Positions 1-64,000 of a stretch of DNA of 64,000 bases are shown here, one piece after another. Every line of letters starts with the position of its first letter. Positions within the stretch are counted from its first letter, which is position 1. The position numbers were made by a program, and so were the translations under genes. The notes beneath the pieces were generated by a model. That model was not told where the DNA came from and did no database searches. It saw only the letters and a list, made by a program, of their open reading frames with translations. The stretch comes from Sulfuricella sp. Its GTDB lineage: Bacteria; Pseudomonadota; Gammaproteobacteria; Burkholderiales; Sulfuricellaceae. The stretch is from positions 1 through 64,000 of the forward strand of contig JAHFRP010000006.1 of assembly GCA_023266195.1 (NCBI GenBank), in the 5' to 3' direction.

Positions 1-29
1 GAGTGCAGGTCAATTCCGCTATACTTCAT
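1..29 (-). CDS. IS110-family transposase, first codons only (runs off the window)
   Basis: Read on the minus strand, the ATG at 29–27 gives MKYSGIDLHS before the window ends. This is a typical N-terminus of IS110-type transposases, where the Asp in GIDLH is the first acidic residue of the RuvC-like DEDD catalytic domain. A strong Shine-Dalgarno, AGGAGG, lies just upstream on the same strand (about 34–39). Only nine full codons are visible, so the subgroup and intactness cannot be judged. The assignment rests on the start motif plus the ribosome site. Confidence 0.6.
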
Positions 30-260
30 TTTGGCCTCCTGTGGGGTTATTGCAAGTTCGCAAACTCACTTTAACCCTACCGCCACCACGGCGGTAGGAG
101 GCCGGCTAGATGATTTTCAGTTTGCGCCCTAACTCCGCCGGATGCCTCCATAACTCCGGCCAGTCATAAGCCTGCGAACTCCGTCCCAACCGGAGTAGCG
201 GCCTCTACCGGGCAATTTACAGTCGCTAAATTTCAGTCAAAAGCGGCACGCCGATTCTGA
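30..260 (-). other. Non-coding DNA upstream of the IS110 transposase, possible element end
   Basis: This stretch precedes the IS110 transposase start and has no convincing gene. It holds a hairpin, CTACCGCC / GGCGGTAG, with a 5-base loop near 78–98, and further short GC-rich dyads. Members of the IS110 group encode a structured bridge RNA in the 5' non-coding end, so this is where such an RNA would lie. That role is inferred from the family; the exact element boundary is not visible. Confidence 0.3.
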
Positions 261-366
261 CATTGTTTCACTTATTTGTCATCATCGAACGACTTGGCCG
301 AATGGCAGAAAAGGGCACGAGAGCTAGATTTCGGTCTGTTCGGCTCTTCAGCGCGCCGGCCCCGGC

Positions 367-495
367 ATGCAGGAAACGTCGCAGGGAACATGGGCCATTC
401 CCGACGACGAGCGCCAACTGCTCAACTATTACGCTCGCCTCAAGCCGCCGCAGCGCACGGCGCTGCTTTCTTTCCTGCAATCCCTGGCGGCTTAG
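367..495 (+). pseudogene. Short orphan reading frame, possible 3' remnant of a gene
   Basis: A 42-codon frame begins MQETSQGTWAIPDDERQLL and ends LLSFLQSLAA. It looks like the helical C-terminus of a larger protein, perhaps a regulator, rather than a free-standing gene. The same frame is open for only 13 codons upstream before a stop at 325. No ribosome site is evident. It lies between the insertion-sequence end and a toxin–antitoxin pair, a place where gene fragments are common. Function unknown. Confidence 0.2.
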
Positions 496-534
496 CCTAT
501 CGGTAGGCGGCGCCCCACCCCTGCATGGCAATTT

Positions 535-551
535 ATGGCATAACCTGCCAT
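535..551. promoter_or_regulatory. Inverted repeat, likely operator of the ParD/ParE-like operon
   Basis: ATGGCA (535–540) and TGCCAT (546–551) form a perfect dyad with a 5-base spacer, about 32 bases before the antitoxin ATG. Ribbon-helix-helix antitoxins of the ParD type usually repress their own operon through such palindromes. The role is inferred from position and symmetry. Confidence 0.4.
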
Positions 552-583
552 ACTGTAATCAGCAACCTTTTGGAAGAACTGCC

Positions 584-859
584 ATGTCCATGAACGTATC
601 CCTGCCGCCGGAACTGGAAGCGCGCGTGCGCCAGCGTGTCGAATCCGGCATGTATGGCTCGGCGAGTGAAGTGATTCGGGAAGCGTTGCGCCTGTTTGAA
701 GCTTACGAGCAGGTCAAAACAGCCAAGCTCGATAGTTTGCGTCAGGATATTGCCGCCGGCTTGGACGATGCCCGGAATGGGCGGGCAAAGGAAATCGATT
801 TTGCCAGCCTTAAACAGCAGGGCCGCCAATTGCTGAAAATTCGCAAAGCCGGCGCCTGA
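584..859 (+). CDS. ParD-type ribbon-helix-helix antitoxin
   Basis: A 91-residue protein starting MSMNVSLPPELEARVRQRV. The N-terminal strand-helix-helix with SASEVIREALRLFE is characteristic of ParD/CopG-like antitoxins, which bind DNA through the N-terminus and neutralise the partner toxin through the C-terminus. The start chosen is the ATG at 584 (a second, at 590, is possible); the longer open frame upstream has non-protein-like composition. Its TGA shares one base with the toxin ATG, so the two are translationally coupled. The palindrome at 535–551 suggests autoregulation. Confidence 0.8.
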   Translation: MSMNVSLPPELEARVRQRVESGMYGSASEVIREALRLFEAYEQVKTAKLDSLRQDIAAGLDDARNGRAKEIDFASLKQQGRQLLKIRKAGA

Positions 860-1155
860 TGCCTCGCATCCGCTTTACCGGATCGGCTGAAGCCGATCTT
901 CTGGAGCTATGGCTGACCATCGCGGAAGAAAATCCTGTTGCAGCGGACAAATCTCTGGACGCCATTCAAGCGACGATTGCGCTATTGACCGCTCAACCCG
1001 AGATGGGTAAGGCACGGCCGGAATTATCAAACGAAATACGGAGTTTTCCGACACGCACGCCGTACATCGTTTTTTACATGCCGGAAGAAGATGGCCTGCT
1101 GGTTGTTCGAGTGTTGCACCATGCCCGCGATATTGATGCAGAATATTTTTCCTGA
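859..1155 (+). CDS. ParE/RelE-superfamily toxin
   Basis: A 98-residue protein whose pattern IRFTGSAEADLLELWLTIAEENP, then RPELSNEIRSFPTRTPYIVFYMPEEDGLLVVRVLHHARD, fits the ParE branch of the RelE/ParE fold. ParE toxins typically poison DNA gyrase, whereas RelE relatives cleave mRNA; the sequence alone favours ParE. The key C-terminal VLHHARD segment is present and the length is normal, so it appears intact. It overlaps the upstream antitoxin by one base. Confidence 0.8.
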   Translation: MPRIRFTGSAEADLLELWLTIAEENPVAADKSLDAIQATIALLTAQPEMGKARPELSNEIRSFPTRTPYIVFYMPEEDGLLVVRVLHHARDIDAEYFS

Positions 1156-1327
1156 CGAAACCGTTCCTCCCCCATAACGCCCGATCGGGATAGTGGAAAC
1201 CCAAGCCGACCCATCGATGCAGCGACTGTTCCGGCGACTTTTGATCGGCTATCATGTTGAGAAACTCAACATTTGCGCCCCTGGAAATTTTCGCCAATTG
1301 AGGAAGCGCTGAATAAGCACTGGATGC

Positions 1328-1399
1328 GTCATACCGGCGAAAGCCGGTATCCAGTAATCCGCGGAGGAATCTGGATTCCGGCTTTCGCCGGAATGGCGG
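1328..1399. repeat. Inverted pair of REP-like hairpins
   Basis: Two GC-rich hairpins lie head to head: ACCGGC-GAAA-GCCGGT (1333–1348) and TTCCGGC-TTTC-GCCGGAA (1376–1393). Their flanks are reverse complements of each other, so the whole block is a larger palindrome. This GGATTCCGGC...GCCGGAAT type is a widespread intergenic repeat in proteobacteria. No coding content. Confidence 0.7.
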
Positions 1400-1428
1400 T
1401 GTTGGACTTGTTCAGTGTTTCCGTTACC

Positions 1429-1548
1429 CTCTCCCCTTGCCCTCTCCCTGCACCCGCAAGGAGTGTCCCCGCCGCGAGCGGCAGCAGAGCTGCTCGCTCT
1501 GGCGAGACGGGCGAGGGGGACGAGGTTCGCTTCGCGAGGTTTACGTTA
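1429..1548. repeat. Dispersed CCCTCTCCC / GGCGAGGGGGACGAGG intergenic repeat
   Basis: A pyrimidine-rich run (CCCTCTCCCCTTGCCCTCTC) and its purine-rich partner GGCGAGGGGGACGAGG followed by TTCGCTTCGCGAG form a large interrupted palindrome. Related blocks occur at 15050–15180, 21423–21491 and 44937–45003. With the hairpins at 1328–1399 it fills most of the 430-base gap between the toxin gene and the permease. The gap shows no RNA gene or clear promoter. Confidence 0.65.
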
Positions 1549-1586
1549 AAAGGGGCATCGGTAAATCGCAAGATCAAGGATGTGCC

Positions 1587-2969
1587 GTGTCAAAAAAACG
1601 CGAATTGGCGGCGGGGTCCCTCGGGGCCTTCGAGTCCGCCATCATGGGCATTGCCGGCACTGCGCCGGCGTTTAGCGTCGCCGTCACCACGGCGGCCATC
1701 GTGGCTTCGGTCGGGGTGTTGTCGGTGGGCAGCATTCTTTACTGCGGGCTCATCATGTTCGGCATCATGCTGGCGTTTTCCCACCTCAGCAAAATAACCC
1801 CCCATGCCGGTGCCGCGTATGCCTGGGTGGGCCATGTTTTCGGCAAGAACTGGGGATTCTTCACCGGCTGGGGGCTCCTGGTCGCGTCGATCTTCTTCAT
1901 GGTTTCGGCGACGATACCGGCGGCGACATCGACCCTGGTCCTGATCGCGCCCGATCTTGTCGAGAGCACCAACTGGGTCGCGTTTACCGCCGCGATCTGG
2001 CTGACGCTGATCACCCTGGTGGTGATCAGGGGCATCAAGCATGCGAGCTATACGCAGCTGATCCTGACGGGGATTGAAACCGCGGTGATCTTTGCGCTGA
2101 TCATCGGGGCTTTCATCCAGTATGGCGGCATGCCGGCGCATCCGCCGTCGTTTATCTGGTTCTCGCCGTTTTCGTTCAAGCCGCAATTGTTCGCCACGGG
2201 CGCCCTGACCGCCATCTTCTTTTACTGGGGTTGGGACGTCACCATGAACCTGAGCGAGGAGACCAGGACGGGCGAACTGGGCAAGCCACATCCCGCCAGC
2301 CGGGGCGCTTTCTGGGCGATGGTCAATCTGATCCTGTTTTTCATCATCATGATGATCGTGGTGCTCATCGTGCTGAGCGACGATGAGATCGCCAAAGCCA
2401 ATACCAATGTGCTCTACGCGATTGCCAACAAGTTGTTTCCGGCGCCCTGGAATTATCTGGCCGTGCTTTCGACCATTCTGAGCACCATCGGCACGATCGA
2501 GACCCAAATCCTGCAATTCAGCCGCAGCATGTTCGCCATGGCGCGCGACGACATGCTGCATCCCCGCTATGCCGATATCCATCCGGAATGGCAAACGCCC
2601 TGGGTGGCGACGTTCGTGATCTGGTTCCTCGGCGTGCTGCTGCTGTTCAGCTCGTCGTACATGCCTTCGGTGAAGGCTATCCTGGAAAGCTCGATTCTCG
2701 CCATCGGCTTTCAAATCTGTTTCTATATGAGCCTGGCCGGATTCGCCTGTGCCTGGCACTACCGCGACAAATTGAAAAGCGGCGCCTACGACGCCGTCTC
2801 CTATGTTCTCTGGCCGTTGCTCGCGGCGCTGTTCATGGTGTTCATCGCGCTCTACAGCATTCCGACGTTCGATACGGTGACGAACATTATGGGGATCGGC
2901 GGGATCCTGGTCGGCTTTGTGCCTTTGTTGCTGGGCGGTTTGCGGCGGATGAACGGCGCGAAGGAATGA
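1587..2969 (+). CDS. Amino acid permease, APC superfamily
   Basis: About 460 residues from a GTG at 1587, preceded by AAGGA six bases upstream. The longer in-frame extension is translated repeat DNA. The start, SKKRELAAGSLGAFESAIMGIAG, leads into a glycine-rich first membrane helix typical of APC amino acid/polyamine transporters, followed by about eleven more hydrophobic segments. The family imports or exchanges amino acids or amines across the inner membrane; the substrate cannot be read from sequence. It stands alone between repeat blocks, so context gives no clue to its substrate. Confidence 0.8.
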   Translation: MSKKRELAAGSLGAFESAIMGIAGTAPAFSVAVTTAAIVASVGVLSVGSILYCGLIMFGIMLAFSHLSKITPHAGAAYAWVGHVFGKNWGFFTGWGLLVASIFFMVSATIPAATSTLVLIAPDLVESTNWVAFTAAIWLTLITLVVIRGIKHASYTQLILTGIETAVIFALIIGAFIQYGGMPAHPPSFIWFSPFSFKPQLFATGALTAIFFYWGWDVTMNLSEETRTGELGKPHPASRGAFWAMVNLILFFIIMMIVVLIVLSDDEIAKANTNVLYAIANKLFPAPWNYLAVLSTILSTIGTIETQILQFSRSMFAMARDDMLHPRYADIHPEWQTPWVATFVIWFLGVLLLFSSSYMPSVKAILESSILAIGFQICFYMSLAGFACAWHYRDKLKSGAYDAVSYVLWPLLAALFMVFIALYSIPTFDTVTNIMGIGGILVGFVPLLLGGLRRMNGAKE

Positions 2970-3025
2970 GTGCCTGGTGGTCGGTCACGTTGAATTACAG
3001 GTATGGTACGAGGCCGACAGCCTCC

Positions 3026-3295
3026 ACCTTTGAAAAAGGGGGATTGAGGCAATGCTGTTTACTTAAGCGCTGCCGTCCCCCATGTAGGTTGGGCTGGTTT
3101 TTAGCCCAACAAACCCAATCTTCAACATATTGTTTTTAAGGATGATTAAGTTTGTTGGGTTTCGCGATAAAACCGCTCAACCCAACCTACATGAAAAACT
3201 TCGCCTAGGTGAACGGTATTGGGGATTGAGGGGGATTTAAAAATGCCGGCAGGTCGTGGCGCCGCTTTAAATCCCCCCCTATCTCCCCTTTTTCA
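3026..3295. repeat. Older palindromic repeat, split by a MITE insertion
   Basis: Joining 3029–3049 to 3232–3250 restores TTTGAAAAAGGGGGATTGAGG then GGGATTTAAA. The complementary arm lies at 3267–3294 (TTTAAATCCCCCCCTATC, then CCCCTTTTT). The two arms form a palindromic repeat interrupted by the 172-bp element at 3050–3221. A further GC-rich tail (to about 3360) ends AAAGGGGGA. Together these fill the 448-base gap before the kinase gene. Confidence 0.6.
3050..3221 (+). mobile_element. 172-bp MITE-like element, copy 1
   Basis: The left end CAATGCTGTTTACTTAAG and the reverse complement of the right end, CAATACCGTTCACCTAGG, are imperfect terminal inverted repeats. The interior is itself palindromic (CATGTAGGTTGGGCT ... 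AACCCAACCTACATG). Perfect 10-bp direct repeats GGGATTGAGG flank it at 3040–3049 and 3222–3231, a target-site duplication. A second copy of identical length lies inverted at 41940–42111. It is too short to encode a transposase, so it is presumably mobilised in trans. Confidence 0.85.
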
Positions 3296-3417
3296 CCCGC
3301 GAGGAGTGTCCCCGCCGGGTTCCCGCCGCTTCGCGGCGACCACGGCGAGACAAAGGGGGAACATTACGTCAGCCAAGTCTGGCATAGGTAGAACTAATCC
3401 ACTTTAGGAAAACACCG

Positions 3418-4983
3418 TTGGAACCCTCCCTCGCCCAGCAGCAAGCCCTGATCGAATCGCTCCGGCACACGCTGGAGCAGCCGGTCGAGGTGGTGGAAAC
3501 CCACATTTCCTGGGTGCTGCTGGTGGGCGGCTACGCCTACAAGATCAAGAAAGCGATCAGCCTCGGCTTTCTCGATTTCAGCACGCTGGAGAAGCGCCGC
3601 TTTTATTGCGCGGAAGAGCTGCGCCTCAACCGCCGCCTGGCGCCCGATCTGTATCTGGAAGCGGTCGCCATCTCCGGCAGCGCGGGGCAGCCGAGGCTGA
3701 ACAGCGGCGAGCCCGCCATCGAATATGCGGTCAAGATGCGGCGCTTCCCCCAGTCCGGCCTGCTCGATCAGGCGCTTCTGCGCGGAGATTTGACCGCGGC
3801 GACGATAGACGCCATCGCCCGCAAGATCGCCGACTTTCACGCCGCCATCGCCGTCGCCGCCGGCGACAGCCCGTTCGGCACGTCGCAGCGGGTTCACCAG
3901 CCGGTGGCGGAAAATTTTGCGCAGATTCGCGCCCAGCGCGGCATCCCGCCGCACCCGGAACTCGACGAACTGGAGCGATGGAGCGAGCGGGAATACCGCG
4001 CGCGGCAGGCGGCGTTCGCCGCACGCAAGGCGCAAGGCTGCATCCGCGAATGCCACGGCGACCTGCATCTGGGCAACATCGTGCTGCTGGACGGGGAGGC
4101 GGTGCCATTCGACGGCATCGAATTCAACGAAAACCTGCGCTGGATCGATGTCGTCAGCGAGGCCGCCTTTCTGGCGATGGATCTGCAGGACCGGCAGCAG
4201 CCACGGCTGGCGCGGCGCTTTCTCAACGCCTACCTGGAACAGACCGGCGATTACGCCGGGCTGGCGGTGCTGCGCTACTACCTGGCGTACCGCGCCATGG
4301 TGCGCGCCAAGGTGGCCGCGATCCGTGCCGGGCAATCCGACCCGGCCGGCGCGGAGCAGGAAGGGCTGCGGAATCTGCTGAACGGCTACATCGAGCTGGC
4401 GCAAGGCTACACCCGCCCCGCGCGCCCATTCCTCGCCATCACCCACGGCCTGTCCGGCTCGGGCAAGACCACGGCCACGCAAGCCCTGCTGGAAGCGATG
4501 GAGGTTTTCCGCATCCGCTCGGATGTGGAAAGAAAGCGCCTGTATGGACTCAAGCCGGAAGCGCGCAGCGACGGTGCAGGCATCTACTCGCCGGAAGCCA
4601 CCCGGCGCACCTACGACAAGCTGGCCGAGCTGGCGCGGGGGATTATCCGGTCCGGCTTTCCGGCGATCGTCGACGCCGCCTTCCTCAAGCCGCGTGAGCG
4701 AGCCGCGTTCCGCGAACTGGCACGTGAACTTGGCGTTCCTTTCGCCATACTCGATTTCACCGCCCCTGCAAGCTTGCTACGCGAACGGGTCGAACAACGC
4801 CGGCGCCATGGGCATGACGCGTCGGAAGCGGATGTCGCGGTGCTGGAAAACCAACTGCGTTATGGGGAAGCGCTGGACGGCGCCGAACGGGCCGAGGTCA
4901 TCGCGGTGGATACCGGGCGGGCGATAGACGTGGGGAAAATTATAAAGCGGCTGGAAAACTTGCTTCCAGCCGCTTTGTGTTAA
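3418..4983 (+). CDS. APH-like kinase domain fused to a P-loop kinase domain
   Basis: A 521-residue two-domain protein from a TTG start with TAGGAAA ahead of it. The N-terminal half resembles aminoglycoside phosphotransferases (COG2187 type), with the catalytic-loop motif CHGDLHLGN at about 212–220 and FDGIEF shortly after. The C-terminal half is a zeta-toxin-like AAA kinase (COG0645 type), with Walker A GLSGSGKT at 344–351. Such fusions are common in proteobacteria but their substrate is unknown; the resistance-type name does not imply drug modification. The final codons encode a perfect 13-bp stem (4944–4976). Confidence 0.8.
   Translation: MEPSLAQQQALIESLRHTLEQPVEVVETHISWVLLVGGYAYKIKKAISLGFLDFSTLEKRRFYCAEELRLNRRLAPDLYLEAVAISGSAGQPRLNSGEPAIEYAVKMRRFPQSGLLDQALLRGDLTAATIDAIARKIADFHAAIAVAAGDSPFGTSQRVHQPVAENFAQIRAQRGIPPHPELDELERWSEREYRARQAAFAARKAQGCIRECHGDLHLGNIVLLDGEAVPFDGIEFNENLRWIDVVSEAAFLAMDLQDRQQPRLARRFLNAYLEQTGDYAGLAVLRYYLAYRAMVRAKVAAIRAGQSDPAGAEQEGLRNLLNGYIELAQGYTRPARPFLAITHGLSGSGKTTATQALLEAMEVFRIRSDVERKRLYGLKPEARSDGAGIYSPEATRRTYDKLAELARGIIRSGFPAIVDAAFLKPRERAAFRELARELGVPFAILDFTAPASLLRERVEQRRRHGHDASEADVAVLENQLRYGEALDGAERAEVIAVDTGRAIDVGKIIKRLENLLPAALC
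4944..4976. terminator. Hairpin inside the 3' end of the kinase gene
   Basis: AAAGCGGCTGGAA (4944–4956) pairs perfectly with TTCCAGCCGCTTT (4964–4976) across a 7-base loop and overlaps the last coding codons before the TAA. It separates two convergent genes, so it may end transcription in both directions. A long T-run is missing, so strength is uncertain. Confidence 0.5.
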
Positions 4984-5010
4984 CAGCGGCAAAGTGCGGG
5001 GCGCGCCCGG

Positions 5011-5337
5011 CTATTTTCCGCCGTCGAGAAACGCTTCGATCTCGGCTTCGGCCGCAGTCCAGTCTTGCACTGGGTCGCCCAGGAAGCCCTGCCGCTCGGC
5101 GCGGAAGTAGGCGGCTTCGGCCACCATGCAGTAGCGCTGCTCGGGGGTGGGGGCGGAGCTTGCATCCAACGCCCTTGCGCGCTTCGCCGCGGGCGGCTTC
5201 GGCGCTGCCGCCGCGGTTTTTTTCGCCGAAGCCTTGGCGGCTTTGGCTACAGCAGGCTGTTTCTCGACAGCTTTCGCGTCGGCCACGGTCTTGGTGACAC
5301 CCGTGGTTTTTTTGGCGGTCGCTTGGGTTGTTGCCAT
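5011..5337 (-). CDS. Ala/Lys-rich protein with C-terminal DUF2934 domain
   Basis: A 108-residue protein starting MATTQATAKKTTGVTK at 5337, where an AGGAGGATAAC ribosome site is clear. Residues 1–55 are a low-complexity Ala/Lys/Thr tail reminiscent of histone H1-like bacterial proteins. Residues about 68–105 (EQRYCMVAEAAYFRAERQG...DWTAAEAEIEAF) match DUF2934. The basic tail suggests nucleic-acid or polyanion binding, but this is inference. It is separated from its upstream neighbour by about 110 bases containing an AT-rich stretch, so it probably has its own promoter. Confidence 0.7.
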   Translation of the reverse strand: MATTQATAKKTTGVTKTVADAKAVEKQPAVAKAAKASAKKTAAAAPKPPAAKRARALDASSAPTPEQRYCMVAEAAYFRAERQGFLGDPVQDWTAAEAEIEAFLDGGK

Positions 5338-5449
5338 AGTGTTATCCTCCTGGTTCAGACGGGGTAAATAAACATTATTAAATATAGCGCAATTTCTCAA
5401 GGATAGGCGAATTTTATGACATTTTGATGAAACGCCTTCATTCCCGGCC

Positions 5450-5752
5450 CTATTTTGCTTCGAGTGCCCCGTCCGCCCCGACCGAGAACCGGTCGCTCCG
5501 CTCAAGGCGGTTCTGGATGTAGTGCTTGACCGTGATTCCCTGTCCCGAACGGTCGAAAACGATTTCGTAGTACTGGTAGTTCTTGAACACTTCCTCGATG
5601 TTCAGGCTCTGGCCAGGCGCCCACGGCTTCTGCGCGGGATCGAAGCGGTCGAAATAATAGGGCGTTCCCGGCTGGAATTTTTCCGGCAGGGCCGTCGCGC
5701 CGGCGCCGAACGGCAGCAGGATCGCGCAGATCGCGGCAATAATGCGTTTCAT
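5450..5752 (-). CDS. Small secreted or periplasmic protein of unknown function
   Basis: A 100-residue protein with an N-terminal signal peptide (MKRIIAAICAILLPFGAGATA, likely cut after about residue 20). The mature part, about 80 residues, is rich in aromatic residues (PYYFDRFDP, YQYYEIVFDR) with a repeated-strand look. No family is recognised. It starts 21 bases after the tldD stop and is probably the last gene of the yhdP–nitrilase–tldD run. Confidence 0.6.
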   Translation of the reverse strand: MKRIIAAICAILLPFGAGATALPEKFQPGTPYYFDRFDPAQKPWAPGQSLNIEEVFKNYQYYEIVFDRSGQGITVKHYIQNRLERSDRFSVGADGALEAK

Positions 5753-5773
5753 CGCCCCGAACCCGGACTTATC

Positions 5774-7228
5774 TCAAGCCGTTCCGCCGACGGTCAGCCC
5801 GTCGATGCGCAGGGTCGGCTGGCCCACGCCCACCGGCACGCTCTGGCCGTCCTTGCCGCAGGTGCCGACGCCGGGGTCGAGCGCCATGTCGTTGCCGATC
5901 ATCGAAACCCGCGTCAGCACGTCCGGTCCGTTGCCGATCAGGGTGGCGCCCTTGACCGGGTACGAAATCTTGCCGTCCTCGATCATGTAGGCCTCCGCCG
6001 CCGAGAACACGAACTTGCCGCTGGTGATGTCCACCTGGCCGCCGCCGAAATTGACCGCATACAGCCCGTGCTTGACCGACTTGATGATCTCGGCCGGGTC
6101 CTTGTCGCCGTTCAGCATGTAGGTGTTGGTCATGCGCGGCATCGGAATGTGGGCGTAGGATTCGCGCCGCGCGTTGCCGGTCGGCGCCACGCCCATCAAG
6201 CGGGCGTTGAGCGTGTCCTGCATGTAGCCCTTGAGGATGCCGTTTTCGATCAGCACGGTGCACTGGGTCGGGTTGCCCTCGTCGTCGACGTTGAGCGAAC
6301 CGCGCCGGCGGGCGATGGTGCCGTCGTCCACCACGGTCACGCCGGCGGCCGCGACGCGCTGGCCGACCTTGCCGCTGAACGCGGAACTGCCCTTGCGGTT
6401 GAAATCGCCCTCCAGGCCGTGGCCGATGGCCTCGTGCAGCAGGATGCCGGGCCAGCCGGAGCCCAGCACCACCGTCATGGTGCCGGCCGGGGCGGGCCTC
6501 GCGTCGAGATTGACCAGCGCCTGGTGCACCGCCTTTTGCGCGTAGTCGCGCAGCACCTCGTCGGTGAAATAGGCGTAGTCGAAGCGGCCGCCGCCGCCCG
6601 CGCTGCCCTGCTCGCGCTTGCCGCCGTCCTCGACGATGACCTGCACCGATAGCCGCACCAGCGGCCGCACGTCCGACGCCAGCAGACCGTCGTTGCGCGC
6701 CACCAGCACCACCTCGTACTCGCCGGCCAGCGAAGCCATCACCTGCGTCACGCGCGGGTCGAGCGCGCGGGCATGCTGTTCCAGGCGCTCCAGCAAGGCC
6801 ACTTTGTCGGCGTCCTTGAGGCTGGCGATCGGGTCGTGCGGCAGGTAAAGCTGGGGCAGCGGCGCGCCGCGCACCGCCGGCGCCGAATTTCCAACGCCCT
6901 GCCTGGCGATGGCGCGGGTCGCTTCGGCCGCCGCGGCCAGGGCCGGCATGCTGATGTCGTCGGAATAGGCGAAGGCGGTCTTGTCGCCGGACACGGCGCG
7001 CACCCCCACGCCCTGGTCGATGCTGAAGCTGCCGGATTTGACCTGGCCTTCTTCCAGGCTCCATCCCTCGGCGCGGGTGTACTGGAAATAGAGGTCGGCG
7101 TAATCCACCTGGTGAGTCAGGATGCGGCCGAACACCTGTTGCAGTTCGCCCACGTCCAGCCCGTAGGGGGTGAGCAGGGTGGATTGGGCGGTGCCGAAAA
7201 GCGGGTCGATCTGGGCGTAATTTTTCAT
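5774..7228 (-). CDS. tldD: Metalloprotease TldD
   Basis: A 484-residue protein matching TldD along its length. TldD forms a heterodimer with TldE/PmbA that degrades unstructured peptides, including leader peptides of modified microcins and the CcdA antitoxin. The zinc-binding HEAIGH (His265, Glu266, His270) within the segment ending GLEGDF is intact, as is the C-terminal [34 protein letters not shown]-like region. The partner gene is not in the window. It follows yhdP and the nitrilase in the same direction, an order seen in Betaproteobacteria. Confidence 0.95.
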
Positions 7229-7300
7229 GAAATGGTCCGAAAATTAAATATCCATAAAGTCGTCTGACTGTCCTGCGCGTCCAGTGTTCCCCGCCCGGGT

Positions 7301-7354
7301 AGGAGCGGCCTCCCGGCCGCGATTGCCGGCAATCGCGGCCGGGAGGCCGCTCCT
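7301..7354. repeat. Perfect 54-bp palindrome between tldD and the nitrilase gene
   Basis: AGGAGCGGCCTCCCGGCCGC followed by GATTGCC (7301–7327) is an exact reverse complement of 7328–7354, with no loop. It belongs to the AGGAGCGGCC family of intergenic hairpins; a relative lies at 59899–59955. Placed inside a co-directional gene run, it could act as a processing or attenuation site. Confidence 0.8.
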
Positions 7355-7380
7355 GCACACCGGCGTTTGTCGGCTTTTTG

Positions 7381-8262
7381 CTAGCAACTGCGCAGGGTGC
7401 GGTGCGTCAGCGCCGGCAGGCTCTTGCGCAGGCTCGCCTGGTAGGCCGGGTTGACGTTGGCGATCACCACGCCGGAGCCGCGCGGCAGGCGGTCGAGAAT
7501 CACGCCCCAGGGATCGACGATCATGCTGTTGCCGTGAGTCTCGCGGCCGGACAGGTGATAGCCGCCCTGCGCCGCCGCCACCACGTAAGCCTGGTTCTCG
7601 ATGGCGCGGGCGCGCACCAGGGTTTCCCAGTGCGCCTTGCCGGTGGTTTCGGTGAAGGCGGACGGCACCACGATCAGAGCCACGTCGCCCATGGCGCGGT
7701 ACAGCTCGGGGAAGCGCAGATCGTAGCACACCGACAGGCCGATCCGGCCGAACGGCGTTTCCGCCACCACCACCTGGTCGCCCGGCTCGATGGTTTTGTC
7801 CTCGCGGTATTTCTCGTTGCCGAGGTCCAGTCCGAACAGATGAATCTTGTCGTAGCGCGCCGCCAGCTTGCCCTTGTCGTCGTAGAGCAGGCAGCTGTTG
7901 CGCACCTTGGTGGGAATGCCGGCCTCCAGCGGTACGGTGCCGACCACCCAGATCTTGTGCTTTTTCGCCATGGCGCCGAGGAATTTCTGCATCGGTCCCT
8001 TGCCTTCGGCTTCGCGCACCGCCACGGTATCGCTCGCCTTCTTGCCCATGATCGCGAAAAACTCCGGCAGCACCACCAGCTTGGCGCCCTGCGCCGCCGC
8101 CATGCCGACCAGCCGCTCGGCCTCGGACAGATTGGCCGCCACACTCGGTCCGGACGCCATCTGCACCGCGGCGACGCGGCAAATGCCGGGCTGCGGCTTG
8201 GTCCGCGCCACTGAATCGCGGGTTTTGGTTCTGGCAAAGCTCGATTTGGATTTTGTTATCAT
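7381..8262 (-). CDS. Carbon–nitrogen hydrolase, nitrilase superfamily (Nit-like)
   Basis: About 293 residues from the ATG at 8262, which has GAGGA five to six bases upstream; a GTG at 8274 is the alternative. The catalytic triad is visible: Glu67 (VVLPEFF), Lys139 (YDKIHLF) and Cys179 (SVCYDLRFPELYR). The close match to Nit1/Nit2-type amidases suggests repair of deaminated glutathione or omega-amide hydrolysis. The N-terminus is about 20 residues longer than usual, so a shorter start is possible. It sits between yhdP and tldD. Confidence 0.85.
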   Translation of the reverse strand: MITKSKSSFARTKTRDSVARTKPQPGICRVAAVQMASGPSVAANLSEAERLVGMAAAQGAKLVVLPEFFAIMGKKASDTVAVREAEGKGPMQKFLGAMAKKHKIWVVGTVPLEAGIPTKVRNSCLLYDDKGKLAARYDKIHLFGLDLGNEKYREDKTIEPGDQVVVAETPFGRIGLSVCYDLRFPELYRAMGDVALIVVPSAFTETTGKAHWETLVRARAIENQAYVVAAAQGGYHLSGRETHGNSMIVDPWGVILDRLPRGSGVVIANVNPAYQASLRKSLPALTHRTLRSC

Positions 8263-8321
8263 TTCTTTCCTCACTCAAATTCCGTTTCCGGTATTCCGCC
8301 GGCCAACCGCGCCGGTTTCGC

Positions 8322-11300
8322 TCATGGCCGTTCCGATGTTGCCGGCTTTGCCCCGCGCTTTATTACGTTGGGATTGTCCCATGTTCCTGTGACACTGTAT
8401 TCATAGGCGGCGATCTGATCGATCGGGTTTTTCAGCAGTTTTTGCGCCAGCAGCGCCGTCAGCCCGACCACCGGCCCGCCCAGGAACGCGCCGGCGACGG
8501 ACACGCCCTCGCCCAGCTGCGGCACCACCCGCACTTTCAGGTTCTGGGTTTCTCCGGCCAGGTCGGTTTCGCCCTGAATCTGAACTCTCGCCGCCGGCCC
8601 TTCCAGCGTGAGATCGTCGGTCTGCGCCACGCCGTGGGCGATGCGCGCATCACCGGCGATCGAATTGAAGGCGAAGCCGTCGCTGAACACGTCGCGGAAA
8701 TCCAGCGTCAGGCGCCGCGGCAGGGACTGCAGGCTGAGCAGGCCGAGCAGCTTGCCCGCGCCGGGTTCGATCTTGAGGAACTGGCCGTTCCTGGCTTCCA
8801 GCTTCAGGCTGCCGGCCAGGCTGGGATAATCCAGGCGCTGCGGGCTGCCGGCCCAGGAAAGCTGCCCGTCGAGACTGGCGGTGCCGCGTTTGAGCGTGTC
8901 CGGATAGCCCAGCCGCGCCATCATCCTGCCCAGATCCTGCGCTTCCAGATGCAGGTTGACATTGGTGCGCGGGCGGCGGCGCCAGCCCTGCCACAGGCCA
9001 TCCATCCGCAGGCTGGCGTCGGGGCTGGTGATATTCAGTTTTTCGATGCGCCAGTCGTCGTTTTCCTGCACCGCCTGCAGCTCGAGTTTGCCGAGTTTTT
9101 TCTGTTCCACCGTGAAATTGTCGGCAATTACGTCCAGCTCCGGCAATTCCTTCTCCTTCGCCGCTTCCACCGGCACCCCCAGCTTCGCCGGCGCCGGCTC
9201 GGGGATGGTCAGCGAGCCGAGGCGCGCCTGCAGCCGTCCGCGCCCCGCCGGGTTCCAGTTCACGCTGCCGGCCAGCTCGCGGCTTTGCACGTTGGCCTGC
9301 CAGATGCCGGCCTGGGCACGGGCGTTGACACGCAGGTCATTGAAGCGCTTGCCGAAAGCATCGAGCGCAGCGAATTTCAGGTTAGCCCCGGCGAAACCCG
9401 GCAGGGAAGCGCCGTCGCTGGACTGGCCCAGAACCGCGCGCCAGTGATCGAAATCGAGCAGCGGTTGATCTGCGGTCAACCAGAGGCCCGCCTGGGAGGG
9501 CAGCACCGCAGCACCGCCCACGTTGACGGCGCCGCGCTCGACCATCGTCTTGCCGTTTTCCAGGCGGCGCGAAAGCAGGACGGACAACACCTTGCCGTAA
9601 TTGAGCTGGACCAGATCCTGTCTGGCGCCGGTCATTTTCTTTTCGGCGCGTAGCGCAACCGGGTCGGACGCCTTCTTGCCGAACGGTGGCGGCAAGCTCG
9701 ACGCCAGGCCCAGCAGCGAGGATTCCACCACCATGTCGGCCTGCTTCTTGCGCACCGAAATGAATCCCCGCCAGTCGGCCGTGCCGCTCAGGGAACGGGT
9801 GACCGGATGGTCGGCCAAGGTGCGCAGCCCGGCTGCCGAAGCGCGGCCCTGGAGGTTGATGCGCACGCTGCCGTCTTTCTGCGTCGCGCCGCCCATGACG
9901 AGCGGGCCGCCCAGCGCGATGGCCTTGATCTGCGGGATGAGGACGGATGAATCGGTGAACTCCAGCCGCCCGTTGACCTGCTCCAGCGCGGGATAATCCG
10001 GGCCGATGGCGACGCGGTCGTTGACGAACTGGTAGCTGCCGGCCACGCCGGTGTCCTTGCTGTGGCGCAGGGGGATGTTCAGGCGCAGCTTGAAATCGCC
10101 GTTGCCGCTCGCCGCCATGCCCTCGGTAATATCGTCGATCATGGCGCCGACCGGACTGTGGTCGATGAATTTGAGCATGTCCGCGGTCGGCCCGCGCGCT
10201 TCGCCGTCCACCTCAAGGATCTCGTTGCCGGCCGCCAGATTGGAGATGACCGCGCGTGTCCTGCCGATCTGCATGCCGAAGGTGTTGCCCTTGTGCGCCG
10301 TGATTTCCATGCGCACGCCGCGAAACAGCAGGTCCAGCGCGATATTCTCGATCCTCGGCCAGCCCGGCACGTACTCCAGCGTGCCGCCGGTTACTTTCCC
10401 GGCCACTTCGAACACGCCGCGCTTGCCGTCGGCGAAGGGAAAATCGGCCAGATTGCCCTTGAGGCGCAGCCGCACGTCGTCCGATCGCCCGCCGAGCAGC
10501 GCCACGTCCAGCCAGTCGCGCGCATCCTTGCCCACGATCAGCGGGATGTAGCGGCCGACCTGGCGCGCATCGGCGCGGGTCAACTGGCCGCTGAGGTCGA
10601 TCGCGCCCGGCGTGCCCGCGACGCTGCGGTAGTTGCCGGACAGCGTGCCCGCCAGATCGCGGTTGGCGAAGGACGTGCCGCTCAGGCTCAGTTCCAGCCC
10701 ACTGTCCCGCCGGGCCCATTTCACTTTTGCCGCCAGGGTATCCAGCTCGAGCGGCTGACGGAAAATCTCCGGAAAATCGGCGTGCGCGCCATGCGCATCG
10801 AGCACCAGCGTGCCGCCCTGCTCGCCGGCATCGAAGTTGCCGCTCAGGCCGGAGAAACCCGGTATTTTTTTGTAAGGCTTCATGCCGAGGCCGGCGAATC
10901 GCCCCCTGGCCGCGTAACGCTGCGGCGCGTTCCAGTCGCCGGACCATTTGACGGACATATCCTTAAAACGCCCCTGGGGCGCAATCGCGGTCAGCTTGGC
11001 GCGTGCTTCCGGCGGCAGCGGCAGCACATCGGCCAGCTTCGCCAGCGGCTCCAGGTACAGGCCGTTGGTGAGAATTTCGCCTTCGGCGCTTTTCCTGCCC
11101 TGGGCGGGAACGTAGTGCACCAGCAAATCGGTGGCCGGCACGTCGATCCCGTTTTTCGCCACCAGACTCAGCCGCTGCGTAGTGAAATCGAACCCCGGCT
11201 CAAGTTCCCGCCAGCCCAGCCGGCCGTTCAGGTTTTGCAGCTCGGCCTCGGGCAGATCGTTGCCGAAGCGGACGGCGACGTCGTTGAGCCGGACGTCAGC

Positions 11301-12119
11301 CGTAACCTCCCGGATTTTCCCGCCGCCGAAGTCGAGCCAGGTCCGCATGCCGCCATAACCGTGGCGCAATTCGAGGGGAAAGGCGATCCAGCGCTGCCAC
11401 GCGGCCACATCGGCCCGGTCCAGCCGGACATAAACCCGGCCAGCCCAGGCGGCCAGATCGGCCACCTGGTCGCCCTTCAAATCGGCGCGGATATCCAGCG
11501 GCGCGGCGAACTCTGCGGGTGGAACGGCGCGCAGGCCGAAACGGTGGCGGTTGCCGCTGTTTTCGAGGCGCAGGTTGACCTGGTTCATGATCAGCGGCGG
11601 CGCCTGGCGCTTGTCGTCGCGCCACTCCACCGTCGCATCGCGCACCACGATGCGGGATTGCCGCAACAGCCAGTCGGCGAAACCGCTTTCGCTCGCCGGC
11701 TGATTGAGCTCGATACCGGCGATAAACAAATGGCCCTCGGCGTCGCGCCGGACGATCAGCGCCGGATCGGTGATTTCCATCGAGCGCATGCTCACTTCGC
11801 CCAACAGCAGCGTCCACCACGACAGGGTGGCATCGACATGCTGGAGCGCCAGCGCAGGTGCCCCCTGCCGATCGTATACCTGGATTCCGCGCAACGCGAG
11901 GTGGGGCCGCAAGCCTTCCCAGTTTGCGCTGATCGCGCCGATGGTCACGCGCTGGCCGGAGGCGCGGGTGATCGACGCGGCGATATCCTCGCGGTATTGG
12001 CCGATGTTGGGCAGAATCCAGTAGCGCAGCGCCACCACCGTCGCAGCGAACGCCATCCCGGCCAGGAACAGGACCAGAAACAGGATGCGGCGACTCCAGT
12101 GCCAGTAGATTTTGAGCAT
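8322..12119 (-). CDS. yhdP: YhdP-family AsmA-like envelope lipid-transport protein
   Basis: A 1265-residue protein with one N-terminal membrane anchor (about residues 10–32, ILFLVLFLAGMAFAATVVAL) and a long beta-rich periplasmic part, as in the YhdP/TIGR02099 family. YhdP and its relatives TamB and YdbH form hydrophobic bridges that carry phospholipids to the outer membrane. Length is typical (about 1270). The GTWDNP segment near the C-terminus is conserved. No Shine-Dalgarno precedes the ATG; instead a hairpin followed by a T-run ends just before it (12133–12165), so the leader may be regulatory. Confidence 0.9.
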   Translation of the reverse strand: MLKIYWHWSRRILFLVLFLAGMAFAATVVALRYWILPNIGQYREDIAASITRASGQRVTIGAISANWEGLRPHLALRGIQVYDRQGAPALALQHVDATLSWWTLLLGEVSMRSMEITDPALIVRRDAEGHLFIAGIELNQPASESGFADWLLRQSRIVVRDATVEWRDDKRQAPPLIMNQVNLRLENSGNRHRFGLRAVPPAEFAAPLDIRADLKGDQVADLAAWAGRVYVRLDRADVAAWQRWIAFPLELRHGYGGMRTWLDFGGGKIREVTADVRLNDVAVRFGNDLPEAELQNLNGRLGWRELEPGFDFTTQRLSLVAKNGIDVPATDLLVHYVPAQGRKSAEGEILTNGLYLEPLAKLADVLPLPPEARAKLTAIAPQGRFKDMSVKWSGDWNAPQRYAARGRFAGLGMKPYKKIPGFSGLSGNFDAGEQGGTLVLDAHGAHADFPEIFRQPLELDTLAAKVKWARRDSGLELSLSGTSFANRDLAGTLSGNYRSVAGTPGAIDLSGQLTRADARQVGRYIPLIVGKDARDWLDVALLGGRSDDVRLRLKGNLADFPFADGKRGVFEVAGKVTGGTLEYVPGWPRIENIALDLLFRGVRMEITAHKGNTFGMQIGRTRAVISNLAAGNEILEVDGEARGPTADMLKFIDHSPVGAMIDDITEGMAASGNGDFKLRLNIPLRHSKDTGVAGSYQFVNDRVAIGPDYPALEQVNGRLEFTDSSVLIPQIKAIALGGPLVMGGATQKDGSVRINLQGRASAAGLRTLADHPVTRSLSGTADWRGFISVRKKQADMVVESSLLGLASSLPPPFGKKASDPVALRAEKKMTGARQDLVQLNYGKVLSVLLSRRLENGKTMVERGAVNVGGAAVLPSQAGLWLTADQPLLDFDHWRAVLGQSSDGASLPGFAGANLKFAALDAFGKRFNDLRVNARAQAGIWQANVQSRELAGSVNWNPAGRGRLQARLGSLTIPEPAPAKLGVPVEAAKEKELPELDVIADNFTVEQKKLGKLELQAVQENDDWRIEKLNITSPDASLRMDGLWQGWRRRPRTNVNLHLEAQDLGRMMARLGYPDTLKRGTASLDGQLSWAGSPQRLDYPSLAGSLKLEARNGQFLKIEPGAGKLLGLLSLQSLPRRLTLDFRDVFSDGFAFNSIAGDARIAHGVAQTDDLTLEGPAARVQIQGETDLAGETQNLKVRVVPQLGEGVSVAGAFLGGPVVGLTALLAQKLLKNPIDQIAAYEYSVTGTWDNPNVIKRGAKPATSERP

Positions 12120-12125
12120 ATGCCA

Positions 12126-12166
12126 ATAAAAAAAAGCGGTAAGGGCGTGGAATACGCCCTTACCGC
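12126..12166 (-). terminator. Terminator-like hairpin immediately upstream of yhdP
   Basis: On the minus strand GCGGTAAGGGCGT pairs with ACGCCCTTACCGC across a 5-base loop, followed by eight T and then the yhdP start ten bases on. The shape is that of a factor-independent terminator. It can end transcription from the PIN/Phd pair upstream. A TATAAT box at 12168–12173 directly before it means it may also be the 5' leader of yhdP. Confidence 0.7.
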
Positions 12167-12167
12167 C

Positions 12168-12173
12168 TGATTA
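12168..12173 (-). promoter_or_regulatory. Candidate -10 box for yhdP
   Basis: Minus-strand TATAAT in GGGTTATAATCAGG is a perfect -10 hexamer. The -35 region is weak (GTGAAG at 18 bases). Transcription would start at the hairpin at 12126–12166. Confidence 0.35.
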
Positions 12174-12244
12174 TAACCCGGCGGCGGGGATTGCTTCACG
12201 TTACTGTCTGGTCAGGTGAATCCAACGGGGCGAAGCGACGGGAT

Positions 12245-12269
12245 GTAGGTCGGGCACCCCGTGCCCGAC
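12245..12269. repeat. REP-like hairpin, GTAGGTCGGGCACCCCGTGC family
   Basis: GTCGGGCAC-CCC-GTGCCCGAC is a GC-rich hairpin just after the PIN toxin stop. Further members are at 38795–38816 and, as an inverted pair, at 47386–47460. Confidence 0.7.
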
Positions 12270-12280
12270 GGGTTGTGGTG

Positions 12281-12694
12281 TTACGCCACCAGCGCAACCC
12301 CGCACTTCTGCGCAGCCTCCCGCAACGCCCGATCCTGTGTCGCCAGGGGCAATCCCTCCCGCATGGCCAATTCCAGGTAGGCGGCATCGTAGGAACTCAG
12401 CCGCTGTTCGCGCGCCACCGCCAGTATTCCGGAAAATGCGTGCAGCGAGGTGGCGCCATCGGCCTGAATCGGAAGCGCTTCAAGCAAGGCGGCGAAGCGG
12501 CTGCTTCTGGCCTCGGTGCTACGCCCTCTCCGCTCGCCGACCAGCATGACATTGGCCACTTCCAGCGGCCAGATCGACGGCACCAGTGCTTCGTCGCCGG
12601 CGAGACGCTCCAGGATGGCGGATGTATAGTCATTGGCCTCGTCTTCGAAATACCATGCCATCACCACCGAATTGTCGAGCACGAAACGGGTCAA
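12281..12694 (-). CDS. PIN-domain ribonuclease toxin (VapC-like)
   Basis: A 137-residue PIN protein. The acidic active-site residues expected for a VapC-like Mg-dependent RNase are all present: Asp7 (FVLDNSVVMAWY), Glu45 (WPLEVANV), Asp103 (SSYDAAYLELA) and Asp121 (LATQDRAL). Length is normal, so it is probably functional. The start ATGA overlaps the stop of the upstream antitoxin by four bases. Confidence 0.85.
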   Translation of the reverse strand: MTRFVLDNSVVMAWYFEDEANDYTSAILERLAGDEALVPSIWPLEVANVMLVGERRGRSTEARSSRFAALLEALPIQADGATSLHAFSGILAVAREQRLSSYDAAYLELAMREGLPLATQDRALREAAQKCGVALVA

Positions 12695-12924
12695 CGCCGC
12701 CCCTCCTCGATCATCTCGCGTATTGCCATGCCCGAGGCATAACCCTTGGCGAACCCTTTCAGTTCACCGATCACCGCGTTAATGTCGCGTTTGGCCGTCG
12801 GCCTGGCGGGCACCAGCATCGCCACCGGGACCCCGTGCCGGGTAATGGTGACGCGCTCGCCCTGCTGCACGCGTTCCAGCAAGCTGGGCAAATGGGTTTT
12901 GGCCTCGTACGCACCGACTTCCAT
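12691..12924 (-). CDS. Phd/YefM-type antitoxin
   Basis: A 77-residue protein from the ATG at 12924 (MEVGAYEAKTHLPSLLERV), with GGAG just upstream; an in-frame TTG twelve bases earlier is less likely. The N-terminal YEAKTHLPSLLERVQQGERVTITRHG pattern is the Phd/YefM DNA-binding fold. The C-terminal tail, about residues 48–77, would bind and block the PIN toxin encoded next. Phd-type antitoxins paired with PIN toxins are common. Confidence 0.85.
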   Translation of the reverse strand: MEVGAYEAKTHLPSLLERVQQGERVTITRHGVPVAMLVPARPTAKRDINAVIGELKGFAKGYASGMAIREMIEEGRR

Positions 12925-12987
12925 GATTTTCTCCAAATTTAGACCAGATCAGACCAGTCTATGCTTGCCGACTTATTTCAGCAAGCA

Positions 12988-13016
12988 CAAAAAAAGGCGC
13001 GGTTTCCCGCGCCTCT
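12988..13016 (-). terminator. Factor-independent terminator of acs
   Basis: On the minus strand AGGCGCGG-GAAA-CCGCGCCT, with a GNRA-type loop, is followed by seven T. It lies 23 bases after the acs stop codon. Confidence 0.85.
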
Positions 13017-13038
13017 TTGACGTCGAGCACGCGTAAAC

Positions 13039-15006
<1,968 letters not shown>

Positions 15007-15049
15007 GTTTTCTCCTGTTTATTTTGATACGATGCGTTCAAGTAAAAAT

Positions 15050-15229
15050 TCGCGAAGCGAACCCTCGTCCCCCTCGCCCGTCTCGCGGGATAACCAGCGA
15101 CTTGGCTGCGGTCGTTTGCAGCCTAGTCGAATGGCTAGTTGTTTCACCCAGAGGGTTAGGGGAGAGGGAACGGTCATGGGGTATCGCCATTTCATTTCAT
15201 TTTCCAGCCGGCAATTCGCCAAGACCGTT
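15050..15229. repeat. Composite dispersed repeat between acs and glnE
   Basis: This block reads CGCGAAGCGA, CCCTCGTCCCCCTCGCCCG, AGGGTTAGGGGAGAGGG and then an inverted pair AACGGTCATGGGGTATCGCC / GGCAATTCGCCAAGACCGTT. The same modules, in reverse order and orientation, make up 21366–21491. The remaining bases of this 364-base gap (15230–15370) hold a short dyad AGATAAGTTATCT (15333–15345) ahead of glnE and no other gene. Confidence 0.6.
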
Positions 15230-15370
15230 AATTATAGATGGATGATATCGCTTTTATCGATTGACGCAAGCCCAACTAAACTGATTTTCGTCAAGGCGAT
15301 ACCGCGACAAGTCAGGCATCCACCAATCTTATAGATAAGTTATCTCACATCAGACTCAATCATACCAAAG

Positions 15371-18076
15371 ATGGACAACTCCAGGCAAAGCCCCCCGCCG
15401 CGACCGGAAGCACCGATCGAAAAAGCGCTCGATCTGAGCCGCTTCGCCCGGCGCCTGACGCAAAGCGACCCTGCCGCGCTCGACCGGCTACGCGCAACCC
15501 TGCTCGTCCCGTGGGACGCACCATCGATGCAGGCCGTTCTCGACGCCACCGCAGCGGACGAAACCGCCCTGAAGAAAACCCTGCGCGACCTGCGCCGGCA
15601 GGTCATGCTGCGGCTGATCGTGCGCGACCTGGCCGGGCTCGCCGACTTGCGCGAAGTCATGGCGACCGCCTCGACCCTGGCGGAAGTCGCCACCAGCTTC
15701 GCCCTCGGGCTTCTCGACGGCTGGCTGCGCCGGCAATACGGCGCGCCCGTCGGCGAGGACAGCGGCCTCGCGCAGGACATGGTGGTGGTGGGCATGGGCA
15801 AGCTCGGCGGCGGCGAGCTTAACGTCTCGTCCGACATCGACCTGATCTTCGCCTACCCGGAAGAAGGCGAAACCGGCGGGCCGCGCAAAATCAGCAACCA
15901 CGAATATTTCACCCTGCTCGGCAAGAAACTGATCGCGGCCCTCAGCGAGGCCACGGCGGACGGCTTCGCCTTCCGCGTCGATATGCGGCTGCGGCCCTAC
16001 GGCGACTCCGGCCCGCTGGTCGGCAGCTACGCCATGCTGGAGAACTACTACCTCACCCAGGGCCGCGAATGGGAGCGCTACGCCTGGATCAAGGGCCGCC
16101 CGCTCAGCGGCAGCCGCGCGGACGAGCTGACCGCCATCCTGCGCCCGTTCGTGTTCCGCAAATATCTGGATTTCGGCGCCTTCGCCTCGATGCGCGAACT
16201 GCATGCGCAAATCCGCCAGGAAGTAAACCGGCGCGACATGCGGGACAACATCAAGCTCGGCCCCGGCGGTATCCGCGAGGTCGAGTTCATCGCCCAGGTG
16301 TTCCAGCTCATCCGCGGCGGGCGGGAAACCGCGCTGCAAACCCGCTCCACCCTGGCGGCGCTCGACCTGATCGAACGCGGCGGACGCCTGCCGCGGCAAA
16401 CCGTGGCCGAACTGCGCGACGCCTATGTTTTCCTGCGCAACCTGGAGCATCGCCTGCAATACCTGGAGGACGCCCAGACCCAGACCCTGCCGGCCAGCGA
16501 CGCCGACCGGGCCATCATCGCCGCCGCCATGGGATTCGGCGATTACGCCACCTTCCTCGCCGCGCTGAACACGTATCGCAGCGGGGTCACCCGCCATTTC
16601 GACCAGGTCTTCGCCGCGCCGCAAAGCGCCCAAGGTAGTCATCCCCTGACGGACCTGTGGCAAGCGCCGCCGGACGACGAAACGGCGGCTTCCCGCCTTA
16701 CCGACCTAGGCTACCGCCACCCCGCCGAATCCTGGCAGCGCCTTATGCACATCCGCGAAAGTAGCCGCTACAGCCAACTCCCCGCCGACAGCCGGGCGCG
16801 CTTCGACGCCCTGCTGCCGCCCCTGATCGAAGTCGCCGGCAACTTCCCCAATCCGGACGAAACGCTGGAGCGCATCCTGCGCCTGCTCGAAGCGATCAGC
16901 CGGCGCGGCGCGTATCTCGCCCTGCTGGTGGAATATCCGCAAACGCTTAATCAGGTGGCAAAGCTCGCCAGCGCCAGCCCCTGGGTGTCGGACTACCTGA
17001 CGCAGCATCCGATCCTGCTCGACGAACTGCTCGATACGCGCGAACTTTACACCCCGCCGGATCGGGACAAGCTCAAAGCCGAACTGGCCGCCCAACTGGA
17101 GGCCTCCACCGGCGATACCGAACGGCAAATGGACATCCTGCGCCATTTCAAGCAGGCCCAGGTGTTCCGCCTGGTGGCGCGGGATCTGGCCGGCATCCTG
17201 CCGCTGGAAATTCTGAGCGACCGACTGTCGGAGCTGGCCGACCTGATCCTGGACCAGACCCTGCGCCTCGCCTGGGATGGACTACGCGCCAGGCACCGCG
17301 AGACGCCGCGCTTCGCGGTGATCGCCTACGGCAAGCTGGGCGGGAAGGAACTGGGCTACGCCTCCGACCTCGACATCGTCTTTCTTTACGACGACGATGC
17401 CGAGGAAGCGCCCGAAACCTACGCCCGCCTGGCGCAGCGCATCAACGTCTGGCTGTCCACCACCACCTCCGCCGGAGTGCTCTACGAGACCGACCTGCGG
17501 CTGCGGCCCAACGGCGCCTCCGGCCTTTTGGTCAGCTCGGTCGCCGCATTCGAGGAATACCAGAAAAAGCAGGCCTGGATATGGGAGCACCAGGCGCTCT
17601 CCCGCGCCCGCCACTGCGCCGGCGATGCGTCGGTGGGCGCGGCATTCGAACGCATCCGCGAAGACGTGCTGCGCCAGGAGCGCGACCCCGCCGCCCTGCG
17701 CGAAGCCGTGCTAGACATGCGGCAAAAGATGCTGGACGGCCATCCCAACACTAGCGGCCTGTTCGACCTCAAGCACGACCGCGGCGGCATCGTCGATGTC
17801 GAATTCATCGTGCAATACCTGGTGCTGCGCCATGCCCACGCCCATCCCGAACTGACCCGCAACCTCGGCAATCTCGCGCTGCTCGACACCGCCGCCGAAC
17901 TCGGCCTGATCCCGCCTGACTTGGCCCGGCAAGTGCGCGACAGCTACCGCGAATTCCGCCTCCTGCAGCATCAGATGCGGCTGCAGGGCGGCAAGCACGC
18001 CCGGATTGGACCTGCGCAGGTGGAAGAACATGCAGAAGCCGTCAGGCAGCTGTGGCAGGTAGTGTTCGCTCCTTGA
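15371..18076 (+). CDS. glnE: Bifunctional glutamine synthetase adenylyltransferase/adenylyl-removing enzyme
   Basis: A 901-residue GlnE that adds AMP to, or removes it from, glutamine synthetase in response to PII signalling. Two nucleotidyltransferase cores are visible: GMGKLGGGELNVSSDIDLIF (about 141–160, the adenylyl-removing half) and AYGKLGGKELGYASDLDIVF (about 652–671, the adenylylating half). Each keeps the Asp-x-Asp pair. Length is close to the usual 900–950. In related genomes ilvE, the zf-CHCC gene and waaF follow directly; here a 3.4-kb accessory insert separates them. Confidence 0.96.
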   Translation: MDNSRQSPPPRPEAPIEKALDLSRFARRLTQSDPAALDRLRATLLVPWDAPSMQAVLDATAADETALKKTLRDLRRQVMLRLIVRDLAGLADLREVMATASTLAEVATSFALGLLDGWLRRQYGAPVGEDSGLAQDMVVVGMGKLGGGELNVSSDIDLIFAYPEEGETGGPRKISNHEYFTLLGKKLIAALSEATADGFAFRVDMRLRPYGDSGPLVGSYAMLENYYLTQGREWERYAWIKGRPLSGSRADELTAILRPFVFRKYLDFGAFASMRELHAQIRQEVNRRDMRDNIKLGPGGIREVEFIAQVFQLIRGGRETALQTRSTLAALDLIERGGRLPRQTVAELRDAYVFLRNLEHRLQYLEDAQTQTLPASDADRAIIAAAMGFGDYATFLAALNTYRSGVTRHFDQVFAAPQSAQGSHPLTDLWQAPPDDETAASRLTDLGYRHPAESWQRLMHIRESSRYSQLPADSRARFDALLPPLIEVAGNFPNPDETLERILRLLEAISRRGAYLALLVEYPQTLNQVAKLASASPWVSDYLTQHPILLDELLDTRELYTPPDRDKLKAELAAQLEASTGDTERQMDILRHFKQAQVFRLVARDLAGILPLEILSDRLSELADLILDQTLRLAWDGLRARHRETPRFAVIAYGKLGGKELGYASDLDIVFLYDDDAEEAPETYARLAQRINVWLSTTTSAGVLYETDLRLRPNGASGLLVSSVAAFEEYQKKQAWIWEHQALSRARHCAGDASVGAAFERIREDVLRQERDPAALREAVLDMRQKMLDGHPNTSGLFDLKHDRGGIVDVEFIVQYLVLRHAHAHPELTRNLGNLALLDTAAELGLIPPDLARQVRDSYREFRLLQHQMRLQGGKHARIGPAQVEEHAEAVRQLWQVVFAP

Positions 18077-18138
18077 ATTCGCCAAAATGAGTACAATTAG
18101 CGATTTCCTGAAAAACTCTTTGATTCTGGAGTAATTAG

Positions 18139-18468
18139 CCGACCCAAATTGAGAAAGATCGAAAACAGAAACGCGACGAGGAGAAAGCGAAGCGCAAGTG
18201 CCAAGGTGTCCATGTCGATGTACGGGGCGTATTTGTTAGCGTGCAGGGCTACACGGCGGGATGTTCGGAAACGCTTGCGAAGCTGGGGGAACTTCGTGTC
18301 GTGATGCTTGATGGCTCGCATCTGATGAGGGTCCTGAACAGCGCGATCTCATTCGGCAACCTTCTCGGGAAAGCAGTTAGAAAAGCATGTGACGATGGTG
18401 TGCCCTATGTTCCATCTTCGGCCCTAATCAGGGAAGGGAGGTTCGAATGTCCAAAAAGAAAAAGCTGA
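18139..18468 (+). pseudogene. 5'-truncated restriction-endonuclease-like gene remnant
   Basis: A frame open from 18139 to the stop at 18468 lacks any good start codon upstream of its conserved part. It reads QIEKDRKQKRDEEKAKR, then VRGVFVSVQGYTAGCSETLAKLG and VVMLDGSHLMRVLNSAISFGNLLGKAVRKACDDGVPYVPSS. This looks like the C-terminal half of a restriction-endonuclease (Mrr/REase-like) domain; the half that should carry the acidic and lysine catalytic residues is missing. A separate 15-codon frame from an ATG at 18087 (MSTISDFLKNSLILE) may be its displaced N-terminus. The end overlaps the DUF4062 gene by 22 bases, as in an operon. Confidence 0.5.
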
Positions 18469-19085
18469 TCGTCATGGTCTCCTCGACCGTGTACGGTATC
18501 GAGGAGCTGCTGGAGCGCATCTACGCCATCCTGACCCGCTTCGGCTATGAGGTCTGGATGTCGCACAAGGGGACGATACCGGTGATTTTCACCAAGAGCG
18601 CGTTCGACAACTGCCTGCACGCAGTCGAGCAGTGCGATCTGTTCCTGAGCCTCATCACCACCCATTACGGTTCGGGTAAGGAGGATGCGACAGCGCTTTC
18701 AATCACCCATCGGGAATTGCTGCAAGCAATCGAACTTAACAAGCCGCGCTGGATTCTGGCTCACGACCAGGTGATATTTGCCCGCACCCTGCTGACCAAC
18801 CTTGAGCACGACGACGCCAAGAAGCGCGCCGCCTTGAAACTGAAGCGAAATCCAGTCATCGATGATCTGCGTGTGATCGACATGTACGAGGCCGCGATCC
18901 GGCATGACGTTCAGTTTGCCGACCGCGAGGGGAACTGGGTGCAAAAATTCGTGACCGCCGATGATGCCCAGTTGTATGCCAGCGCGCAGTTCTACCGGCA
19001 TCAGGAAGTGGAGCGCTTCCTTGACGAACATTTCAAGGACCGGGCGGCGGTGGTGCAGCGCGTGGCACAGGAGGGCAAGCAATGA
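18447..19085 (+). CDS. DUF4062 domain protein
   Basis: A 212-residue protein from an ATG preceded by GGGAGG. The start KKKKLIVMVSSTVYGIEELLERI is the N-terminal strand and loop of DUF4062, a Rossmann/TIR-like fold often found with signalling ATPases and in defence loci. CDLFLSLITTHYGSG and ITHRELLQAIELNKPRWIL fit the rest of the domain. The far C-terminus (residues about 150–212) is not assigned. It overlaps the downstream AlbA_2 gene by four bases (ATGA), so both are made together. Function unknown; sensing of phage or stress is an inference from context. Confidence 0.75.
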   Translation: MSKKKKLIVMVSSTVYGIEELLERIYAILTRFGYEVWMSHKGTIPVIFTKSAFDNCLHAVEQCDLFLSLITTHYGSGKEDATALSITHRELLQAIELNKPRWILAHDQVIFARTLLTNLEHDDAKKRAALKLKRNPVIDDLRVIDMYEAAIRHDVQFADREGNWVQKFVTADDAQLYASAQFYRHQEVERFLDEHFKDRAAVVQRVAQEGKQ

Positions 19086-20494
19086 TCCCCGAACTCATCA
19101 GGAAGCAGATTCGGCAGGGCAAGGGGACGGTCACCGAGTTCAAGGCTGAGATTCGCAATCTGGAACCCATCGCCAGGACGGTTTGCGCTTTTCTCAATAC
19201 GCATGGCGGCAGCGTTTTTTGCGGAGTCAATGAAAAGGGCCGGCTTATTGGCATCGAATCTGCCGCCGAACATGTCCAGTCGATTCATGCCTATCTTCTG
19301 GAAGCCATTACCCCGAAGGCCCTGTTCACGGTCAACGTGGATGATGAGGACGGGAAAACCCTCCTTTCCATCGAGGTGCCGGAAGGCAAGGACCGTCCCT
19401 ACGTTTTTGCCGGCAGCGTCTATGTGCGTCAGGGCAGCAGCACGCATATGGCGGATGCGGCGACGTTGCGTGACATGATTCAGTCGAAGTCCGTGGCGGC
19501 AGAACGCTGGGAGCGCCGGCCTTCGATGGCGATGGAAGAGAGCGATCTTGACCGGGAGGAAATTCGTCTTACTGCCCAACAGGCGAAGAGGTCGAGGCAC
19601 TTTGCATTTCCTGACGACGCGGACGACATTTCGATTCTTCTGGCATTGGCTGTGTATTCGGCCAAGGGCTTCAGTCAGGCGGCGGATGTGCTGTTCGCCA
19701 GCAACCCGGCGCTACGTCACCCGCAGACTCGGGTTCGGGTAACGCGCTTTGCATCCGACAAAGGAGGGAATGAATATCTTGATGACCGGCTGCTACACGG
19801 CCCACTCGTCAAGGTTTTCGAGCAGGCCTTCGGCGTTATTTTGCAGCACGTGAAGTTGGAATCCAGGTTCCTGGCCGGCGAGGTGCGCCGCGAAGACCGC
19901 CCGGAATATCCGTTCGAGGCATTGCGCGAGGGCCTTGTAAACGCCTTTGCGCACAGGGATTACTCAGGATTTTCGGGTGGCATCACGGTTGGCATTTACC
20001 CAGGCCGGATTGAAATCTGGAACTCCGGCCATTTCCCCGAGGGGCTGAAACCGGGAGACCTCACCCGAAATCATCCCTCGTTGCCTACCAACCCAGACAT
20101 TGCGCACGTACTCTACCTTCGCGGCCTGATGGAGCGTATTGGGCGCGGCGGGCAACTGATCATCAACGCTTGCCGCGATCACGGACTGCCCTCGCCGAAA
20201 TGGGCTGACCGTCCAACGGGCGTAACGCTGACCATCTTTGGGCGCGCGGGCCATGATGCAGCCAAATTGATGACCAATCCACGTCAGCAAGCTCTGCTGG
20301 CACAGATGAATACCGGTGACCAAATTCGCCCTGGCCAATACCATCAGCAGTTCGCCGCAGATATTTCGGATCGCCATGCGCGACGCGATCTTGTTGAATT
20401 GGAAGAGGCGGGGCTGCTGTTGCGAGTCGGCAAGGGGGCCGGCACCCTCTATCAGCGGACAAACCTGACATGGGAAGGCGAGAATCGGACATAA
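19082..20494 (+). CDS. AlbA_2 (Schlafen-like) and HATPase_c_4 domain protein
   Basis: A 470-residue COG2865-type protein. Residues about 10–125 form the AlbA_2/Schlafen domain (VTEFKAEIRNLEPIARTVCAFLNTHGGSVFCGVNEKG). Residues about 270–390 (FEALREGLVNAFAHRDYSG, IGIYPGRIEIWNSG, RIGRGGQLI) form the GHKL-like HATPase_c_4 region. A winged-helix-like C-terminus follows (about 400–460). Relatives are called ATP-dependent DNA helicase RecG-like or transcriptional regulators without proof. The four-base overlap with the DUF4062 gene indicates a two-gene unit, possibly antiphage. Confidence 0.8.
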   Translation: MIPELIRKQIRQGKGTVTEFKAEIRNLEPIARTVCAFLNTHGGSVFCGVNEKGRLIGIESAAEHVQSIHAYLLEAITPKALFTVNVDDEDGKTLLSIEVPEGKDRPYVFAGSVYVRQGSSTHMADAATLRDMIQSKSVAAERWERRPSMAMEESDLDREEIRLTAQQAKRSRHFAFPDDADDISILLALAVYSAKGFSQAADVLFASNPALRHPQTRVRVTRFASDKGGNEYLDDRLLHGPLVKVFEQAFGVILQHVKLESRFLAGEVRREDRPEYPFEALREGLVNAFAHRDYSGFSGGITVGIYPGRIEIWNSGHFPEGLKPGDLTRNHPSLPTNPDIAHVLYLRGLMERIGRGGQLIINACRDHGLPSPKWADRPTGVTLTIFGRAGHDAAKLMTNPRQQALLAQMNTGDQIRPGQYHQQFAADISDRHARRDLVELEEAGLLLRVGKGAGTLYQRTNLTWEGENRT

Positions 20495-20641
20495 ATCGGA
20501 CACGTAGCGACCGCCGCATCCAGACCGACAACCATAATAACAAGTTGAATTAACAACACTAGTTAACGTGCATCTCGGCTGAATGGAAGTTGAAAGAGAT
20601 CAATCCGGACATGCCCGGACATGATTTTGCTGGCGGACGGA

Positions 20642-20673
20642 TGATGTGCTAGCATCATGATGCATACACATCA
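20642..20673. promoter_or_regulatory. Nested palindrome, likely operator of the RHH/PIN operon
   Basis: The perfect palindrome GCATCATGATGC (20652–20663) sits concentrically inside TGATGTG / CACATCA (20642–20648 and 20667–20673), matching at 13 of 16 half-site positions. It ends 14 bases before the antitoxin ATG, next to the AAGGAG ribosome site. This is the expected place for autorepression by the ribbon-helix-helix antitoxin. Confidence 0.6.
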
Positions 20674-20687
20674 CAAGGAGTTCGACC

Positions 20688-20936
20688 ATGCGCACCACCA
20701 TCGACATCGAAGACGACGTTCTCGCCGTAGCCAAGGAATTGGCGCGTGCGCAGCATGTTTCCGCAGGCCGGATTATTTCAAGGCTGGCGCGGGAAGCCCT
20801 GACCGGGCGCCGGCAGCAGGAACTGCCGGACAACGCCGCGACAGGGGCGGTGGGCGGCTTTCGCCCCTTCCCCGCACGCGGGACGATGGTCACCAATGAC
20901 CAGATCAACGATCTGCGCGACCAGGAAGGCGTTTAA
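20688..20936 (+). CDS. Ribbon-helix-helix antitoxin (VapB-like)
   Basis: An 82-residue protein starting MRTTIDIEDDVLAVAKELARAQHVSAGRIISRLAREAL, a clear ribbon-helix-helix DNA-binding start. The C-terminal part (about 45–82, GFRPFPARGTMVTNDQINDLRD) would wrap the toxin. AAGGAG lies upstream. Its stop TAA shares one base with the ATG of the PIN gene. A 32-bp nested palindrome precedes it. Confidence 0.85.
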   Translation: MRTTIDIEDDVLAVAKELARAQHVSAGRIISRLAREALTGRRQQELPDNAATGAVGGFRPFPARGTMVTNDQINDLRDQEGV

Positions 20937-21367
20937 TGAGGGCATTGCTGGACGCGAATGTGTTGATCGCGCTACTGGATGCCGGACACATTCACCATGC
21001 CTTGGCGATGTCCTGGCTGGAGCGCGAGATTCCGCACGGCTGGGCGTCTTGCCCGATCACCCAGAATGGTTGCGTGCGCATCATGTCCCAACCCGGCTAC
21101 CCCGGCGCCCTGCCGACGGCACTGGTTGCGGAGCGCTTGACGGAAGCCGGCGCAAGCCCGGACCATGAATTCTGGCCGGCAAACGTAAGTTTGCTCGGAG
21201 CCGGCTTGTTCGACTGGTCGCGCGTGATGGGGCACCGTCAGGTGACGGACGTTTACCTGTTATCCCTCGCCGTGCAACACGGCGGGCGGCTGGTGACTTT
21301 TGACCGGCGCATTGCTCCGGAAGCGGTGATGGGCGCAGGCCCGGAGCACCTCGTCGTTTTGGGCTAA
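20936..21367 (+). CDS. PIN-domain toxin (VapC-like)
   Basis: A 143-residue PIN protein. Visible active-site residues are Asp6 (LLDANVLIALLD), Asp105 (VTDVYLLSLA) and Asp123 (VTFDRRI). The usual mid-protein acidic residue is replaced by Asn44 in PITQNGCVRIM; several VapC subfamilies share this ITQNG/R pattern, so activity is still plausible. It is coupled to the RHH antitoxin. The stop codon is immediately followed by a 57-base perfect inverted repeat. Confidence 0.85.
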   Translation: MRALLDANVLIALLDAGHIHHALAMSWLEREIPHGWASCPITQNGCVRIMSQPGYPGALPTALVAERLTEAGASPDHEFWPANVSLLGAGLFDWSRVMGHRQVTDVYLLSLAVQHGGRLVTFDRRIAPEAVMGAGPEHLVVLG

Positions 21368-21491
21368 CGGTCATGGCGAATCGCCGCCCCGAATAATGAA
21401 ACGGCGATTCGCCATGACCGTTTCCCTCACCCCTAGCCCTCTCCCGCAAGCGGGCGAGGGGAACGAGGTCTCGCTTCGCGAGTTTCACGCT
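21366..21491. repeat. Composite repeat with 21-bp perfect arms after the PIN toxin gene
   Basis: AACGGTCATGGCGAATCGCC plus G (21366–21386) pairs exactly with 21402–21422 around a 15-base loop, beginning on the toxin's stop codon. The block then continues CCCTCACCCCTAGCCCTC, GGCGAGGGGAACGAGG and CTCGCTTCGCGAG. The modules match 15050–15229 in inverted orientation. It separates the accessory insert from ilvE. Confidence 0.7.
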
Positions 21492-21568
21492 AATAGCCAA
21501 GAAATTCAGGGAAGCGCGTTTTTTAGGTACAATTAGCCCATTCGAACAATTTTCTGGAGTTAACAAGC

Positions 21569-22489
21569 ATGTCTATGTCCGACCGCGACGGCCTGATCTG
21601 GTACGACGGCAAGATGGTGAACTGGCGCGACGCCACCACCCACGTCCTGACCCACACCCTGCACTACGGCATGGGGGTGTTCGAGGGCGTGCGCGCCTAC
21701 AAGACCGACAAGGGCCCCGCGATCTTCCGCCTGAAGGAACATACCGACCGCCTGTTCCGCTCGGCGCATATCCTCGGCATGAAAATGCCGTTCGACAAGG
21801 AAACCGTCAGCCAGGCGCAAAAAGACGCGGTGCGCATGAACAATCTGGAATCCGGCTACATCCGCCCGATGGCATTCTACGGCGCGGAAGCGATGGGCAT
21901 CTCGGCCAAGTCGCTGTCCACCCACCTGATCGTCGCGGCCTGGCCGTGGGGCGCGTACCTCGGTGCGGAAGCGCTGGAGCACGGCATCCGCGTCAAGACT
22001 TCGTCGTTCAGCCGGCACCATGTCAACGTCACCATGTGCAAGGCCAAGGCCAACGGCAACTACATGAATTCGATCATGGCCCACCGCGAGGCGGAGCACG
22101 ACGGCTACCAGGAAGCGTTGCTGCTGGACGTGGACGGCTTCGTTGCCGAAGGCTCGGGCGAAAACATCTTCGTCATCCGCAACGGCAAGCTGTACACGCC
22201 GGACCTGACCGCCGCGCTGGAAGGCATCACCCGCGACACCATCATCCAGCTGGCTGCAGAAATCGGCCTGCCGGTGATCGAGAAGCGCATCACCCGCGAC
22301 GAAGTCTACTGCGCCGACGAGGCGTTCTTCACCGGCTCCGCGGCGGAAGTCACGCCGATCCGCGAACTCGACAACCGCGCCATCGGCAACGGCGACCGCG
22401 GCCCGATCACGGCCCGGCTGCAGGCGATGTATTTCGACTGCGTCACCGGCAAGGCGGAAAATCACCTGGACTGGCTGACCCTGGTTTAA
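21569..22489 (+). CDS. ilvE: Branched-chain-amino-acid aminotransferase
   Basis: A 306-residue class IV (fold type IV) PLP enzyme catalysing the last transamination of valine, leucine and isoleucine synthesis. The PLP lysine is Lys160 in CKAKANGNYMNS, and the phosphate-binding VAEGSGENIFVIRNG segment is intact. The length matches E. coli IlvE. GGAG lies about ten bases before the ATG. The zf-CHCC gene follows ten bases after its stop, and waaF after that. Confidence 0.95.
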   Translation: MSMSDRDGLIWYDGKMVNWRDATTHVLTHTLHYGMGVFEGVRAYKTDKGPAIFRLKEHTDRLFRSAHILGMKMPFDKETVSQAQKDAVRMNNLESGYIRPMAFYGAEAMGISAKSLSTHLIVAAWPWGAYLGAEALEHGIRVKTSSFSRHHVNVTMCKAKANGNYMNSIMAHREAEHDGYQEALLLDVDGFVAEGSGENIFVIRNGKLYTPDLTAALEGITRDTIIQLAAEIGLPVIEKRITRDEVYCADEAFFTGSAAEVTPIRELDNRAIGNGDRGPITARLQAMYFDCVTGKAENHLDWLTLV

Positions 22490-22499
22490 GGAGCGCGCC

Positions 22500-22700
22500 A
22501 TGCACGGAACCGAAATCAAATCCCGTTACTACGAAGTCACCGCGGCCGATCTGCCGCTGCACTGTCCGCTGCCGTCGATGTCGGCCTGGAACGGCCACCC
22601 GCGCGTTTTCCTGTCGATCGAGAAAACCGGCGAAGCGATGTGTCCGTATTGCGGTACGGTTTACAAGCTCAAGGGTGATTTGCCCAAGGGGCATCACTAA
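22500..22700 (+). CDS. Small zf-CHCC zinc-finger protein
   Basis: A 66-residue protein with the PF10276 pattern: Cys22 (LHCPLP), a His near 33 (WNGHPRVFL) and Cys48/Cys51 (MCPYCGTVYKL). Relatives include the zinc-binding domain of mitochondrial complex I subunit NDUFS6; the bacterial role is unsettled. AAGGAG precedes the ATG, and it lies ten bases after ilvE. Confidence 0.85.
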   Translation: MHGTEIKSRYYEVTAADLPLHCPLPSMSAWNGHPRVFLSIEKTGEAMCPYCGTVYKLKGDLPKGHH

Positions 22701-22704
22701 AGCA

Positions 22705-22783
22705 CTTGAATTTTGAATGCTGAATTTTGAGTTGAAGTCTCGGCGCCAATTCAAAATTCAAAACTTAAAACTCAACATTTTTC
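22705..22783. repeat. AT-rich inverted repeat before waaF
   Basis: TTGAATTTTGAATGCTGAAT and TCAAAATTCAAAACTTAAAA flank a GC-rich centre and are roughly complementary. A related block lies between rnfB2 and rnfC2 (43299–43358). It breaks the operon spacing, and waaF has no visible Shine-Dalgarno as a result. Confidence 0.5.
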
Positions 22784-23806
22784 ATGGCGCCTAAAATCCT
22801 AATCATCGCCCCCTCCTGGGTCGGCGACGCCGTGATGGCGCAGCCGCTGCTGCGGCGCCTGCGCGAGCAACACCCCGATGCGGCGATCGATGCGTTCGCG
22901 CCGGCCTGGGTCGCGCCGGTGCTGGAGCGCATGCCGGAAATCCGCCGCGTCGTCATCAATCCGCTCGCCCACGGCGAACTCAGCATCCGGCTGCGCTGGA
23001 AGCTGGGGCGCGCCTTGCGCCTGGATCGCTACGACCACGCCATCGTCCTGCCCAACTCGCTCAAGTCGGCGCTGATCCCGTTCTTCGCCGGCATACCGCT
23101 GCGCACCGGTTTCAAAGGCGAGATGCGCTACGGCCTGATCAACGATCTGCGCAATCTGGACAAGCAAGCCCTGCCGCTGATGGTGGAGCGCTTCGCCGCC
23201 CTGGCGGAACGCCCTCGCGCCCCGCTGCGCCGTCCGCTTGAAAATCCGCGCTTGAACGTCGACACGGAACAGGTCCAGACTACGCTCGCCAAGCTCGGCC
23301 TGGCGCCGCAAAAACCGGTGGCGGCATTTTGCGTCGGCGCCGAATACGGCCCGGCGAAGCGCTGGCCGGCGGCGCACTTCGCCGAGCTGGCGCAAAAACT
23401 CGCCGCCGCGGGCCACGAAGTCTGGCTGCTGGGTTCAAACAAAGATGCCGAGATTGGTGCCGAGATCGAACAAGCCAGCGCCGGGGTGGCGCGGAACCTG
23501 TGCGGCAGGACCGACCTCGCCGCGGCCATCGACCTGCTCGCCGCCGCCGATTTCGCTGTGGTCAACGATTCCGGCCTGATGCACATCGCCGCCGCGCTGG
23601 ACAAGCCGCTGATCGCGATCTTCGGCTCGTCCAGCCCCGGCTTCACCCCGCCTCTGTCGGACAAAGCCCGTGTCGTCAGCCTGAACCTGCCGTGCAGCCC
23701 CTGCTTCAAGCGCGCCTGCCCGCTCGGCCACTTCGACTGCATGATGCGGCTGACGCCGCAGCGGGTGTTGGACGAAATAACAACCGCCGCGCCCAGGCTA
23801 GAATGA
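22784..23806 (+). CDS. waaF: Lipopolysaccharide heptosyltransferase II
   Basis: A 340-residue glycosyltransferase family 9 protein that adds the second heptose to the LPS inner core. It begins KILIIAPSWVGDAVMAQPLL, the WaaF signature. The nucleotide-sugar site is seen as VVNDSGLMHIAAALDKPLIAIFGSSSPGFTPP (about 257–290). CSPCFKRACPLGHFDCM near the C-terminus is the conserved Cys-rich stretch of this family. Length is normal. Confidence 0.95.
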   Translation: MAPKILIIAPSWVGDAVMAQPLLRRLREQHPDAAIDAFAPAWVAPVLERMPEIRRVVINPLAHGELSIRLRWKLGRALRLDRYDHAIVLPNSLKSALIPFFAGIPLRTGFKGEMRYGLINDLRNLDKQALPLMVERFAALAERPRAPLRRPLENPRLNVDTEQVQTTLAKLGLAPQKPVAAFCVGAEYGPAKRWPAAHFAELAQKLAAAGHEVWLLGSNKDAEIGAEIEQASAGVARNLCGRTDLAAAIDLLAAADFAVVNDSGLMHIAAALDKPLIAIFGSSSPGFTPPLSDKARVVSLNLPCSPCFKRACPLGHFDCMMRLTPQRVLDEITTAAPRLE

Positions 23807-23843
23807 GAAGCGTGACCTCGAATAGCACACACCAGGAAATTCC

Positions 23844-24695
23844 ATGACAAACCCGAACGGTTTCGAATTCATCGAAGGCTTGGCGAAGGAACTTTCCGCC
23901 AAAAGCCTGGTTTTCCCGACTTCGCTGAATATCACCATGCGCATCCGGGCAGCGCTGAACGATCCCAATTCTTCCACCGAAAAAGTGGCGCACATCGTCG
24001 GCGCGGAGCCGGTGCTATCCGCCCAGCTGTTGCGCCTCGCCAACTCCGCTGCAATGAATACCGGCGGCAAAACCATCACCGACCTGCGCACAGCCATCAC
24101 CCGGCTGGGCTACGCCCTGGTTCGCAACGTCGCCATTTCGGTGGGGATGCGCCAACTCGCCGAAGCCGACCAGGAGGGCGCCACCCAATTGCGCATCGAA
24201 AAACTGTGGAAGCACTGCACCCTGGTCGCCGCGCTGGCCTACGTGCTGGCGAAAAAAAAAGCCCGCATCAACCCGGACGAGGCGATGCTGGCGGGAATGC
24301 TGCACGACATCGGCAGCTTCTATATCCTGACCCGCGCGAAGAATTACCCGGACCTGTTTGCCGACGAATCGACGCTCGATGAAATCATCCAGCAATGGCG
24401 CGCTGAAATCGGCCAGGCAATCCTGGAAAGCTGGGAAATCCCGGAAGAAATTGCCGCCGCCGTGCGGAATCACGAACAGTCCGAGCGCACCCATGCCGGC
24501 CCGGCCGATTTGACCGACGTGATCCTGGTCGCCAACATACTCGGCTGCCAGGCGAAACCCTGTATTCCCGAAAACCTGGACTGGGAAACGGCCCCGTCGG
24601 CTTTCGAACGGCTGAAACTGGATGAGGAAACCTGCGCCACGGCAATGCAGGAATCCGAGGAAGAAATCAAACGCATCGCGCAGGCGCTGGCTTAG
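23844..24695 (+). CDS. HDOD domain signalling protein
   Basis: A 283-residue single-domain HDOD protein. The pattern PTSLNITMRIRAALNDPNSS, LSAQLLRLANSA, ITRLGYALVRNVAISVGM, LWKHCTLVAALAYVLA and EAMLAGMLHDIGSFYIL is typical. HDOD domains are HD-like but usually lack full phosphohydrolase residues; members act in signalling and stress or motility control. AGGAAATTCC precedes the ATG. It follows waaF by 37 bases but probably is not functionally linked. Confidence 0.85.
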   Translation: MTNPNGFEFIEGLAKELSAKSLVFPTSLNITMRIRAALNDPNSSTEKVAHIVGAEPVLSAQLLRLANSAAMNTGGKTITDLRTAITRLGYALVRNVAISVGMRQLAEADQEGATQLRIEKLWKHCTLVAALAYVLAKKKARINPDEAMLAGMLHDIGSFYILTRAKNYPDLFADESTLDEIIQQWRAEIGQAILESWEIPEEIAAAVRNHEQSERTHAGPADLTDVILVANILGCQAKPCIPENLDWETAPSAFERLKLDEETCATAMQESEEEIKRIAQALA

Positions 24696-24786
24696 GAGCA
24701 GGGAGCGGCAAAACCAAATCACCCGCGGCGAAGCCGCTCAACCCCACCGCCCACCGCTTCCCGCTTACATCTCACCGCTCACCGCT

Positions 24787-26157
24787 TTAAAGCGTCCTGG
24801 AGAAACGCGGCCCGTCTTCCGACTGCTGCTTGAGGTAGGCATCGAACGGCATGGCGATGTTGCGCAGGAAGAAGCGTCCGGCCTGGGTCACGGTGATTTT
24901 TCCGGGCTCCAGCGTCACCAGGCCGTCGGACCCCATCTCCGCCAGACCGGCCAGCGCATCGGCGAAATGGCGGTCGAAGTCGATCCCCCAGGTTTGGCCG
25001 AATTCCGCCTTGTTCAATTCCAGGTCGCACATGATGCGGGTAATGGCGTCGCGCCGCAGCTTGTCCTCCTGCGTCACGCGCAGGCCGCGTTCGACCGGCA
25101 GACGGCCGCCGCCGGTCAGATTGTAGTAGTCGGACAGCTTCTTCACGTTCTGCACGAACACGTCCTCGGTCTGGCTGATGGACGAGGCGCCGAAAGCGTA
25201 GATGTCGCAATTCTTGTGCGTGGTGTAGCCCTGGAAATTGCGGTAGAGGGTCTTCTTTTGCTGCGCCTGGACGATTTCGTCCTCCGGCTTGGCGAAGTGA
25301 TCCATGCCGATGTAGACGTAGCCCGCGCCGGTGAGCTTGTCCAGAATCAGCTGCTGCAACGCGAGGCGGGTTTGCAGGCTGGGCAGGTCGGATTCGACGA
25401 TCAGCTTCTGGTGCTTCTTCATCCACGGCACGTGGGCATAATTGAACACCGCCAGCCGGTCCGGCCCCATCGCGATGATCCGGTCCAGGGTGTCGCGGAA
25501 CGTCTCCATGGTCTGATGCGGCAAGCCCACCATCAAATCCATGTTGACGCTATGGAAACCTTCCTCGCGCATCCAGCCATACACCTCGCGAATCAGGCTT
25601 TCCGGCTGCACCCGGTTGACCGCGCGCTGCACCGTATCGTTCAGGTCCTGCACGCCCAGGCTGATGCGGTTGAAGCCGGCTTGTTTGAGGGCGCGCACAT
25701 GGTCGCGGGAGAGTTCGCGCGGATCCACCTCGCAGCCGGTTTCGGCGTCGGCGGCGATGGTGAAGCGGCTCTCGATATGGGCGAACAGGCGGCGAATGTC
25801 GTCTGGAACCAGATAGGTCGGCGTGCCGCCGCCCCAATGCAATTGCCGCGCCACGCGGGCGGGATTGGTCAGCGCCGCGACCCGGTCGATTTCCTGGAAC
25901 AGATAGCCCAGGTATTCGGTCGCCCGGTTGTAGTTCTTGGTCGCCACCATGTTGCAGCCGCAGTAATAGCACAGCGTATCGCAAAACGGGATGTGCACAT
26001 AGAGCGAAAGATCGCGCCCCTTGTCCTGCGTTTGCCGGATTTCCTCCAGCCATTCCTTCTCGCCGAAGGCGTCGGTGAAATAGGGCGCCGTCGGATAAGA
26101 CGTATAGCGCGGGCCGGCCTTGCTGTATTTTTCGAGAAGGGAAGTGGAGAGTTGCAT
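24787..26157 (-). CDS. hemN: Oxygen-independent coproporphyrinogen III dehydrogenase
   Basis: A 456-residue radical SAM enzyme that converts coproporphyrinogen III to protoporphyrinogen IX without oxygen. The cluster motif Cys59-x3-Cys63-x2-Cys66 (FCDTLCYYCGC) is present, as are the N-terminal LEKYSKAGPRYTSYPTA and the GGGTPTYL SAM-binding segment, both HemN hallmarks. Length fits true HemN rather than HemW. It supports haem synthesis under low oxygen, consistent with the anaerobic-type electron transfer genes nearby. Confidence 0.95.
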   Translation of the reverse strand: MQLSTSLLEKYSKAGPRYTSYPTAPYFTDAFGEKEWLEEIRQTQDKGRDLSLYVHIPFCDTLCYYCGCNMVATKNYNRATEYLGYLFQEIDRVAALTNPARVARQLHWGGGTPTYLVPDDIRRLFAHIESRFTIAADAETGCEVDPRELSRDHVRALKQAGFNRISLGVQDLNDTVQRAVNRVQPESLIREVYGWMREEGFHSVNMDLMVGLPHQTMETFRDTLDRIIAMGPDRLAVFNYAHVPWMKKHQKLIVESDLPSLQTRLALQQLILDKLTGAGYVYIGMDHFAKPEDEIVQAQQKKTLYRNFQGYTTHKNCDIYAFGASSISQTEDVFVQNVKKLSDYYNLTGGGRLPVERGLRVTQEDKLRRDAITRIMCDLELNKAEFGQTWGIDFDRHFADALAGLAEMGSDGLVTLEPGKITVTQAGRFFLRNIAMPFDAYLKQQSEDGPRFSRTL

Positions 26158-26261
26158 GATGGCGGGGTTTCGGAATTAGGTGAGTCGGGAATTATACTCC
26201 GACTCGAAACCGCCTTGGAACCGCTCGCTACGGGCGCGGCGGAATACTCCCGCCGCGAGCG

Positions 26262-26294
26262 CCTTCCCTCCCCGCCGGAGGCGGGGAGGGAAGG
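26262..26294. terminator. Strong hairpin after the 696-residue protein gene
   Basis: CCTTCCCTCCCCGCC and GGCGGGGAGGGAAGG form a perfect 15-bp stem with a 3-base loop, five bases past the stop codon (minus strand). A second hairpin, GCGGCGG...CCGCCGC, lies beyond. There is no T-run, so it may be an RNA-stabilising repeat rather than a terminator. Confidence 0.5.
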
Positions 26295-26299
26295 ACACG

Positions 26300-28390
26300 C
26301 TACAAGTTGACGACCGCCACCTGCACGGCGCTGAGCGTTCCGCCTATCCACACCGCGTTGTATTGCCAGTCGTCCACGTAGCCCGCCGCATGGCTGGGAT
26401 CGATGGCACGGCTGTAGACATTGACGTAGAAGGCATACGCGCCCTGGTTGTCCGGCTGGCCGGCCGAGGGGAAGTTCAGCTTATAAGCCGCGGAGTTGGC
26501 CACCGCGTTGTCCAGCTCGTCGCTATACCAGTGTTCCGCCGAGGCGGGCGCGGAGGTCAGATTGAGCACTGCGCTCGAACTGCCGCACCCCCCTGCGGTC
26601 AATTGCGTGTACAGCAGGTGGGAAGCCGAAGCCTGCCAGGCAACCTGGAACTCGACGTTCGCTCCCGCCGGACGGCGCACCACCGGGCATTGCAACGACA
26701 GCGGCGTCCACCCGGAGGCGCCCTCCACCCGCCAGGACAGGCCGGTGATCGCGGCCGCCGGGCCGGCGTTGTCCACGTTCAGGCGCACCGGCGCGGAATA
26801 TGCCAGGTGAGCCTTGCCGCCGTCAGCCAGCTCGACGCGAATATCGTATACGCCAGGCTGATACTGGGCGCTCGGCCACGCCAGCAGCAGGTAGGGGATC
26901 AGCCAGTTCGCCGGGTCGGGCAATACCGGATACCAGCCGTTGCCGTCCACCGGGTTGATCCAGGTGGGCGTGCTGCTCAGGGGGCGGAAAATCGGCCAGG
27001 AATGGTTGACGAACGGCACTTCCGTACCGCCGTTCCGCCGGTACAGCACGCGGTAAAAAGCCGCGCCGGGAACGTGGTTGCAGCCGCGCAGCAGCAAGGC
27101 GCCGCAAAACGGCGCCGTCGCCAGCGGGTCGGCGGCCGAGAAAACGGAGCCGTGCAGCAGTCCGTCGGCGTGAGGACGGTTCGGTCGGACGGCAAAGCCG
27201 GTCGAAGCATCGACGTAGGCGTCGCCGACGGCGGGCGGTTCGAGCTGCATCAGGCTGACTCCCTTGATGCCGGCGCCCGCGCCGGTTTCCTGGCAACCGA
27301 TATCGGGGAGTTGGCCGCACAGCGGCGACGCCACGGCGATCTGCGAAGCATGCAGCGTGACGGGCGGGATGTCGCCCGCATTCCAGCGCACGTCGAAGAA
27401 GCCCTCGGAGTAGATGGTTTCTTCGTTGCCGTCGCCGTTCACGTCCTGGGTAACCGTGAAAGTGATGTCCGGCACGTCCAGGATGGGCTCCCACTCCGAG
27501 TGGATTTCCCAGTGGCACTTCCAGCGCGGGAAAGGCCCGACGTAACGGTGCAGATCGAGCTTGTAGGCGCTCCCGGCATCACCGCCGAGATAGCGGGTCG
27601 AAACCGACGCCGCTTCTTTCCGGTATTGCTCCTGCAACGAGCGGGAAAGGGGCGGCGGCAGCGGGGACTGGAAGGCAGGTTGGTCGAGCAACTCGGTCAG
27701 GCCCATTCGCCTCTGGTTGAGCATGCCGGACTGGGCGGCCGCTTGCAGTTTGAGGGCAGTGGCGCGGCCCGCGAGCGCCTCGACGCGGCGCATTCCGCCG
27801 GGATTGCCGACCAGATAGGGAGCCGGATCGGGTCCGGGCCCCGGCGGAAACGGCCCGTGCACCAGCTCCGGGGGGATGACTTTCAAGTGTTCCAGGATGT
27901 CCCGGATGTTCGGTTTGACCAGGATGTCCGGCAGACAGTGCCGCTCCAGCCGCCAGCGCCGGATCCAGTCGATCTCGAACGCCGGAATCCACGCGCAAAA
28001 ATTACCGCAGGCGTCGGTTTTTACGTGGCCGATCTCCTCCTGGTGACAGTGCAGCGGAAACAACCAGGCCCACGGCGACTCGGCCGGAAACAGGCCGAGA
28101 AAACTGCAATCCGTATCCATGATGTGGACGGTGGCGAAGGGAACGGGATAATCGACACCGGTGGCGGGATCGGCCTTGACCACCCTGCCGCACACCCGCT
28201 TGAACAGGAATAAATCGGGGGGTATCTTCCATTTCAGGCTGTCCGACAGATCGGCGACGGTCTTGCCCTGGAGTTCGTGCGCCGGGAAGCCGGTCATCTT
28301 CGACAGGCGCGAGGCTTGGGCCGCGCCGAGCTTGATCTGATCCGGCGTGGTCCTCATGGCGTGTGCGTTGCTTTTTTCCGTATTCATCAT
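26300..28390 (-). CDS. Large protein of unknown function paired with a papain-like peptidase
   Basis: About 696 residues from an ATG at 28390 with AGGAAGG upstream; an adjacent ATG is equally possible. No signal peptide or membrane helix is seen. Residues about 55–135 (VCGRVVKADPATGVDYPVPFATVHIMD...GHVKTDACGNFCAWIP) resemble a carboxypeptidase-regulatory/transthyretin-like beta sandwich. A DVNGDGNEE calcium-type loop occurs mid-protein. The C-terminal third has Ig-like strand patterns (YDIRVELADGGKAHLAYSAPVRLNVDNAGP). Cysteines are frequent. It directly follows the peptidase gene, so it may be its substrate, inhibitor or carrier. Function not known. Confidence 0.6.
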   Translation of the reverse strand: MMNTEKSNAHAMRTTPDQIKLGAAQASRLSKMTGFPAHELQGKTVADLSDSLKWKIPPDLFLFKRVCGRVVKADPATGVDYPVPFATVHIMDTDCSFLGLFPAESPWAWLFPLHCHQEEIGHVKTDACGNFCAWIPAFEIDWIRRWRLERHCLPDILVKPNIRDILEHLKVIPPELVHGPFPPGPGPDPAPYLVGNPGGMRRVEALAGRATALKLQAAAQSGMLNQRRMGLTELLDQPAFQSPLPPPLSRSLQEQYRKEAASVSTRYLGGDAGSAYKLDLHRYVGPFPRWKCHWEIHSEWEPILDVPDITFTVTQDVNGDGNEETIYSEGFFDVRWNAGDIPPVTLHASQIAVASPLCGQLPDIGCQETGAGAGIKGVSLMQLEPPAVGDAYVDASTGFAVRPNRPHADGLLHGSVFSAADPLATAPFCGALLLRGCNHVPGAAFYRVLYRRNGGTEVPFVNHSWPIFRPLSSTPTWINPVDGNGWYPVLPDPANWLIPYLLLAWPSAQYQPGVYDIRVELADGGKAHLAYSAPVRLNVDNAGPAAAITGLSWRVEGASGWTPLSLQCPVVRRPAGANVEFQVAWQASASHLLYTQLTAGGCGSSSAVLNLTSAPASAEHWYSDELDNAVANSAAYKLNFPSAGQPDNQGAYAFYVNVYSRAIDPSHAAGYVDDWQYNAVWIGGTLSAVQVAVVNL

Positions 28391-28493
28391 CAACCTTCCT
28401 TTCCGAACACTTGTGGACAGCACGGCGTGCCGTGCTGGTGCAAAAAAACGGGCGCGCCGCGCCGCTTCCACTGGAAACGGGCGGCGCGTTTCG

Positions 28494-29417
28494 TCAAATG
28501 CCGAACTTGGCGGAATCCACCCACTTCATCGAGATCAGCGACCAGAAGTCCAGCGCCAGGCGGTTGAGAACATAGTCATACGGTAGCCAGCCATAGCCGT
28601 TGTCGCCCCAGCCGGTTCCCCAGGAATTGCGGATCAGCAGGGCGCCGGTGGTTTCCTTGTTGCTCTGGGTGTTCTTGATCTTGATGCCGTCGTCGTACCC
28701 CACCGCCGAGATGGCGTGGCCCCATTGGGCCTGCTCGCCCGGACCGGGATAGGGGATGCCGCCCTTGACGCTGGTGCTGTTGAAAGACGGGAACCCATAG
28801 AACCCGAACATGGAAGGGACGCCCGCCGCGATATACGCCTTGACGCTGGCCAGGACGCTGGCCGGCGGGACGTTCTGGCCCTGCGGGTCGTGGCAGAAGT
28901 ATTGGACCGCCTCGAAGTTGTCGGCGACCGCGTACACGAAGGCGGTCGGCTCCTTGTCGAAATCGGGGGTCTTGTCGGTATAAGGCCAGTATTTCTCGGC
29001 CGGCACGCCGCACAGCGTCAGCGCGCCCATCACGTTGCGCAGCCAGGCGCCGGTGTCGCCGGTGACCCCCATCAGATCGCGGGTGGTCTTGTACAGGAAC
29101 AACCGCGATCCGTCGATATGCTTGCCGAAGGCGCGGCGCTCGAAATATTCCACCACGCCCATGCCGGCATGGGCCGAGCACGAACCCAGCCCGCCCTGGT
29201 TCTCGATCGGCGAGCACCACTGCCGCAAGTCCACCTTCGCCGGCAACGCCGGTACGGGCTTCTTGGCCACCGCGGGGAGGCCGAGTTTCCTGGCGATTTT
29301 CACGATCTCGGGGTGCTCGGCCGAATAGTCGCGCAGATCGGGCATGGGCGGGAGCCAGCCGGTGCCGACCCATTCGTTCGTTTCGGGAAGTTCGACCTTC
29401 TGATACATGGCGTGCAT
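28494..29417 (-). CDS. Papain-like (C1A) cysteine peptidase
   Basis: A 307-residue protein from the ATG at 29417, which has AGGAGG six to seven bases upstream. The catalytic set of family C1A is complete: Gln74 and Cys80 in ENQGGLGSCSAHAG, His234 in QWGHAISAVGYDDG, and Asn264 in IRNSWGTGWGDNGYGWLPY. No signal peptide is seen, and the 60-residue N-terminal stretch could be a short propeptide. C1A peptidases are unusual in bacteria. The 696-residue partner gene lies 103 bases downstream on the same strand. Role unknown. Confidence 0.85.
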   Translation of the reverse strand: MHAMYQKVELPETNEWVGTGWLPPMPDLRDYSAEHPEIVKIARKLGLPAVAKKPVPALPAKVDLRQWCSPIENQGGLGSCSAHAGMGVVEYFERRAFGKHIDGSRLFLYKTTRDLMGVTGDTGAWLRNVMGALTLCGVPAEKYWPYTDKTPDFDKEPTAFVYAVADNFEAVQYFCHDPQGQNVPPASVLASVKAYIAAGVPSMFGFYGFPSFNSTSVKGGIPYPGPGEQAQWGHAISAVGYDDGIKIKNTQSNKETTGALLIRNSWGTGWGDNGYGWLPYDYVLNRLALDFWSLISMKWVDSAKFGI

Positions 29418-29759
29418 TTTCCACCTCCTCATTATGGGTGACCCAAGGAACGACTCCTTGTCCTTCGCGTCCCGGCAGGCCGGGCTGCCCGTGCGACCCG
29501 AAAAACGCTTGCGTCCGCGGGCTATGGCGCATATCGAGGACCGTTTCGCGGTGCATGGCACTCGGAAGTGAAATTCAATCGCCATATGAACAATGAATTA
29601 TTGGAAATAATAATCGCATATTTTTCACATTTTGCATATTTTTTCGTGGGCTGAAAAAATGCTTCAGCCGGAGCCCCGGCCGGCGGGCATTCTGGCAAAT
29701 TCGGCGCACGCCCGGCATAATCGGGCAGAACACCATCGAATACCGGATAAGGAATCGCC
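29418..29759. other. AT-rich divergent intergenic region
   Basis: This 342-base gap separates the divergent peptidase and phosphomannomutase genes. Its centre (about 29570–29650) is much more AT-rich than the neighbourhood. It contains two direct repeats, GCATATTTTT (29617–29626) and GCATATTTTTT (29635–29645), 18 bases apart. It probably holds the promoters of both flanking units. No gene was found. Confidence 0.4.
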
Positions 29760-31133
29760 ATGGCTACACCCAAAGAAATCTTCAAAGCCTACGACATCCG
29801 CGGCGTCGTCGGAAAAACGCTGACGCCGGCCATCGTCGAAGCCATCGGCCACGCCATCGGCTCCGAAGCCGTCGCACGCAGGCAGAGCGCCATCGCCATC
29901 GGCCGCGACGGCCGCCTGTCCGGCCCGGAACTGGCTGCGGCGCTGGCGCGCGGCATCCAGCGGGCGGGCATCGACGTGATTGACCTGGGGCTGGTCGCCA
30001 CGCCGATGACTTATTTCGCCGCCTACCAGCTCGACACCCATTCGGCGGTGATGGTCACCGGCAGCCACAACCCGCCCGACTACAACGGCCTGAAAATGGT
30101 GCTGGGCGGAGAAACCCTGTCCGGCGCCGCGATCCAGGCGCTGCGCGAGCGGATCGAGACAGGCGACCTGACCCACGGCAGCGGCGGCTATCGCACCCAC
30201 GACATCGCGGACGAATACATCGAGCGCATCGTTTCCGACGTCAAACCCGCCCGCAAAATGAAGATCGTCGTCGATTGCGGCAACGGCGTGCCCGGCGCGT
30301 TCGCGCCCGCGCTGTACCGGGCGATGGGCTGCGAGGTGGAGGAAATGTACTGCGACGTGGACGGTACCTTCCCCAACCACCATCCCGACCCGTCGGTGCC
30401 GAAAAACCTGGAAGACCTGATCGCCCGCCTGAAAACCTCCGACGCCGAAATCGGCTTCGCCTTCGACGGCGACGGGGACAGATTGGGCGTGGTGACCAAG
30501 GACGGCCGCATCATCTTCCCCGACCGCCAGCTGATGCTGTTCGCGCAGGACGTGCTGAGCCGCAACCCCGGCGCGGAAATCATTTTCGACGTCAAATCCA
30601 CCCGCAACCTGTTTCCCTGGATCAGGGAACGCGGCGGCAAGCCCACCCTGTGGAAAACCGGCCATTCCTTCATCAAGGCCAAGATGAAGGAAACCGGCGC
30701 CCTGCTGGCCGGCGAAATGAGCGGCCACATGTTTTTCAAGGAACGCTGGTTCGGCTTCGACGACGGCCTCTACGCCGGCGCGCGGATGATCGAGTTCCTC
30801 AGCAAGCAGGCCGACATCGACGCCACCCTGCACGGCCTGCCGGATACGGTGAACACCCCCGAACTGCAAATCTGGATGGAGGAAGGCGCGCACTACGCGC
30901 TGATCGAGCAGCTGCAAAAAACCGCACGCTTCCCCGATGCACAGGAGATCGTCACGCTCGACGGCCTGCGCGTGGAATACGCCGACGGCTTCGGCCTGAT
31001 GCGGCCGTCCAACACCACGCCGGTGATCGTGCTGCGCTTCGAGGCGGACAACGAAGCGGCATTGAAGCGGATTCAGGACGAGTTCCGGACAGTGCTGCTG
31101 GCGGCGGCGCCGGGATTGAAGTTGCCGTTCTGA
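29760..31133 (+). CDS. Phosphomannomutase/phosphoglucomutase
   Basis: A 457-residue alpha-D-phosphohexomutase of the AlgC/ManB type, interconverting hexose 1- and 6-phosphates for polysaccharide and LPS precursors. The phosphoserine is Ser102 in TGSHNPPDYNG; the Mg loop FAFDGDGDRLG and the sugar-binding GEMSGHMFFKER are intact, as is the C-terminal RPSNTTPVIVLRFEA phosphate-binding site. Length is as expected. The DUF4258/YgiT pair begins 12 bases downstream. Confidence 0.93.
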   Translation: MATPKEIFKAYDIRGVVGKTLTPAIVEAIGHAIGSEAVARRQSAIAIGRDGRLSGPELAAALARGIQRAGIDVIDLGLVATPMTYFAAYQLDTHSAVMVTGSHNPPDYNGLKMVLGGETLSGAAIQALRERIETGDLTHGSGGYRTHDIADEYIERIVSDVKPARKMKIVVDCGNGVPGAFAPALYRAMGCEVEEMYCDVDGTFPNHHPDPSVPKNLEDLIARLKTSDAEIGFAFDGDGDRLGVVTKDGRIIFPDRQLMLFAQDVLSRNPGAEIIFDVKSTRNLFPWIRERGGKPTLWKTGHSFIKAKMKETGALLAGEMSGHMFFKERWFGFDDGLYAGARMIEFLSKQADIDATLHGLPDTVNTPELQIWMEEGAHYALIEQLQKTARFPDAQEIVTLDGLRVEYADGFGLMRPSNTTPVIVLRFEADNEAALKRIQDEFRTVLLAAAPGLKLPF

Positions 31134-31145
31134 TCGAGTCGGGAC

Positions 31146-31432
31146 ATGAAATGCATTGAAATAATGTTCAGCCGACATGCGGTGCAGCGCATGTTCGAGC
31201 GCGGCATCGCAACGAAGGATGTACGGGCCGTCATCGTCGGAGGAAAATCCATTGCGGACTATCCCGACGACAAACCGCTTCCCTCCCGGCTGATTCTGGG
31301 ATTCGTCCGCAACCGGCCCATTCACGTCGTGGTTGCGTTTGACGAATCAAATGGGTGGTGTAATGAGTAACTGTTTATCAACCCGATCCAGCAGTCTGGA
31401 ACGACGGCTTCACAACAAGGAGAGTGCGATGA
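31146..31432 (+). pseudogene. DUF4258 toxin-like gene with a frameshift
   Basis: The first frame gives 74 residues (MKCIEIMFSRHAVQRMFERGI ... FDESNGWCNE) and stops at 31370. The missing family tail is present one frame over from 31367: VTVYQPDPAVWNDGFTTRRVR, ending at a TGA (31430–31432) that overlaps the next gene's ATG by four bases (ATGA). The conserved tail and the overlap show that a one-base indel near 31361–31366 broke the gene. DUF4258 proteins are putative RNase-like toxins of the RelE/ParE superfamily. A sequencing error cannot be excluded. Confidence 0.75.
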
Positions 31433-31653
31433 AATGCGCGATTTGCAAACATGGGTCAACCCAGCCGGGATTTGTCACGGTTACGCTCGAGCGCAACGGC
31501 TGCACCATCATTGTCCGCAATGTCCCCGCCGAAGTCTGCGACAACTGTGGCGAATACTATCTGTCCGAAGCGATCACCGATCGGGTGTTGAGTCGCGCCG
31601 ACGCCGCAATCAGGAATGGGGCGGAGGTCGAAATTCTGCGCTTCGCCGCATAA
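31429..31653 (+). CDS. YgiT-type zinc-finger antitoxin (MqsA N-terminal domain-like)
   Basis: A 74-residue protein with two CxxC pairs, Cys3/Cys6 (KCAICKHG) and Cys37/Cys40 (VCDNCGEYYLSE), forming the zinc-binding domain found at the N-terminus of MqsA. It has no C-terminal helix-turn-helix. Such short zinc-finger proteins regularly follow DUF4258 genes as the antitoxin. The ATG overlaps the original stop of the frameshifted toxin gene; AAGGAG lies upstream. Confidence 0.8.
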   Translation: MKCAICKHGSTQPGFVTVTLERNGCTIIVRNVPAEVCDNCGEYYLSEAITDRVLSRADAAIRNGAEVEILRFAA

Positions 31654-31871
31654 TCCACGGGCGCCGTGGGCTGCGCAATACAAGCCGCCCGTGACACCTA
31701 CGCTTCCCCCTGCATCATGACTCGCGCCACATCCACTCGGCGCTATCCAATCCGTCCTATCGCGCGCGCCCCTGACATCAATCCCCCGTCGGCCTATTTT
31801 CAGTCTCTTATATAAGATATATAATGCAAAAAAATTTTCGCCAATTAAAGGCGTGACGGTTTGACGAATCG

Positions 31872-31895
31872 TTTGTCGCATCTCCGGCCGACAAA
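31872..31895. promoter_or_regulatory. Perfect inverted repeat upstream of apbE–rnf (enhancer candidate)
   Basis: TTTGTCG (31872–31878) and CGACAAA (31889–31895) are exact reverse complements with a 10-base spacer. The site lies about 100 bases ahead of the sigma-54 promoter start, a normal distance for an activator binding site. It adjoins the TGT-N10-ACA element. Confidence 0.5.
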
Positions 31896-31896
31896 T

Positions 31897-31912
31897 TGTC
31901 CGCATCACGACA
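31897..31912 (+). promoter_or_regulatory. TGT-N10-ACA element, NifA-type upstream activating sequence
   Basis: TGT (31897–31899), ten bases, then ACA (31910–31912) matches the NifA enhancer consensus. It is about 85 bases upstream of the predicted sigma-54 start. The motif is short and could arise by chance, but its position and the adjoining dyad support it. Confidence 0.5.
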
Positions 31913-31964
31913 TTGGCTGCGGCCAGAGATTCATGCAACCGGCTGTTTAAATGTGGATTTACCC

Positions 31965-31981
31965 TTGGCATCGCTTTTGCT
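31965..31981 (+). promoter_or_regulatory. Sigma-54 (-24/-12) promoter of the apbE–rseC–rnf1 operon
   Basis: TTGGCATCGCTTTTGCT has the invariant GG (31967–31968) and GC (31979–31980) separated by exactly ten bases, with TTGGCA and TTGCT around them. Transcription would start near 31992, about 30 bases before the apbE ATG. This predicts dependence on RpoN and an enhancer-binding activator. The rest of the 369-base gap (31654–31964) holds an AT-rich tract and the two enhancer-like sites. Confidence 0.7.
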
Positions 31982-32022
31982 TTTGGCTGTATAACGGATC
32001 ACTTTTATCGAGGTCGCACGCT

Positions 32023-33021
32023 ATGCCCGTCGTCTTGTCTCGCCGCCGCTTCATCACCATCGCCGCCGCTGCCGTCGGCCTGCCGCTGCTGCTCCGGGCG
32101 GGCGGCTCCCAGGCCAGGCCGGTGCGCTGGGAAGGCCACGCGCTGGGCGCGCCCGCCTCGATCCAGCTCTATCACACCGACGAAGCCCAGGCGCGCGCCG
32201 CCATCGCCGCCGGACTGGACGAACTGAAGCGGCTGGAGGCGGTTTTCAGCGTCTACCGCGCCGACAGCGCCATTTCGGCGCTCAACCGCGACGGCGTGCT
32301 GGAAAATGCGCCGGCCGACTTCGTCGCGCTGCTCTCCCGCGCCCTGACCGTAGCCAAAATCAGCGACGGGGTCTACGACCCGACCGTGCAGCCCTTGTGG
32401 CAAACCTATTTCCGCCATTTCACCGCCGCGGTTCCCGACCCCGCCGGGCCGTCCCGGCGCGACATCGCCGCCGCGCTCGCGCTGGTGGACTGGCGCGCGG
32501 TCGAGCTGGATGCGGCCAACCGGCGCATCGCCTTCGCCCGGCCCGGCATGGGGCTGACGCTCAACAGCGGCGCCCAGGGCTACATCACCGACCGCGTCAC
32601 CGAAGTGCTGCGCGCCCACGGCTTCGACCGCATGCTGGTGGACATGGGCGAACCGCGCGCCCTGTCTACCAAGCCCGACGGCTCCGCCTGGCGCATCGGC
32701 ATCGCCAATCCCGCCGACCCCGGCCGCACCGTCACCACGCTGGAAGTGGTGGACAAATGCATCGCCACCTCGGGCGGCTACGGCACGCTGTTCGATCCCG
32801 ACGGCCGCTTCACCCATCTGATGGACACCCGCACCGGCCGCACCGCGCCGGCGCTTTTGGGCGTTTCGGTGGTGGCCGACAGCGGCACCGTCGCCGACGG
32901 CTTGTCCACCGCCATGCTGATGGCGCCGGCCGAGCGCCGCCAGGCCATCCTCAAGGCGGCCGGCGGCATCAAGGCCATTTTCGTCACGCCCGACGGCGTC
33001 GCCTCCACCGTGGACGCCTGA
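32023..33021 (+). CDS. apbE: FAD:protein FMN transferase ApbE
   Basis: A 332-residue exported flavin transferase from the ATG at 32023. It uses FAD to attach FMN covalently to threonines of proteins such as RnfG and RnfD. The N-terminus RRRFITIAAAAVGLPLLL is a twin-arginine-like or lipoprotein-free signal. ApbE patterns are seen: ALGAPASIQLYH, FSVYRADSAISALNRDG, LNSGAQGYITDRV, CIATSGGYG and the Mg-binding THLMDTRTG followed by ADSGTVADGLSTA. Its place at the head of the rnf operon fits maturation of the encoded complex. It overlaps rseC by one base. Confidence 0.92.
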   Translation: MPVVLSRRRFITIAAAAVGLPLLLRAGGSQARPVRWEGHALGAPASIQLYHTDEAQARAAIAAGLDELKRLEAVFSVYRADSAISALNRDGVLENAPADFVALLSRALTVAKISDGVYDPTVQPLWQTYFRHFTAAVPDPAGPSRRDIAAALALVDWRAVELDAANRRIAFARPGMGLTLNSGAQGYITDRVTEVLRAHGFDRMLVDMGEPRALSTKPDGSAWRIGIANPADPGRTVTTLEVVDKCIATSGGYGTLFDPDGRFTHLMDTRTGRTAPALLGVSVVADSGTVADGLSTAMLMAPAERRQAILKAAGGIKAIFVTPDGVASTVDA

Positions 33022-33548
33022 TGGACGCCCCGGCGGACGACACCCTGGATTTCAGCGCGCCGGCCATGGTCGAGGGCATCGCCCACGTCGTGGCGGTAGA
33101 GGGCGACCTGGCCTGGCTGGAACCCGAGCAGACCACCAGCTGCGGCAGCTGCGCCTCTTCCGGCGCCTGCGGCGCCAAAGGCATCGGCACCACGGCCAGC
33201 CGGCTCGAAGCGCGCCGCTTCTCGCTCGAAAACCATGCCGGCCTGGCGGTCGGCGAGCGGGTCGTGATCGGCATCCGCGAGAACGCGCTGGTGAAGGCTT
33301 CGCTCACCGCCTATGCCATCCCGCTCGGCACTCTGCTCGGTTCCGGCGCGCTGGCACAATGGGCCGCCGGCAGCGACGGCGTGACCATGGCGGCGATGTT
33401 CGGCGGCCTCGCGCTCGGCCTGGGACTGGCGCGCCTGAACGCGCGCCGGCTGAACACGCGGGGCGATCTCGCCCCCCGCTTCCTGCGGCGCGCCGACGAG
33501 GCCGCCGCCTGTCATCCAGTCACATTTAACAAGAAGGTTGGAGCATGA
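33021..33548 (+). CDS. rseC: SoxR-reducing/RseC family membrane protein
   Basis: A 175-residue RseC-like protein. The N-terminal part has the cysteine cluster CGSCASSGACGAKG (about residues 41–54); two hydrophobic helices follow (about 93–140). Relatives act with Rnf/Rsx complexes in reducing SoxR or in thiamine-related steps. It starts on the last base of the apbE stop and overlaps rnfA by four bases (ATGA), so it is part of the same operon. Confidence 0.88.
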   Translation: MDAPADDTLDFSAPAMVEGIAHVVAVEGDLAWLEPEQTTSCGSCASSGACGAKGIGTTASRLEARRFSLENHAGLAVGERVVIGIRENALVKASLTAYAIPLGTLLGSGALAQWAAGSDGVTMAAMFGGLALGLGLARLNARRLNTRGDLAPRFLRRADEAAACHPVTFNKKVGA

Positions 33549-34126
33549 AGGCATACATCCTATTGATGGTGAGCGCGGCGCTGGTCAACAACGTCATCCT
33601 CGCCCGTTTCCTCGGCCTGTGCTCGTTCATGGGCGTCACCACCCGCATCGACACCGCCGTCGGCATGGGCATGGCGACCACCTTCGTCATCACCGTTTCG
33701 TCGATGGCCGACTGGGCGGTCGAGACTTATCTGCTCCAGCCCTTCGGCCTGGGCTATCTGCGCACGGTGACCTTCATCCTGGTGATCGCCGCCGCCGTGC
33801 AGTTCACCGAAATGATCGTCAAAAAAGTATCGCCGCCGCTGTTCCAGATGCTGGGCATCTACCTGCCGCTGATCACCACCAACTGCGCCGTGCTGGGCGT
33901 CGCCCTGCTGCTGGTCGAAGGCCGCATGAGCTTCATCAGCGCCACGCTGTTCGCCTTCGCCTCGTCGGCCGGCTACACCCTGGTGATGGTGATTTTCGCC
34001 GGCCTGCGCGAGCGGCTGGCGCTGGCCGAGGTGCCGCGGATGTTCGCCGGCCCGCCCATCGGCTTCATCGTTGCCAGCCTGCTGGCGCTGGCGTTCATGG
34101 GTTTTTCCGGTATGAGTGCGAATTAG
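33545..34126 (+). CDS. rnfA: Rnf complex subunit A, set 1
   Basis: A 193-residue integral membrane protein with six predicted helices. RnfA and RnfE form the membrane core and hold a [2Fe-2S] cluster; the conserved cysteines are in GLCSFMGV (about residue 25) and TTNCAVLGV (about 113). It shares the ATGA junction with rseC. This set pumps ions while transferring electrons between NADH and ferredoxin. Confidence 0.95.
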   Translation: MKAYILLMVSAALVNNVILARFLGLCSFMGVTTRIDTAVGMGMATTFVITVSSMADWAVETYLLQPFGLGYLRTVTFILVIAAAVQFTEMIVKKVSPPLFQMLGIYLPLITTNCAVLGVALLLVEGRMSFISATLFAFASSAGYTLVMVIFAGLRERLALAEVPRMFAGPPIGFIVASLLALAFMGFSGMSAN

Positions 34127-34138
34127 GAGGATCTGACT

Positions 34139-34678
34139 ATGTTGATGGCTGTCGGCAGTCTTACGGTAATGGGCGTCGCCCTGGGCGGCATACTCGGCGC
34201 TGCGGCGCGCTTTCTCGCCGTGGAGGAAAACCCTCTCGAAGAGGAATTGAAGGCCATGCTGCCCGGCTCGCAGTGCGGACAATGCGGCTACGTCGGCTGC
34301 GGCCAGGCGGCCGCGGCGCTGGCGAAGGGCGAAGCCCCGGTGACGCTGTGCCCGCCCGGCGGCCGCGCCACGGCCGAAGCGCTGGCGAAGAAACTGGGCG
34401 TCACCGCCGATCTCTCCGAACATGAGGAAAAAGGTCCCGAATACGCCGTCGTGCTTGAGGAATTCTGCATCGGCTGCACGCGCTGCATCAAGGAATGCTC
34501 GGTGGACGCCATCATGGGCGCCAACAAGCTGATGCATTCGGTGATCGCCGATGTCTGCCACGGCTGCGGCAAGTGCGTCGTGGTCTGCCCCACCGAGGCC
34601 ATCGAAATGCGTCCGGTGCCGCTGACGCTGGGCACTTGGCACTGGGCCAAGCCCGAAGCCGGACACGCGGTGCATTAA
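34139..34678 (+). CDS. rnfB: Rnf complex ferredoxin-like subunit B, set 1
   Basis: A 179-residue protein with an N-terminal membrane helix (about 3–25), the four-cysteine cluster motif Cys46/49/54/71 (CGQCGYVGC), and two 4Fe-4S ferredoxin motifs, CIGCTRCIKEC and CHGCGKCVVVC. RnfB exchanges electrons with soluble ferredoxin. AGGAGG precedes the ATG, 12 bases after rnfA. Confidence 0.95.
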   Translation: MLMAVGSLTVMGVALGGILGAAARFLAVEENPLEEELKAMLPGSQCGQCGYVGCGQAAAALAKGEAPVTLCPPGGRATAEALAKKLGVTADLSEHEEKGPEYAVVLEEFCIGCTRCIKECSVDAIMGANKLMHSVIADVCHGCGKCVVVCPTEAIEMRPVPLTLGTWHWAKPEAGHAVH

Positions 34679-34689
34679 AGGAGCTGTAG

Positions 34690-36153
34690 ATGAAACTTTT
34701 CCCCATCCGCGGCGGCATCCACCCCGACTACCGCAAGGAACAATCAAGCGAGCGGGCCATCGTCGCCCTGCCGCTGCCCGCGCTGCTCTATATCCCCTTG
34801 CAGCAGCACATCGGCGCGCCGGCGGAAGTCCTGGTCAGCGAAGGGCAGGCCGTGAAAAAGGGCCAGATGATCGCGCGCAGCACCGGCGCGATCTCCGCCC
34901 CCCAGCACGCGCCGACCTCCGGCACCGTCAAGGCGGTGACCGAGATTCCCGCGCCGCACCCTTCCGGCCTGGCGCAGACCACCATCGTCATCGAGCCTGA
35001 CGGCCGCGACGAGTGGGCCGAGCTGCCCGCGGCCATCGCCGACCCATTCAGCGCCGACCCGCAGACCATCGCCGAGCGCGTTGCCCAATCCGGCATCGTC
35101 GGCATGGGCGGCGCGGCCTTCCCGTCGGCGGTCAAACTCAACCTCGGCAGCCGGTTCAAGCTCGACACCCTGCTCCTCAACGGCGCCGAGTGCGAGCCTT
35201 ATCTCACCTGCGACGACCGGGTGATGCGCGAGCACGCCGGCGAGATCGTCGACGGTGCCCGCATCATGGCCCACGCGCTGGGCGTGCCGCGTGTGGTGAT
35301 CGCCATCGAGGACAACAAGCCGCAGGCGATCGCGGCGATGACCGAGGCCGCCAGAGCGTTCGCCGAAATCGTCGTGGCGGGCGTGCCGGTGCAGTATCCG
35401 ATGGGCTCCGAGCGCCATCTGGTGCAGGCCATCACCGGCCGCGAAACGCCGGCGAAGAAGCTCACCGCCGACATCGGCGTGGTGGTGCACAACGTCGCCA
35501 CCGCCCGCGCCGTGCATCATGCCGTGCGCTTCGGCCGCCCGCTCGTCGCCCGGGTGGTGACGGTGAGCGGCGGCGCCGTGCGCGAAGCCAACAACATCGA
35601 AGCGCCGATCGGCGCGCGGGTGGCCGACCTGATCGCGTTCTGCGGCGGCTTCGCCAGCGAACCGGCCAGCCTGGTCAACGGCGGGCCGATGATGGGGCAG
35701 CCCCTGCCCGGCCTGGACGTGCCGGTGATCAAGGGCATGTCCGGCATCCTCGCGCTCACGGCGGGGGAAACCAACACGCAGCCGGCCAGCCCCTGCATCC
35801 GCTGCGGCACCTGCGTCAGCATCTGCCCGTGCGGGCTGGTACCGGTGGAGATGGCCGCCTTCATCCGCAAGGACAACTTCGAAGCCGCCGCCCGGCTCGG
35901 CGTGATGGACTGCGTCTCCTGCGGCAGCTGCTCGTGGGTATGCCCGTCGCACATCCCGCTGGTGCACTATTTCAACTACGCCAAGGGCATGATCAACGCC
36001 CAGGAACGCGACCGGCGCAAGAACGAGCAGACCAAGGTACTGGCCGAGGCGCACACCCTGCGCGTGGAAAAAGCGGCCGAAGCCCGGCGCGCGATGATGG
36101 CCGCCAAGAAGGCCCAGGCCGCCGCCAAAACCGAAGAAAAGGCCAACGCATGA
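34690..36153 (+). CDS. rnfC: Rnf complex NADH/FMN subunit C, set 1
   Basis: A 487-residue peripheral subunit that binds NAD(H) and FMN and two 4Fe-4S clusters. The start KLFPIRGGIHPDYRKEQSSE is typical; the nucleotide-binding segment GIVGMGGAAFPSAVKL lies at about residue 137. Cluster motifs are CIRCGTCVSICP (about 368) and CVSCGSCSWVCP (about 407). A charged, Ala-rich tail ends the protein. AAAGGAG precedes it; the stop overlaps rnfD. Confidence 0.95.
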   Translation: MKLFPIRGGIHPDYRKEQSSERAIVALPLPALLYIPLQQHIGAPAEVLVSEGQAVKKGQMIARSTGAISAPQHAPTSGTVKAVTEIPAPHPSGLAQTTIVIEPDGRDEWAELPAAIADPFSADPQTIAERVAQSGIVGMGGAAFPSAVKLNLGSRFKLDTLLLNGAECEPYLTCDDRVMREHAGEIVDGARIMAHALGVPRVVIAIEDNKPQAIAAMTEAARAFAEIVVAGVPVQYPMGSERHLVQAITGRETPAKKLTADIGVVVHNVATARAVHHAVRFGRPLVARVVTVSGGAVREANNIEAPIGARVADLIAFCGGFASEPASLVNGGPMMGQPLPGLDVPVIKGMSGILALTAGETNTQPASPCIRCGTCVSICPCGLVPVEMAAFIRKDNFEAAARLGVMDCVSCGSCSWVCPSHIPLVHYFNYAKGMINAQERDRRKNEQTKVLAEAHTLRVEKAAEARRAMMAAKKAQAAAKTEEKANA

Positions 36154-37223
36154 TCAACGCAATCAACAAGAGCGGCCCGTTCACCCACGGCGCCAGCAAC
36201 GTCCAGAAGACCATGTACACGGTGCTGCTGGCGCTCCTGCCGGCCACCGCCTTCAACGCCTACCTGTTCGGCTGGCCCGCGCTGCTGCTGTTCGTCGTCA
36301 CCGTCGGCGCCTGCGTAGTGATCGAGGCCGGCTGCCTGATCCTCGCCGACCAGCCGATGAAAGCAGCGTTCGACGGCTCGGCCGTGCTCACCGGCTGGCT
36401 GCTGGCGATGAGCCTGCCGCCCTGGGCGCCCTGGTGGATCGGCGCGCTCGGCGCGGTGTTCGCCATCGCCCTGGCCAAGCACACCTTCGGCGGCCTCGGC
36501 CAGAACATGTTCAACCCGGCCATGGTGGCCCGCGTCGCCCTGCTGGTGTCGTTCCCGGTCGTCATGACCGCCTGGGTCCTGCCGCATCCGCTGTTCTCGG
36601 CCAGCGCACCCGGCCTCGGCGACGCCCTCGCCATCACCTTCGGCGGCCAGATGCCCGACTCGGTGAGCGCAGCCTCGGCACTGGGCTACGTCAAGACCGA
36701 GCTGTCGCGCGGCATTCCGGTGACGCAATCGATGGCGCACGTACCCGACCTGATGGACATGGCGCTGGGCTTCCGCGCCGGCAGCATGGGCGAGACCTCG
36801 GCGATCCTGATCCTCGCCGGCGGCCTGTTCCTGATGGCGCGCCGCATCATCTCCTGGCATACCCCGCTCGGCGTGATGGGCGGGCTGTTCCTGATGGGCA
36901 CCCTGTTCCACGCCATCGACCCGGCCCGCTACACCGACGGCATGTTCCACGTGATGTCCGGCGCGACCTTCCTCGGCGCGTTCTTCATCGCCACCGACTA
37001 CGTCACCTCGCCGGTGTCGAAAAAAGGCCAGCTGGTCTTCGGCGCCGGCGTCGGCGTGCTGACCTGGGTCATCCGCACCTACGCCGGCTACCCCGAGGGC
37101 ATGGCGTTCGCCATCCTGCTGATGAATTCGCTGACCCCGATCATCGACCAATACACCCGTCCGCGCGCCTTCGGCCGCACGCTCAAAGGCGAACCGCTGC
37201 CGCTCGCGGGGAGAGATAAATGA
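36150..37223 (+). CDS. rnfD: Rnf complex subunit D (covalent FMN), set 1
   Basis: A 357-residue membrane protein with about ten helices. The flavinylation site is intact: Thr273 in HVMSGATFLGAFFIATDYV should carry FMN added by ApbE. The ATG overlaps the rnfC stop (ATGA); in-frame DNA further upstream belongs to a shadow of rnfC. RnfD is part of the ion-translocating core. Confidence 0.95.
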   Translation: MINAINKSGPFTHGASNVQKTMYTVLLALLPATAFNAYLFGWPALLLFVVTVGACVVIEAGCLILADQPMKAAFDGSAVLTGWLLAMSLPPWAPWWIGALGAVFAIALAKHTFGGLGQNMFNPAMVARVALLVSFPVVMTAWVLPHPLFSASAPGLGDALAITFGGQMPDSVSAASALGYVKTELSRGIPVTQSMAHVPDLMDMALGFRAGSMGETSAILILAGGLFLMARRIISWHTPLGVMGGLFLMGTLFHAIDPARYTDGMFHVMSGATFLGAFFIATDYVTSPVSKKGQLVFGAGVGVLTWVIRTYAGYPEGMAFAILLMNSLTPIIDQYTRPRAFGRTLKGEPLPLAGRDK

Positions 37224-37819
37224 AACCGAGCACACTAAAACATGGAGTGATTCTGGGCACGTTCTGCCTCGGCTTCGGCCTCATGCTCGCCGTCACCGAC
37301 CGCCTCACCGCCGCGGACATCGCCGCGCGCGCCCTGGAAGACCGGATGAACTCGCTGTCCCAGGTGATTCCCAACGGCATCCACGACAACAACCCGGTGA
37401 CCGACACCGTCGCCCTGAAAGACGACCGCGGCCGGGACATCACCGTCTACCGCGCCCGCAAGGACGGCAAGGTGACCGGCGTGGCCTATGAAATCTACGG
37501 TTCGGGCTATGCCGGCGAGATCAAGCTGATGATGGGCGTGGATGCCGACGGCAAGATCCTCGGCGTGCGCGTCCTGGCGCACCACGAAACGCCGGGCCTG
37601 GGCGACAAGATCGAAGAAAAGAAAACCGACTGGATCCTGCGCTTCACCGGCCTGTCGATCGGCAACCCGCCGCTCGACAAGTGGAAAGTAAAGAAGGACG
37701 GCGGCCAGTTCGACCAGTTCGCCGGCGCCACCATCACGCCACGCGGCGTGGTCGGCGCGGTCCGCGGCGGGCTGGGATTCTTCGCCGCCAACAAGGCAAA
37801 AATGACGGAGGTAAACTAA
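37220..37819 (+). CDS. rnfG: Rnf complex subunit G (covalent FMN), set 1
   Basis: A 199-residue protein with one N-terminal membrane helix (about 8–28) and a periplasmic FMN-binding domain. The ApbE acceptor site is DQFAGATITP, with Thr171 as the expected FMN-linked residue. VLAHHETPGLGDKIEEKK is a conserved segment of the family. It overlaps rnfD by four bases. Confidence 0.95.
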   Translation: MKPSTLKHGVILGTFCLGFGLMLAVTDRLTAADIAARALEDRMNSLSQVIPNGIHDNNPVTDTVALKDDRGRDITVYRARKDGKVTGVAYEIYGSGYAGEIKLMMGVDADGKILGVRVLAHHETPGLGDKIEEKKTDWILRFTGLSIGNPPLDKWKVKKDGGQFDQFAGATITPRGVVGAVRGGLGFFAANKAKMTEVN

Positions 37820-37820
37820 T

Positions 37821-38495
37821 ATGGCGACCCAATACCGCACCATCGTCCGCGACGGTCTGTGGGACAACAACGGCGTGTTCAGCATGCTGCTCGGCATGTG
37901 CCCCACCATGGCCATGACCACCAGCGCCACCAACGGCCTCGGCATGGGCATCGCCACCGCCGTGGTGATGGCCGCCTCCAGCCTCCTGGTGGCCACCTTC
38001 CGCAACCAGATCACGCAGGAAGTGCGCATCCCGGTCTACATCCTGATCGTCGCCGCCATGGTGACGCTGGTCGATCTGTGCATGAACGCCTGGATGCACG
38101 AGCTGTACAAGGTGCTCGGCCTGTTCATCCCGCTGATCGTTTCCAACTGCCTGCCGCTGGCGCGCCTCGAAGCCTTCGCCGCCAAGGAGCCGGTGCTGCC
38201 GTCGTTCCTCGACGGCCTGTTCATGGGCGTCGGCTTCACCTTCGCGCTCACCGCCATCGGCGCGGTGCGCGAGATTTTCGGCTCGGGCACGCTGTTCGCC
38301 GACGCCTCGCTGCTGCTGGGGCCGGCCTTCAAGGTCATGGAAATGCGTCTGATGCCGTCCGACATGGGCGTGCTGATGATGATCCTGCCGCCCGGCGGCT
38401 TCCTCGTCACCGGGCTCCTGGTGGTGGTCAAGCGCATGCTCGACGTCCGCGCCGGCAAGGCCATCCAGATGGGCGGCGCCCACAGCGCGGCGTAA
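37821..38495 (+). CDS. rnfE: Rnf complex subunit E, set 1
   Basis: A 224-residue six-helix membrane protein homologous to RnfA. Conserved cysteines are in LGMCPTMAMT (about residue 26) and VSNCLPLARLEAFA (about 109). It begins with WDNNGVF, a common start in RnfE. It starts one base after the rnfG stop, with GGAGG overlapping the rnfG end. Confidence 0.95.
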   Translation: MATQYRTIVRDGLWDNNGVFSMLLGMCPTMAMTTSATNGLGMGIATAVVMAASSLLVATFRNQITQEVRIPVYILIVAAMVTLVDLCMNAWMHELYKVLGLFIPLIVSNCLPLARLEAFAAKEPVLPSFLDGLFMGVGFTFALTAIGAVREIFGSGTLFADASLLLGPAFKVMEMRLMPSDMGVLMMILPPGGFLVTGLLVVVKRMLDVRAGKAIQMGGAHSAA

Positions 38496-38505
38496 GGAGA
38501 CGGCC

Positions 38506-38790
38506 ATGAAAATCGGAATCGCCTATGCCCAGCCGAACCGCCAGGTCTGGCTCAACGTCGAAGTGCCGGAAGGCGCCACCGTCAAGGACGCCATCGAGTG
38601 TTCCGGCATCCTCAAGCAGTTCCCCGAAATCGACCTGGAGCAGCAGAAGGTAGGCATCTTCAGCAAGCTCGCCAAGCTCGACGCCGCACTCGAAGACGGC
38701 GACCGCGTCGAAATCTACCGCCCCATCATCTGCGACCCGAAAACGGTGCGGCGCAAGGCCAAACCGGAAGGCGAGGAAGAGGAAGCGTAG
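38506..38790 (+). CDS. rnfH: RnfH family ubiquitin-like protein
   Basis: A 94-residue beta-grasp protein (PF03658). KIGIAYAQPNRQVWLNVEVPEGATVKDAIECSG and VGIFSKLAKLDAALEDGDRVEIYRPI match RnfH. Its function is uncertain; it accompanies Rnf in nif-linked clusters and otherwise sits near ratA. AAGGAG lies ten bases after rnfE. A REP-like hairpin begins four bases past its stop. Set 2 has no rnfH. Confidence 0.9.
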   Translation: MKIGIAYAQPNRQVWLNVEVPEGATVKDAIECSGILKQFPEIDLEQQKVGIFSKLAKLDAALEDGDRVEIYRPIICDPKTVRRKAKPEGEEEEA

Positions 38791-38794
38791 CGTC

Positions 38795-38816
38795 GGTCGG
38801 GCACCCCGTGCCCGGC
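38795..38816. repeat. REP-like hairpin after rnfH
   Basis: GGTCGGGCACCCCGTGCCCG, a member of the family at 12245–12269 and 47386–47460, lies directly behind the rnfH stop. It could serve as the operon's 3' end structure. Confidence 0.6.
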
Positions 38817-38892
38817 GGTTGATCGTTGCGTATGGGATTTGTCGGGCGCGGAATGCCGACAATATGGTTATATTATGCAATGCCCTACGGCG

Positions 38893-39291
38893 CTACACCC
38901 CCAGCACCTCCACCTTGGGCATGGCATCCATGCTTTCCGCCTGCCGGCCAAAAGGCTTGTCGAAGGTGCAGAAAGCCTCTTCGGCGACGCTTAGGGCGAG
39001 ATGGAGCGCGTCGCCGAAATCCATTCCCTGCTCGAACCATTGCAGCGCGTAGCAGAGCGCCTCGAATTCCTTCGGCTTGAAGTTGGGGAGGCCGAACAGC
39101 AGGCGCAGCGCCTTGGCAATTTCTTCCCGGGCACAGCCGTTCACTTTGAGCACCCACACCAGTTCGAGCAAAACCGTCGGCGGGGCGGTGAAGGTTTGAT
39201 TCCGGGACAATAGCCGCGCGGCCGCTGCTGCCTGACCGACGTCGTCGTTGAGCAGGTAGCGGGCCAGGACGTTAGTGTCGAGCGCGATCAT
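38893..39291 (-). CDS. PIN-domain toxin (VapC-like)
   Basis: A 132-residue PIN protein. Active-site candidates are Asp5 ([13 protein letters not shown]), Glu43 (LLELVWVL), Asp91/Asp94 ([11 protein letters not shown]) and Asp111 (FCTFDKPF). The full-length fold suggests a working RNase toxin. It overlaps the AbrB-type antitoxin by four bases. The pair lies between rnfH and pyrD on the opposite strand, so it is an accessory insertion. Confidence 0.87.
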
Positions 39292-39557
39292 TCCTTGGTG
39301 GCCTCGTCCGCATCTTTAAGCATGTCGCCGATGGCAAGGTCGGTTTCTTGCTCGTTCAATGGCTTCCGGCCTTTCCGCGCAAGGAAGCCGATGCCGTTTT
39401 CCACTCGGGTGGCGGCGAATACGGGGAGGGGCTTCAGCCGGATTTCATCGCCCACAAAGGCTATGACGAACTCCGTCCCCGCCGACAAGTGGTGGATATC
39501 CCTGATTTCCTTGGGAATGACGATTTGACCTTTGGTCGAGAGTTTAACGGTTTCCAT
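39288..39557 (-). CDS. AbrB/MazE-type antitoxin (VapB-like)
   Basis: An 89-residue protein from the ATG at 39557 ([24 protein letters not shown]); a TTG eight codons upstream is the alternative. The [13 protein letters not shown] stretch is the swapped-hairpin AbrB DNA-binding domain. The C-terminal part contacts the PIN toxin. Two direct repeats GTCTTAC and a TATATA box lie just upstream (39571–39594, minus strand) and may be its operator and promoter. Confidence 0.85.
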
Positions 39558-39740
39558 GGCGGCGGATTGGTAAGACGACAAGTAAGACTATATACCAAGG
39601 ACGTTCCAAGCGCACTCGGAGCAGGGCTGCGTCCTTTTGACAACGGTCGTCCCGCCGCGCAAACAACGCCCGTCCCGAAAGCGTTACCCACGCTGACTTC
39701 CGGGTTGCCATCCGCCGCCGGTTCGGGGGTAAAATGGCGT

Positions 39741-40784
39741 ATGTACTCACTTATCCGCTCCGTCTTCTTCCGGCTCGACGCCGAAACCGCGCACGGCTTC
39801 GGCCTGTGGGCCATGAAAATCGCCCATCGCCTGGGATTGCTCGGCCTGCTGGCGCCGCGCATCGAGCCCATGCCGAAGACCGTGATGGGGCTGACCTTTC
39901 CCAACCCGGTCGGGTTGGCCGCCGGGCTGGACAAGAACGGCGACTGCATCGACGCGCTCGGCGCGCTGGGCTTCGGCTTCATCGAAATCGGCACGGTCAC
40001 GCCGCGCCCCCAGCCCGGCAACCCGAAGCCGCGCCTGTTCCGCATTCCCCAGGCAGACGCGATCGTCAATCGCATGGGCTTCAACAACCGCGGCGTGGAC
40101 TGCCTGCTGGAGAACGTCCGGCACAGCCGCTACAAGGGCATCCTCGGCATCAACATCGGCAAGAACTTCGACACGCCGATCGACAAGGCGGCGGACGATT
40201 ACCTGATCTGCCTGCGCAAGGTCTACCCTCATGCCAGCTACGTCGCCGTCAATATTTCCTCGCCCAACACCAAGAACCTGCGCCAGCTGCAGCAATCCGA
40301 CGAACTGGAAAATCTGCTCGCCGCGCTGAAGGCGGAACAGGGCCGGCTGGCGCAGGAGCATGGGCGCTACGTGCCGCTGGCGCTGAAAATCGCGCCGGAT
40401 CTCGACACCGAACAAATCATCGCGATTGCCGACCTGCTGCTGAAACACGGCATCGACGGCGTGATCGCCACCAACACCACCATCGGCCGCGAAGGCGTCG
40501 AGGGCCTGCCGCACGCCGACGAGGCCGGCGGCCTGTCGGGCGCGCCGGTGCGGCGCAAATCCACCGCGGTGATCAAGCAGCTCGCCCTGGCGCTGGGCGG
40601 GAAAATCCCGATCATCGGCGTCGGCGGCATTCTCGACGGCCTCGACGCGGAAGAAAAAACCCGCTGCGGCGCCAGCCTGGTACAGATTTACACCGGCTTC
40701 ATCTACCGCGGTCCCCAGTTGATCGGAGAGATTGCCCGCCAGCTGGAAAGCGGGGAATGCACGGCATGCAGGTTTGCCAAATGA
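39741..40784 (+). CDS. pyrD: Dihydroorotate dehydrogenase (quinone), class 2
   Basis: A 347-residue membrane-associated flavoenzyme of pyrimidine synthesis, passing electrons from dihydroorotate to quinones. The start chosen is [18 protein letters not shown] (ATG at 39741); the longer frame upstream is non-coding. FMN and substrate motifs are visible: [19 protein letters not shown], the catalytic-serine segment [19 protein letters not shown] and GVGGILDG. The amphipathic N-terminus fits class 2. Confidence 0.96.
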
Positions 40785-40823
40785 TCGACACAGTTTAGCC
40801 GGATTACACAGGAGAATGCTCCG

Positions 40824-41936
40824 ATGCTGATTGGCGTACCGAAGGAAATCAAGGACTACGAATTCCGCGTCGGCGTGACGCCGGCCGGCGTCCGTGCCCT
40901 GGCCGATGCCGGCCACCAGGTATTGATCGAAAGCCATGCCGGCGAGCGCATCGGCTTCGACGACGCGCTCTATCTCGCGGCCGGCGCGAAAATCGCCGCG
41001 ACTCCCGCCGAAGTGTATGGCTGTCCGCTGGTGGTGAAGGTGAAGGAGCCCCAGCCGAGCGAGGTCGCGCTGCTCATGGAAGGCCAGGTGCTGTTCACCT
41101 ATTTCCACCTCGCCGCCGACCCCGTCCTTGCCAGCCGCCTGATGGAAAAGAAAATCGTCGCCGTCGCCTACGAAACCGTGACCGACGCGGCGAACTCCCT
41201 GCCCCTGCTCACGCCGATGTCGGAAGTCGCGGGCCGGATCGCCATCCAGGCCGGCGCCACCGCGCTGCACCTCGCCAACGGCGGCTGCGGCGTGCTGCTC
41301 GGCGGCGTGCCGGGCGTTTCCCCGGGCAAGGTGGTGATCCTCGGCGGCGGCACGGTGGGCGCCAACGCCGCCAGGATGGCGCTGGGACTGGGGGCGGAAG
41401 TCACCCTGCTCGACGTCAGCCTGCCGCGGCTGCGCCATCTGGAAGACGTGTTCGGCGCGCGCCTCAAGACCCGCTTCGCCGAGGCCCACGCCATCGCCGA
41501 GCTGACCGCGGGCGCCGACCTGGTGGTGGGCGCGGTGCTGGTGGCCGGAAAACGGGCGCCGAAGCTGCTTACCCGAACTCTCGTCCAGCGCATGAAACGC
41601 GGAGCGGTTTTCGTGGACGTTTCCATCGATCAGGGCGGTAGCAGCGAAACTTCGCGCCCCACCACCCACTCCAATCCAATTTATATCGAGGAAGGCGTGG
41701 TGCATTATTGCGTCACCAACATGCCGGCGGCCTGCGCCCGCACCGCGACCCAGGCGCTGACCAACGCCACCCTGCCCTATGTGCTGGCGCTGGCCGGCAA
41801 GGGCTGGAAGGACGCGATGAAGGCGGACCACGGGCTGCGCAACGGGCTCAACCTGCATCTCGGCCAGGTGACCCACGCCGGACTCGCCGCCGACCTGGGA
41901 TATCCGTGGGCTGCGGCGGAGACGGTGCTGGGCTAA
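40824..41936 (+). CDS. ald: Alanine dehydrogenase
   Basis: A 370-residue NAD-dependent enzyme interconverting alanine and pyruvate plus ammonia. The start MLIGVPKEIKDYEFRVGVTPAGV is diagnostic; KVKEPQPSE holds the substrate Lys, and VVILGGGTVGANAARMALGLGAEV is the NAD site. Length is normal. AGGAGAATGCTCCG precedes the ATG. Its TAA is part of a 10-bp duplication made by the MITE insertion that starts three bases later. Confidence 0.95.
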   Translation: MLIGVPKEIKDYEFRVGVTPAGVRALADAGHQVLIESHAGERIGFDDALYLAAGAKIAATPAEVYGCPLVVKVKEPQPSEVALLMEGQVLFTYFHLAADPVLASRLMEKKIVAVAYETVTDAANSLPLLTPMSEVAGRIAIQAGATALHLANGGCGVLLGGVPGVSPGKVVILGGGTVGANAARMALGLGAEVTLLDVSLPRLRHLEDVFGARLKTRFAEAHAIAELTAGADLVVGAVLVAGKRAPKLLTRTLVQRMKRGAVFVDVSIDQGGSSETSRPTTHSNPIYIEEGVVHYCVTNMPAACARTATQALTNATLPYVLALAGKGWKDAMKADHGLRNGLNLHLGQVTHAGLAADLGYPWAAAETVLG

Positions 41937-41939
41937 ATA

Positions 41940-42111
41940 CAATACTGTTCACCTACGCGAAGTTTTTCATGTAGGTTGGGTTGAGCGGTTTTATCGCGCA
42001 ACCCAACAAACTTTATCATCATTAAAAACAATATGTTGAAGATTGGGTTTGTTGGGCTAAAAAACCAGCCCAACCTACATGGGGACGGGCGGCACTTAAG
42101 TAAACAGTATT
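41940..42111 (-). mobile_element. 172-bp MITE-like element, copy 2 (inverted)
   Basis: The same length and structure as 3050–3221 but in reverse orientation. Ends are CAATACTGTTCACCTACG and, on the other strand, CAATACTGTTTACTTAAG. Perfect 10-bp target duplications GGGCTAAATA flank it at 41930–41939 and 42112–42121; the left one contains the ald stop codon. It fills most of the gap between ald and the second rnf operon. Confidence 0.88.
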
Positions 42112-42159
42112 GGGGCTAAATAACCAGAACTACGGAAAACATGAGGTTTCAAGGCGAAA

Positions 42160-42738
42160 ATGGAACACTACTTTTTCATCCTGATCGGCACGGTGCTGGT
42201 CAACAACATCGTGCTGGTCAAGGTGCTGGGGCTATGCCCGTTCATGGGCGTGTCCAAGAAGCTCGACGCGGCCGTCGGCATGGGTGCGGCGACGGCTTTC
42301 GTGCTGACCCTGGCTTCCGGCATGAGCTACCTGGTGGATCGCCACCTGCTGATTCCCAACGACCTCGCCTACCTGCGCACGCTGTCGTTCATCGTGGTGA
42401 TCGCCGCCATCGTGCAGTTCACCGAAATGTTCATCCGCAAATCCAGCCCGGTGCTGTACCAGTCGCTGGGCATCTACCTGCCGCTGATCACCACCAACTG
42501 CGCGGTGCTCGGCGTGCCCCTGCTCAATGTGCAGGAAAACCACAACTTCGTCGATTCGCTGCTTTATGGGCTGGGCGGCGCCGTCGGCTTCGCCCTGGTG
42601 CTGGCCCTGTTCGCCGCCATGCGCGAACGGCTCGAAGGCGCGGCCATTCCGGCGCCGTTCCGGGGTTCATCCATCGCCATGATCACGGCGGGCTTGCTGA
42701 GCCTGGCGTTCATGGGCTTCGCGGGGCTGGTGAAATAA
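42160..42738 (+). CDS. rnfA: Rnf complex subunit A, set 2
   Basis: A 192-residue six-helix membrane subunit, paralogous to the gene at 33545. Cluster cysteines are in GLCPFMGV (about 25) and TTNCAVLGV (about 112). It is the first gene of the second rnf operon. Only 48 bases separate it from the MITE-like element, and no sigma-54 motif is seen, so it may be constitutive or depend on read-through from ald. Confidence 0.95.
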
Positions 42739-42739
42739 C

Positions 42740-43294
42740 ATGTTGAGTGCCATCCTGGTCATGATCTTGCTGGGCGTCGTGCTGGGCGCCATCCTCGGTT
42801 ACGCGTCGATCAAGTTCAAGGTCGAGGGCAACCCGATGGTCAAAAAAGTCGGCGCCGTCCTGCCGCAGACCCAGTGCGGGCAATGCGGCTACGCCGGCTG
42901 CGGCCCCTACGCGGAAGCGGTCGCCAGGGGCGAGGCCGCGCCCAACCTGTGCGTGCCGGGCGGCGATGCCGTGGCAAAAAATCTGGCCGACCTGCTCGGC
43001 GTCGAATTCCAGCCGGTCGGCGGCGGCGAGGGCGCCGGGCCGAAACCCAGGCAGGTCGCCTTCATCGACGAAAACAACTGCATCGGCTGCACCGCCTGCA
43101 TCAAGGCCTGTCCGGTGGACGCCATCGTCGGCGCATCGAAGCTGATGCATACCGTCCTGCCCGACCGCTGCACCGGCTGCGAGCTGTGCGTGCCCGCCTG
43201 CCCGGTGGACTGCATTTCGATGGTGCCGCTGGAGGAGAGCATCGCCAACTGGAAATGGCGCTACCCGGTCATAGAAATTAAAAAGGCGGCGTGA
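42740..43294 (+). CDS. rnfB: Rnf complex ferredoxin-like subunit B, set 2
   Basis: A 184-residue protein with a membrane helix at about 4–22, the cluster motif Cys46/49/54 plus a later Cys (CGQCGYAGC ... LCVPGG), and two ferredoxin motifs, [11 protein letters not shown] and [11 protein letters not shown]. It resembles the E. coli RsxB type more than its set 1 paralogue, for example in the [18 protein letters not shown]-terminus. It starts one base after the rnfA stop. Confidence 0.95.
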
Positions 43295-43298
43295 GGAA

Positions 43299-43358
43299 TT
43301 CAGTTCTTAATTCTGAAATTTGAATGCTTAATTAAAAAAACTTGAAATTCAAAATTGC
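43299..43358. repeat. AT-rich repeat between rnfB2 and rnfC2
   Basis: AATTCAGTTCTTAATTCTGA, TTTGAATGCTTAATTAAAA and TTGAAATTCAAAATTG resemble the block at 22705–22783. It widens an otherwise tight operon junction to 66 bases. Confidence 0.45.
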
Positions 43359-43360
43359 TC

Positions 43361-45025
43361 ATGCTCCACAAATTCCACGGCGGCGTGCACCCGCCGGAAC
43401 ATAAAGCCGAATCGAATAGCCTGCCGATCGGCGCGGCGCCGCTGCCGCGTCGCTTGGTGGTACCGCTGCGCCAGCACATCGGCGCGCCCGCCAGGCCCGT
43501 CGTCGAGGTCGGCGACCGGGTATTGAAGGGCCAGATGATCGGTGCGGCCGACGGCTTCGTCTCCGCCGCCGTGCATGCGCCCACGTCGGGCATCGTCAGC
43601 GCCGTCGATCTGCACGCCGTGCCCCATCCGTCCGGCCTGCCCGACCTGTGCATCACCATCGACGCCGACGGCGAAGAGCGCTGGATCGAGCGCCAGCCGC
43701 TGGATTATCTCGCCGCCGACCGCGACGCGGTGCGCGCGCGGCTGCGCGATTTCGGCGTCGTCGGCCTGGGCGGTGCGGTGTTCCCGACATCGATCAAGCT
43801 CGACCCCGGCGCGCTCAGAATCGGAACCCTGGTGCTGAACGGCGCGGAATGCGAGCCCTGGATCACCTCCGACGATAGGCTGATGCGCGAGCGCGCCGCC
43901 GAAATCGTCGAAGGCGTCAAAATCATGGCGCACCTGGTGCAGCCGGAACGAGTCCTGATCGGCATCGAGGACAACAAGCCGGAAGCCGTCACGGCGATGC
44001 GCGCCGCCTGCTCGGGAACGAATTTCGAGGTGGTGGCGGTGCCCGCCCAGTATCCGGGCGGCGGCGAGAAGCAGCTGATCCAGGTGCTCACCGGCAAGGA
44101 AGTGCCCAGCGGCGGGCGCCCGGCGAACATCGGCGTGCTGTGCGCCAACGCCGGCACGGCCTATACCGTGCACCGCGCCGTCAACCACGGCGAGCCGGTG
44201 ATTTCCCGCATCGTCACTGTCACCGGCAACGTGGAAAAACCGCAGAATTTCGAGGTTTTGATCGGCACACCGCTGTCCGAAATGGTGCAACTCGCCGGCG
44301 GCGCCAAGGCCGGCACCAGCCACTACATCGTCGGCGGTCCGATGATGGGCTTCGACCTGAACAACCTGGCCGTTCCCGTCGCCAAGGCGGTCAACTGCGT
44401 GATCGCCGCCTCGCCCGCGCTGTTTCCGCCCAAGCCGGCGGCCGTGCCGTGCATCCGTTGCGGCCAGTGCGCAGAGGTCTGCCCGGCCAGCTTGCAACCG
44501 ATGGAGCTGTTCTGGTTCTCGCAAAGCCGGAATTTCGACAAGGCGCGCGCCTACAACCTGTTCGACTGCATCGAGTGCGGCTGCTGCAGCTACGTCTGCC
44601 CCAGCCACATCCCGCTGGTTTCCTATTACCGCTTCGCCAAAAGCGAGATCGCGGCGCAGGAGCGGGAGAAAAAGGCGGCCGAGCAGGCCAAGGCCCGTTT
44701 CGAGTTCAAGCAGCTGCGCGAGGAACGCGAGAAGGCCGAAAAAGCCGCCCGCTTCGCCGAGAAAGCGGCGGCGGCCAAGGCTGCGGCCGGCGAAGGCGAC
44801 GACCCCGCTGCCGCGGCGAAAAAAGCCGCGATCCAGGCCGCGGTGGAACGCGCCAAGGCGAAGAAGGCCGAGGCGGCGGCGCAGGCCGGACAATGCGACG
44901 TCACGCCCATCGCGGCGGTCGAGACGCCGGCCGAATCCCTCTCCCCTTGCCCTCTCCCGCCAACGGGAGAGGGGGACTTGGAGTCGCTGCGCGACGGCTC
45001 GCTTAATACAACGGAACCCCCATGA
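43361..45025 (+). CDS. rnfC: Rnf complex NADH/FMN subunit C, set 2
   Basis: About 554 residues from the ATG at 43361 (MLHKFHGGVHPPEHKAES). Nucleotide-binding GVVGLGGAVFPTSIKL and cluster motifs CIRCGQCAEVCP and CIECGCCSYVCP are intact. It is longer than set 1 because of an Ala/Lys-rich coiled region (REEREKAEKAARFAEKAAAAKAA). The last 30 residues (SLSPCPLPPTGEGDLESL...) are translated from the dispersed repeat family seen at 1429 and 21423. The stop overlaps rnfD2 by four bases. Confidence 0.94.
   Translation: MLHKFHGGVHPPEHKAESNSLPIGAAPLPRRLVVPLRQHIGAPARPVVEVGDRVLKGQMIGAADGFVSAAVHAPTSGIVSAVDLHAVPHPSGLPDLCITIDADGEERWIERQPLDYLAADRDAVRARLRDFGVVGLGGAVFPTSIKLDPGALRIGTLVLNGAECEPWITSDDRLMRERAAEIVEGVKIMAHLVQPERVLIGIEDNKPEAVTAMRAACSGTNFEVVAVPAQYPGGGEKQLIQVLTGKEVPSGGRPANIGVLCANAGTAYTVHRAVNHGEPVISRIVTVTGNVEKPQNFEVLIGTPLSEMVQLAGGAKAGTSHYIVGGPMMGFDLNNLAVPVAKAVNCVIAASPALFPPKPAAVPCIRCGQCAEVCPASLQPMELFWFSQSRNFDKARAYNLFDCIECGCCSYVCPSHIPLVSYYRFAKSEIAAQEREKKAAEQAKARFEFKQLREEREKAEKAARFAEKAAAAKAAAGEGDDPAAAAKKAAIQAAVERAKAKKAEAAAQAGQCDVTPIAAVETPAESLSPCPLPPTGEGDLESLRDGSLNTTEPP
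44937..45003. repeat. Dispersed CCCTCTCCC/GGAGAGGG repeat inside the rnfC2 coding end
   Basis: CCCTCTCCCGCCAACGGGAG and flanking GGGGGAC...TCGCTGCGCGACGGCTCGC match the module at 1429–1548 and 21423–21491. Here it is in frame and codes for the C-terminal tail of RnfC. Confidence 0.7.
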
Positions 45026-46050
45026 GCTCACCCCACGTCCTCACCCCCGGCAGCAGCGTCAGCCGCATCATGCTCACGGTGCTCGCCGCGCTCGTGCCGG
45101 CGATCGCCGCCTACGTTTATTTCTTCGGCCCGGCCATCTTGATCAGCCTGACGCTCGCCAGCATCACCGCACTCGCCGCCGAGGCCGCTGTCCTGCGCCT
45201 GCGCGACTACCCGGTGAAGCATTTCCTGTTCGACGGCAGCGCGCTGCTCACCGCCTGGCTGCTGGCGCTGTCCATCCCGCCGCTGGCGCCGTGGTGGCTG
45301 ATCGTGGTCGGCACCGCTTTTGCCGTCATCGTCGCCAAGCATCTCTACGGCGGTCTCGGCAACAACCTGTTCAACCCGGCGATGGCCGGCTTCGCCGTGC
45401 TGATGATTTCCTTCCCCTCGTTCATGACCCACTGGCCGGCGCCGCTCGCGTTGGCGCAGCACACGGTCGGCTTCGGCGACGCGCTGCGGTATTATTTCAG
45501 CGGCGGCCTGCCCGGCGCCAGGCTCGACGCGGTGACCATGGCGACTCCGCTCGACACCCTGAAAACCCAGCTGAGCCTGCAGCACACCATGGACGAGGTG
45601 AAGCGGATGCCGATCTTCGGCAGCTTCGGCGGCAAGGGCACCGAAACCGTCGCCGCGATGTACCTGCTGGGCGGGCTGTTCCTGCTGAGAAAACGCATCA
45701 TCACCTGGCATACCCCGGTTTCCTTTCTCGTCGCCTTGATTGCCGTTTCCGCCTTTTTCAACAGCATCGACGCCAGCCGCTACGCCACGCCGCTGTTCCA
45801 CCTCTTCACCGGCGGCGCCCTGCTCGGCGCATTCTTCATCGCCACCGACTACGTCACCGCGCCGGTCACGCCGCGCGGCAAGCTGATCTTCGGCACCGGC
45901 GTCGGCGTGCTGGAATACCTGATCCGGGTGTTCGGCGGCTATCCCGACGGCATCGCCTTTTCCGTCCTGATCATGAACGCGGCCGTGCCGCTGATCGACG
46001 CCTACACCCAGCCGCGGGTCTACGGCCACAACACCGGGAAGACGCCATGA
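45022..46050 (+). CDS. rnfD: Rnf complex subunit D, set 2, lacking the FMN-attachment threonine
   Basis: A 342-residue membrane protein with about ten helices, clearly RnfD (LYGGLGNNLFNPAMAGFAV, FFIATDYVTAPVTPRGKLIFG). Where set 1 has SGAT, this protein reads LFTGGALLGAFF, so the flavin-accepting Thr is Ala266. Either it carries no covalent FMN at this site or FMN is bound differently. The ATG overlaps the rnfC2 stop. No frameshift or truncation is visible. Confidence 0.93.
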   Translation: MSSPHVLTPGSSVSRIMLTVLAALVPAIAAYVYFFGPAILISLTLASITALAAEAAVLRLRDYPVKHFLFDGSALLTAWLLALSIPPLAPWWLIVVGTAFAVIVAKHLYGGLGNNLFNPAMAGFAVLMISFPSFMTHWPAPLALAQHTVGFGDALRYYFSGGLPGARLDAVTMATPLDTLKTQLSLQHTMDEVKRMPIFGSFGGKGTETVAAMYLLGGLFLLRKRIITWHTPVSFLVALIAVSAFFNSIDASRYATPLFHLFTGGALLGAFFIATDYVTAPVTPRGKLIFGTGVGVLEYLIRVFGGYPDGIAFSVLIMNAAVPLIDAYTQPRVYGHNTGKTP

Positions 46051-46697
46051 GCAGCCATATCCTGCGCCACGCATCCAGCTCCGCCGCCATCCTCGCCGCC
46101 TTCGCCATCGTCGGCACCGCGCTCTTGGCGGCCACCTACACGGTGACGCGGCCGATCATCGCCGAGACGGAAAAACAGGCCAAGCTCGCCCTGATCGGCC
46201 AGATCCTGCCGAAGACGCTGTACGACAACGACATTCTGAAGGATGCCGCACAGCTGCCGCCGGCGGAAGCGCTGGGCAACCGCGACGCCACGCCGGTGCT
46301 GCGCGCCACCAAGGACGGCAAGCCCTCCGCCGCGGTGCTGGAAGTCACCGCGCCCGACGGCTACAGCGGCAGGATCAGGATGATCGTCGCAATCAGGGCG
46401 GACGGCGCGGTTTCAGGCGTGCGCGTGGTGTCACACAACGAGACACCGGGCCTGGGCGACTATATCGATATCGCCAAGAGCCCCTGGATCGGGGTGTTCG
46501 AGGGCAAGTCGCTGGCGAACTATTCCGACCGGGACTGGAAAGTCACCAAAGACGGCGGCAAGTTCGAGCACATGGCGGGCGCGACCGTGTCGCCGCGCGC
46601 GGTGGTGAAGGCGGTGCATAAATCCCTGCAATATTTCGCCGCCCACCGGGACGACATCTTCGCGCTGCCGGCCTATCGTCAGGAGTCCGCAAAATGA
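46047..46697 (+). CDS. rnfG: Rnf complex subunit G (covalent FMN), set 2
   Basis: A 216-residue protein from the ATG at 46047, with a membrane helix at about 12–32 and a periplasmic FMN domain. The acceptor motif [10 protein letters not shown] keeps Thr180, although the usual Asp before it is Glu. [21 protein letters not shown] is conserved. It overlaps rnfD2 and rnfE2 by four bases each. Confidence 0.94.
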
Positions 46698-47389
46698 ACC
46701 AGGTCAACTACAAGGAAATCGTCTGGAACGGCGTCTGGAAGAACAATGCCGGCATCGTCGCCCTGCTCGGGCTGTGCCCCCTGCTCGCCGTCAGCGCCAC
46801 CGTGGTCAACGGCCTGGGACTGGGGCTGGCCACCGCCATCGTGATGGCGTTCAGCAACGCGGCGGTCTCGGTGGTGCGCAACTGGGTGCCGAACGAAATC
46901 CGCATCCCCGTCTTCATCCTGATCATCGCCGTTCTGGTGACCATCATCCAGCTGGCGATGAACGCCTACATGCAGCCCTTGTACCTGGTGCTGGGCATTT
47001 TCGTGCCGCTCATCGTGGTCAACTGCAACGTGCTCGGCCGCGCCGAAACCTTCGCCTCGAAAAACGCGCTGGCGCCCTCCATCGTGGACGGCTTCATGGT
47101 CGGCTTCGGCCTCACACTCACCCTCGGCGTGCTGGGCGCGCTGCGCGAAGTGTTCGGCAAGGGCACCCTGTTTTCCGGCATCGACCTGGCGCTGGGCGAA
47201 TCGGCCAAGGGCATGGTGATCACGGTTTTTCCCGACTACCAGGGCTTCCTGTTCGCCATCCTGCCGCCCGGCGCCTTCCTCGGCCTGGGGCTGATGATCG
47301 CCGGCAAGAACTGGATCGACCAGCGCGGGGCAAGAAAAACAGAAAAAACGCAGATCATCGGCAACCTTCAAACGGACACGGGCTCGTAG
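46694..47389 (+). CDS. rnfE: Rnf complex subunit E, set 2
   Basis: A 231-residue six-helix subunit starting [21 protein letters not shown], close to E. coli RsxE. Conserved cysteines are in LGLCPLLAV and [13 protein letters not shown]. Its TAG stop lies inside the first unit of an inverted REP-like pair. No rnfH follows. Confidence 0.95.
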
Positions 47390-47460
47390 GTCGGGCACCC
47401 CGTGCCCGACGGTTGGTTGCGGTATTGAGAAGTCTGTCGGGCACGGGGTGCCCGACCTAC
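47386..47460. repeat. Inverted pair of REP-like units, likely 3' end of rnf operon 2
   Basis: GTAGGTCGGGCACCCCGTGC plus CCGAC (47386–47410) is exactly complementary to 47436–47460 across 25 bases. Each unit is a hairpin, and together they form a long stem. It begins on the rnfE2 stop codon. It may end transcription or protect the rnf message before the antiporter gene. Confidence 0.8.
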
Positions 47461-47519
47461 ACATCCGAATGGTGCAATGCGCTTCGCTTATTGCACCCTA
47501 CATCAAAAGAAAGAAAAAA

Positions 47520-48764
47520 ATGGAAACCTCTGCCTCGCTCGAACTCGCCAAGCACACCCTGCTGCTGTTCGGCATCGTTCTCGCCGTAGGCACGTTTTCC
47601 GGCCTGCTCGCGCGGCTGGCGCGAGTGCCCGACGTGGTGGTGTTCCTTCTCGTCGGCATGCTGCTCGGCCCCGGCGCGTTCGGTCTGGTGGACATCAATG
47701 CGGATTCGGCGATCAACCAGCTGATCCTGATCTTCGGCTCCAGCTACATCCTGTTCGACGGCGGCGCCTCGATCCGCCTCAAGGTGCTGAAGGAAGTGTG
47801 GATCACGGTTGTCGTCATCGCCACCGTCGGCGTCCTGATCACGGCCGCCATCACCGGCGCGGCCGCCTATTACATCCTCGGCGTGCCGGCCATCGTGGCT
47901 TTGCTGCTCGGCGCCACCCTCGCCTCCACCGACCCGGCCACGCTGGTGCCGGTATTCAAGCAAATCAGGATCAAGGATCGCGTGGCGCAGGCCGTGATGA
48001 GCGAATCCGCCTTCAACGACGCGATGGGCGCGATCCTCACCTTCACCGTGCTGGGCGTGGCGATGGGGGCGGGCGGATTTTCGGCCGGCGACGCGCTGGC
48101 CGGCCTCGCCAAGCAGTCGGTGATCGGCATCGCCATCGGCGGGGTACTGGGCTACCTCGCCGCTTTCCTGATTTCCCACGCGAAATTCGGCTTCCTCGCC
48201 GAATACGCGCCGGTGGTCTCGCTGATGGCCGTGATCGGCGCCTACATGAGCGCGGACGGCCTCGATTCCAGCGGCTTCATGGCGGTGTTCGTGTTCGGCA
48301 TCATGCTCGGCAACCAGGAGTCGCTCGGCTTCAAGCTCGCCCACGCCGAGGAATCCAGCCTCGAAGACTTCGTCGCCACCACCGCCCTCATCATGCGCAT
48401 GTTCATTTTCATCCTGCTCGGCACGCAGGTCGATTTCGCCCTGATCAACCAGTACCTGCTCGGCGGCGTCGCGGTGGTGACGATTTTCATGCTGCTCGCC
48501 CGGCCGGCCACGGTGTTCCTATGCGCCCTGCCCGACCGCCGTGCCAAATGGAGCTTCAAGGAGATGCTGTTCATGTGCTGGACACGCGAAACCGGCGTGA
48601 TTCCCGGCGCGCTGGCCGGCATGCTGGTGGGGATGAAGGCGCCGGGCGCACAGATCGTCGCCTCGATCACCTTCATCGCCATCCTGATGACCATTTTGAT
48701 CCAGGCCACCACCACCAAATGGCTGGCGCGCAAGCTCGATTTGCTGGTCGAGGATAAGCATTAA
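47520..48764 (+). CDS. Cation/proton antiporter, CPA1 type
   Basis: A 414-residue protein with about 12 membrane helices, starting METSASLELAKHTLLLFG. ASTDPATLVPVF and MSESAFNDAMGAI are the ion-binding Asp motifs of the NhaP/CPA1 family. No C-terminal TrkA regulatory domain is present. It exchanges Na+ or K+ for protons. Placed between rnf set 2 and nth, it could couple to the Na+ or H+ gradient made by Rnf; this is inference. Confidence 0.88.
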   Translation: METSASLELAKHTLLLFGIVLAVGTFSGLLARLARVPDVVVFLLVGMLLGPGAFGLVDINADSAINQLILIFGSSYILFDGGASIRLKVLKEVWITVVVIATVGVLITAAITGAAAYYILGVPAIVALLLGATLASTDPATLVPVFKQIRIKDRVAQAVMSESAFNDAMGAILTFTVLGVAMGAGGFSAGDALAGLAKQSVIGIAIGGVLGYLAAFLISHAKFGFLAEYAPVVSLMAVIGAYMSADGLDSSGFMAVFVFGIMLGNQESLGFKLAHAEESSLEDFVATTALIMRMFIFILLGTQVDFALINQYLLGGVAVVTIFMLLARPATVFLCALPDRRAKWSFKEMLFMCWTRETGVIPGALAGMLVGMKAPGAQIVASITFIAILMTILIQATTTKWLARKLDLLVEDKH

Positions 48765-48786
48765 GCCAAAACCGAGCAATCAACCG

Positions 48787-48835
48787 CCGATAAACACCGA
48801 TAAACTCCGATAAACTCCGATAAACTCCGATTAAT
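48787..48835. repeat. Short tandem repeat, 10-base unit
   Basis: About four to five units of CGATAAACTC/CGATAAACAC run head to tail, ending CGATTAATC. An inverted relative (ATCGGCGTTAATCGGCGG) follows near 48898–48916. It lies in the 174-base gap before nth. Confidence 0.7.
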
Positions 48836-48938
48836 CAGTATGTTGCGCATCAGCCATGATCCACCTTTCGATGAATGGCAAAAACTTTGCAACGCATATC
48901 GGCGTTAATCGGCGGTTAAATTTTAAGGGATAAAACTG

Positions 48939-49571
48939 ATGAACGCCGCCAAGCGCCGCGAAATCTTCACCCGCCTCCGCGCCGCCAACCCCCATCCCAC
49001 CACCGAGCTGGTCTATCGCACCCCGTTCGAGCTCCTGGTCGCGGTGGTGCTGTCGGCGCAGGCGACCGACAAGAGCGTCAACCTGGCGACGCGCAAGCTG
49101 TTCGAAGTGGCCGACACGCCGCAGAAAATGCTCGATCTCGGCCAGGACGGCCTGGAGTCCTATGTCAAATCCATCGGCCTGTACAAGAGCAAGTCCAAGC
49201 ACCTGATCCAGACCTGCCACATCCTGCTCGAACAGCACGGCGGCGAAGTGCCGCGCAGCCGCGAGGCGCTGGAAAAACTGCCCGGCGTGGGGCGCAAGAC
49301 CGCCAACGTGATCCTCAACACCGCTTTCGGCGAACCCACCATGGCGGTGGATACCCACATCTTCCGCGTCGCCAACCGCACCGGCATCGCGCCGGGCAAG
49401 ACCGTGCTGGAGGTGGAGAAAAAGCTGCTAAAATTCGTAGAGGCGGAATTCCACCATGACGCGCACCATTGGCTGATCCTGCATGGGCGCTACGTGTGCA
49501 GGGCGCGCAAGCCGGACTGCCCGAACTGCCTGATCAACGATTTGTGCGAATACAAAGAAAAAACCATTTAA
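48939..49571 (+). CDS. nth: Endonuclease III
   Basis: A 210-residue base-excision repair glycosylase/AP lyase for oxidised pyrimidines. The helix-hairpin-helix LPGVGRKTANVIL contains catalytic Lys120, and Asp138 follows in MAVDTHIFRV, the same numbering as E. coli Nth. The 4Fe-4S cluster motif CRARKPDCPNCLINDLC closes the protein. AAGGGAT lies upstream. In many gammaproteobacteria nth also follows rnf/rsx. Confidence 0.97.
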   Translation: MNAAKRREIFTRLRAANPHPTTELVYRTPFELLVAVVLSAQATDKSVNLATRKLFEVADTPQKMLDLGQDGLESYVKSIGLYKSKSKHLIQTCHILLEQHGGEVPRSREALEKLPGVGRKTANVILNTAFGEPTMAVDTHIFRVANRTGIAPGKTVLEVEKKLLKFVEAEFHHDAHHWLILHGRYVCRARKPDCPNCLINDLCEYKEKTI

Positions 49572-49718
49572 CGCCTGGCCGCGAATGAACGCGAAAATAA
49601 CGGATCGAGTGAGATTGTGAGATTTCCTATCATCGAGAATTCAAGCAATGGCAATAAGAGCCTATTTCAGTAAATTTCATGACCCCGCGCTTACCGGCGG
49701 TCGATTGCCATTTTTAAA

Positions 49719-50810
49719 ATGACCATCGCCACCGGACTCGCCACCGCCCCCATCGCCGAACCGCAGCTTGCCGCAATGGCGGTCAAATCGGCCATGGAGA
49801 AAGCGGGGCTGACGGTCGCCAACAGCGTGCTGCTGTTCCTCACCCCGGAATTCGCCCGCGACCCCAGGCCCGCGCTGCTGGCCGCTTCCCGCGCCAGCAA
49901 CTGCACGCGCATCATCGGCTGCACCGCAGCCGGCATTTTCACCGAGCAGGACTGGGTGCTGGATGCGCCGGCCACCGCCGCGATGGTGTTCGGCGGCGTC
50001 GGCCTCGCCCCCGCCATCCATCCACGGGCCAACGAGCTCATCCTGTCCCTTGCCGCACCCAACGCGATCAACTCGGCCTGGATCAACGAACCCGGCCGGC
50101 GCTTCGGCGCCGTCTCGGGCGATGCCACCGGGCAAGGGCCGTTCAAGGTCTGGTGCGGCGGCAGGATCAGCGAAAACGGCCGCTGCGAAACCGTGCTGTC
50201 CGGGGCGACCGGCCGCATCGGCATTTCCCAGGGCATCCGCGCCCTGAGCGGGCCGATCGAAATCACCCAGGCCAGCGGCTACGACATCGTCACCCTCGGC
50301 CGCCAGCCGGCGCTGAACGTCCTGGCGCGCGACCTGCCGTACGACCTGCGCGCCGAGGACAATCTTCCGCTGCACCTCTTGATGGTCGGCATCATCGACG
50401 GCGACCCCGCCACCGCCATCGACGAGGGGCGATTTCGCCTGTCCCCGATCATTTCCACCAACCCGAACGACCGCTCCGTCACCCTGTCGGCGCAGCTCGC
50501 CGCCGGCGAGCGCATGTTCTGGGCGGTGCGCCAGCCTCTCGCCGCCGAGCGCGACATGCGCCTCACCCTAGACCGCCTCGAAAAAGAACTCGGCAGCGAG
50601 CCCGACTTCGGCCTGCTGTTTCCCTGCATGGGCCGCGGCCCCTACTTCTACGGCGGGGTGGACCGCGACCTCGACCTGGTGCGGCGCCGCTTTCCCGGCC
50701 TGCCGCTGATCGGCTTCTACGGCAACGGCGAGATCGGGCCGCTCAACGGCGCCAACCAGCTGCTCCAGTACGCCGCCGTGCTCGGGCTGTTCCACGCCAC
50801 CGATGTTTAA
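49719..50810 (+). CDS. FIST N and C domain sensory protein
   Basis: A 363-residue protein with an N-terminal FIST_N domain (about 30–190, ASNCTRIIGCTAAGIFTEQ) and a C-terminal FIST_C domain (about 200–345, FGLLFPCMGRGPYFYGG, PLIGFYGNGEIGPLNG). FIST domains are proposed ligand-sensing modules for small molecules such as amino acids. No output domain is attached. It overlaps the next gene by eight bases. Confidence 0.88.
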   Translation: MTIATGLATAPIAEPQLAAMAVKSAMEKAGLTVANSVLLFLTPEFARDPRPALLAASRASNCTRIIGCTAAGIFTEQDWVLDAPATAAMVFGGVGLAPAIHPRANELILSLAAPNAINSAWINEPGRRFGAVSGDATGQGPFKVWCGGRISENGRCETVLSGATGRIGISQGIRALSGPIEITQASGYDIVTLGRQPALNVLARDLPYDLRAEDNLPLHLLMVGIIDGDPATAIDEGRFRLSPIISTNPNDRSVTLSAQLAAGERMFWAVRQPLAAERDMRLTLDRLEKELGSEPDFGLLFPCMGRGPYFYGGVDRDLDLVRRRFPGLPLIGFYGNGEIGPLNGANQLLQYAAVLGLFHATDV

Positions 50811-51225
50811 CCCCAGCCGCGACCAGGCGCGCCGCTTCTTTTTCGACGCCTGGCGCAAATACCGCGAACGCCAGCCGCTGTCCGGCCTGGAAGCCATCGC
50901 CCTCGAACTGATGCAGCAGCACGCGGAATACCACGCCATCTTCGACGACCCGGAGCGCTATTCCGAGCGCGACTATGCGCCGGAAGCCGGGGAAACCAAC
51001 CCGTTCCTGCACCTCGGGCTGCATCTGGCGATCCGCGAACAAGTGCCGATCGACCAGCCGCGCGGCATCGCGGCCCACTACCGCCGCCTGCTGGAAAAAA
51101 CCGGCGCGGCGCACGATGCCGAGCACCTGATCATGGATTGCCTGGCGGAAATGATCTGGCAGGCGCAGCGCAACCGCACCGCGCCGGACGCAGGGATTTA
51201 TCTGGGCTGCCTGGCCAAGTGCTGA
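50803..51225 (+). CDS. DUF1841 family protein
   Basis: A 140-residue all-helical protein matching DUF1841, a proteobacterial family without known function. Conserved stretches are MFNPSRDQARRFFFDAWRKY, AEYHAIFDDPE, NPFLHLGLHLAIREQ and DAEHLIMDCLAEMIWQAQR. It is translationally coupled to the FIST gene. No signal peptide. Confidence 0.85.
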   Translation: MFNPSRDQARRFFFDAWRKYRERQPLSGLEAIALELMQQHAEYHAIFDDPERYSERDYAPEAGETNPFLHLGLHLAIREQVPIDQPRGIAAHYRRLLEKTGAAHDAEHLIMDCLAEMIWQAQRNRTAPDAGIYLGCLAKC

Positions 51226-51334
51226 ACCTTGAAACTTGTTTAACCGCAGATAAACGCAGATACTTCATGCTTTATAAATTTTTTGCCAGCCACCCGCAAG
51301 ATGATCCCGTGTTGATATGTAACACCATGATTAA

Positions 51335-51513
51335 TCCTTAAAACCTCAGTTCAAGCCACAGAGAACACAGAGAACACAGGGGACACAGAGATGAAGCGGG
51401 TTTCTGAACATTTCCGCGTTCACCTCATGGGTGAGAACCGTAAGGCCGGCAACCTCTTGTTTTTCCTCTGTGAACTCTGTGTTCTCTGTGGCCAAATGCT
51501 TTTTCTAGGTTAA
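51335..51513 (+). repeat. Palindromic CCACAGAGAACACAGAG element, copy 1
   Basis: Starting AAACCTCAGTTCAAGCCACA and ending CTCTGTGTTCTCTGTGGCC plus an AT-rich edge, this block has complementary ends. Its reverse complement aligns over the whole length with 54662–54833. With the AACCGCAGATAAACGCAGAT hairpin sequences on either side (51240–51262 and 51523–51546), it fills most of the 430-base gap before the DUF3365 gene. No transposase-size gene. Confidence 0.7.
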
Positions 51514-51655
51514 TAGTCGTTTATCTGCGTTTATCGGCGGTTAATTTCTTTTAGGTTAAAATGCACCAAGGTCGATTGACAATAATCGTGGCGCATCGAA
51601 AAATTCCGCATTACGCTTCCGCTATTTTTCACCCAACAAGACAAAGGATTAGAAA

Positions 51656-52225
51656 ATGAAAAGACGCACACTCGCTTCCCTGCTGCTCGCGGCGGCCTCC
51701 CTCCCTGCCATGGCCGACGACATGGCCAAATATCAGGAGGAAAGCCGCAAAGTGGCGAAGGAATTCGTCTCGCAACTGGGCGGCGAACTGCAGAAGGAAA
51801 TGAAGGCCGGCGGCCCGGTCGCGGCGATCAAGGTGTGCCGCAACGTGGCGCCCACCATCGCCTCCGAAGCTTCGCGCAAGAATGGCTGGAAGGTGGCGCG
51901 GGTGTCGCTGAAAACGCGCAATCCGCTGCTCGGCATGCCGGATGCCTGGGAACAGAAAGTCCTGGCCGATTTCGACCAGCGCGCCGGCAAGGAAAACCCC
52001 GCCGCGATGGAATTCGCCGAAGTCGTCACCGAACCCCAGGGCAAGTTCTACCGCTACATGAAGGCGATCCCGGTGCAGGAAGTCTGCCTCGCCTGCCACG
52101 GCGCGGAGGATACGATGGCCAAGGAAGTGAAGGAAGCGCTCGCCGCCGACTACCCCCACGACAAGGCCACCGGCTACGCCGTGGGCCAGATTCGCGGCGC
52201 GTTCACCATCAAGCGGCCGCTGTAA
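51656..52225 (+). CDS. Periplasmic DUF3365 c-type haem protein
   Basis: A 189-residue protein with a clean signal peptide (cut after AMA20) and a single haem-binding motif Cys144-x2-Cys147-His148 (VCLACHG). The DUF3365 (Tll0287-like) domain is a PAS-like haem fold often found as a sensor or free-standing periplasmic protein. [19 protein letters not shown] and [12 protein letters not shown] are typical. It is probably an electron carrier or redox sensor; no partner gene is adjacent. Confidence 0.88.
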
Positions 52226-52429
52226 CTGTCGGGGTGCTTTTTCAAAAAATGTAACTGCTCAGCCCTATGTGAAAATGCCGAATATAAGCCCCTCTCCTTT
52301 ATGCCCTTCGGGTACGCCTACGGGAGAAGGGGGTCAACTCACTGAATAGTTACGTATTTTGTTTTCCCCGTGTTCCCCGTGGTTAATTTTTTCAAACCAA
52401 ATTCGACCTCTCCTCAGCCAGGTTTCCAA

Positions 52430-54202
52430 ATGCACACAGAAAGCTTCATCGCGGGCAAGGACGCCTCGCTCGAATCGTCCATCGGCGCCATGCAATCCCG
52501 GCTGGCCGCGCTCGGTTTCCACGTCGAGGAACGCTCCTGGCTGAACCCGGTGGAGGGCGTCTGGTCGGTGCACATCCGCGAGCGCGACTGCCCGCTGCTG
52601 TTCACCAACGGCAAGGGCGCGTCCCGGCCGGCGGCGCTGGCGAGCGCGCTGGGCGAGTTTTTCGAGCGCCTGTCCTGCAATTATTTCTGGTCGCATTATT
52701 ACCTGGGCGGGGCAACCGCCCTGCGCGGCTTCGCGCATTACCCACAGGAACGCTGGTTCAGGCCGGGCGACGACGGCGAGTGGCCACGCGAATTGCTCAC
52801 GCCCGAGCTGCGCGAGTTCTACAACCCGGAAGGCGGCATCGCGGCCGCCGCGCTGGTCGATCTCAACTCGGGCGACGCCGAACGCGGCATCTGCGCGCTG
52901 CCCTATGTCCGCGTCCGCGACGGCGCCGAGGTCTGGTTCCCGGTCAACATCGTCGGCAACCTTTACGTCAGCAACGGCATGGCGGCGGGCAACACCCCCG
53001 CCGAAGCGCGCACCCAGGCGCTGTCGGAAATCCTGGAGCGCCACGTCAAGTTCCGCGTCATCGGCGAGGGGTTGTGCCTGCCGGATGTGCCTGACGAGGT
53101 GATCGCCCGCTATCCGCGCATCGCCGAGGGCGTGCGCGCCCTGCGCGCGGCCGGCTTCGGCATCCTGGTCAAGGATGCTTCGCTCGGCGGCGAATACCCG
53201 GTGATGAACGTGACCCTGCTCAACCCCCGCGACCAGGGCTGCTTCGCCAGCTTCGGCGCCCATCCGCGCTTCGAGATCGCGCTGGAGCGCGCTCTCACCG
53301 AGCTGCTGCAGGGCCGGGCGCTGGATGCGCTCTCCGGCTTCCCCGAGCCGGGCTTCGACCTGGACGAAATCGCGAGCGCACCGAACCTTGAAATCCACTT
53401 CGTCGATTCCAGCGGCACCCTGAGCTGGCGCTTCCTCGGCGACACGCCCGATTTCGCTTTCCGCGACTGGAATTTCAGCAACACCACGGCGGAAGACTAC
53501 GCCTGGCTGGTCGAGCGCATCCACGCCGACCAGTGCGACATCTACATCGCCGACCATACCCACCTCGGCGTCTACGCCTGCCGCGTGCTGGTGCCCGGCA
53601 TGTCGGAGATTTACCCGGTGGACGACCTCGAATGGGAAAACAACAGCGTCGGCAACGCCGTGCGCCCCGCCATCCTGCGCCTGCCGGAGCTGGACGACGA
53701 CGAATGCGCCGACCTGCTCGACACCCTGAACGAACTCGGCCTCGACGACCAGCGCCCGGTCGCCGCGCTGATCGGCCTCGCGCCGGACGCCGGCTCGATC
53801 TGGCAGGATCTGCGCGTGGGCGAGCTGAAAACCCTGCTGGCGCTGGCCATCGGCGACACCGAAGCGATCCGCGAGGGCTGCGACTGGATCCGCCATTTCG
53901 AGCAACTGAACGAGCAGCGCCGCAACGTCTACCGCTGCATCGGCAGCCTGCTCCACATGGAGAATGCCGCAACCTATGGCGCAGCCCTGCGCCACCTCTA
54001 CGGCGCGGATACGCTGCGGCAGGCACAAGCCCTGCTGAATGGAGAGCGGCGCTTCTTCGGCCTGGATGCGCCGGGAGCGGCGCTTGACGGCTGCGACATG
54101 CACCGGCATTTGCTGGAGGCTTACGGCAAATTGCATCGGAACGACATTCCTACGAGCCATGGCATGTCCAACACTGAGAATATAACTGGAGATATCCCGT
54201 GA
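52430..54202 (+). CDS. ycaO: YcaO family protein (E. coli YcaO type)
   Basis: A 590-residue protein starting MHTESFIAGKDASLESSIG. YcaO enzymes use ATP to activate peptide amide oxygens; E. coli YcaO is linked to RimO-dependent methylthiolation of ribosomal protein S12. ATP/Mg motifs are seen as ASALGEFFERLSC, QALSEILERHVKF and EIALERALTELLQGR. The C-terminal third (about 430–590) is the TPR-like extension of the E. coli type. No cyclodehydratase partner or precursor peptide is nearby, which argues against a natural-product cluster. It overlaps the yehS-like gene by four bases. Confidence 0.9.
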   Translation: MHTESFIAGKDASLESSIGAMQSRLAALGFHVEERSWLNPVEGVWSVHIRERDCPLLFTNGKGASRPAALASALGEFFERLSCNYFWSHYYLGGATALRGFAHYPQERWFRPGDDGEWPRELLTPELREFYNPEGGIAAAALVDLNSGDAERGICALPYVRVRDGAEVWFPVNIVGNLYVSNGMAAGNTPAEARTQALSEILERHVKFRVIGEGLCLPDVPDEVIARYPRIAEGVRALRAAGFGILVKDASLGGEYPVMNVTLLNPRDQGCFASFGAHPRFEIALERALTELLQGRALDALSGFPEPGFDLDEIASAPNLEIHFVDSSGTLSWRFLGDTPDFAFRDWNFSNTTAEDYAWLVERIHADQCDIYIADHTHLGVYACRVLVPGMSEIYPVDDLEWENNSVGNAVRPAILRLPELDDDECADLLDTLNELGLDDQRPVAALIGLAPDAGSIWQDLRVGELKTLLALAIGDTEAIREGCDWIRHFEQLNEQRRNVYRCIGSLLHMENAATYGAALRHLYGADTLRQAQALLNGERRFFGLDAPGAALDGCDMHRHLLEAYGKLHRNDIPTSHGMSNTENITGDIP

Positions 54203-54666
54203 ACAACAACGACGTGTTACGCAGTATCCGCTACGCGCTGGACCTGAGCGAACCGGCCATCGCAGACATGATCAAGTCATCCGGACTTGAGATCGACCGC
54301 CCGGCCGCGGCCGCTCTGCTGAAGAAGGAAGACGAAGAAGGCTATGTCGAGTGCCGCGACGAAATCCTGTCGGCCTTCCTGGACGGGTTGATCGTCAAGA
54401 AAAGAGGCCAGATCGAGCCCAAGCCGGAACAGGCGAATAAACCGAGCGCACGCCTCAACAACAACACCATCCTGAAAAAACTCCGGATCGCGTTCGAACT
54501 GAAAGAAGATGACGTACACGGGATTCTGGAGCAGGCAGGCTTCGCCCTATCCAAGCCCGAGTTGAACGCCCTGTTCAGAAAAAAAGGCCACAAGAACTAC
54601 CGGGAATGCGGCGACCAGATCCTGCGGAATTTCCTGAAGGGAATTACGTTGCGCTATCGAAGTTAG
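54199..54666 (+). CDS. yehS: DUF1456 (YehS-like) protein
   Basis: A 155-residue protein with two tandem DUF1456 repeats: NNNDVLRSIRYALDLSEPAIADMIKSSGLEI and NNNTILKKLRIAFELKEDDVHGILEQAGFAL. The length equals E. coli YehS. It starts at a GTG that overlaps the ycaO stop (GTGA), so the two are co-translated; function unknown. Its stop codon lies at the edge of a palindromic repeat element. Confidence 0.88.
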   Translation: MNNNDVLRSIRYALDLSEPAIADMIKSSGLEIDRPAAAALLKKEDEEGYVECRDEILSAFLDGLIVKKRGQIEPKPEQANKPSARLNNNTILKKLRIAFELKEDDVHGILEQAGFALSKPELNALFRKKGHKNYRECGDQILRNFLKGITLRYRS

Positions 54667-54833
54667 CCAGGAATAAGCGTTCAGCCACAGAGAACACAGA
54701 GTTCACAGAGGAACAACAAGGGGTTACCGGCCTAACCTTTCTCACCCATCAGGTGAATGTAAAAATGTCCAAAACCCGCTTTATCTCTGTGTTCTCTGTG
54801 ATCTCTGTGGCTTGATCTGAGGTTTTAAGTGTT
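54662..54833 (-). repeat. Palindromic CCACAGAGAACACAGAG element, copy 2 (inverted)
   Basis: Begins at the yehS stop with TTAGCCAGGAATAAGCG, then AGCCACAGAGAACACAGAG, and ends CTCTGTGATCTCTGTGGCTT plus GAGGTTTTAAG. It aligns with the reverse complement of 51335–51513. The pair flanks the DUF3365–ycaO–yehS block in inverted orientation. Confidence 0.7.
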
Positions 54834-54890
54834 AAATGACGGTTGCCGATGCCTTATAATGCGTGACCCAAACTTTACCGGAACGCCATC

Positions 54891-55232
54891 ATGACCACTA
54901 CGATCCCCGCCTGCCCCCAGTGCACCCTGGAGAACTCCTACCCGGACGGCGACAACTACGTTTGCGCCGACTGCGGCTACGAATGGCCGATGAAGGCGGA
55001 GGACGCGGGCGACGAGGACGGGAAGGTGATCAAGGATGCCAACGGCAATGTGCTGGCCGACGGCGACTCGGTGGTGCTGATCAAGGACCTGAAGGTCAAG
55101 GGATCGTCCATCACGCTCAAGATGGGCACCAAGGTCAAGAGCATCCGCCTGGCCGGCGGCGACCACGAAGTGGATTGCAGGATGGACGCCGGCAATTTCA
55201 TGCTGAAGGCCTGCTATCTGAGGAAGGGCTGA
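54891..55232 (+). CDS. PhnA/YjdM family zinc-ribbon protein
   Basis: A 113-residue protein with an N-terminal zinc ribbon (CPQC at about residues 8–11, CADCGYEW at about 24–31) and a PhnA C-terminal domain (VLADGDSVVLIKDLKVKGSS, MGTKVKSIRLAGGDHEVDC). Despite the PhnA name, this family (YjdM) is not known to break phosphonates. Its 3' end overlaps the convergent MFS gene by 35 bases. Confidence 0.9.
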   Translation: MTTTIPACPQCTLENSYPDGDNYVCADCGYEWPMKAEDAGDEDGKVIKDANGNVLADGDSVVLIKDLKVKGSSITLKMGTKVKSIRLAGGDHEVDCRMDAGNFMLKACYLRKG

Positions 55233-56427
55233 GGGTCTGCTCTTCCGGCGGCTTGACGCCACGGAACGAGCGATACAGCAGCACATCGTAGGCGATCTTC
55301 ATCCCCGCGCCGATGACCAGCGGCGTACCCAGGGATAAATACTGCATCAGCAGACCGGCGAGGGAAGGGGCGACCGCCCAGCCGCCGAGCCGTACCAGGT
55401 GGGTGATGCCGGAGGCGAAAGTGCGCTCCTCCGGCCGCACCACCGCCATCACATAGGACTGGCGAGTCGGCACGTCCATTTCCACCAGTCCCTCGCGCAG
55501 CAGGAACAGCACCGCCGCCGCCCAGAAATTCGGGGCGAAGGCGACTGTCATCAACAGCAGGCTGGACGGGATGTGCGTGAACACCATGGTGTTGACCAGC
55601 CCGATTCGGCGGGCCAGCCAGGCGGCGCCGAGGTGCGAGACCGCGTTCATGCTGCGCGCACCGAGGAACAGCAAGGCAATCGCCGATTCGGACACGCCGA
55701 AGCGCTGATAGAAAAAATACGACAAGAGCGCGGCGCCGAGAAAACCACCGGCCACGCTGTCCAGACCGAACAGCAACGAAACGCGCGTGAGCACCTTGCG
55801 GCTGTGCGGGGAGACCACCAGCCGTGGCTGCTCGCGCGGCCCATCCACCTGGGGCGACAGGCGCAGGTAAAGCACGGCGGTGGCGAACAGCAGCAGGGCG
55901 TACAGCATCACCGCGACCTGGAACGACGCCGTGTCGCCGATTCCCGCCGCGCGCAGCACGGCGGGCAGCGCCGCCAGCAAGGCGCCCACACCATGCCCGA
56001 CATCCTGCAGCACGTTGTACCAAGCGAAAACGCGGGTGCGTTCCTCGGGCCGGGCGGTGGCCGGCATGATCGCCTGCTCCAGCACCAGCGCCGCACCGCG
56101 GTCGCGTCCCATGCCGTTGAGCATGCCGATAAAGGCGGCGCATCCCACCGCCAACGGGCTGGAAACCAAGGCCGCCACCGCACCGCCCAACGCACTCAAC
56201 AGCCCCAGCCAGAACAGCAGGCGGCGCCGACCCAGCCGGTCGCCGGCGAAAGTCACCAGCAAGGCGGCCAGCGTCGCGCCCGCCAGCCCGATGCCGATCA
56301 CCACGCCGATCTGCGCCGGCGTGAACGTCATGCGGGCCAGATAGATACCGAGCAGCACGCCCATCATGCCGGTAGCAAGGGCGCGCAGGAAGGCGGCGGT
56401 GTAGAGGAGGCGGCGGTCGGGGGTCAT
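55198..56427 (-). CDS. MFS transporter
   Basis: A 409-residue, 12-helix major facilitator protein from the ATG at 56427 (MTPDRRLLYTAAFLRALATGMMG), with GGA six bases upstream. GDRLGRRRLLFWLGLL is the loop 2–3 MFS signature (motif A). A middle cytoplasmic loop (LSPQVDGPREQPRLVVSPHSRK) divides the halves. The substrate is unknown. The last dozen residues come from the DNA shared with the convergent phnA-like gene. Confidence 0.82.
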   Translation of the reverse strand: MTPDRRLLYTAAFLRALATGMMGVLLGIYLARMTFTPAQIGVVIGIGLAGATLAALLVTFAGDRLGRRRLLFWLGLLSALGGAVAALVSSPLAVGCAAFIGMLNGMGRDRGAALVLEQAIMPATARPEERTRVFAWYNVLQDVGHGVGALLAALPAVLRAAGIGDTASFQVAVMLYALLLFATAVLYLRLSPQVDGPREQPRLVVSPHSRKVLTRVSLLFGLDSVAGGFLGAALLSYFFYQRFGVSESAIALLFLGARSMNAVSHLGAAWLARRIGLVNTMVFTHIPSSLLLMTVAFAPNFWAAAVLFLLREGLVEMDVPTRQSYVMAVVRPEERTFASGITHLVRLGGWAVAPSLAGLLMQYLSLGTPLVIGAGMKIAYDVLLYRSFRGVKPPEEQTLSPSSDSRPSA

Positions 56428-56541
56428 GATTTCCGGACAAACCGCTGCCGCGCCCACGGTTGTGGGTCAGCCCTCATGCTGATATGTTGGGCTGAAGCCA
56501 CCCACCTGGGGATATTGGATAGCCGGGTTAATACGATCAAC

Positions 56542-57003
56542 TCACCCCACCCAATGGCGCGTCAGCTTGCTTATTTTCTGCAGCGGCGTTTCCGCGCACC
56601 AGGCGTAGAGCGCATCGTAGACCACCATGCCGTGCCTGAGCATGACGTGGTCGTCCTCGAAATTGAGCGACAAGCCTTTCGATATCGCCAGCAGCCCGGC
56701 GGCTTCCGGCGCCAGGTCGGGCCTGCCGGTGTCGGCGGCGCGCACGATGCGGGCGAGTTTCGCCAGGGCCGGGCCGGCCAGCCGATACCTGGCGATGAAG
56801 GCGTCGAAGCTGCACTGGTCGCCGTGGTGGCCCAGCTCCGCGCCGGAGACGTCATAGGGAACGGCGCCGGTTTCGGCGGCGATTTTCATCACTTCCCCGC
56901 CCGGCACGTACAGGAACTCCGGTGCTTCGTCGATGAAGCGCGCGATCAGCCAGGGGCAGGCGATACGGTCGATCTTGGGACGTTCGCGGGTGATCCATTT
57001 CAT
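56542..57003 (-). CDS. Stand-alone chromate resistance (ChrB C-terminal-like) domain protein
   Basis: A 153-residue protein from the ATG at 57003 (MKWITRERPKIDRIACPWLIARFID), corresponding to the C-terminal domain of ChrB (PF09828). Relatives of this size accompany chrA. It lacks the ChrB N-terminal region, so it is probably not the regulator. It overlaps the rhodanese gene by four bases. It is the last gene of the chrB–chrA–rhodanese run. Confidence 0.8.
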   Translation of the reverse strand: MKWITRERPKIDRIACPWLIARFIDEAPEFLYVPGGEVMKIAAETGAVPYDVSGAELGHHGDQCSFDAFIARYRLAGPALAKLARIVRAADTGRPDLAPEAAGLLAISKGLSLNFEDDHVMLRHGMVVYDALYAWCAETPLQKISKLTRHWVG

Positions 57004-57320
57004 TTTTGCGTCACCTCGCCGCCCGCCGCCTTCCAGCCTTCGATGCCGCCCTCGATGAAGCGTGCCTTGACACCTTTTTCTTGCAGCGCTTCCACCACGC
57101 TGTTGCTCACCGAGCCGCCGCGCACGCAATAGAGCACCACTTCCCGGTATTTGGGTATCTTATCGGCCCATTCAACCAGCTCATCCGGGTCGCACCAGGT
57201 GGCGCCCAGCATTTTGTCCCTGGAGGCATCGAGATCGCTTTTGCGACGCACGTCGAGCAACGCCACATGCGATGATCTCAGCAGTTTTTTGAGATCGGCG
57301 GGGGAAATCGAGCGGTCCAT
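57000..57320 (-). CDS. Single-domain rhodanese
   Basis: A 106-residue sulfurtransferase-fold protein. The active-site loop CVRGGSVS contains Cys65, and LLDVRRKSDLDASR is the conserved N-terminal motif. It may handle persulfide sulfur or act as a thiol-based redox protein. It lies between chrA and the ChrB-like domain gene with a four-base overlap, so it is probably part of the chromate response. Confidence 0.88.
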   Translation of the reverse strand: MDRSISPADLKKLLRSSHVALLDVRRKSDLDASRDKMLGATWCDPDELVEWADKIPKYREVVLYCVRGGSVSNSVVEALQEKGVKARFIEGGIEGWKAAGGEVTQK

Positions 57321-57330
57321 GGTTGCCTCC

Positions 57331-58689
57331 TTAAAAGATCAGTTTATACGCCAGCCCCGCCACGGCGCAGGCGCCGATCGCCGGCATGATACCGATCTTG
57401 TAGCGGAACAGGGCGATGGCGGCGGCGAGGCCAATTAAAGCGGAAAACCCCTCGAACGAACCGCCAAAGCCCTGCGGCCACAGTACGTGCCAGGCGAAAA
57501 ACACCGCCAGGTTGAGGATCACGCCCACCACGGCGGCGGTGATGCCGGTGAGCGGCGCGGTGAACTTGAGGTTGCCGTGGGTGGCCTCCACCAGCGGGCC
57601 GCCGATCAGGATGAACAGGAACGACGGCAGGAAGGTGAAGAAGGTGGCCACGGTCGCGCCCGCGGCGCCGGCCAGGAGCAGGCCGCCGATGCCGAACAGT
57701 TCGCGGGTATAGCCGCCGACGAAGCCGACGAAAGCCACCACCATGATCAACGGCCCCGGCGTGGTTTCGCCCAGCGCCAGGCCGTCGATCATTTGCAGGC
57801 CGGTCAGCCAGTGAAAATGTTCCACCCCCGCCTGATACACGTAGGGTAAAACCGCATAGGCGCCGCCGAAGGTCACCAGCGCCGCCTTGGTGAACAGCCA
57901 GCCCATCTGCGTCAGCGCGCCGTCCCAGCCGAAAGCGGCGGCCAAGGCGCCGATGACACCGGCCCAGATGCCCAGCCCGACCGCGCTGTAGCCGATCAGC
58001 CGGCCCCAGGAAAAACTCGCGTACGCCGGCGAAGGCGTGTGATCGTCGATCAGCGCCGCACCATAACCCTTGCCCGACGCGCCGTGGCCGCCGCCCACCT
58101 TGAATTTGTCGGGCGCCACCTGACCGCCGACATAGCCGAGGAACGCCGCCACCAGCACGATGGCGGGGAACGGGACATCGAAGGCGAAAATCGCGACGAA
58201 GGCGGCCGCGGCCATGGTCCACAGCAAGCCGTTCTTGAGCGAGCGCGAGCCAATGCGCCAGGCGGCGAACACCACGATGGCGGTCACCGCCGGCTTGATG
58301 CCGTAGAGTATGCCCGCAATCACGGGCACCGTGCCGAAGGCCATGTAAACCCAGGTCAGGCCGATCAGGATGAACAGCGAAGGCAGCACGAACAGCGTGC
58401 CGGCGATGATGCCGCCACCGACGCCGTGCATCAGCCAGCCGATGTAAACCGCAAGCTGGGTAGCTTCCGGCCCCGGCAGCAGCATGCAATAGTTGAGCGC
58501 GTGCAGAAACCGCTTTTCGGAGATCCAGCGGCGTTTCTCCACCAGTTCCTGATGCATCATCGCAATCTGTCCGGCGGGCCCGCCGAAGCTGATGAAACCG
58601 AGCTTGAACCAGTATTTGAAGGCCTCGCCGAAGGATACCGGCTGGGGCGGCTGGCTGATTTCTTCAGCGGTGGCGACGATGGCGGTCAT
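57331..58689 (-). CDS. chrA: Chromate transporter ChrA
   Basis: A 452-residue long-chain CHR protein from the ATG at 58689 (MTAIVATAEEISQPPQPVSFGEAFKYWFKLGFISFGGPAGQ). Two homologous CHR halves are visible, each with an FGG(P/A) motif (FISFGGPAGQI and LVTFGGAYAVLPY) and PGP(E/L) motifs (LLPGPEATQLA and TPGPLIMV). ChrA exports chromate driven by the membrane potential. It follows chrB by 37 bases and precedes the rhodanese by ten. Confidence 0.95.
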   Translation of the reverse strand: MTAIVATAEEISQPPQPVSFGEAFKYWFKLGFISFGGPAGQIAMMHQELVEKRRWISEKRFLHALNYCMLLPGPEATQLAVYIGWLMHGVGGGIIAGTLFVLPSLFILIGLTWVYMAFGTVPVIAGILYGIKPAVTAIVVFAAWRIGSRSLKNGLLWTMAAAAFVAIFAFDVPFPAIVLVAAFLGYVGGQVAPDKFKVGGGHGASGKGYGAALIDDHTPSPAYASFSWGRLIGYSAVGLGIWAGVIGALAAAFGWDGALTQMGWLFTKAALVTFGGAYAVLPYVYQAGVEHFHWLTGLQMIDGLALGETTPGPLIMVVAFVGFVGGYTRELFGIGGLLLAGAAGATVATFFTFLPSFLFILIGGPLVEATHGNLKFTAPLTGITAAVVGVILNLAVFFAWHVLWPQGFGGSFEGFSALIGLAAAIALFRYKIGIMPAIGACAVAGLAYKLIF

Positions 58690-58726
58690 TGCGGGCTCCC
58701 CGAAAAATATTTCGCAATAAACTTGG

Positions 58727-59701
58727 CTAATCCGCCGTTGATGGCTCGGAATAAGCCGCATACAAAGACTCGAACGTGCGCGCCGCTTCGGCCAGCAGCG
58801 CATCGTCGTCAGAACAGCGCTGCCGTGCGCCGCCCAGCACCATTTCCACCCCGGCGGCTTCGGCCACGGCGATGCCGCCGACATCGAGGCTATGCACCAG
58901 CGCCCCCAGCCTTGCCAACGCGGGGTCGGATTCCAGCCCGAAACTCGCCAGCAGCACTTCGAACGTCACCCGCTTGCCGATATGGGTGAATGCGGCGCCG
59001 TCGAAATCGAATCCCAAGGCTTCGGCCGGGCAATCCCGCGGCTGTTCCAGCCAGACGAAGCGCGCCGCCGGGTCGATGAAGCGACGGACCAGCCAGGCGC
59101 TTGCCATGCGGTCTATCCACAGGCGCTTGCGGGTGGCCCATAGGCGGCCCTGATATTCCGCCGCGTCGCGCTGGATGACGCAGCCCGGTCCGGCCTGGGG
59201 CTCGCCGGGCGAAAGGCTGGCGAGGAACATCGATTCCGCCTCAGCCAGCAAGGCGTCGGTCTCCGCCCGGCCCCGGCTCGGAAAGTAATCCAGCGCCGCC
59301 AGCCCTTCCAGGTCGCGCCGCAGCAGCTTGAGCTGGCGCCGCCCGACATTCGGGTCGAGCGCAGCGATTTCCGCCTGGAAGTTGCCGATTCTGGCCGTCA
59401 GCTCGCGGTAGTCCTCGCTGCGGTCGAACAGGCGCCGAAAATCGCCTTTCTCCTCAACGTTGGAATCGACAGCATCCAGCAGGTAAGCGCTTCCGCCGCC
59501 CTGCCGGATTTCCTCGATCTGCATGCGCAACGTCTGGCGCAAGCCGCCCCGATTCGGCAGCAGGTAAACGCCGTCGCGCAGCACGCCGCACCCCAGGCTC
59601 TTCAGGGCGCGCCAGATGCGCATGCGCAGCGCCGGGTTGGAGGCGGGCAAGCTGGCCACCAAAAGCAGCCACGCTTCGGCGGTATTGGTTTTCTCTGTCA
59701 T
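58727..59701 (-). CDS. chrB: Chromate-responsive regulator/resistance protein ChrB
   Basis: A 324-residue protein from the ATG at 59701 (MTEKTNTAEAWLLLVASLPASNP). The N-terminal part (about 15–60, LRMRIWRALKSLGCGVLRDGVYLLP) resembles a winged helix of the ChrB_N type; the C-terminal part (about 185–315, WIDRMASAWLVRRFIDPAARFVWL, FDFDGAAFTHIG) is the chromate-resistance domain. In other bacteria ChrB senses chromate and controls the chr operon. A 40-bp palindrome lies over its start codon, fitting autoregulation. Confidence 0.9.
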   Translation of the reverse strand: MTEKTNTAEAWLLLVASLPASNPALRMRIWRALKSLGCGVLRDGVYLLPNRGGLRQTLRMQIEEIRQGGGSAYLLDAVDSNVEEKGDFRRLFDRSEDYRELTARIGNFQAEIAALDPNVGRRQLKLLRRDLEGLAALDYFPSRGRAETDALLAEAESMFLASLSPGEPQAGPGCVIQRDAAEYQGRLWATRKRLWIDRMASAWLVRRFIDPAARFVWLEQPRDCPAEALGFDFDGAAFTHIGKRVTFEVLLASFGLESDPALARLGALVHSLDVGGIAVAEAAGVEMVLGGARQRCSDDDALLAEAARTFESLYAAYSEPSTAD

Positions 59702-59739
59702 GTTTATATTGTTACATATCATAGTTACAATATAAACAT
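59700..59739. promoter_or_regulatory. 40-bp palindrome over the chrB start, candidate ChrB operator
   Basis: ATGTTTATATTGTTAC (59700–59715) and GTTACAATATAAACAT (59724–59739) are reverse complements at 15 of 16 positions. The left arm contains the chrB start codon. A minus-strand TATGAT with TTAAAA 18 bases upstream is a possible promoter inside and beside the site. A repressor bound here would block both transcription and leader clearance. Confidence 0.7.
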
Positions 59740-59898
59740 CTTTTTAAGATGCGGATGATTTGTGGGTTGCGGGTAACGCGAAAAAGCAGGAAGAAGGGAA
59801 ACGGGAGGGGGAATACCGCCGATCCGAAAGAGTTCCGGAACGGCATGCAGCAAAGGGGATTTTCGGCGCCGGCGCTTTTCGGGGGGCAGTCGCCGAAT

Positions 59899-59955
59899 GC
59901 AGGAGCGGCCTCCTGGCCGCGATTCAACCTGTCGCGGCCAGGAGGCCGCTCCTGC
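59899..59955. repeat. AGGAGCGGCC-family hairpin between chrB and the SulP gene
   Basis: GCAGGAGCGGCCTCCTGGCC plus GCGA (59899–59922) pairs perfectly with 59932–59955 across a 9-base loop. It is a relative of 7301–7354. It lies ten bases past the SulP stop, so it may act as the transporter's 3' end structure. Confidence 0.8.
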
Positions 59956-59964
59956 ACCGGGGAG

Positions 59965-61752
59965 CTAGCGCACTTCGCCGCCCGGCAGGGCGACCTTGCA
60001 TTCCTTGAAAATCCTGGCCGGGCAATTGCGGCAGATTTCCGGATCGAGCGTATTGAACACCGCCATGGTCACGTTGGACTTTGCGGGGAAGAAGCCGCCT
60101 TCCCCGATGTCCTTCACGTAATGCCCCTGTTTCAGGAAATTGTAGACCGAATCCTTGAGCCGGTAGAAATACAGGCCGCCGCCCATTTTTTTGCGCCGCT
60201 TGGCTTCCTGTGCGAGCATTTCGGCGCCGGCGACGTCCACAAAATTGATGCCGCTGCCGACGATCAGCACGCTCTTCTGCTGTGGATTGATCTCGTCGAT
60301 TTGCTGCAGGGCGCGCTGAACGTGGTCGACCGCGCCGAAGAAGATCGAGCCGTTGATGCGCACCATGCGGAATTGCGGGCATTCGGCCTGCCCCTTGGCG
60401 TCCTCGAAATGGTACGAACCTTCCTCGCCGGCGGGTACGACCGGCACCACCGCCGGCTGCGAAGTGCGCGCCAGGTAGAGCATCAGCGACAACATCACGC
60501 CGACGTAAATGGCGAATTCCAGCTCGACGAACAGCGTGGACAGCAGCGTGGTGACCAGCACGATGGTTTCCGAGCGGCTGGTGTGGAAAATCGAGTGGAT
60601 ATGATGAAAATCGATCAGCCCCCACGCCACCAGGAACAGGATGGCGGCCATCGCCGGAATCGGCAGATAGGCGGCGAGCGGCGCCACCAGCAGCAGCGTG
60701 GCGGCGAGGAACAGGGCGGAAAACACGGCGGCGAGCGGAGTTTGCGCGCCGGCGGCATAGTTGAGGCCGCTACGGTTGAACGAGCCGCTCGAAGCATAGC
60801 CGGAGAAAAAGCTGCCCAAAATATTCGACAAACCCTGGCCGACGAATTCCTGGTTGCCGTCGATGCGCTGTTCCGAGCGCACCGCCACCGAGCGGGCGAT
60901 GGAAACCGCCTCGGTCAGCGCCAGCATGGTGATCGCCAGGGCGCTGGAGGACATTTTCTTGACCGTTTCCAGGGACAGGTCGGGCATGGAAAGCGGCGGC
61001 AAATGCGCCGGCAATGCGCCGACCGTGCGGATCAGGGTGACCTCGTTGCCGAACATGCGGTTCAACACCGCCGCCAGCACGCTGCCGATCACCATCGCCG
61101 CGATCATGTAGGGAATTTTCGGGAAAAACTTCTTCACCAGGATGCCGGAGGCCAGCGTCGCCAACGCCACCGAAGTCACATACGGATTGATGTCGCCGAT
61201 TTGCAGTATCAGCTGGTGAATGATCTCGTAGAAATGCGAGCCGCGCGGGATGTCGATGCCGAAGAAATTCTTGATCTGGCTGGCGGCGATCAGCACCGCC
61301 GCACCGGCGGTGAAGCCGATCACCACGGTGTGCGAGATGAAGTTGACCAGCACCCCCATGCGCGCCAGGCCCATGATGAGCTGGAACACGCCGGTGAGGA
61401 AAGTCAAGGTCAGCACCAGGCTGATGAATTGCGCGCTGCCCGGCTCCGCGAGCGGGCTGACCGAGGAGAAGATCACGATGGAAATCGCGGTGGTCGGCCC
61501 GGACACGAGATGCCAGCTGGAGCCGAACAGGGCGCCGATGATGGCCGGCACCATCGCCGCATACAGACCGTATTCCGGCGGCAGGCCGGCGATGGTGGCG
61601 AACGCCACGCCCTGCGGCAGCACGATGATCGCGCCGGTGAGCCCGGCGATGAGGTCGGCGCGGGTGGATTCCTTGCCGACCATCGGCCACCAGCGCAGGA
61701 ATGGGAAAACTTTATAGAGCCAGAGATTGCAGGCGAGAATATCCTTCAACAC
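59965..61752 (-). CDS. SulP family anion transporter with STAS domain
   Basis: A 595-residue transporter: 10–14 membrane helices (about 25–430) with the SulP signature (LIAGLTGAIIVLPQGVAFATIAGLPPEYGLYAA) and a C-terminal STAS domain (about 465–560, FRMVRINGSIFFGAVDHVQ). It probably imports sulfate or bicarbonate. The C-terminal tail has CRNCPARIFKEC, a possible metal- or redox-active cysteine group. The start is a GTG at 61752 or the next TTG. A good sigma-70 promoter lies upstream. Confidence 0.88.
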   Translation of the reverse strand: MLKDILACNLWLYKVFPFLRWWPMVGKESTRADLIAGLTGAIIVLPQGVAFATIAGLPPEYGLYAAMVPAIIGALFGSSWHLVSGPTTAISIVIFSSVSPLAEPGSAQFISLVLTLTFLTGVFQLIMGLARMGVLVNFISHTVVIGFTAGAAVLIAASQIKNFFGIDIPRGSHFYEIIHQLILQIGDINPYVTSVALATLASGILVKKFFPKIPYMIAAMVIGSVLAAVLNRMFGNEVTLIRTVGALPAHLPPLSMPDLSLETVKKMSSSALAITMLALTEAVSIARSVAVRSEQRIDGNQEFVGQGLSNILGSFFSGYASSGSFNRSGLNYAAGAQTPLAAVFSALFLAATLLLVAPLAAYLPIPAMAAILFLVAWGLIDFHHIHSIFHTSRSETIVLVTTLLSTLFVELEFAIYVGVMLSLMLYLARTSQPAVVPVVPAGEEGSYHFEDAKGQAECPQFRMVRINGSIFFGAVDHVQRALQQIDEINPQQKSVLIVGSGINFVDVAGAEMLAQEAKRRKKMGGGLYFYRLKDSVYNFLKQGHYVKDIGEGGFFPAKSNVTMAVFNTLDPEICRNCPARIFKECKVALPGGEVR

Positions 61753-61790
61753 ACATCCTATCTGTTGCAGATTTAAACAATTATGTTCTG

Positions 61791-61819
61791 AATTGCATCA
61801 TATTCTACAGAATCTGGCC
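61791..61819 (-). promoter_or_regulatory. Candidate sigma-70 promoter of the SulP gene
   Basis: On the minus strand TTGATG and TAGAAT are separated by exactly 17 bases (GCGGCGGCCAGATTCTG), about 40 bases before the start codon. Only one or two mismatches per hexamer. Confidence 0.5.
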
Positions 61820-61942
61820 GCCGCCATCAAGGAAGATAACGCTCGCTTGACGCTTGTTTGACACTCGCTTGACGCGATGTAGCGCCTACAATCTGGGCAG
61901 GATGTGCTGACGACGGGAGCGCATTTTACAAGCTGGTAGCCC

Positions 61943-62009
61943 GTAGCTGGTAGCTACCAGCTACCAGCCACCAGCCACAAGCCACAAGCTACAAGCTACA
62001 AGCTACAAG
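61943..62009. repeat. 22-bp palindrome followed by heptamer tandem repeats
   Basis: GTAGCTGGTAGCTACCAGCT plus AC (61943–61964) is a perfect palindrome. It runs into about seven head-to-tail heptamers of CAGCCAC/AAGCCAC/AAGCTAC type. It lies between the regulator's 3' end and the SulP promoter region. Confidence 0.75.
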
Positions 62010-62015
62010 CCCCCC

Positions 62016-63391
<1,376 letters not shown>

Positions 63392-63395
<4 letters not shown>

Positions 63396-64000
63396 TGCCC
63401 GGCGGCATCCAGCGGCAGCCTGATGTGAAAAGCCGTGCCCCTGCCGGGCTCGCTATCCACCGAAATGCAGCCGTTGTATTCCTCGATGATTTCATAGACG
63501 ATGAACAGGCCGAGTCCCATCCCCCGCCCGACGTCCTTGGTGGTGAAAAAAGGGTCGAAGATGCGCGGCAGGACGTCAGCCGGGATGCCCGGTCCGCTGT
63601 CGCGAATCTCGATGTCCACCGCCGCCGCGCCGGGGTAGCACTTGCCGAGAAAACGCGAGTCGCGCCCCGGCGCGGCGGCGAAACTCTCTGCGGTCAGACG
63701 GTGCCTGGCCGCCCCGATCCGGATTTCGCCGGACGAACCGGTCGCTTCCAGCGCATTCTTGATCAGGTTCAGGAACGCCTGCTCCAGCCGCTGCCGGTCC
63801 GCATAGAGCGCCAGGCCGGCGGGAATATCGGTCACGATCCGGACCCCGGGCGGCGTTTCCCCCTTGAGAAACAGCACCACCTCGTCGAACAGGGCCGCCA
63901 CGGACACCTTTTCCCGCTTGACCGGCCGGTCCCGCGCGAAATCCAGCAAGGCCCGCACGATCTTCCGCGCCCGCTCGGTCTGCTCGTCGATCTGGTCGAG
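63392..64000 (-). CDS. Sensor histidine kinase, C-terminal part (runs off the window)
   Basis: The visible 202 codons begin in the dimerisation helix (LDQIDEQTERARKIVRALLDFARD) and include the full catalytic ATPase: N box NLIKNALEA, G1 DSGPGIP, F box FDPFFTTK and G2 GRGMGLGLFIV. The phospho-accepting His and any sensor domain lie beyond the window. It is the cognate kinase of the sigma-54 regulator encoded next. Confidence 0.93.

Follow-up and report, generated by a model that had tools for sequence, protein, structure and literature searches.

The window analysed here is a stretch of 64,000 nucleotides from Sulfuricella sp. and corresponds to positions 1-64000 of contig C12 in a genome of 3.12 Mb assembled in 36 contigs (the source genome, G000 below). 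It carries on its plus strand an operon that begins with apbE (32023-33021, flavin transferase, PF02424) and an rseC-like gene (33018-33548, PF04246), followed by rnfA (33545-34126, assigned by PF02508 and gene order), rnfB (34139-34678, PF04060 and Fer4 domains), rnfC (34690-36153, TIGR01945 at 576.6 bits, PF13375, best PDB match 8ahx_C), rnfD (36150-37223, PF03116), rnfG (37220-37819, the FMN-binding subunit, PF04205), rnfE (37821-38495, PF02508 and gene order) and rnfH (38506-38790, PF03658). The Pfam matches thus place the full rnfABCDGEH set on one strand, as is characteristic of the nitrogenase-linked Rnf complex (Rnf1 type). A second rnf cluster (42160-47389) begins ~3.4 kb after the end of the first, with rnfA at 42160, rnfC at 43364-44659 and an rnfE-like ORF at 46694; no sigma-54 site was seen before it, either by reading 41900-42160 or in the pattern scan of the window. 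Against chain 8ahx_C, the entry 8ahx being what we take to be A. vinelandii Rnf1, RnfC of the first cluster scored 540.5 bits and that of the second 465.6, with no Rnf2 chain among the matches.

We took the ATG at 32023 as the start of apbE, and an in-frame ATG at 31951 is open too. Upstream of this gene an earlier note had described a sigma-54 element of the form GG-N10-GC, a TGT-N10-ACA element about 85 bases before the predicted start and a perfect TTTGTCG-N10-CGACAAA dyad, and all three are present. The sigma-54 -24/-12 promoter TTGGCATCGCTTTTGCT lies at 31965-31981 on the plus strand, with its GG at 31967-31968 and its GC at 31979-31980, and has two deviations from the fuller consensus TGGCACG-N4-TTGCW; transcription from it would be expected to start near 31992. 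The TGT-N10-ACA sequence TGTCCGCATCACGACA, a NifA-type upstream activator site predicted by sequence match, occupies 31897-31912, its centre ~87 bases before the expected start. The dyad occupies 31872-31895, and neither it nor the activator site is assigned to a strand. Both the GG-N10-GC spacing and the upstream TGT-N10-ACA are features expected of a NifA-dependent sigma-54 promoter.

Taken alone, the sigma-54 promoter is weak evidence. A loose sigma-54 pattern (up to three mismatches) gave 91 matches in the 64-kb window against 124 expected, so that a single site of this kind says little. The strict pattern TGGCAY-N5-TTGCW matched 13 times in the whole genome (reversed control, 2), and TGT-N10-ACA was found at two sites in the 64 kb, one of them at 31897-31912. 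Three of the 13 strict sites have TGT-N10-ACA within 400 bp upstream, those of apbE-rnf, nifB and nifH. A whole-genome scan for activator site and promoter separated by a gap of 48-78 bases likewise returned exactly nifB, nifH and rnf, with one match in the control. The search for further promoters with both sites, which the earlier note had suggested, led to two nif genes. A more permissive pattern, with the activator site up to 160 bp away, applied to ~355 kb of the 3.12 Mb of this genome, gave five sites, namely those of nifB, nifH, nifE, nifV and rnf, while the combination of activator site and promoter (gap of 40-90 bases) was absent from all 400 dinucleotide shuffles of the window. Across 27 genomes the combined pattern with the 48-78-base gap gave 63 matches (one place in G019 being counted twice) versus 7 in the controls; 17 of the 63 fall in the 15 of these genomes that have no nifH match, so that the pattern alone is no proof of NifA control. 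A plasmid search with the promoter region as query returned no match.

The earlier note had predicted a diazotroph with a distant nif regulon and had proposed searching the genome for nifHDK and nifA. This prediction was borne out: nifH, nifD, nifK, nifE, nifN, nifB, nifV and nifA (734.8 bits) each pass the NCBIfam cut-offs, as do draG, modA and modC. The genome thus contains both the activator gene and the nif genes that a NifA-dependent promoter presupposes. All of these genes lie on contig C15, at ~230-284 kb of its 538 kb, and rnf lies at 32 kb on C12; whatever the order of the contigs, it is therefore at least ~260 kb away from them. The rnf operon is not inside the nif cluster, a location that is common for the Rnf1 type and not essential to it. 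Matches to sigma-54 activators number 16 in the genome, 12 of them strong and one inside the window, and the presence of rpoN is implied by the 12 strong activator domains. On the minus strand of the window, 62019-63395 encodes an NtrC-family sigma-54 response regulator, whose best NCBIfam match, AtoC, is under the cut-off. Elsewhere in the source genome, between modA and modE (C15:253636-253651), a strict sigma-54 match lies by an AT-rich box, presumably ModE-like, without TGT-N10-ACA. In the nearest relative, G001 (C16, L226-L228), nifB and apbE-rnf lie ~34 kb apart on one contig; since they are on separate contigs here, the region has been rearranged.

In the tree, the nearest relatives are Sulfuricella and Gallionellaceae. 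Among 12 apbE orthologues of at least 80% identity, the own genome included, both signals were found in G000 and G001, and in G015 the promoter only. Over 65 apbE loci (419,698 bases), the strict sigma-54 pattern matched six times on the apbE strand, each time within 350 bp upstream of apbE, although these upstream stretches make up 5.4% of the bases (binomial 2e-8 for six of six, with a pattern drawn up after the sequences had been seen); the three matches on the other strand are located elsewhere. The activator site starts 69 bp before the T of the -24 element in the window and in both L115 and L136, and 70 bp before it in L104. In locus L104, which is on the same contig as G001, the promoter persists together with an exact activator site. 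In the other, Gallionellaceae branch of the tree, L115 and L136 keep the promoter and have TGGCATCGCTTTTGC in common with the window; their activator site carries one mismatch and is one of four (L115) and one of three (L136) such sites in 420 bases. The promoter of L131 is present without TGT-N10-ACA, and two alphaproteobacterial loci, L145 and L152, have a strict promoter and an exact upstream activator site at other distances.

The presence of nifH was compared with the regions upstream of apbE in the window and in 49 of the 65 loci (50 loci in all). Of 48 genomes, 14 gave a nifH match; that of L136 is cut by a contig end and is under the cut-off, in a genome with four NifDKEN-family matches. 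The promoter core was recognisable in 16 of the 50 loci (shuffle p up to 0.017, uncorrected, so that about one false core call is expected). GG and GC are intact in six of these cores: the window, L115, L131 and L136, where nifH was found, and L104 and L128, where it was not. In the remaining ten, GG or GC is gone, and nifH was matched in none of the genomes concerned; nor was there a NifDKEN match in the nine of these ten genomes that were checked under these locus names (all but L166). The association of an intact core with nifH gives a Fisher p of 0.008, or 0.0014 if L104 is counted as nif-plus. In the 11 nif-minus cores (without L104), the GG/GC were changed at 15 of 44 positions versus 7 of the 99 positions in core columns 5-13 (numbering from 0; p 9e-5); when the T before and the C after the GG are added to the other columns, these show 16 changes in 121 (p 0.006). 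These p-values are optimistic because the loci share descent in the tree, and absence of nifH means absence from assemblies of untold completeness. That the sigma-54 site has decayed in nif-less relatives is a point that the earlier note missed.

It is intactness only that goes with nif, since a recognisable core is not commoner with nif (4/16) than without (12/34). Twelve of the 16 nif-plus loci lack a recognisable core, the close relatives L105, L107 and L108 included (11 of 16 if L145, which has another strict promoter, is set aside), and G014 lacks one as well. L128 keeps its GG/GC although nif was not found. With the promoter and no nifH or nifDKEN match, L104/G001 was a possible counterexample and was discounted: nifB is on its contig, which breaks off within draG ~2 kb from the expected place of nifH (taken from the gene order in the genome of the window), and the genome is 85% complete. 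This genome probably has the other nif genes, and it is labelled nif-plus in the tree. Four loci of nif-less Gallionellaceae (L113, L119, L120 and L125) show an additional block resembling TGGCA-N6-TTGC, farther upstream at ~107-130 bases before apbE, near the former place of the activator site.

Some nif-plus relatives without the rnf promoter have fixABC after nifV. Eight genomes have nifV with enough downstream sequence: in G000 and G072, both of which have the rnf promoter, nifV is not followed by fixABC, and in G004, G010, G012, G014, G019 and G021 it is (L232, L233, L236, L244, L253, L254). Upstream of nifV, an activator site and a promoter are present in G000, G072, G012, G014, G019 and G021, and nifV is over the cut-off in G000, G072 and G014. 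The fixABC genes were named from NCBIfam matches under the cut-off, Pfam ETF and ETF-QO domains and gene order. G021 has no nifH match; G012 and G019 have no apbE match, and G021 has only a distant one. No nifV was found in the stretches examined of G003, G006, G009 and G015, and the sequence of G092 ends soon after nifV. Over these eight genomes, one of which lacks a nifH match, close relatives seem to have different electron routes under NifA. A claim that NifA-driven rnf and fixABC exclude each other would go too far, the lack of fixABC in G000 applying to the region after nifV.

The control sites, the presence of nif genes and nifA, the signals that rnf and nif have in common and the pattern of conservation make it highly likely that 31897-31981 is a NifA-dependent sigma-54 promoter of an apbE-rnf operon far from nif. 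Because the operon shares two control signals with the nitrogenase genes, the cell very probably switches its Rnf pump on with nitrogen fixation. The suggestion of the earlier note that an activator, possibly NifA, drives the apbE-rseC-rnf unit to supply electrons to nitrogenase is thus supported by the nif and nifA genes and the shared signals, from which we infer the NifA dependence itself. Established knowledge of NifA, ApbE and Rnf suggests how binding, the start point, induction, flavinylation and electron direction would fit together. Under shortage of fixed nitrogen, NifA at its TGT-N10-ACA site would contact RNA polymerase-sigma-54 at the -24/-12 element, and this contact would open transcription of apbE-rseC-rnfABCDGEH near 31992. 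ApbE would flavinylate Rnf subunits, and Rnf, driven by the membrane ion gradient, would move electrons from NADH to ferredoxin or flavodoxin, which would serve the nitrogenase encoded on the other contig.

NifA/RpoN control of rnf has already been published for Rhodobacter capsulatus, Azoarcus BH72 and Alphaproteobacteria, and the comparisons that follow draw on excerpts of the papers cited. The rnfABCDGEH operon of R. capsulatus has putative NifA and RpoN sites, and rnfA-lacZ was strongly reduced in a nifA double mutant (PMC6925177); there rnf forms part of nitrogen-fixation cluster A and the name of the operon begins with rnfA, whereas here it lies off the nif contig and apbE-rseC come first. 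Azoarcus sp. BH72, like the present genome, has two rnf clusters, of which rnf1 is N2-induced and positively regulated by NifA and rnf2 is not induced, with RpoN and tandem NifA sites before rnfA1 (PMC3916325). Its rnf1 is situated within the nif cluster, whereas here one canonical site, in place of the tandem pair, stands away from nif. In Alphaproteobacteria, rnf belongs to the predicted NifA regulon of Rhodospirillales, Rhodobacterales and Sphingomonadales (PMC4999443); R. sphaeroides, although of another class, resembles our case in having rnf apart from the nif genes, and the excerpt of that paper makes no mention of an apbE-first order. For A. vinelandii, Rnf1 can reduce the electron donors of nitrogenase and deletion of apbE is equivalent to deletion of rnf1 (PMC12811062); in that organism apbE adjoins sthA, whereas here it heads the rnf operon. 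The literature, covered mostly by title, yielded nothing on this apbE-rnf promoter or its decay, which is no proof of absence. The present case connects nitrogenase and a separate rnf operon at the level of sequence, in a betaproteobacterial lineage that has received little study.

Also missed by the earlier note was a sigma-70-like promoter, TTTTCA-N17-TATAAT, at 31797-31825 on the plus strand. It matches at 10 of 12 positions, is the best of three such sites found in 31650-32060 (0.7 expected) and overlaps a palindrome, TCTTATATAAGA (31806-31817, no strand assigned), that lies between its -35 and -10 elements; the sigma-54 site therefore need not account for all transcription. Perfect copies of TCTTATATAAGA occur at three places in the genome (window 31806-31817, C34:196393 and C4:17693), one lying before apbE-rnf, one 65 bases upstream of a GntR/UTRA regulator gene with a malic-enzyme gene after it, and one before sat-aprB; with up to one mismatch there are seven places versus two in the control. 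Judged by its occurrences and neighbours, the palindrome is a putative GntR-family operator, through which rnf may be connected with sulfur oxidation and central carbon metabolism. It was not found among the matches listed for literature on GntR regulators or Betaproteobacteria. Within 350 bp of apbE, TCTTATATAAG is present in 6 of the 65 loci: L104, and L106, L107, L108, L112 and L166, the last five of which have the palindrome block near apbE and no sigma-54 site.

These observations raise the alternative, which we consider improbable, that the sigma-70-like promoter is the main driver of the operon under GntR-family regulation through the palindrome, with the sigma-54 site as a minor or silent remnant. 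The quality of the match, the relatives that have the block without a sigma-54 site and the identical palindromes before the regulator gene and sat-aprB would all accord with such an arrangement. However, the sigma-54 elements and the activator site are all intact in this nif-plus genome, and it is in the nif-minus relatives that changes fall more often on GG/GC than on the intervening columns. Moreover, both promoters can act: alongside NifA control, transcription for other needs would come from the second promoter, which is of sigma-70 type and probably governed by a GntR-family regulator. It is less probable still that the sigma-54 promoter is real and answers to a different enhancer-binding protein, for example one acting on the TTTGTCG dyad. 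The genome does encode 12 strong sigma-54 activator domains, one of them in the window, and the perfect dyad adjoins the activator site; yet that site is an exact TGT-N10-ACA of the kind that precedes nifB, nifH, nifE and nifV, and the dyad is expected by chance. The window contains 164 inverted repeats with perfect 7-bp arms and a spacer of 4-16 (0.31 per 120 bases), 16 of them with a spacer of 10, so the dyad is not significant and is probably incidental, with a right arm that is conserved. As a NifA site in its own right the dyad was rejected: its TGT-to-ACA spacing is 14, not 10, its spacer is 9 in the nearest relative (L104), and L115 and L136 lack the left arm. The doubt expressed in the earlier note that it matches the plain NifA site was therefore justified.

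The probable NifA control of the operon, combined with the patterns in relatives, allows a broader reading that we offer tentatively, rating its chances at somewhat below even. The rnf operon of Sulfuricellaceae and Gallionellaceae may ancestrally have been a NifA-sigma-54 target and may have escaped this control on at least two occasions. In some diazotrophs, control by NifA would have passed to nifV-fixABC, leaving rnf to the GntR/sigma-70 promoter, perhaps in common with sulfur-oxidation genes; in iron oxidisers that had lost nif, rnf would have been kept for another job while its sigma-54 promoter decayed. If this is true, the rnf of nif-less iron oxidisers is a repurposed nitrogen-fixation operon whose old switch can still be read as a relic. 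A pangenome study of Gallionellaceae, as excerpted, reports Rnf in genomes without nifDHK and calls its function there unknown (PMC10734462). The present results provide a handle on that question, which the decayed promoters and the nifV-fixABC alternative make testable; it is the promoter decay and the Fix alternative that deserve further study.

Elsewhere in the window, three small two-gene pairs (12281-12936, 20688-21367 and 38893-39581) resemble toxin-antitoxin modules, with a PIN domain in the larger gene of each.
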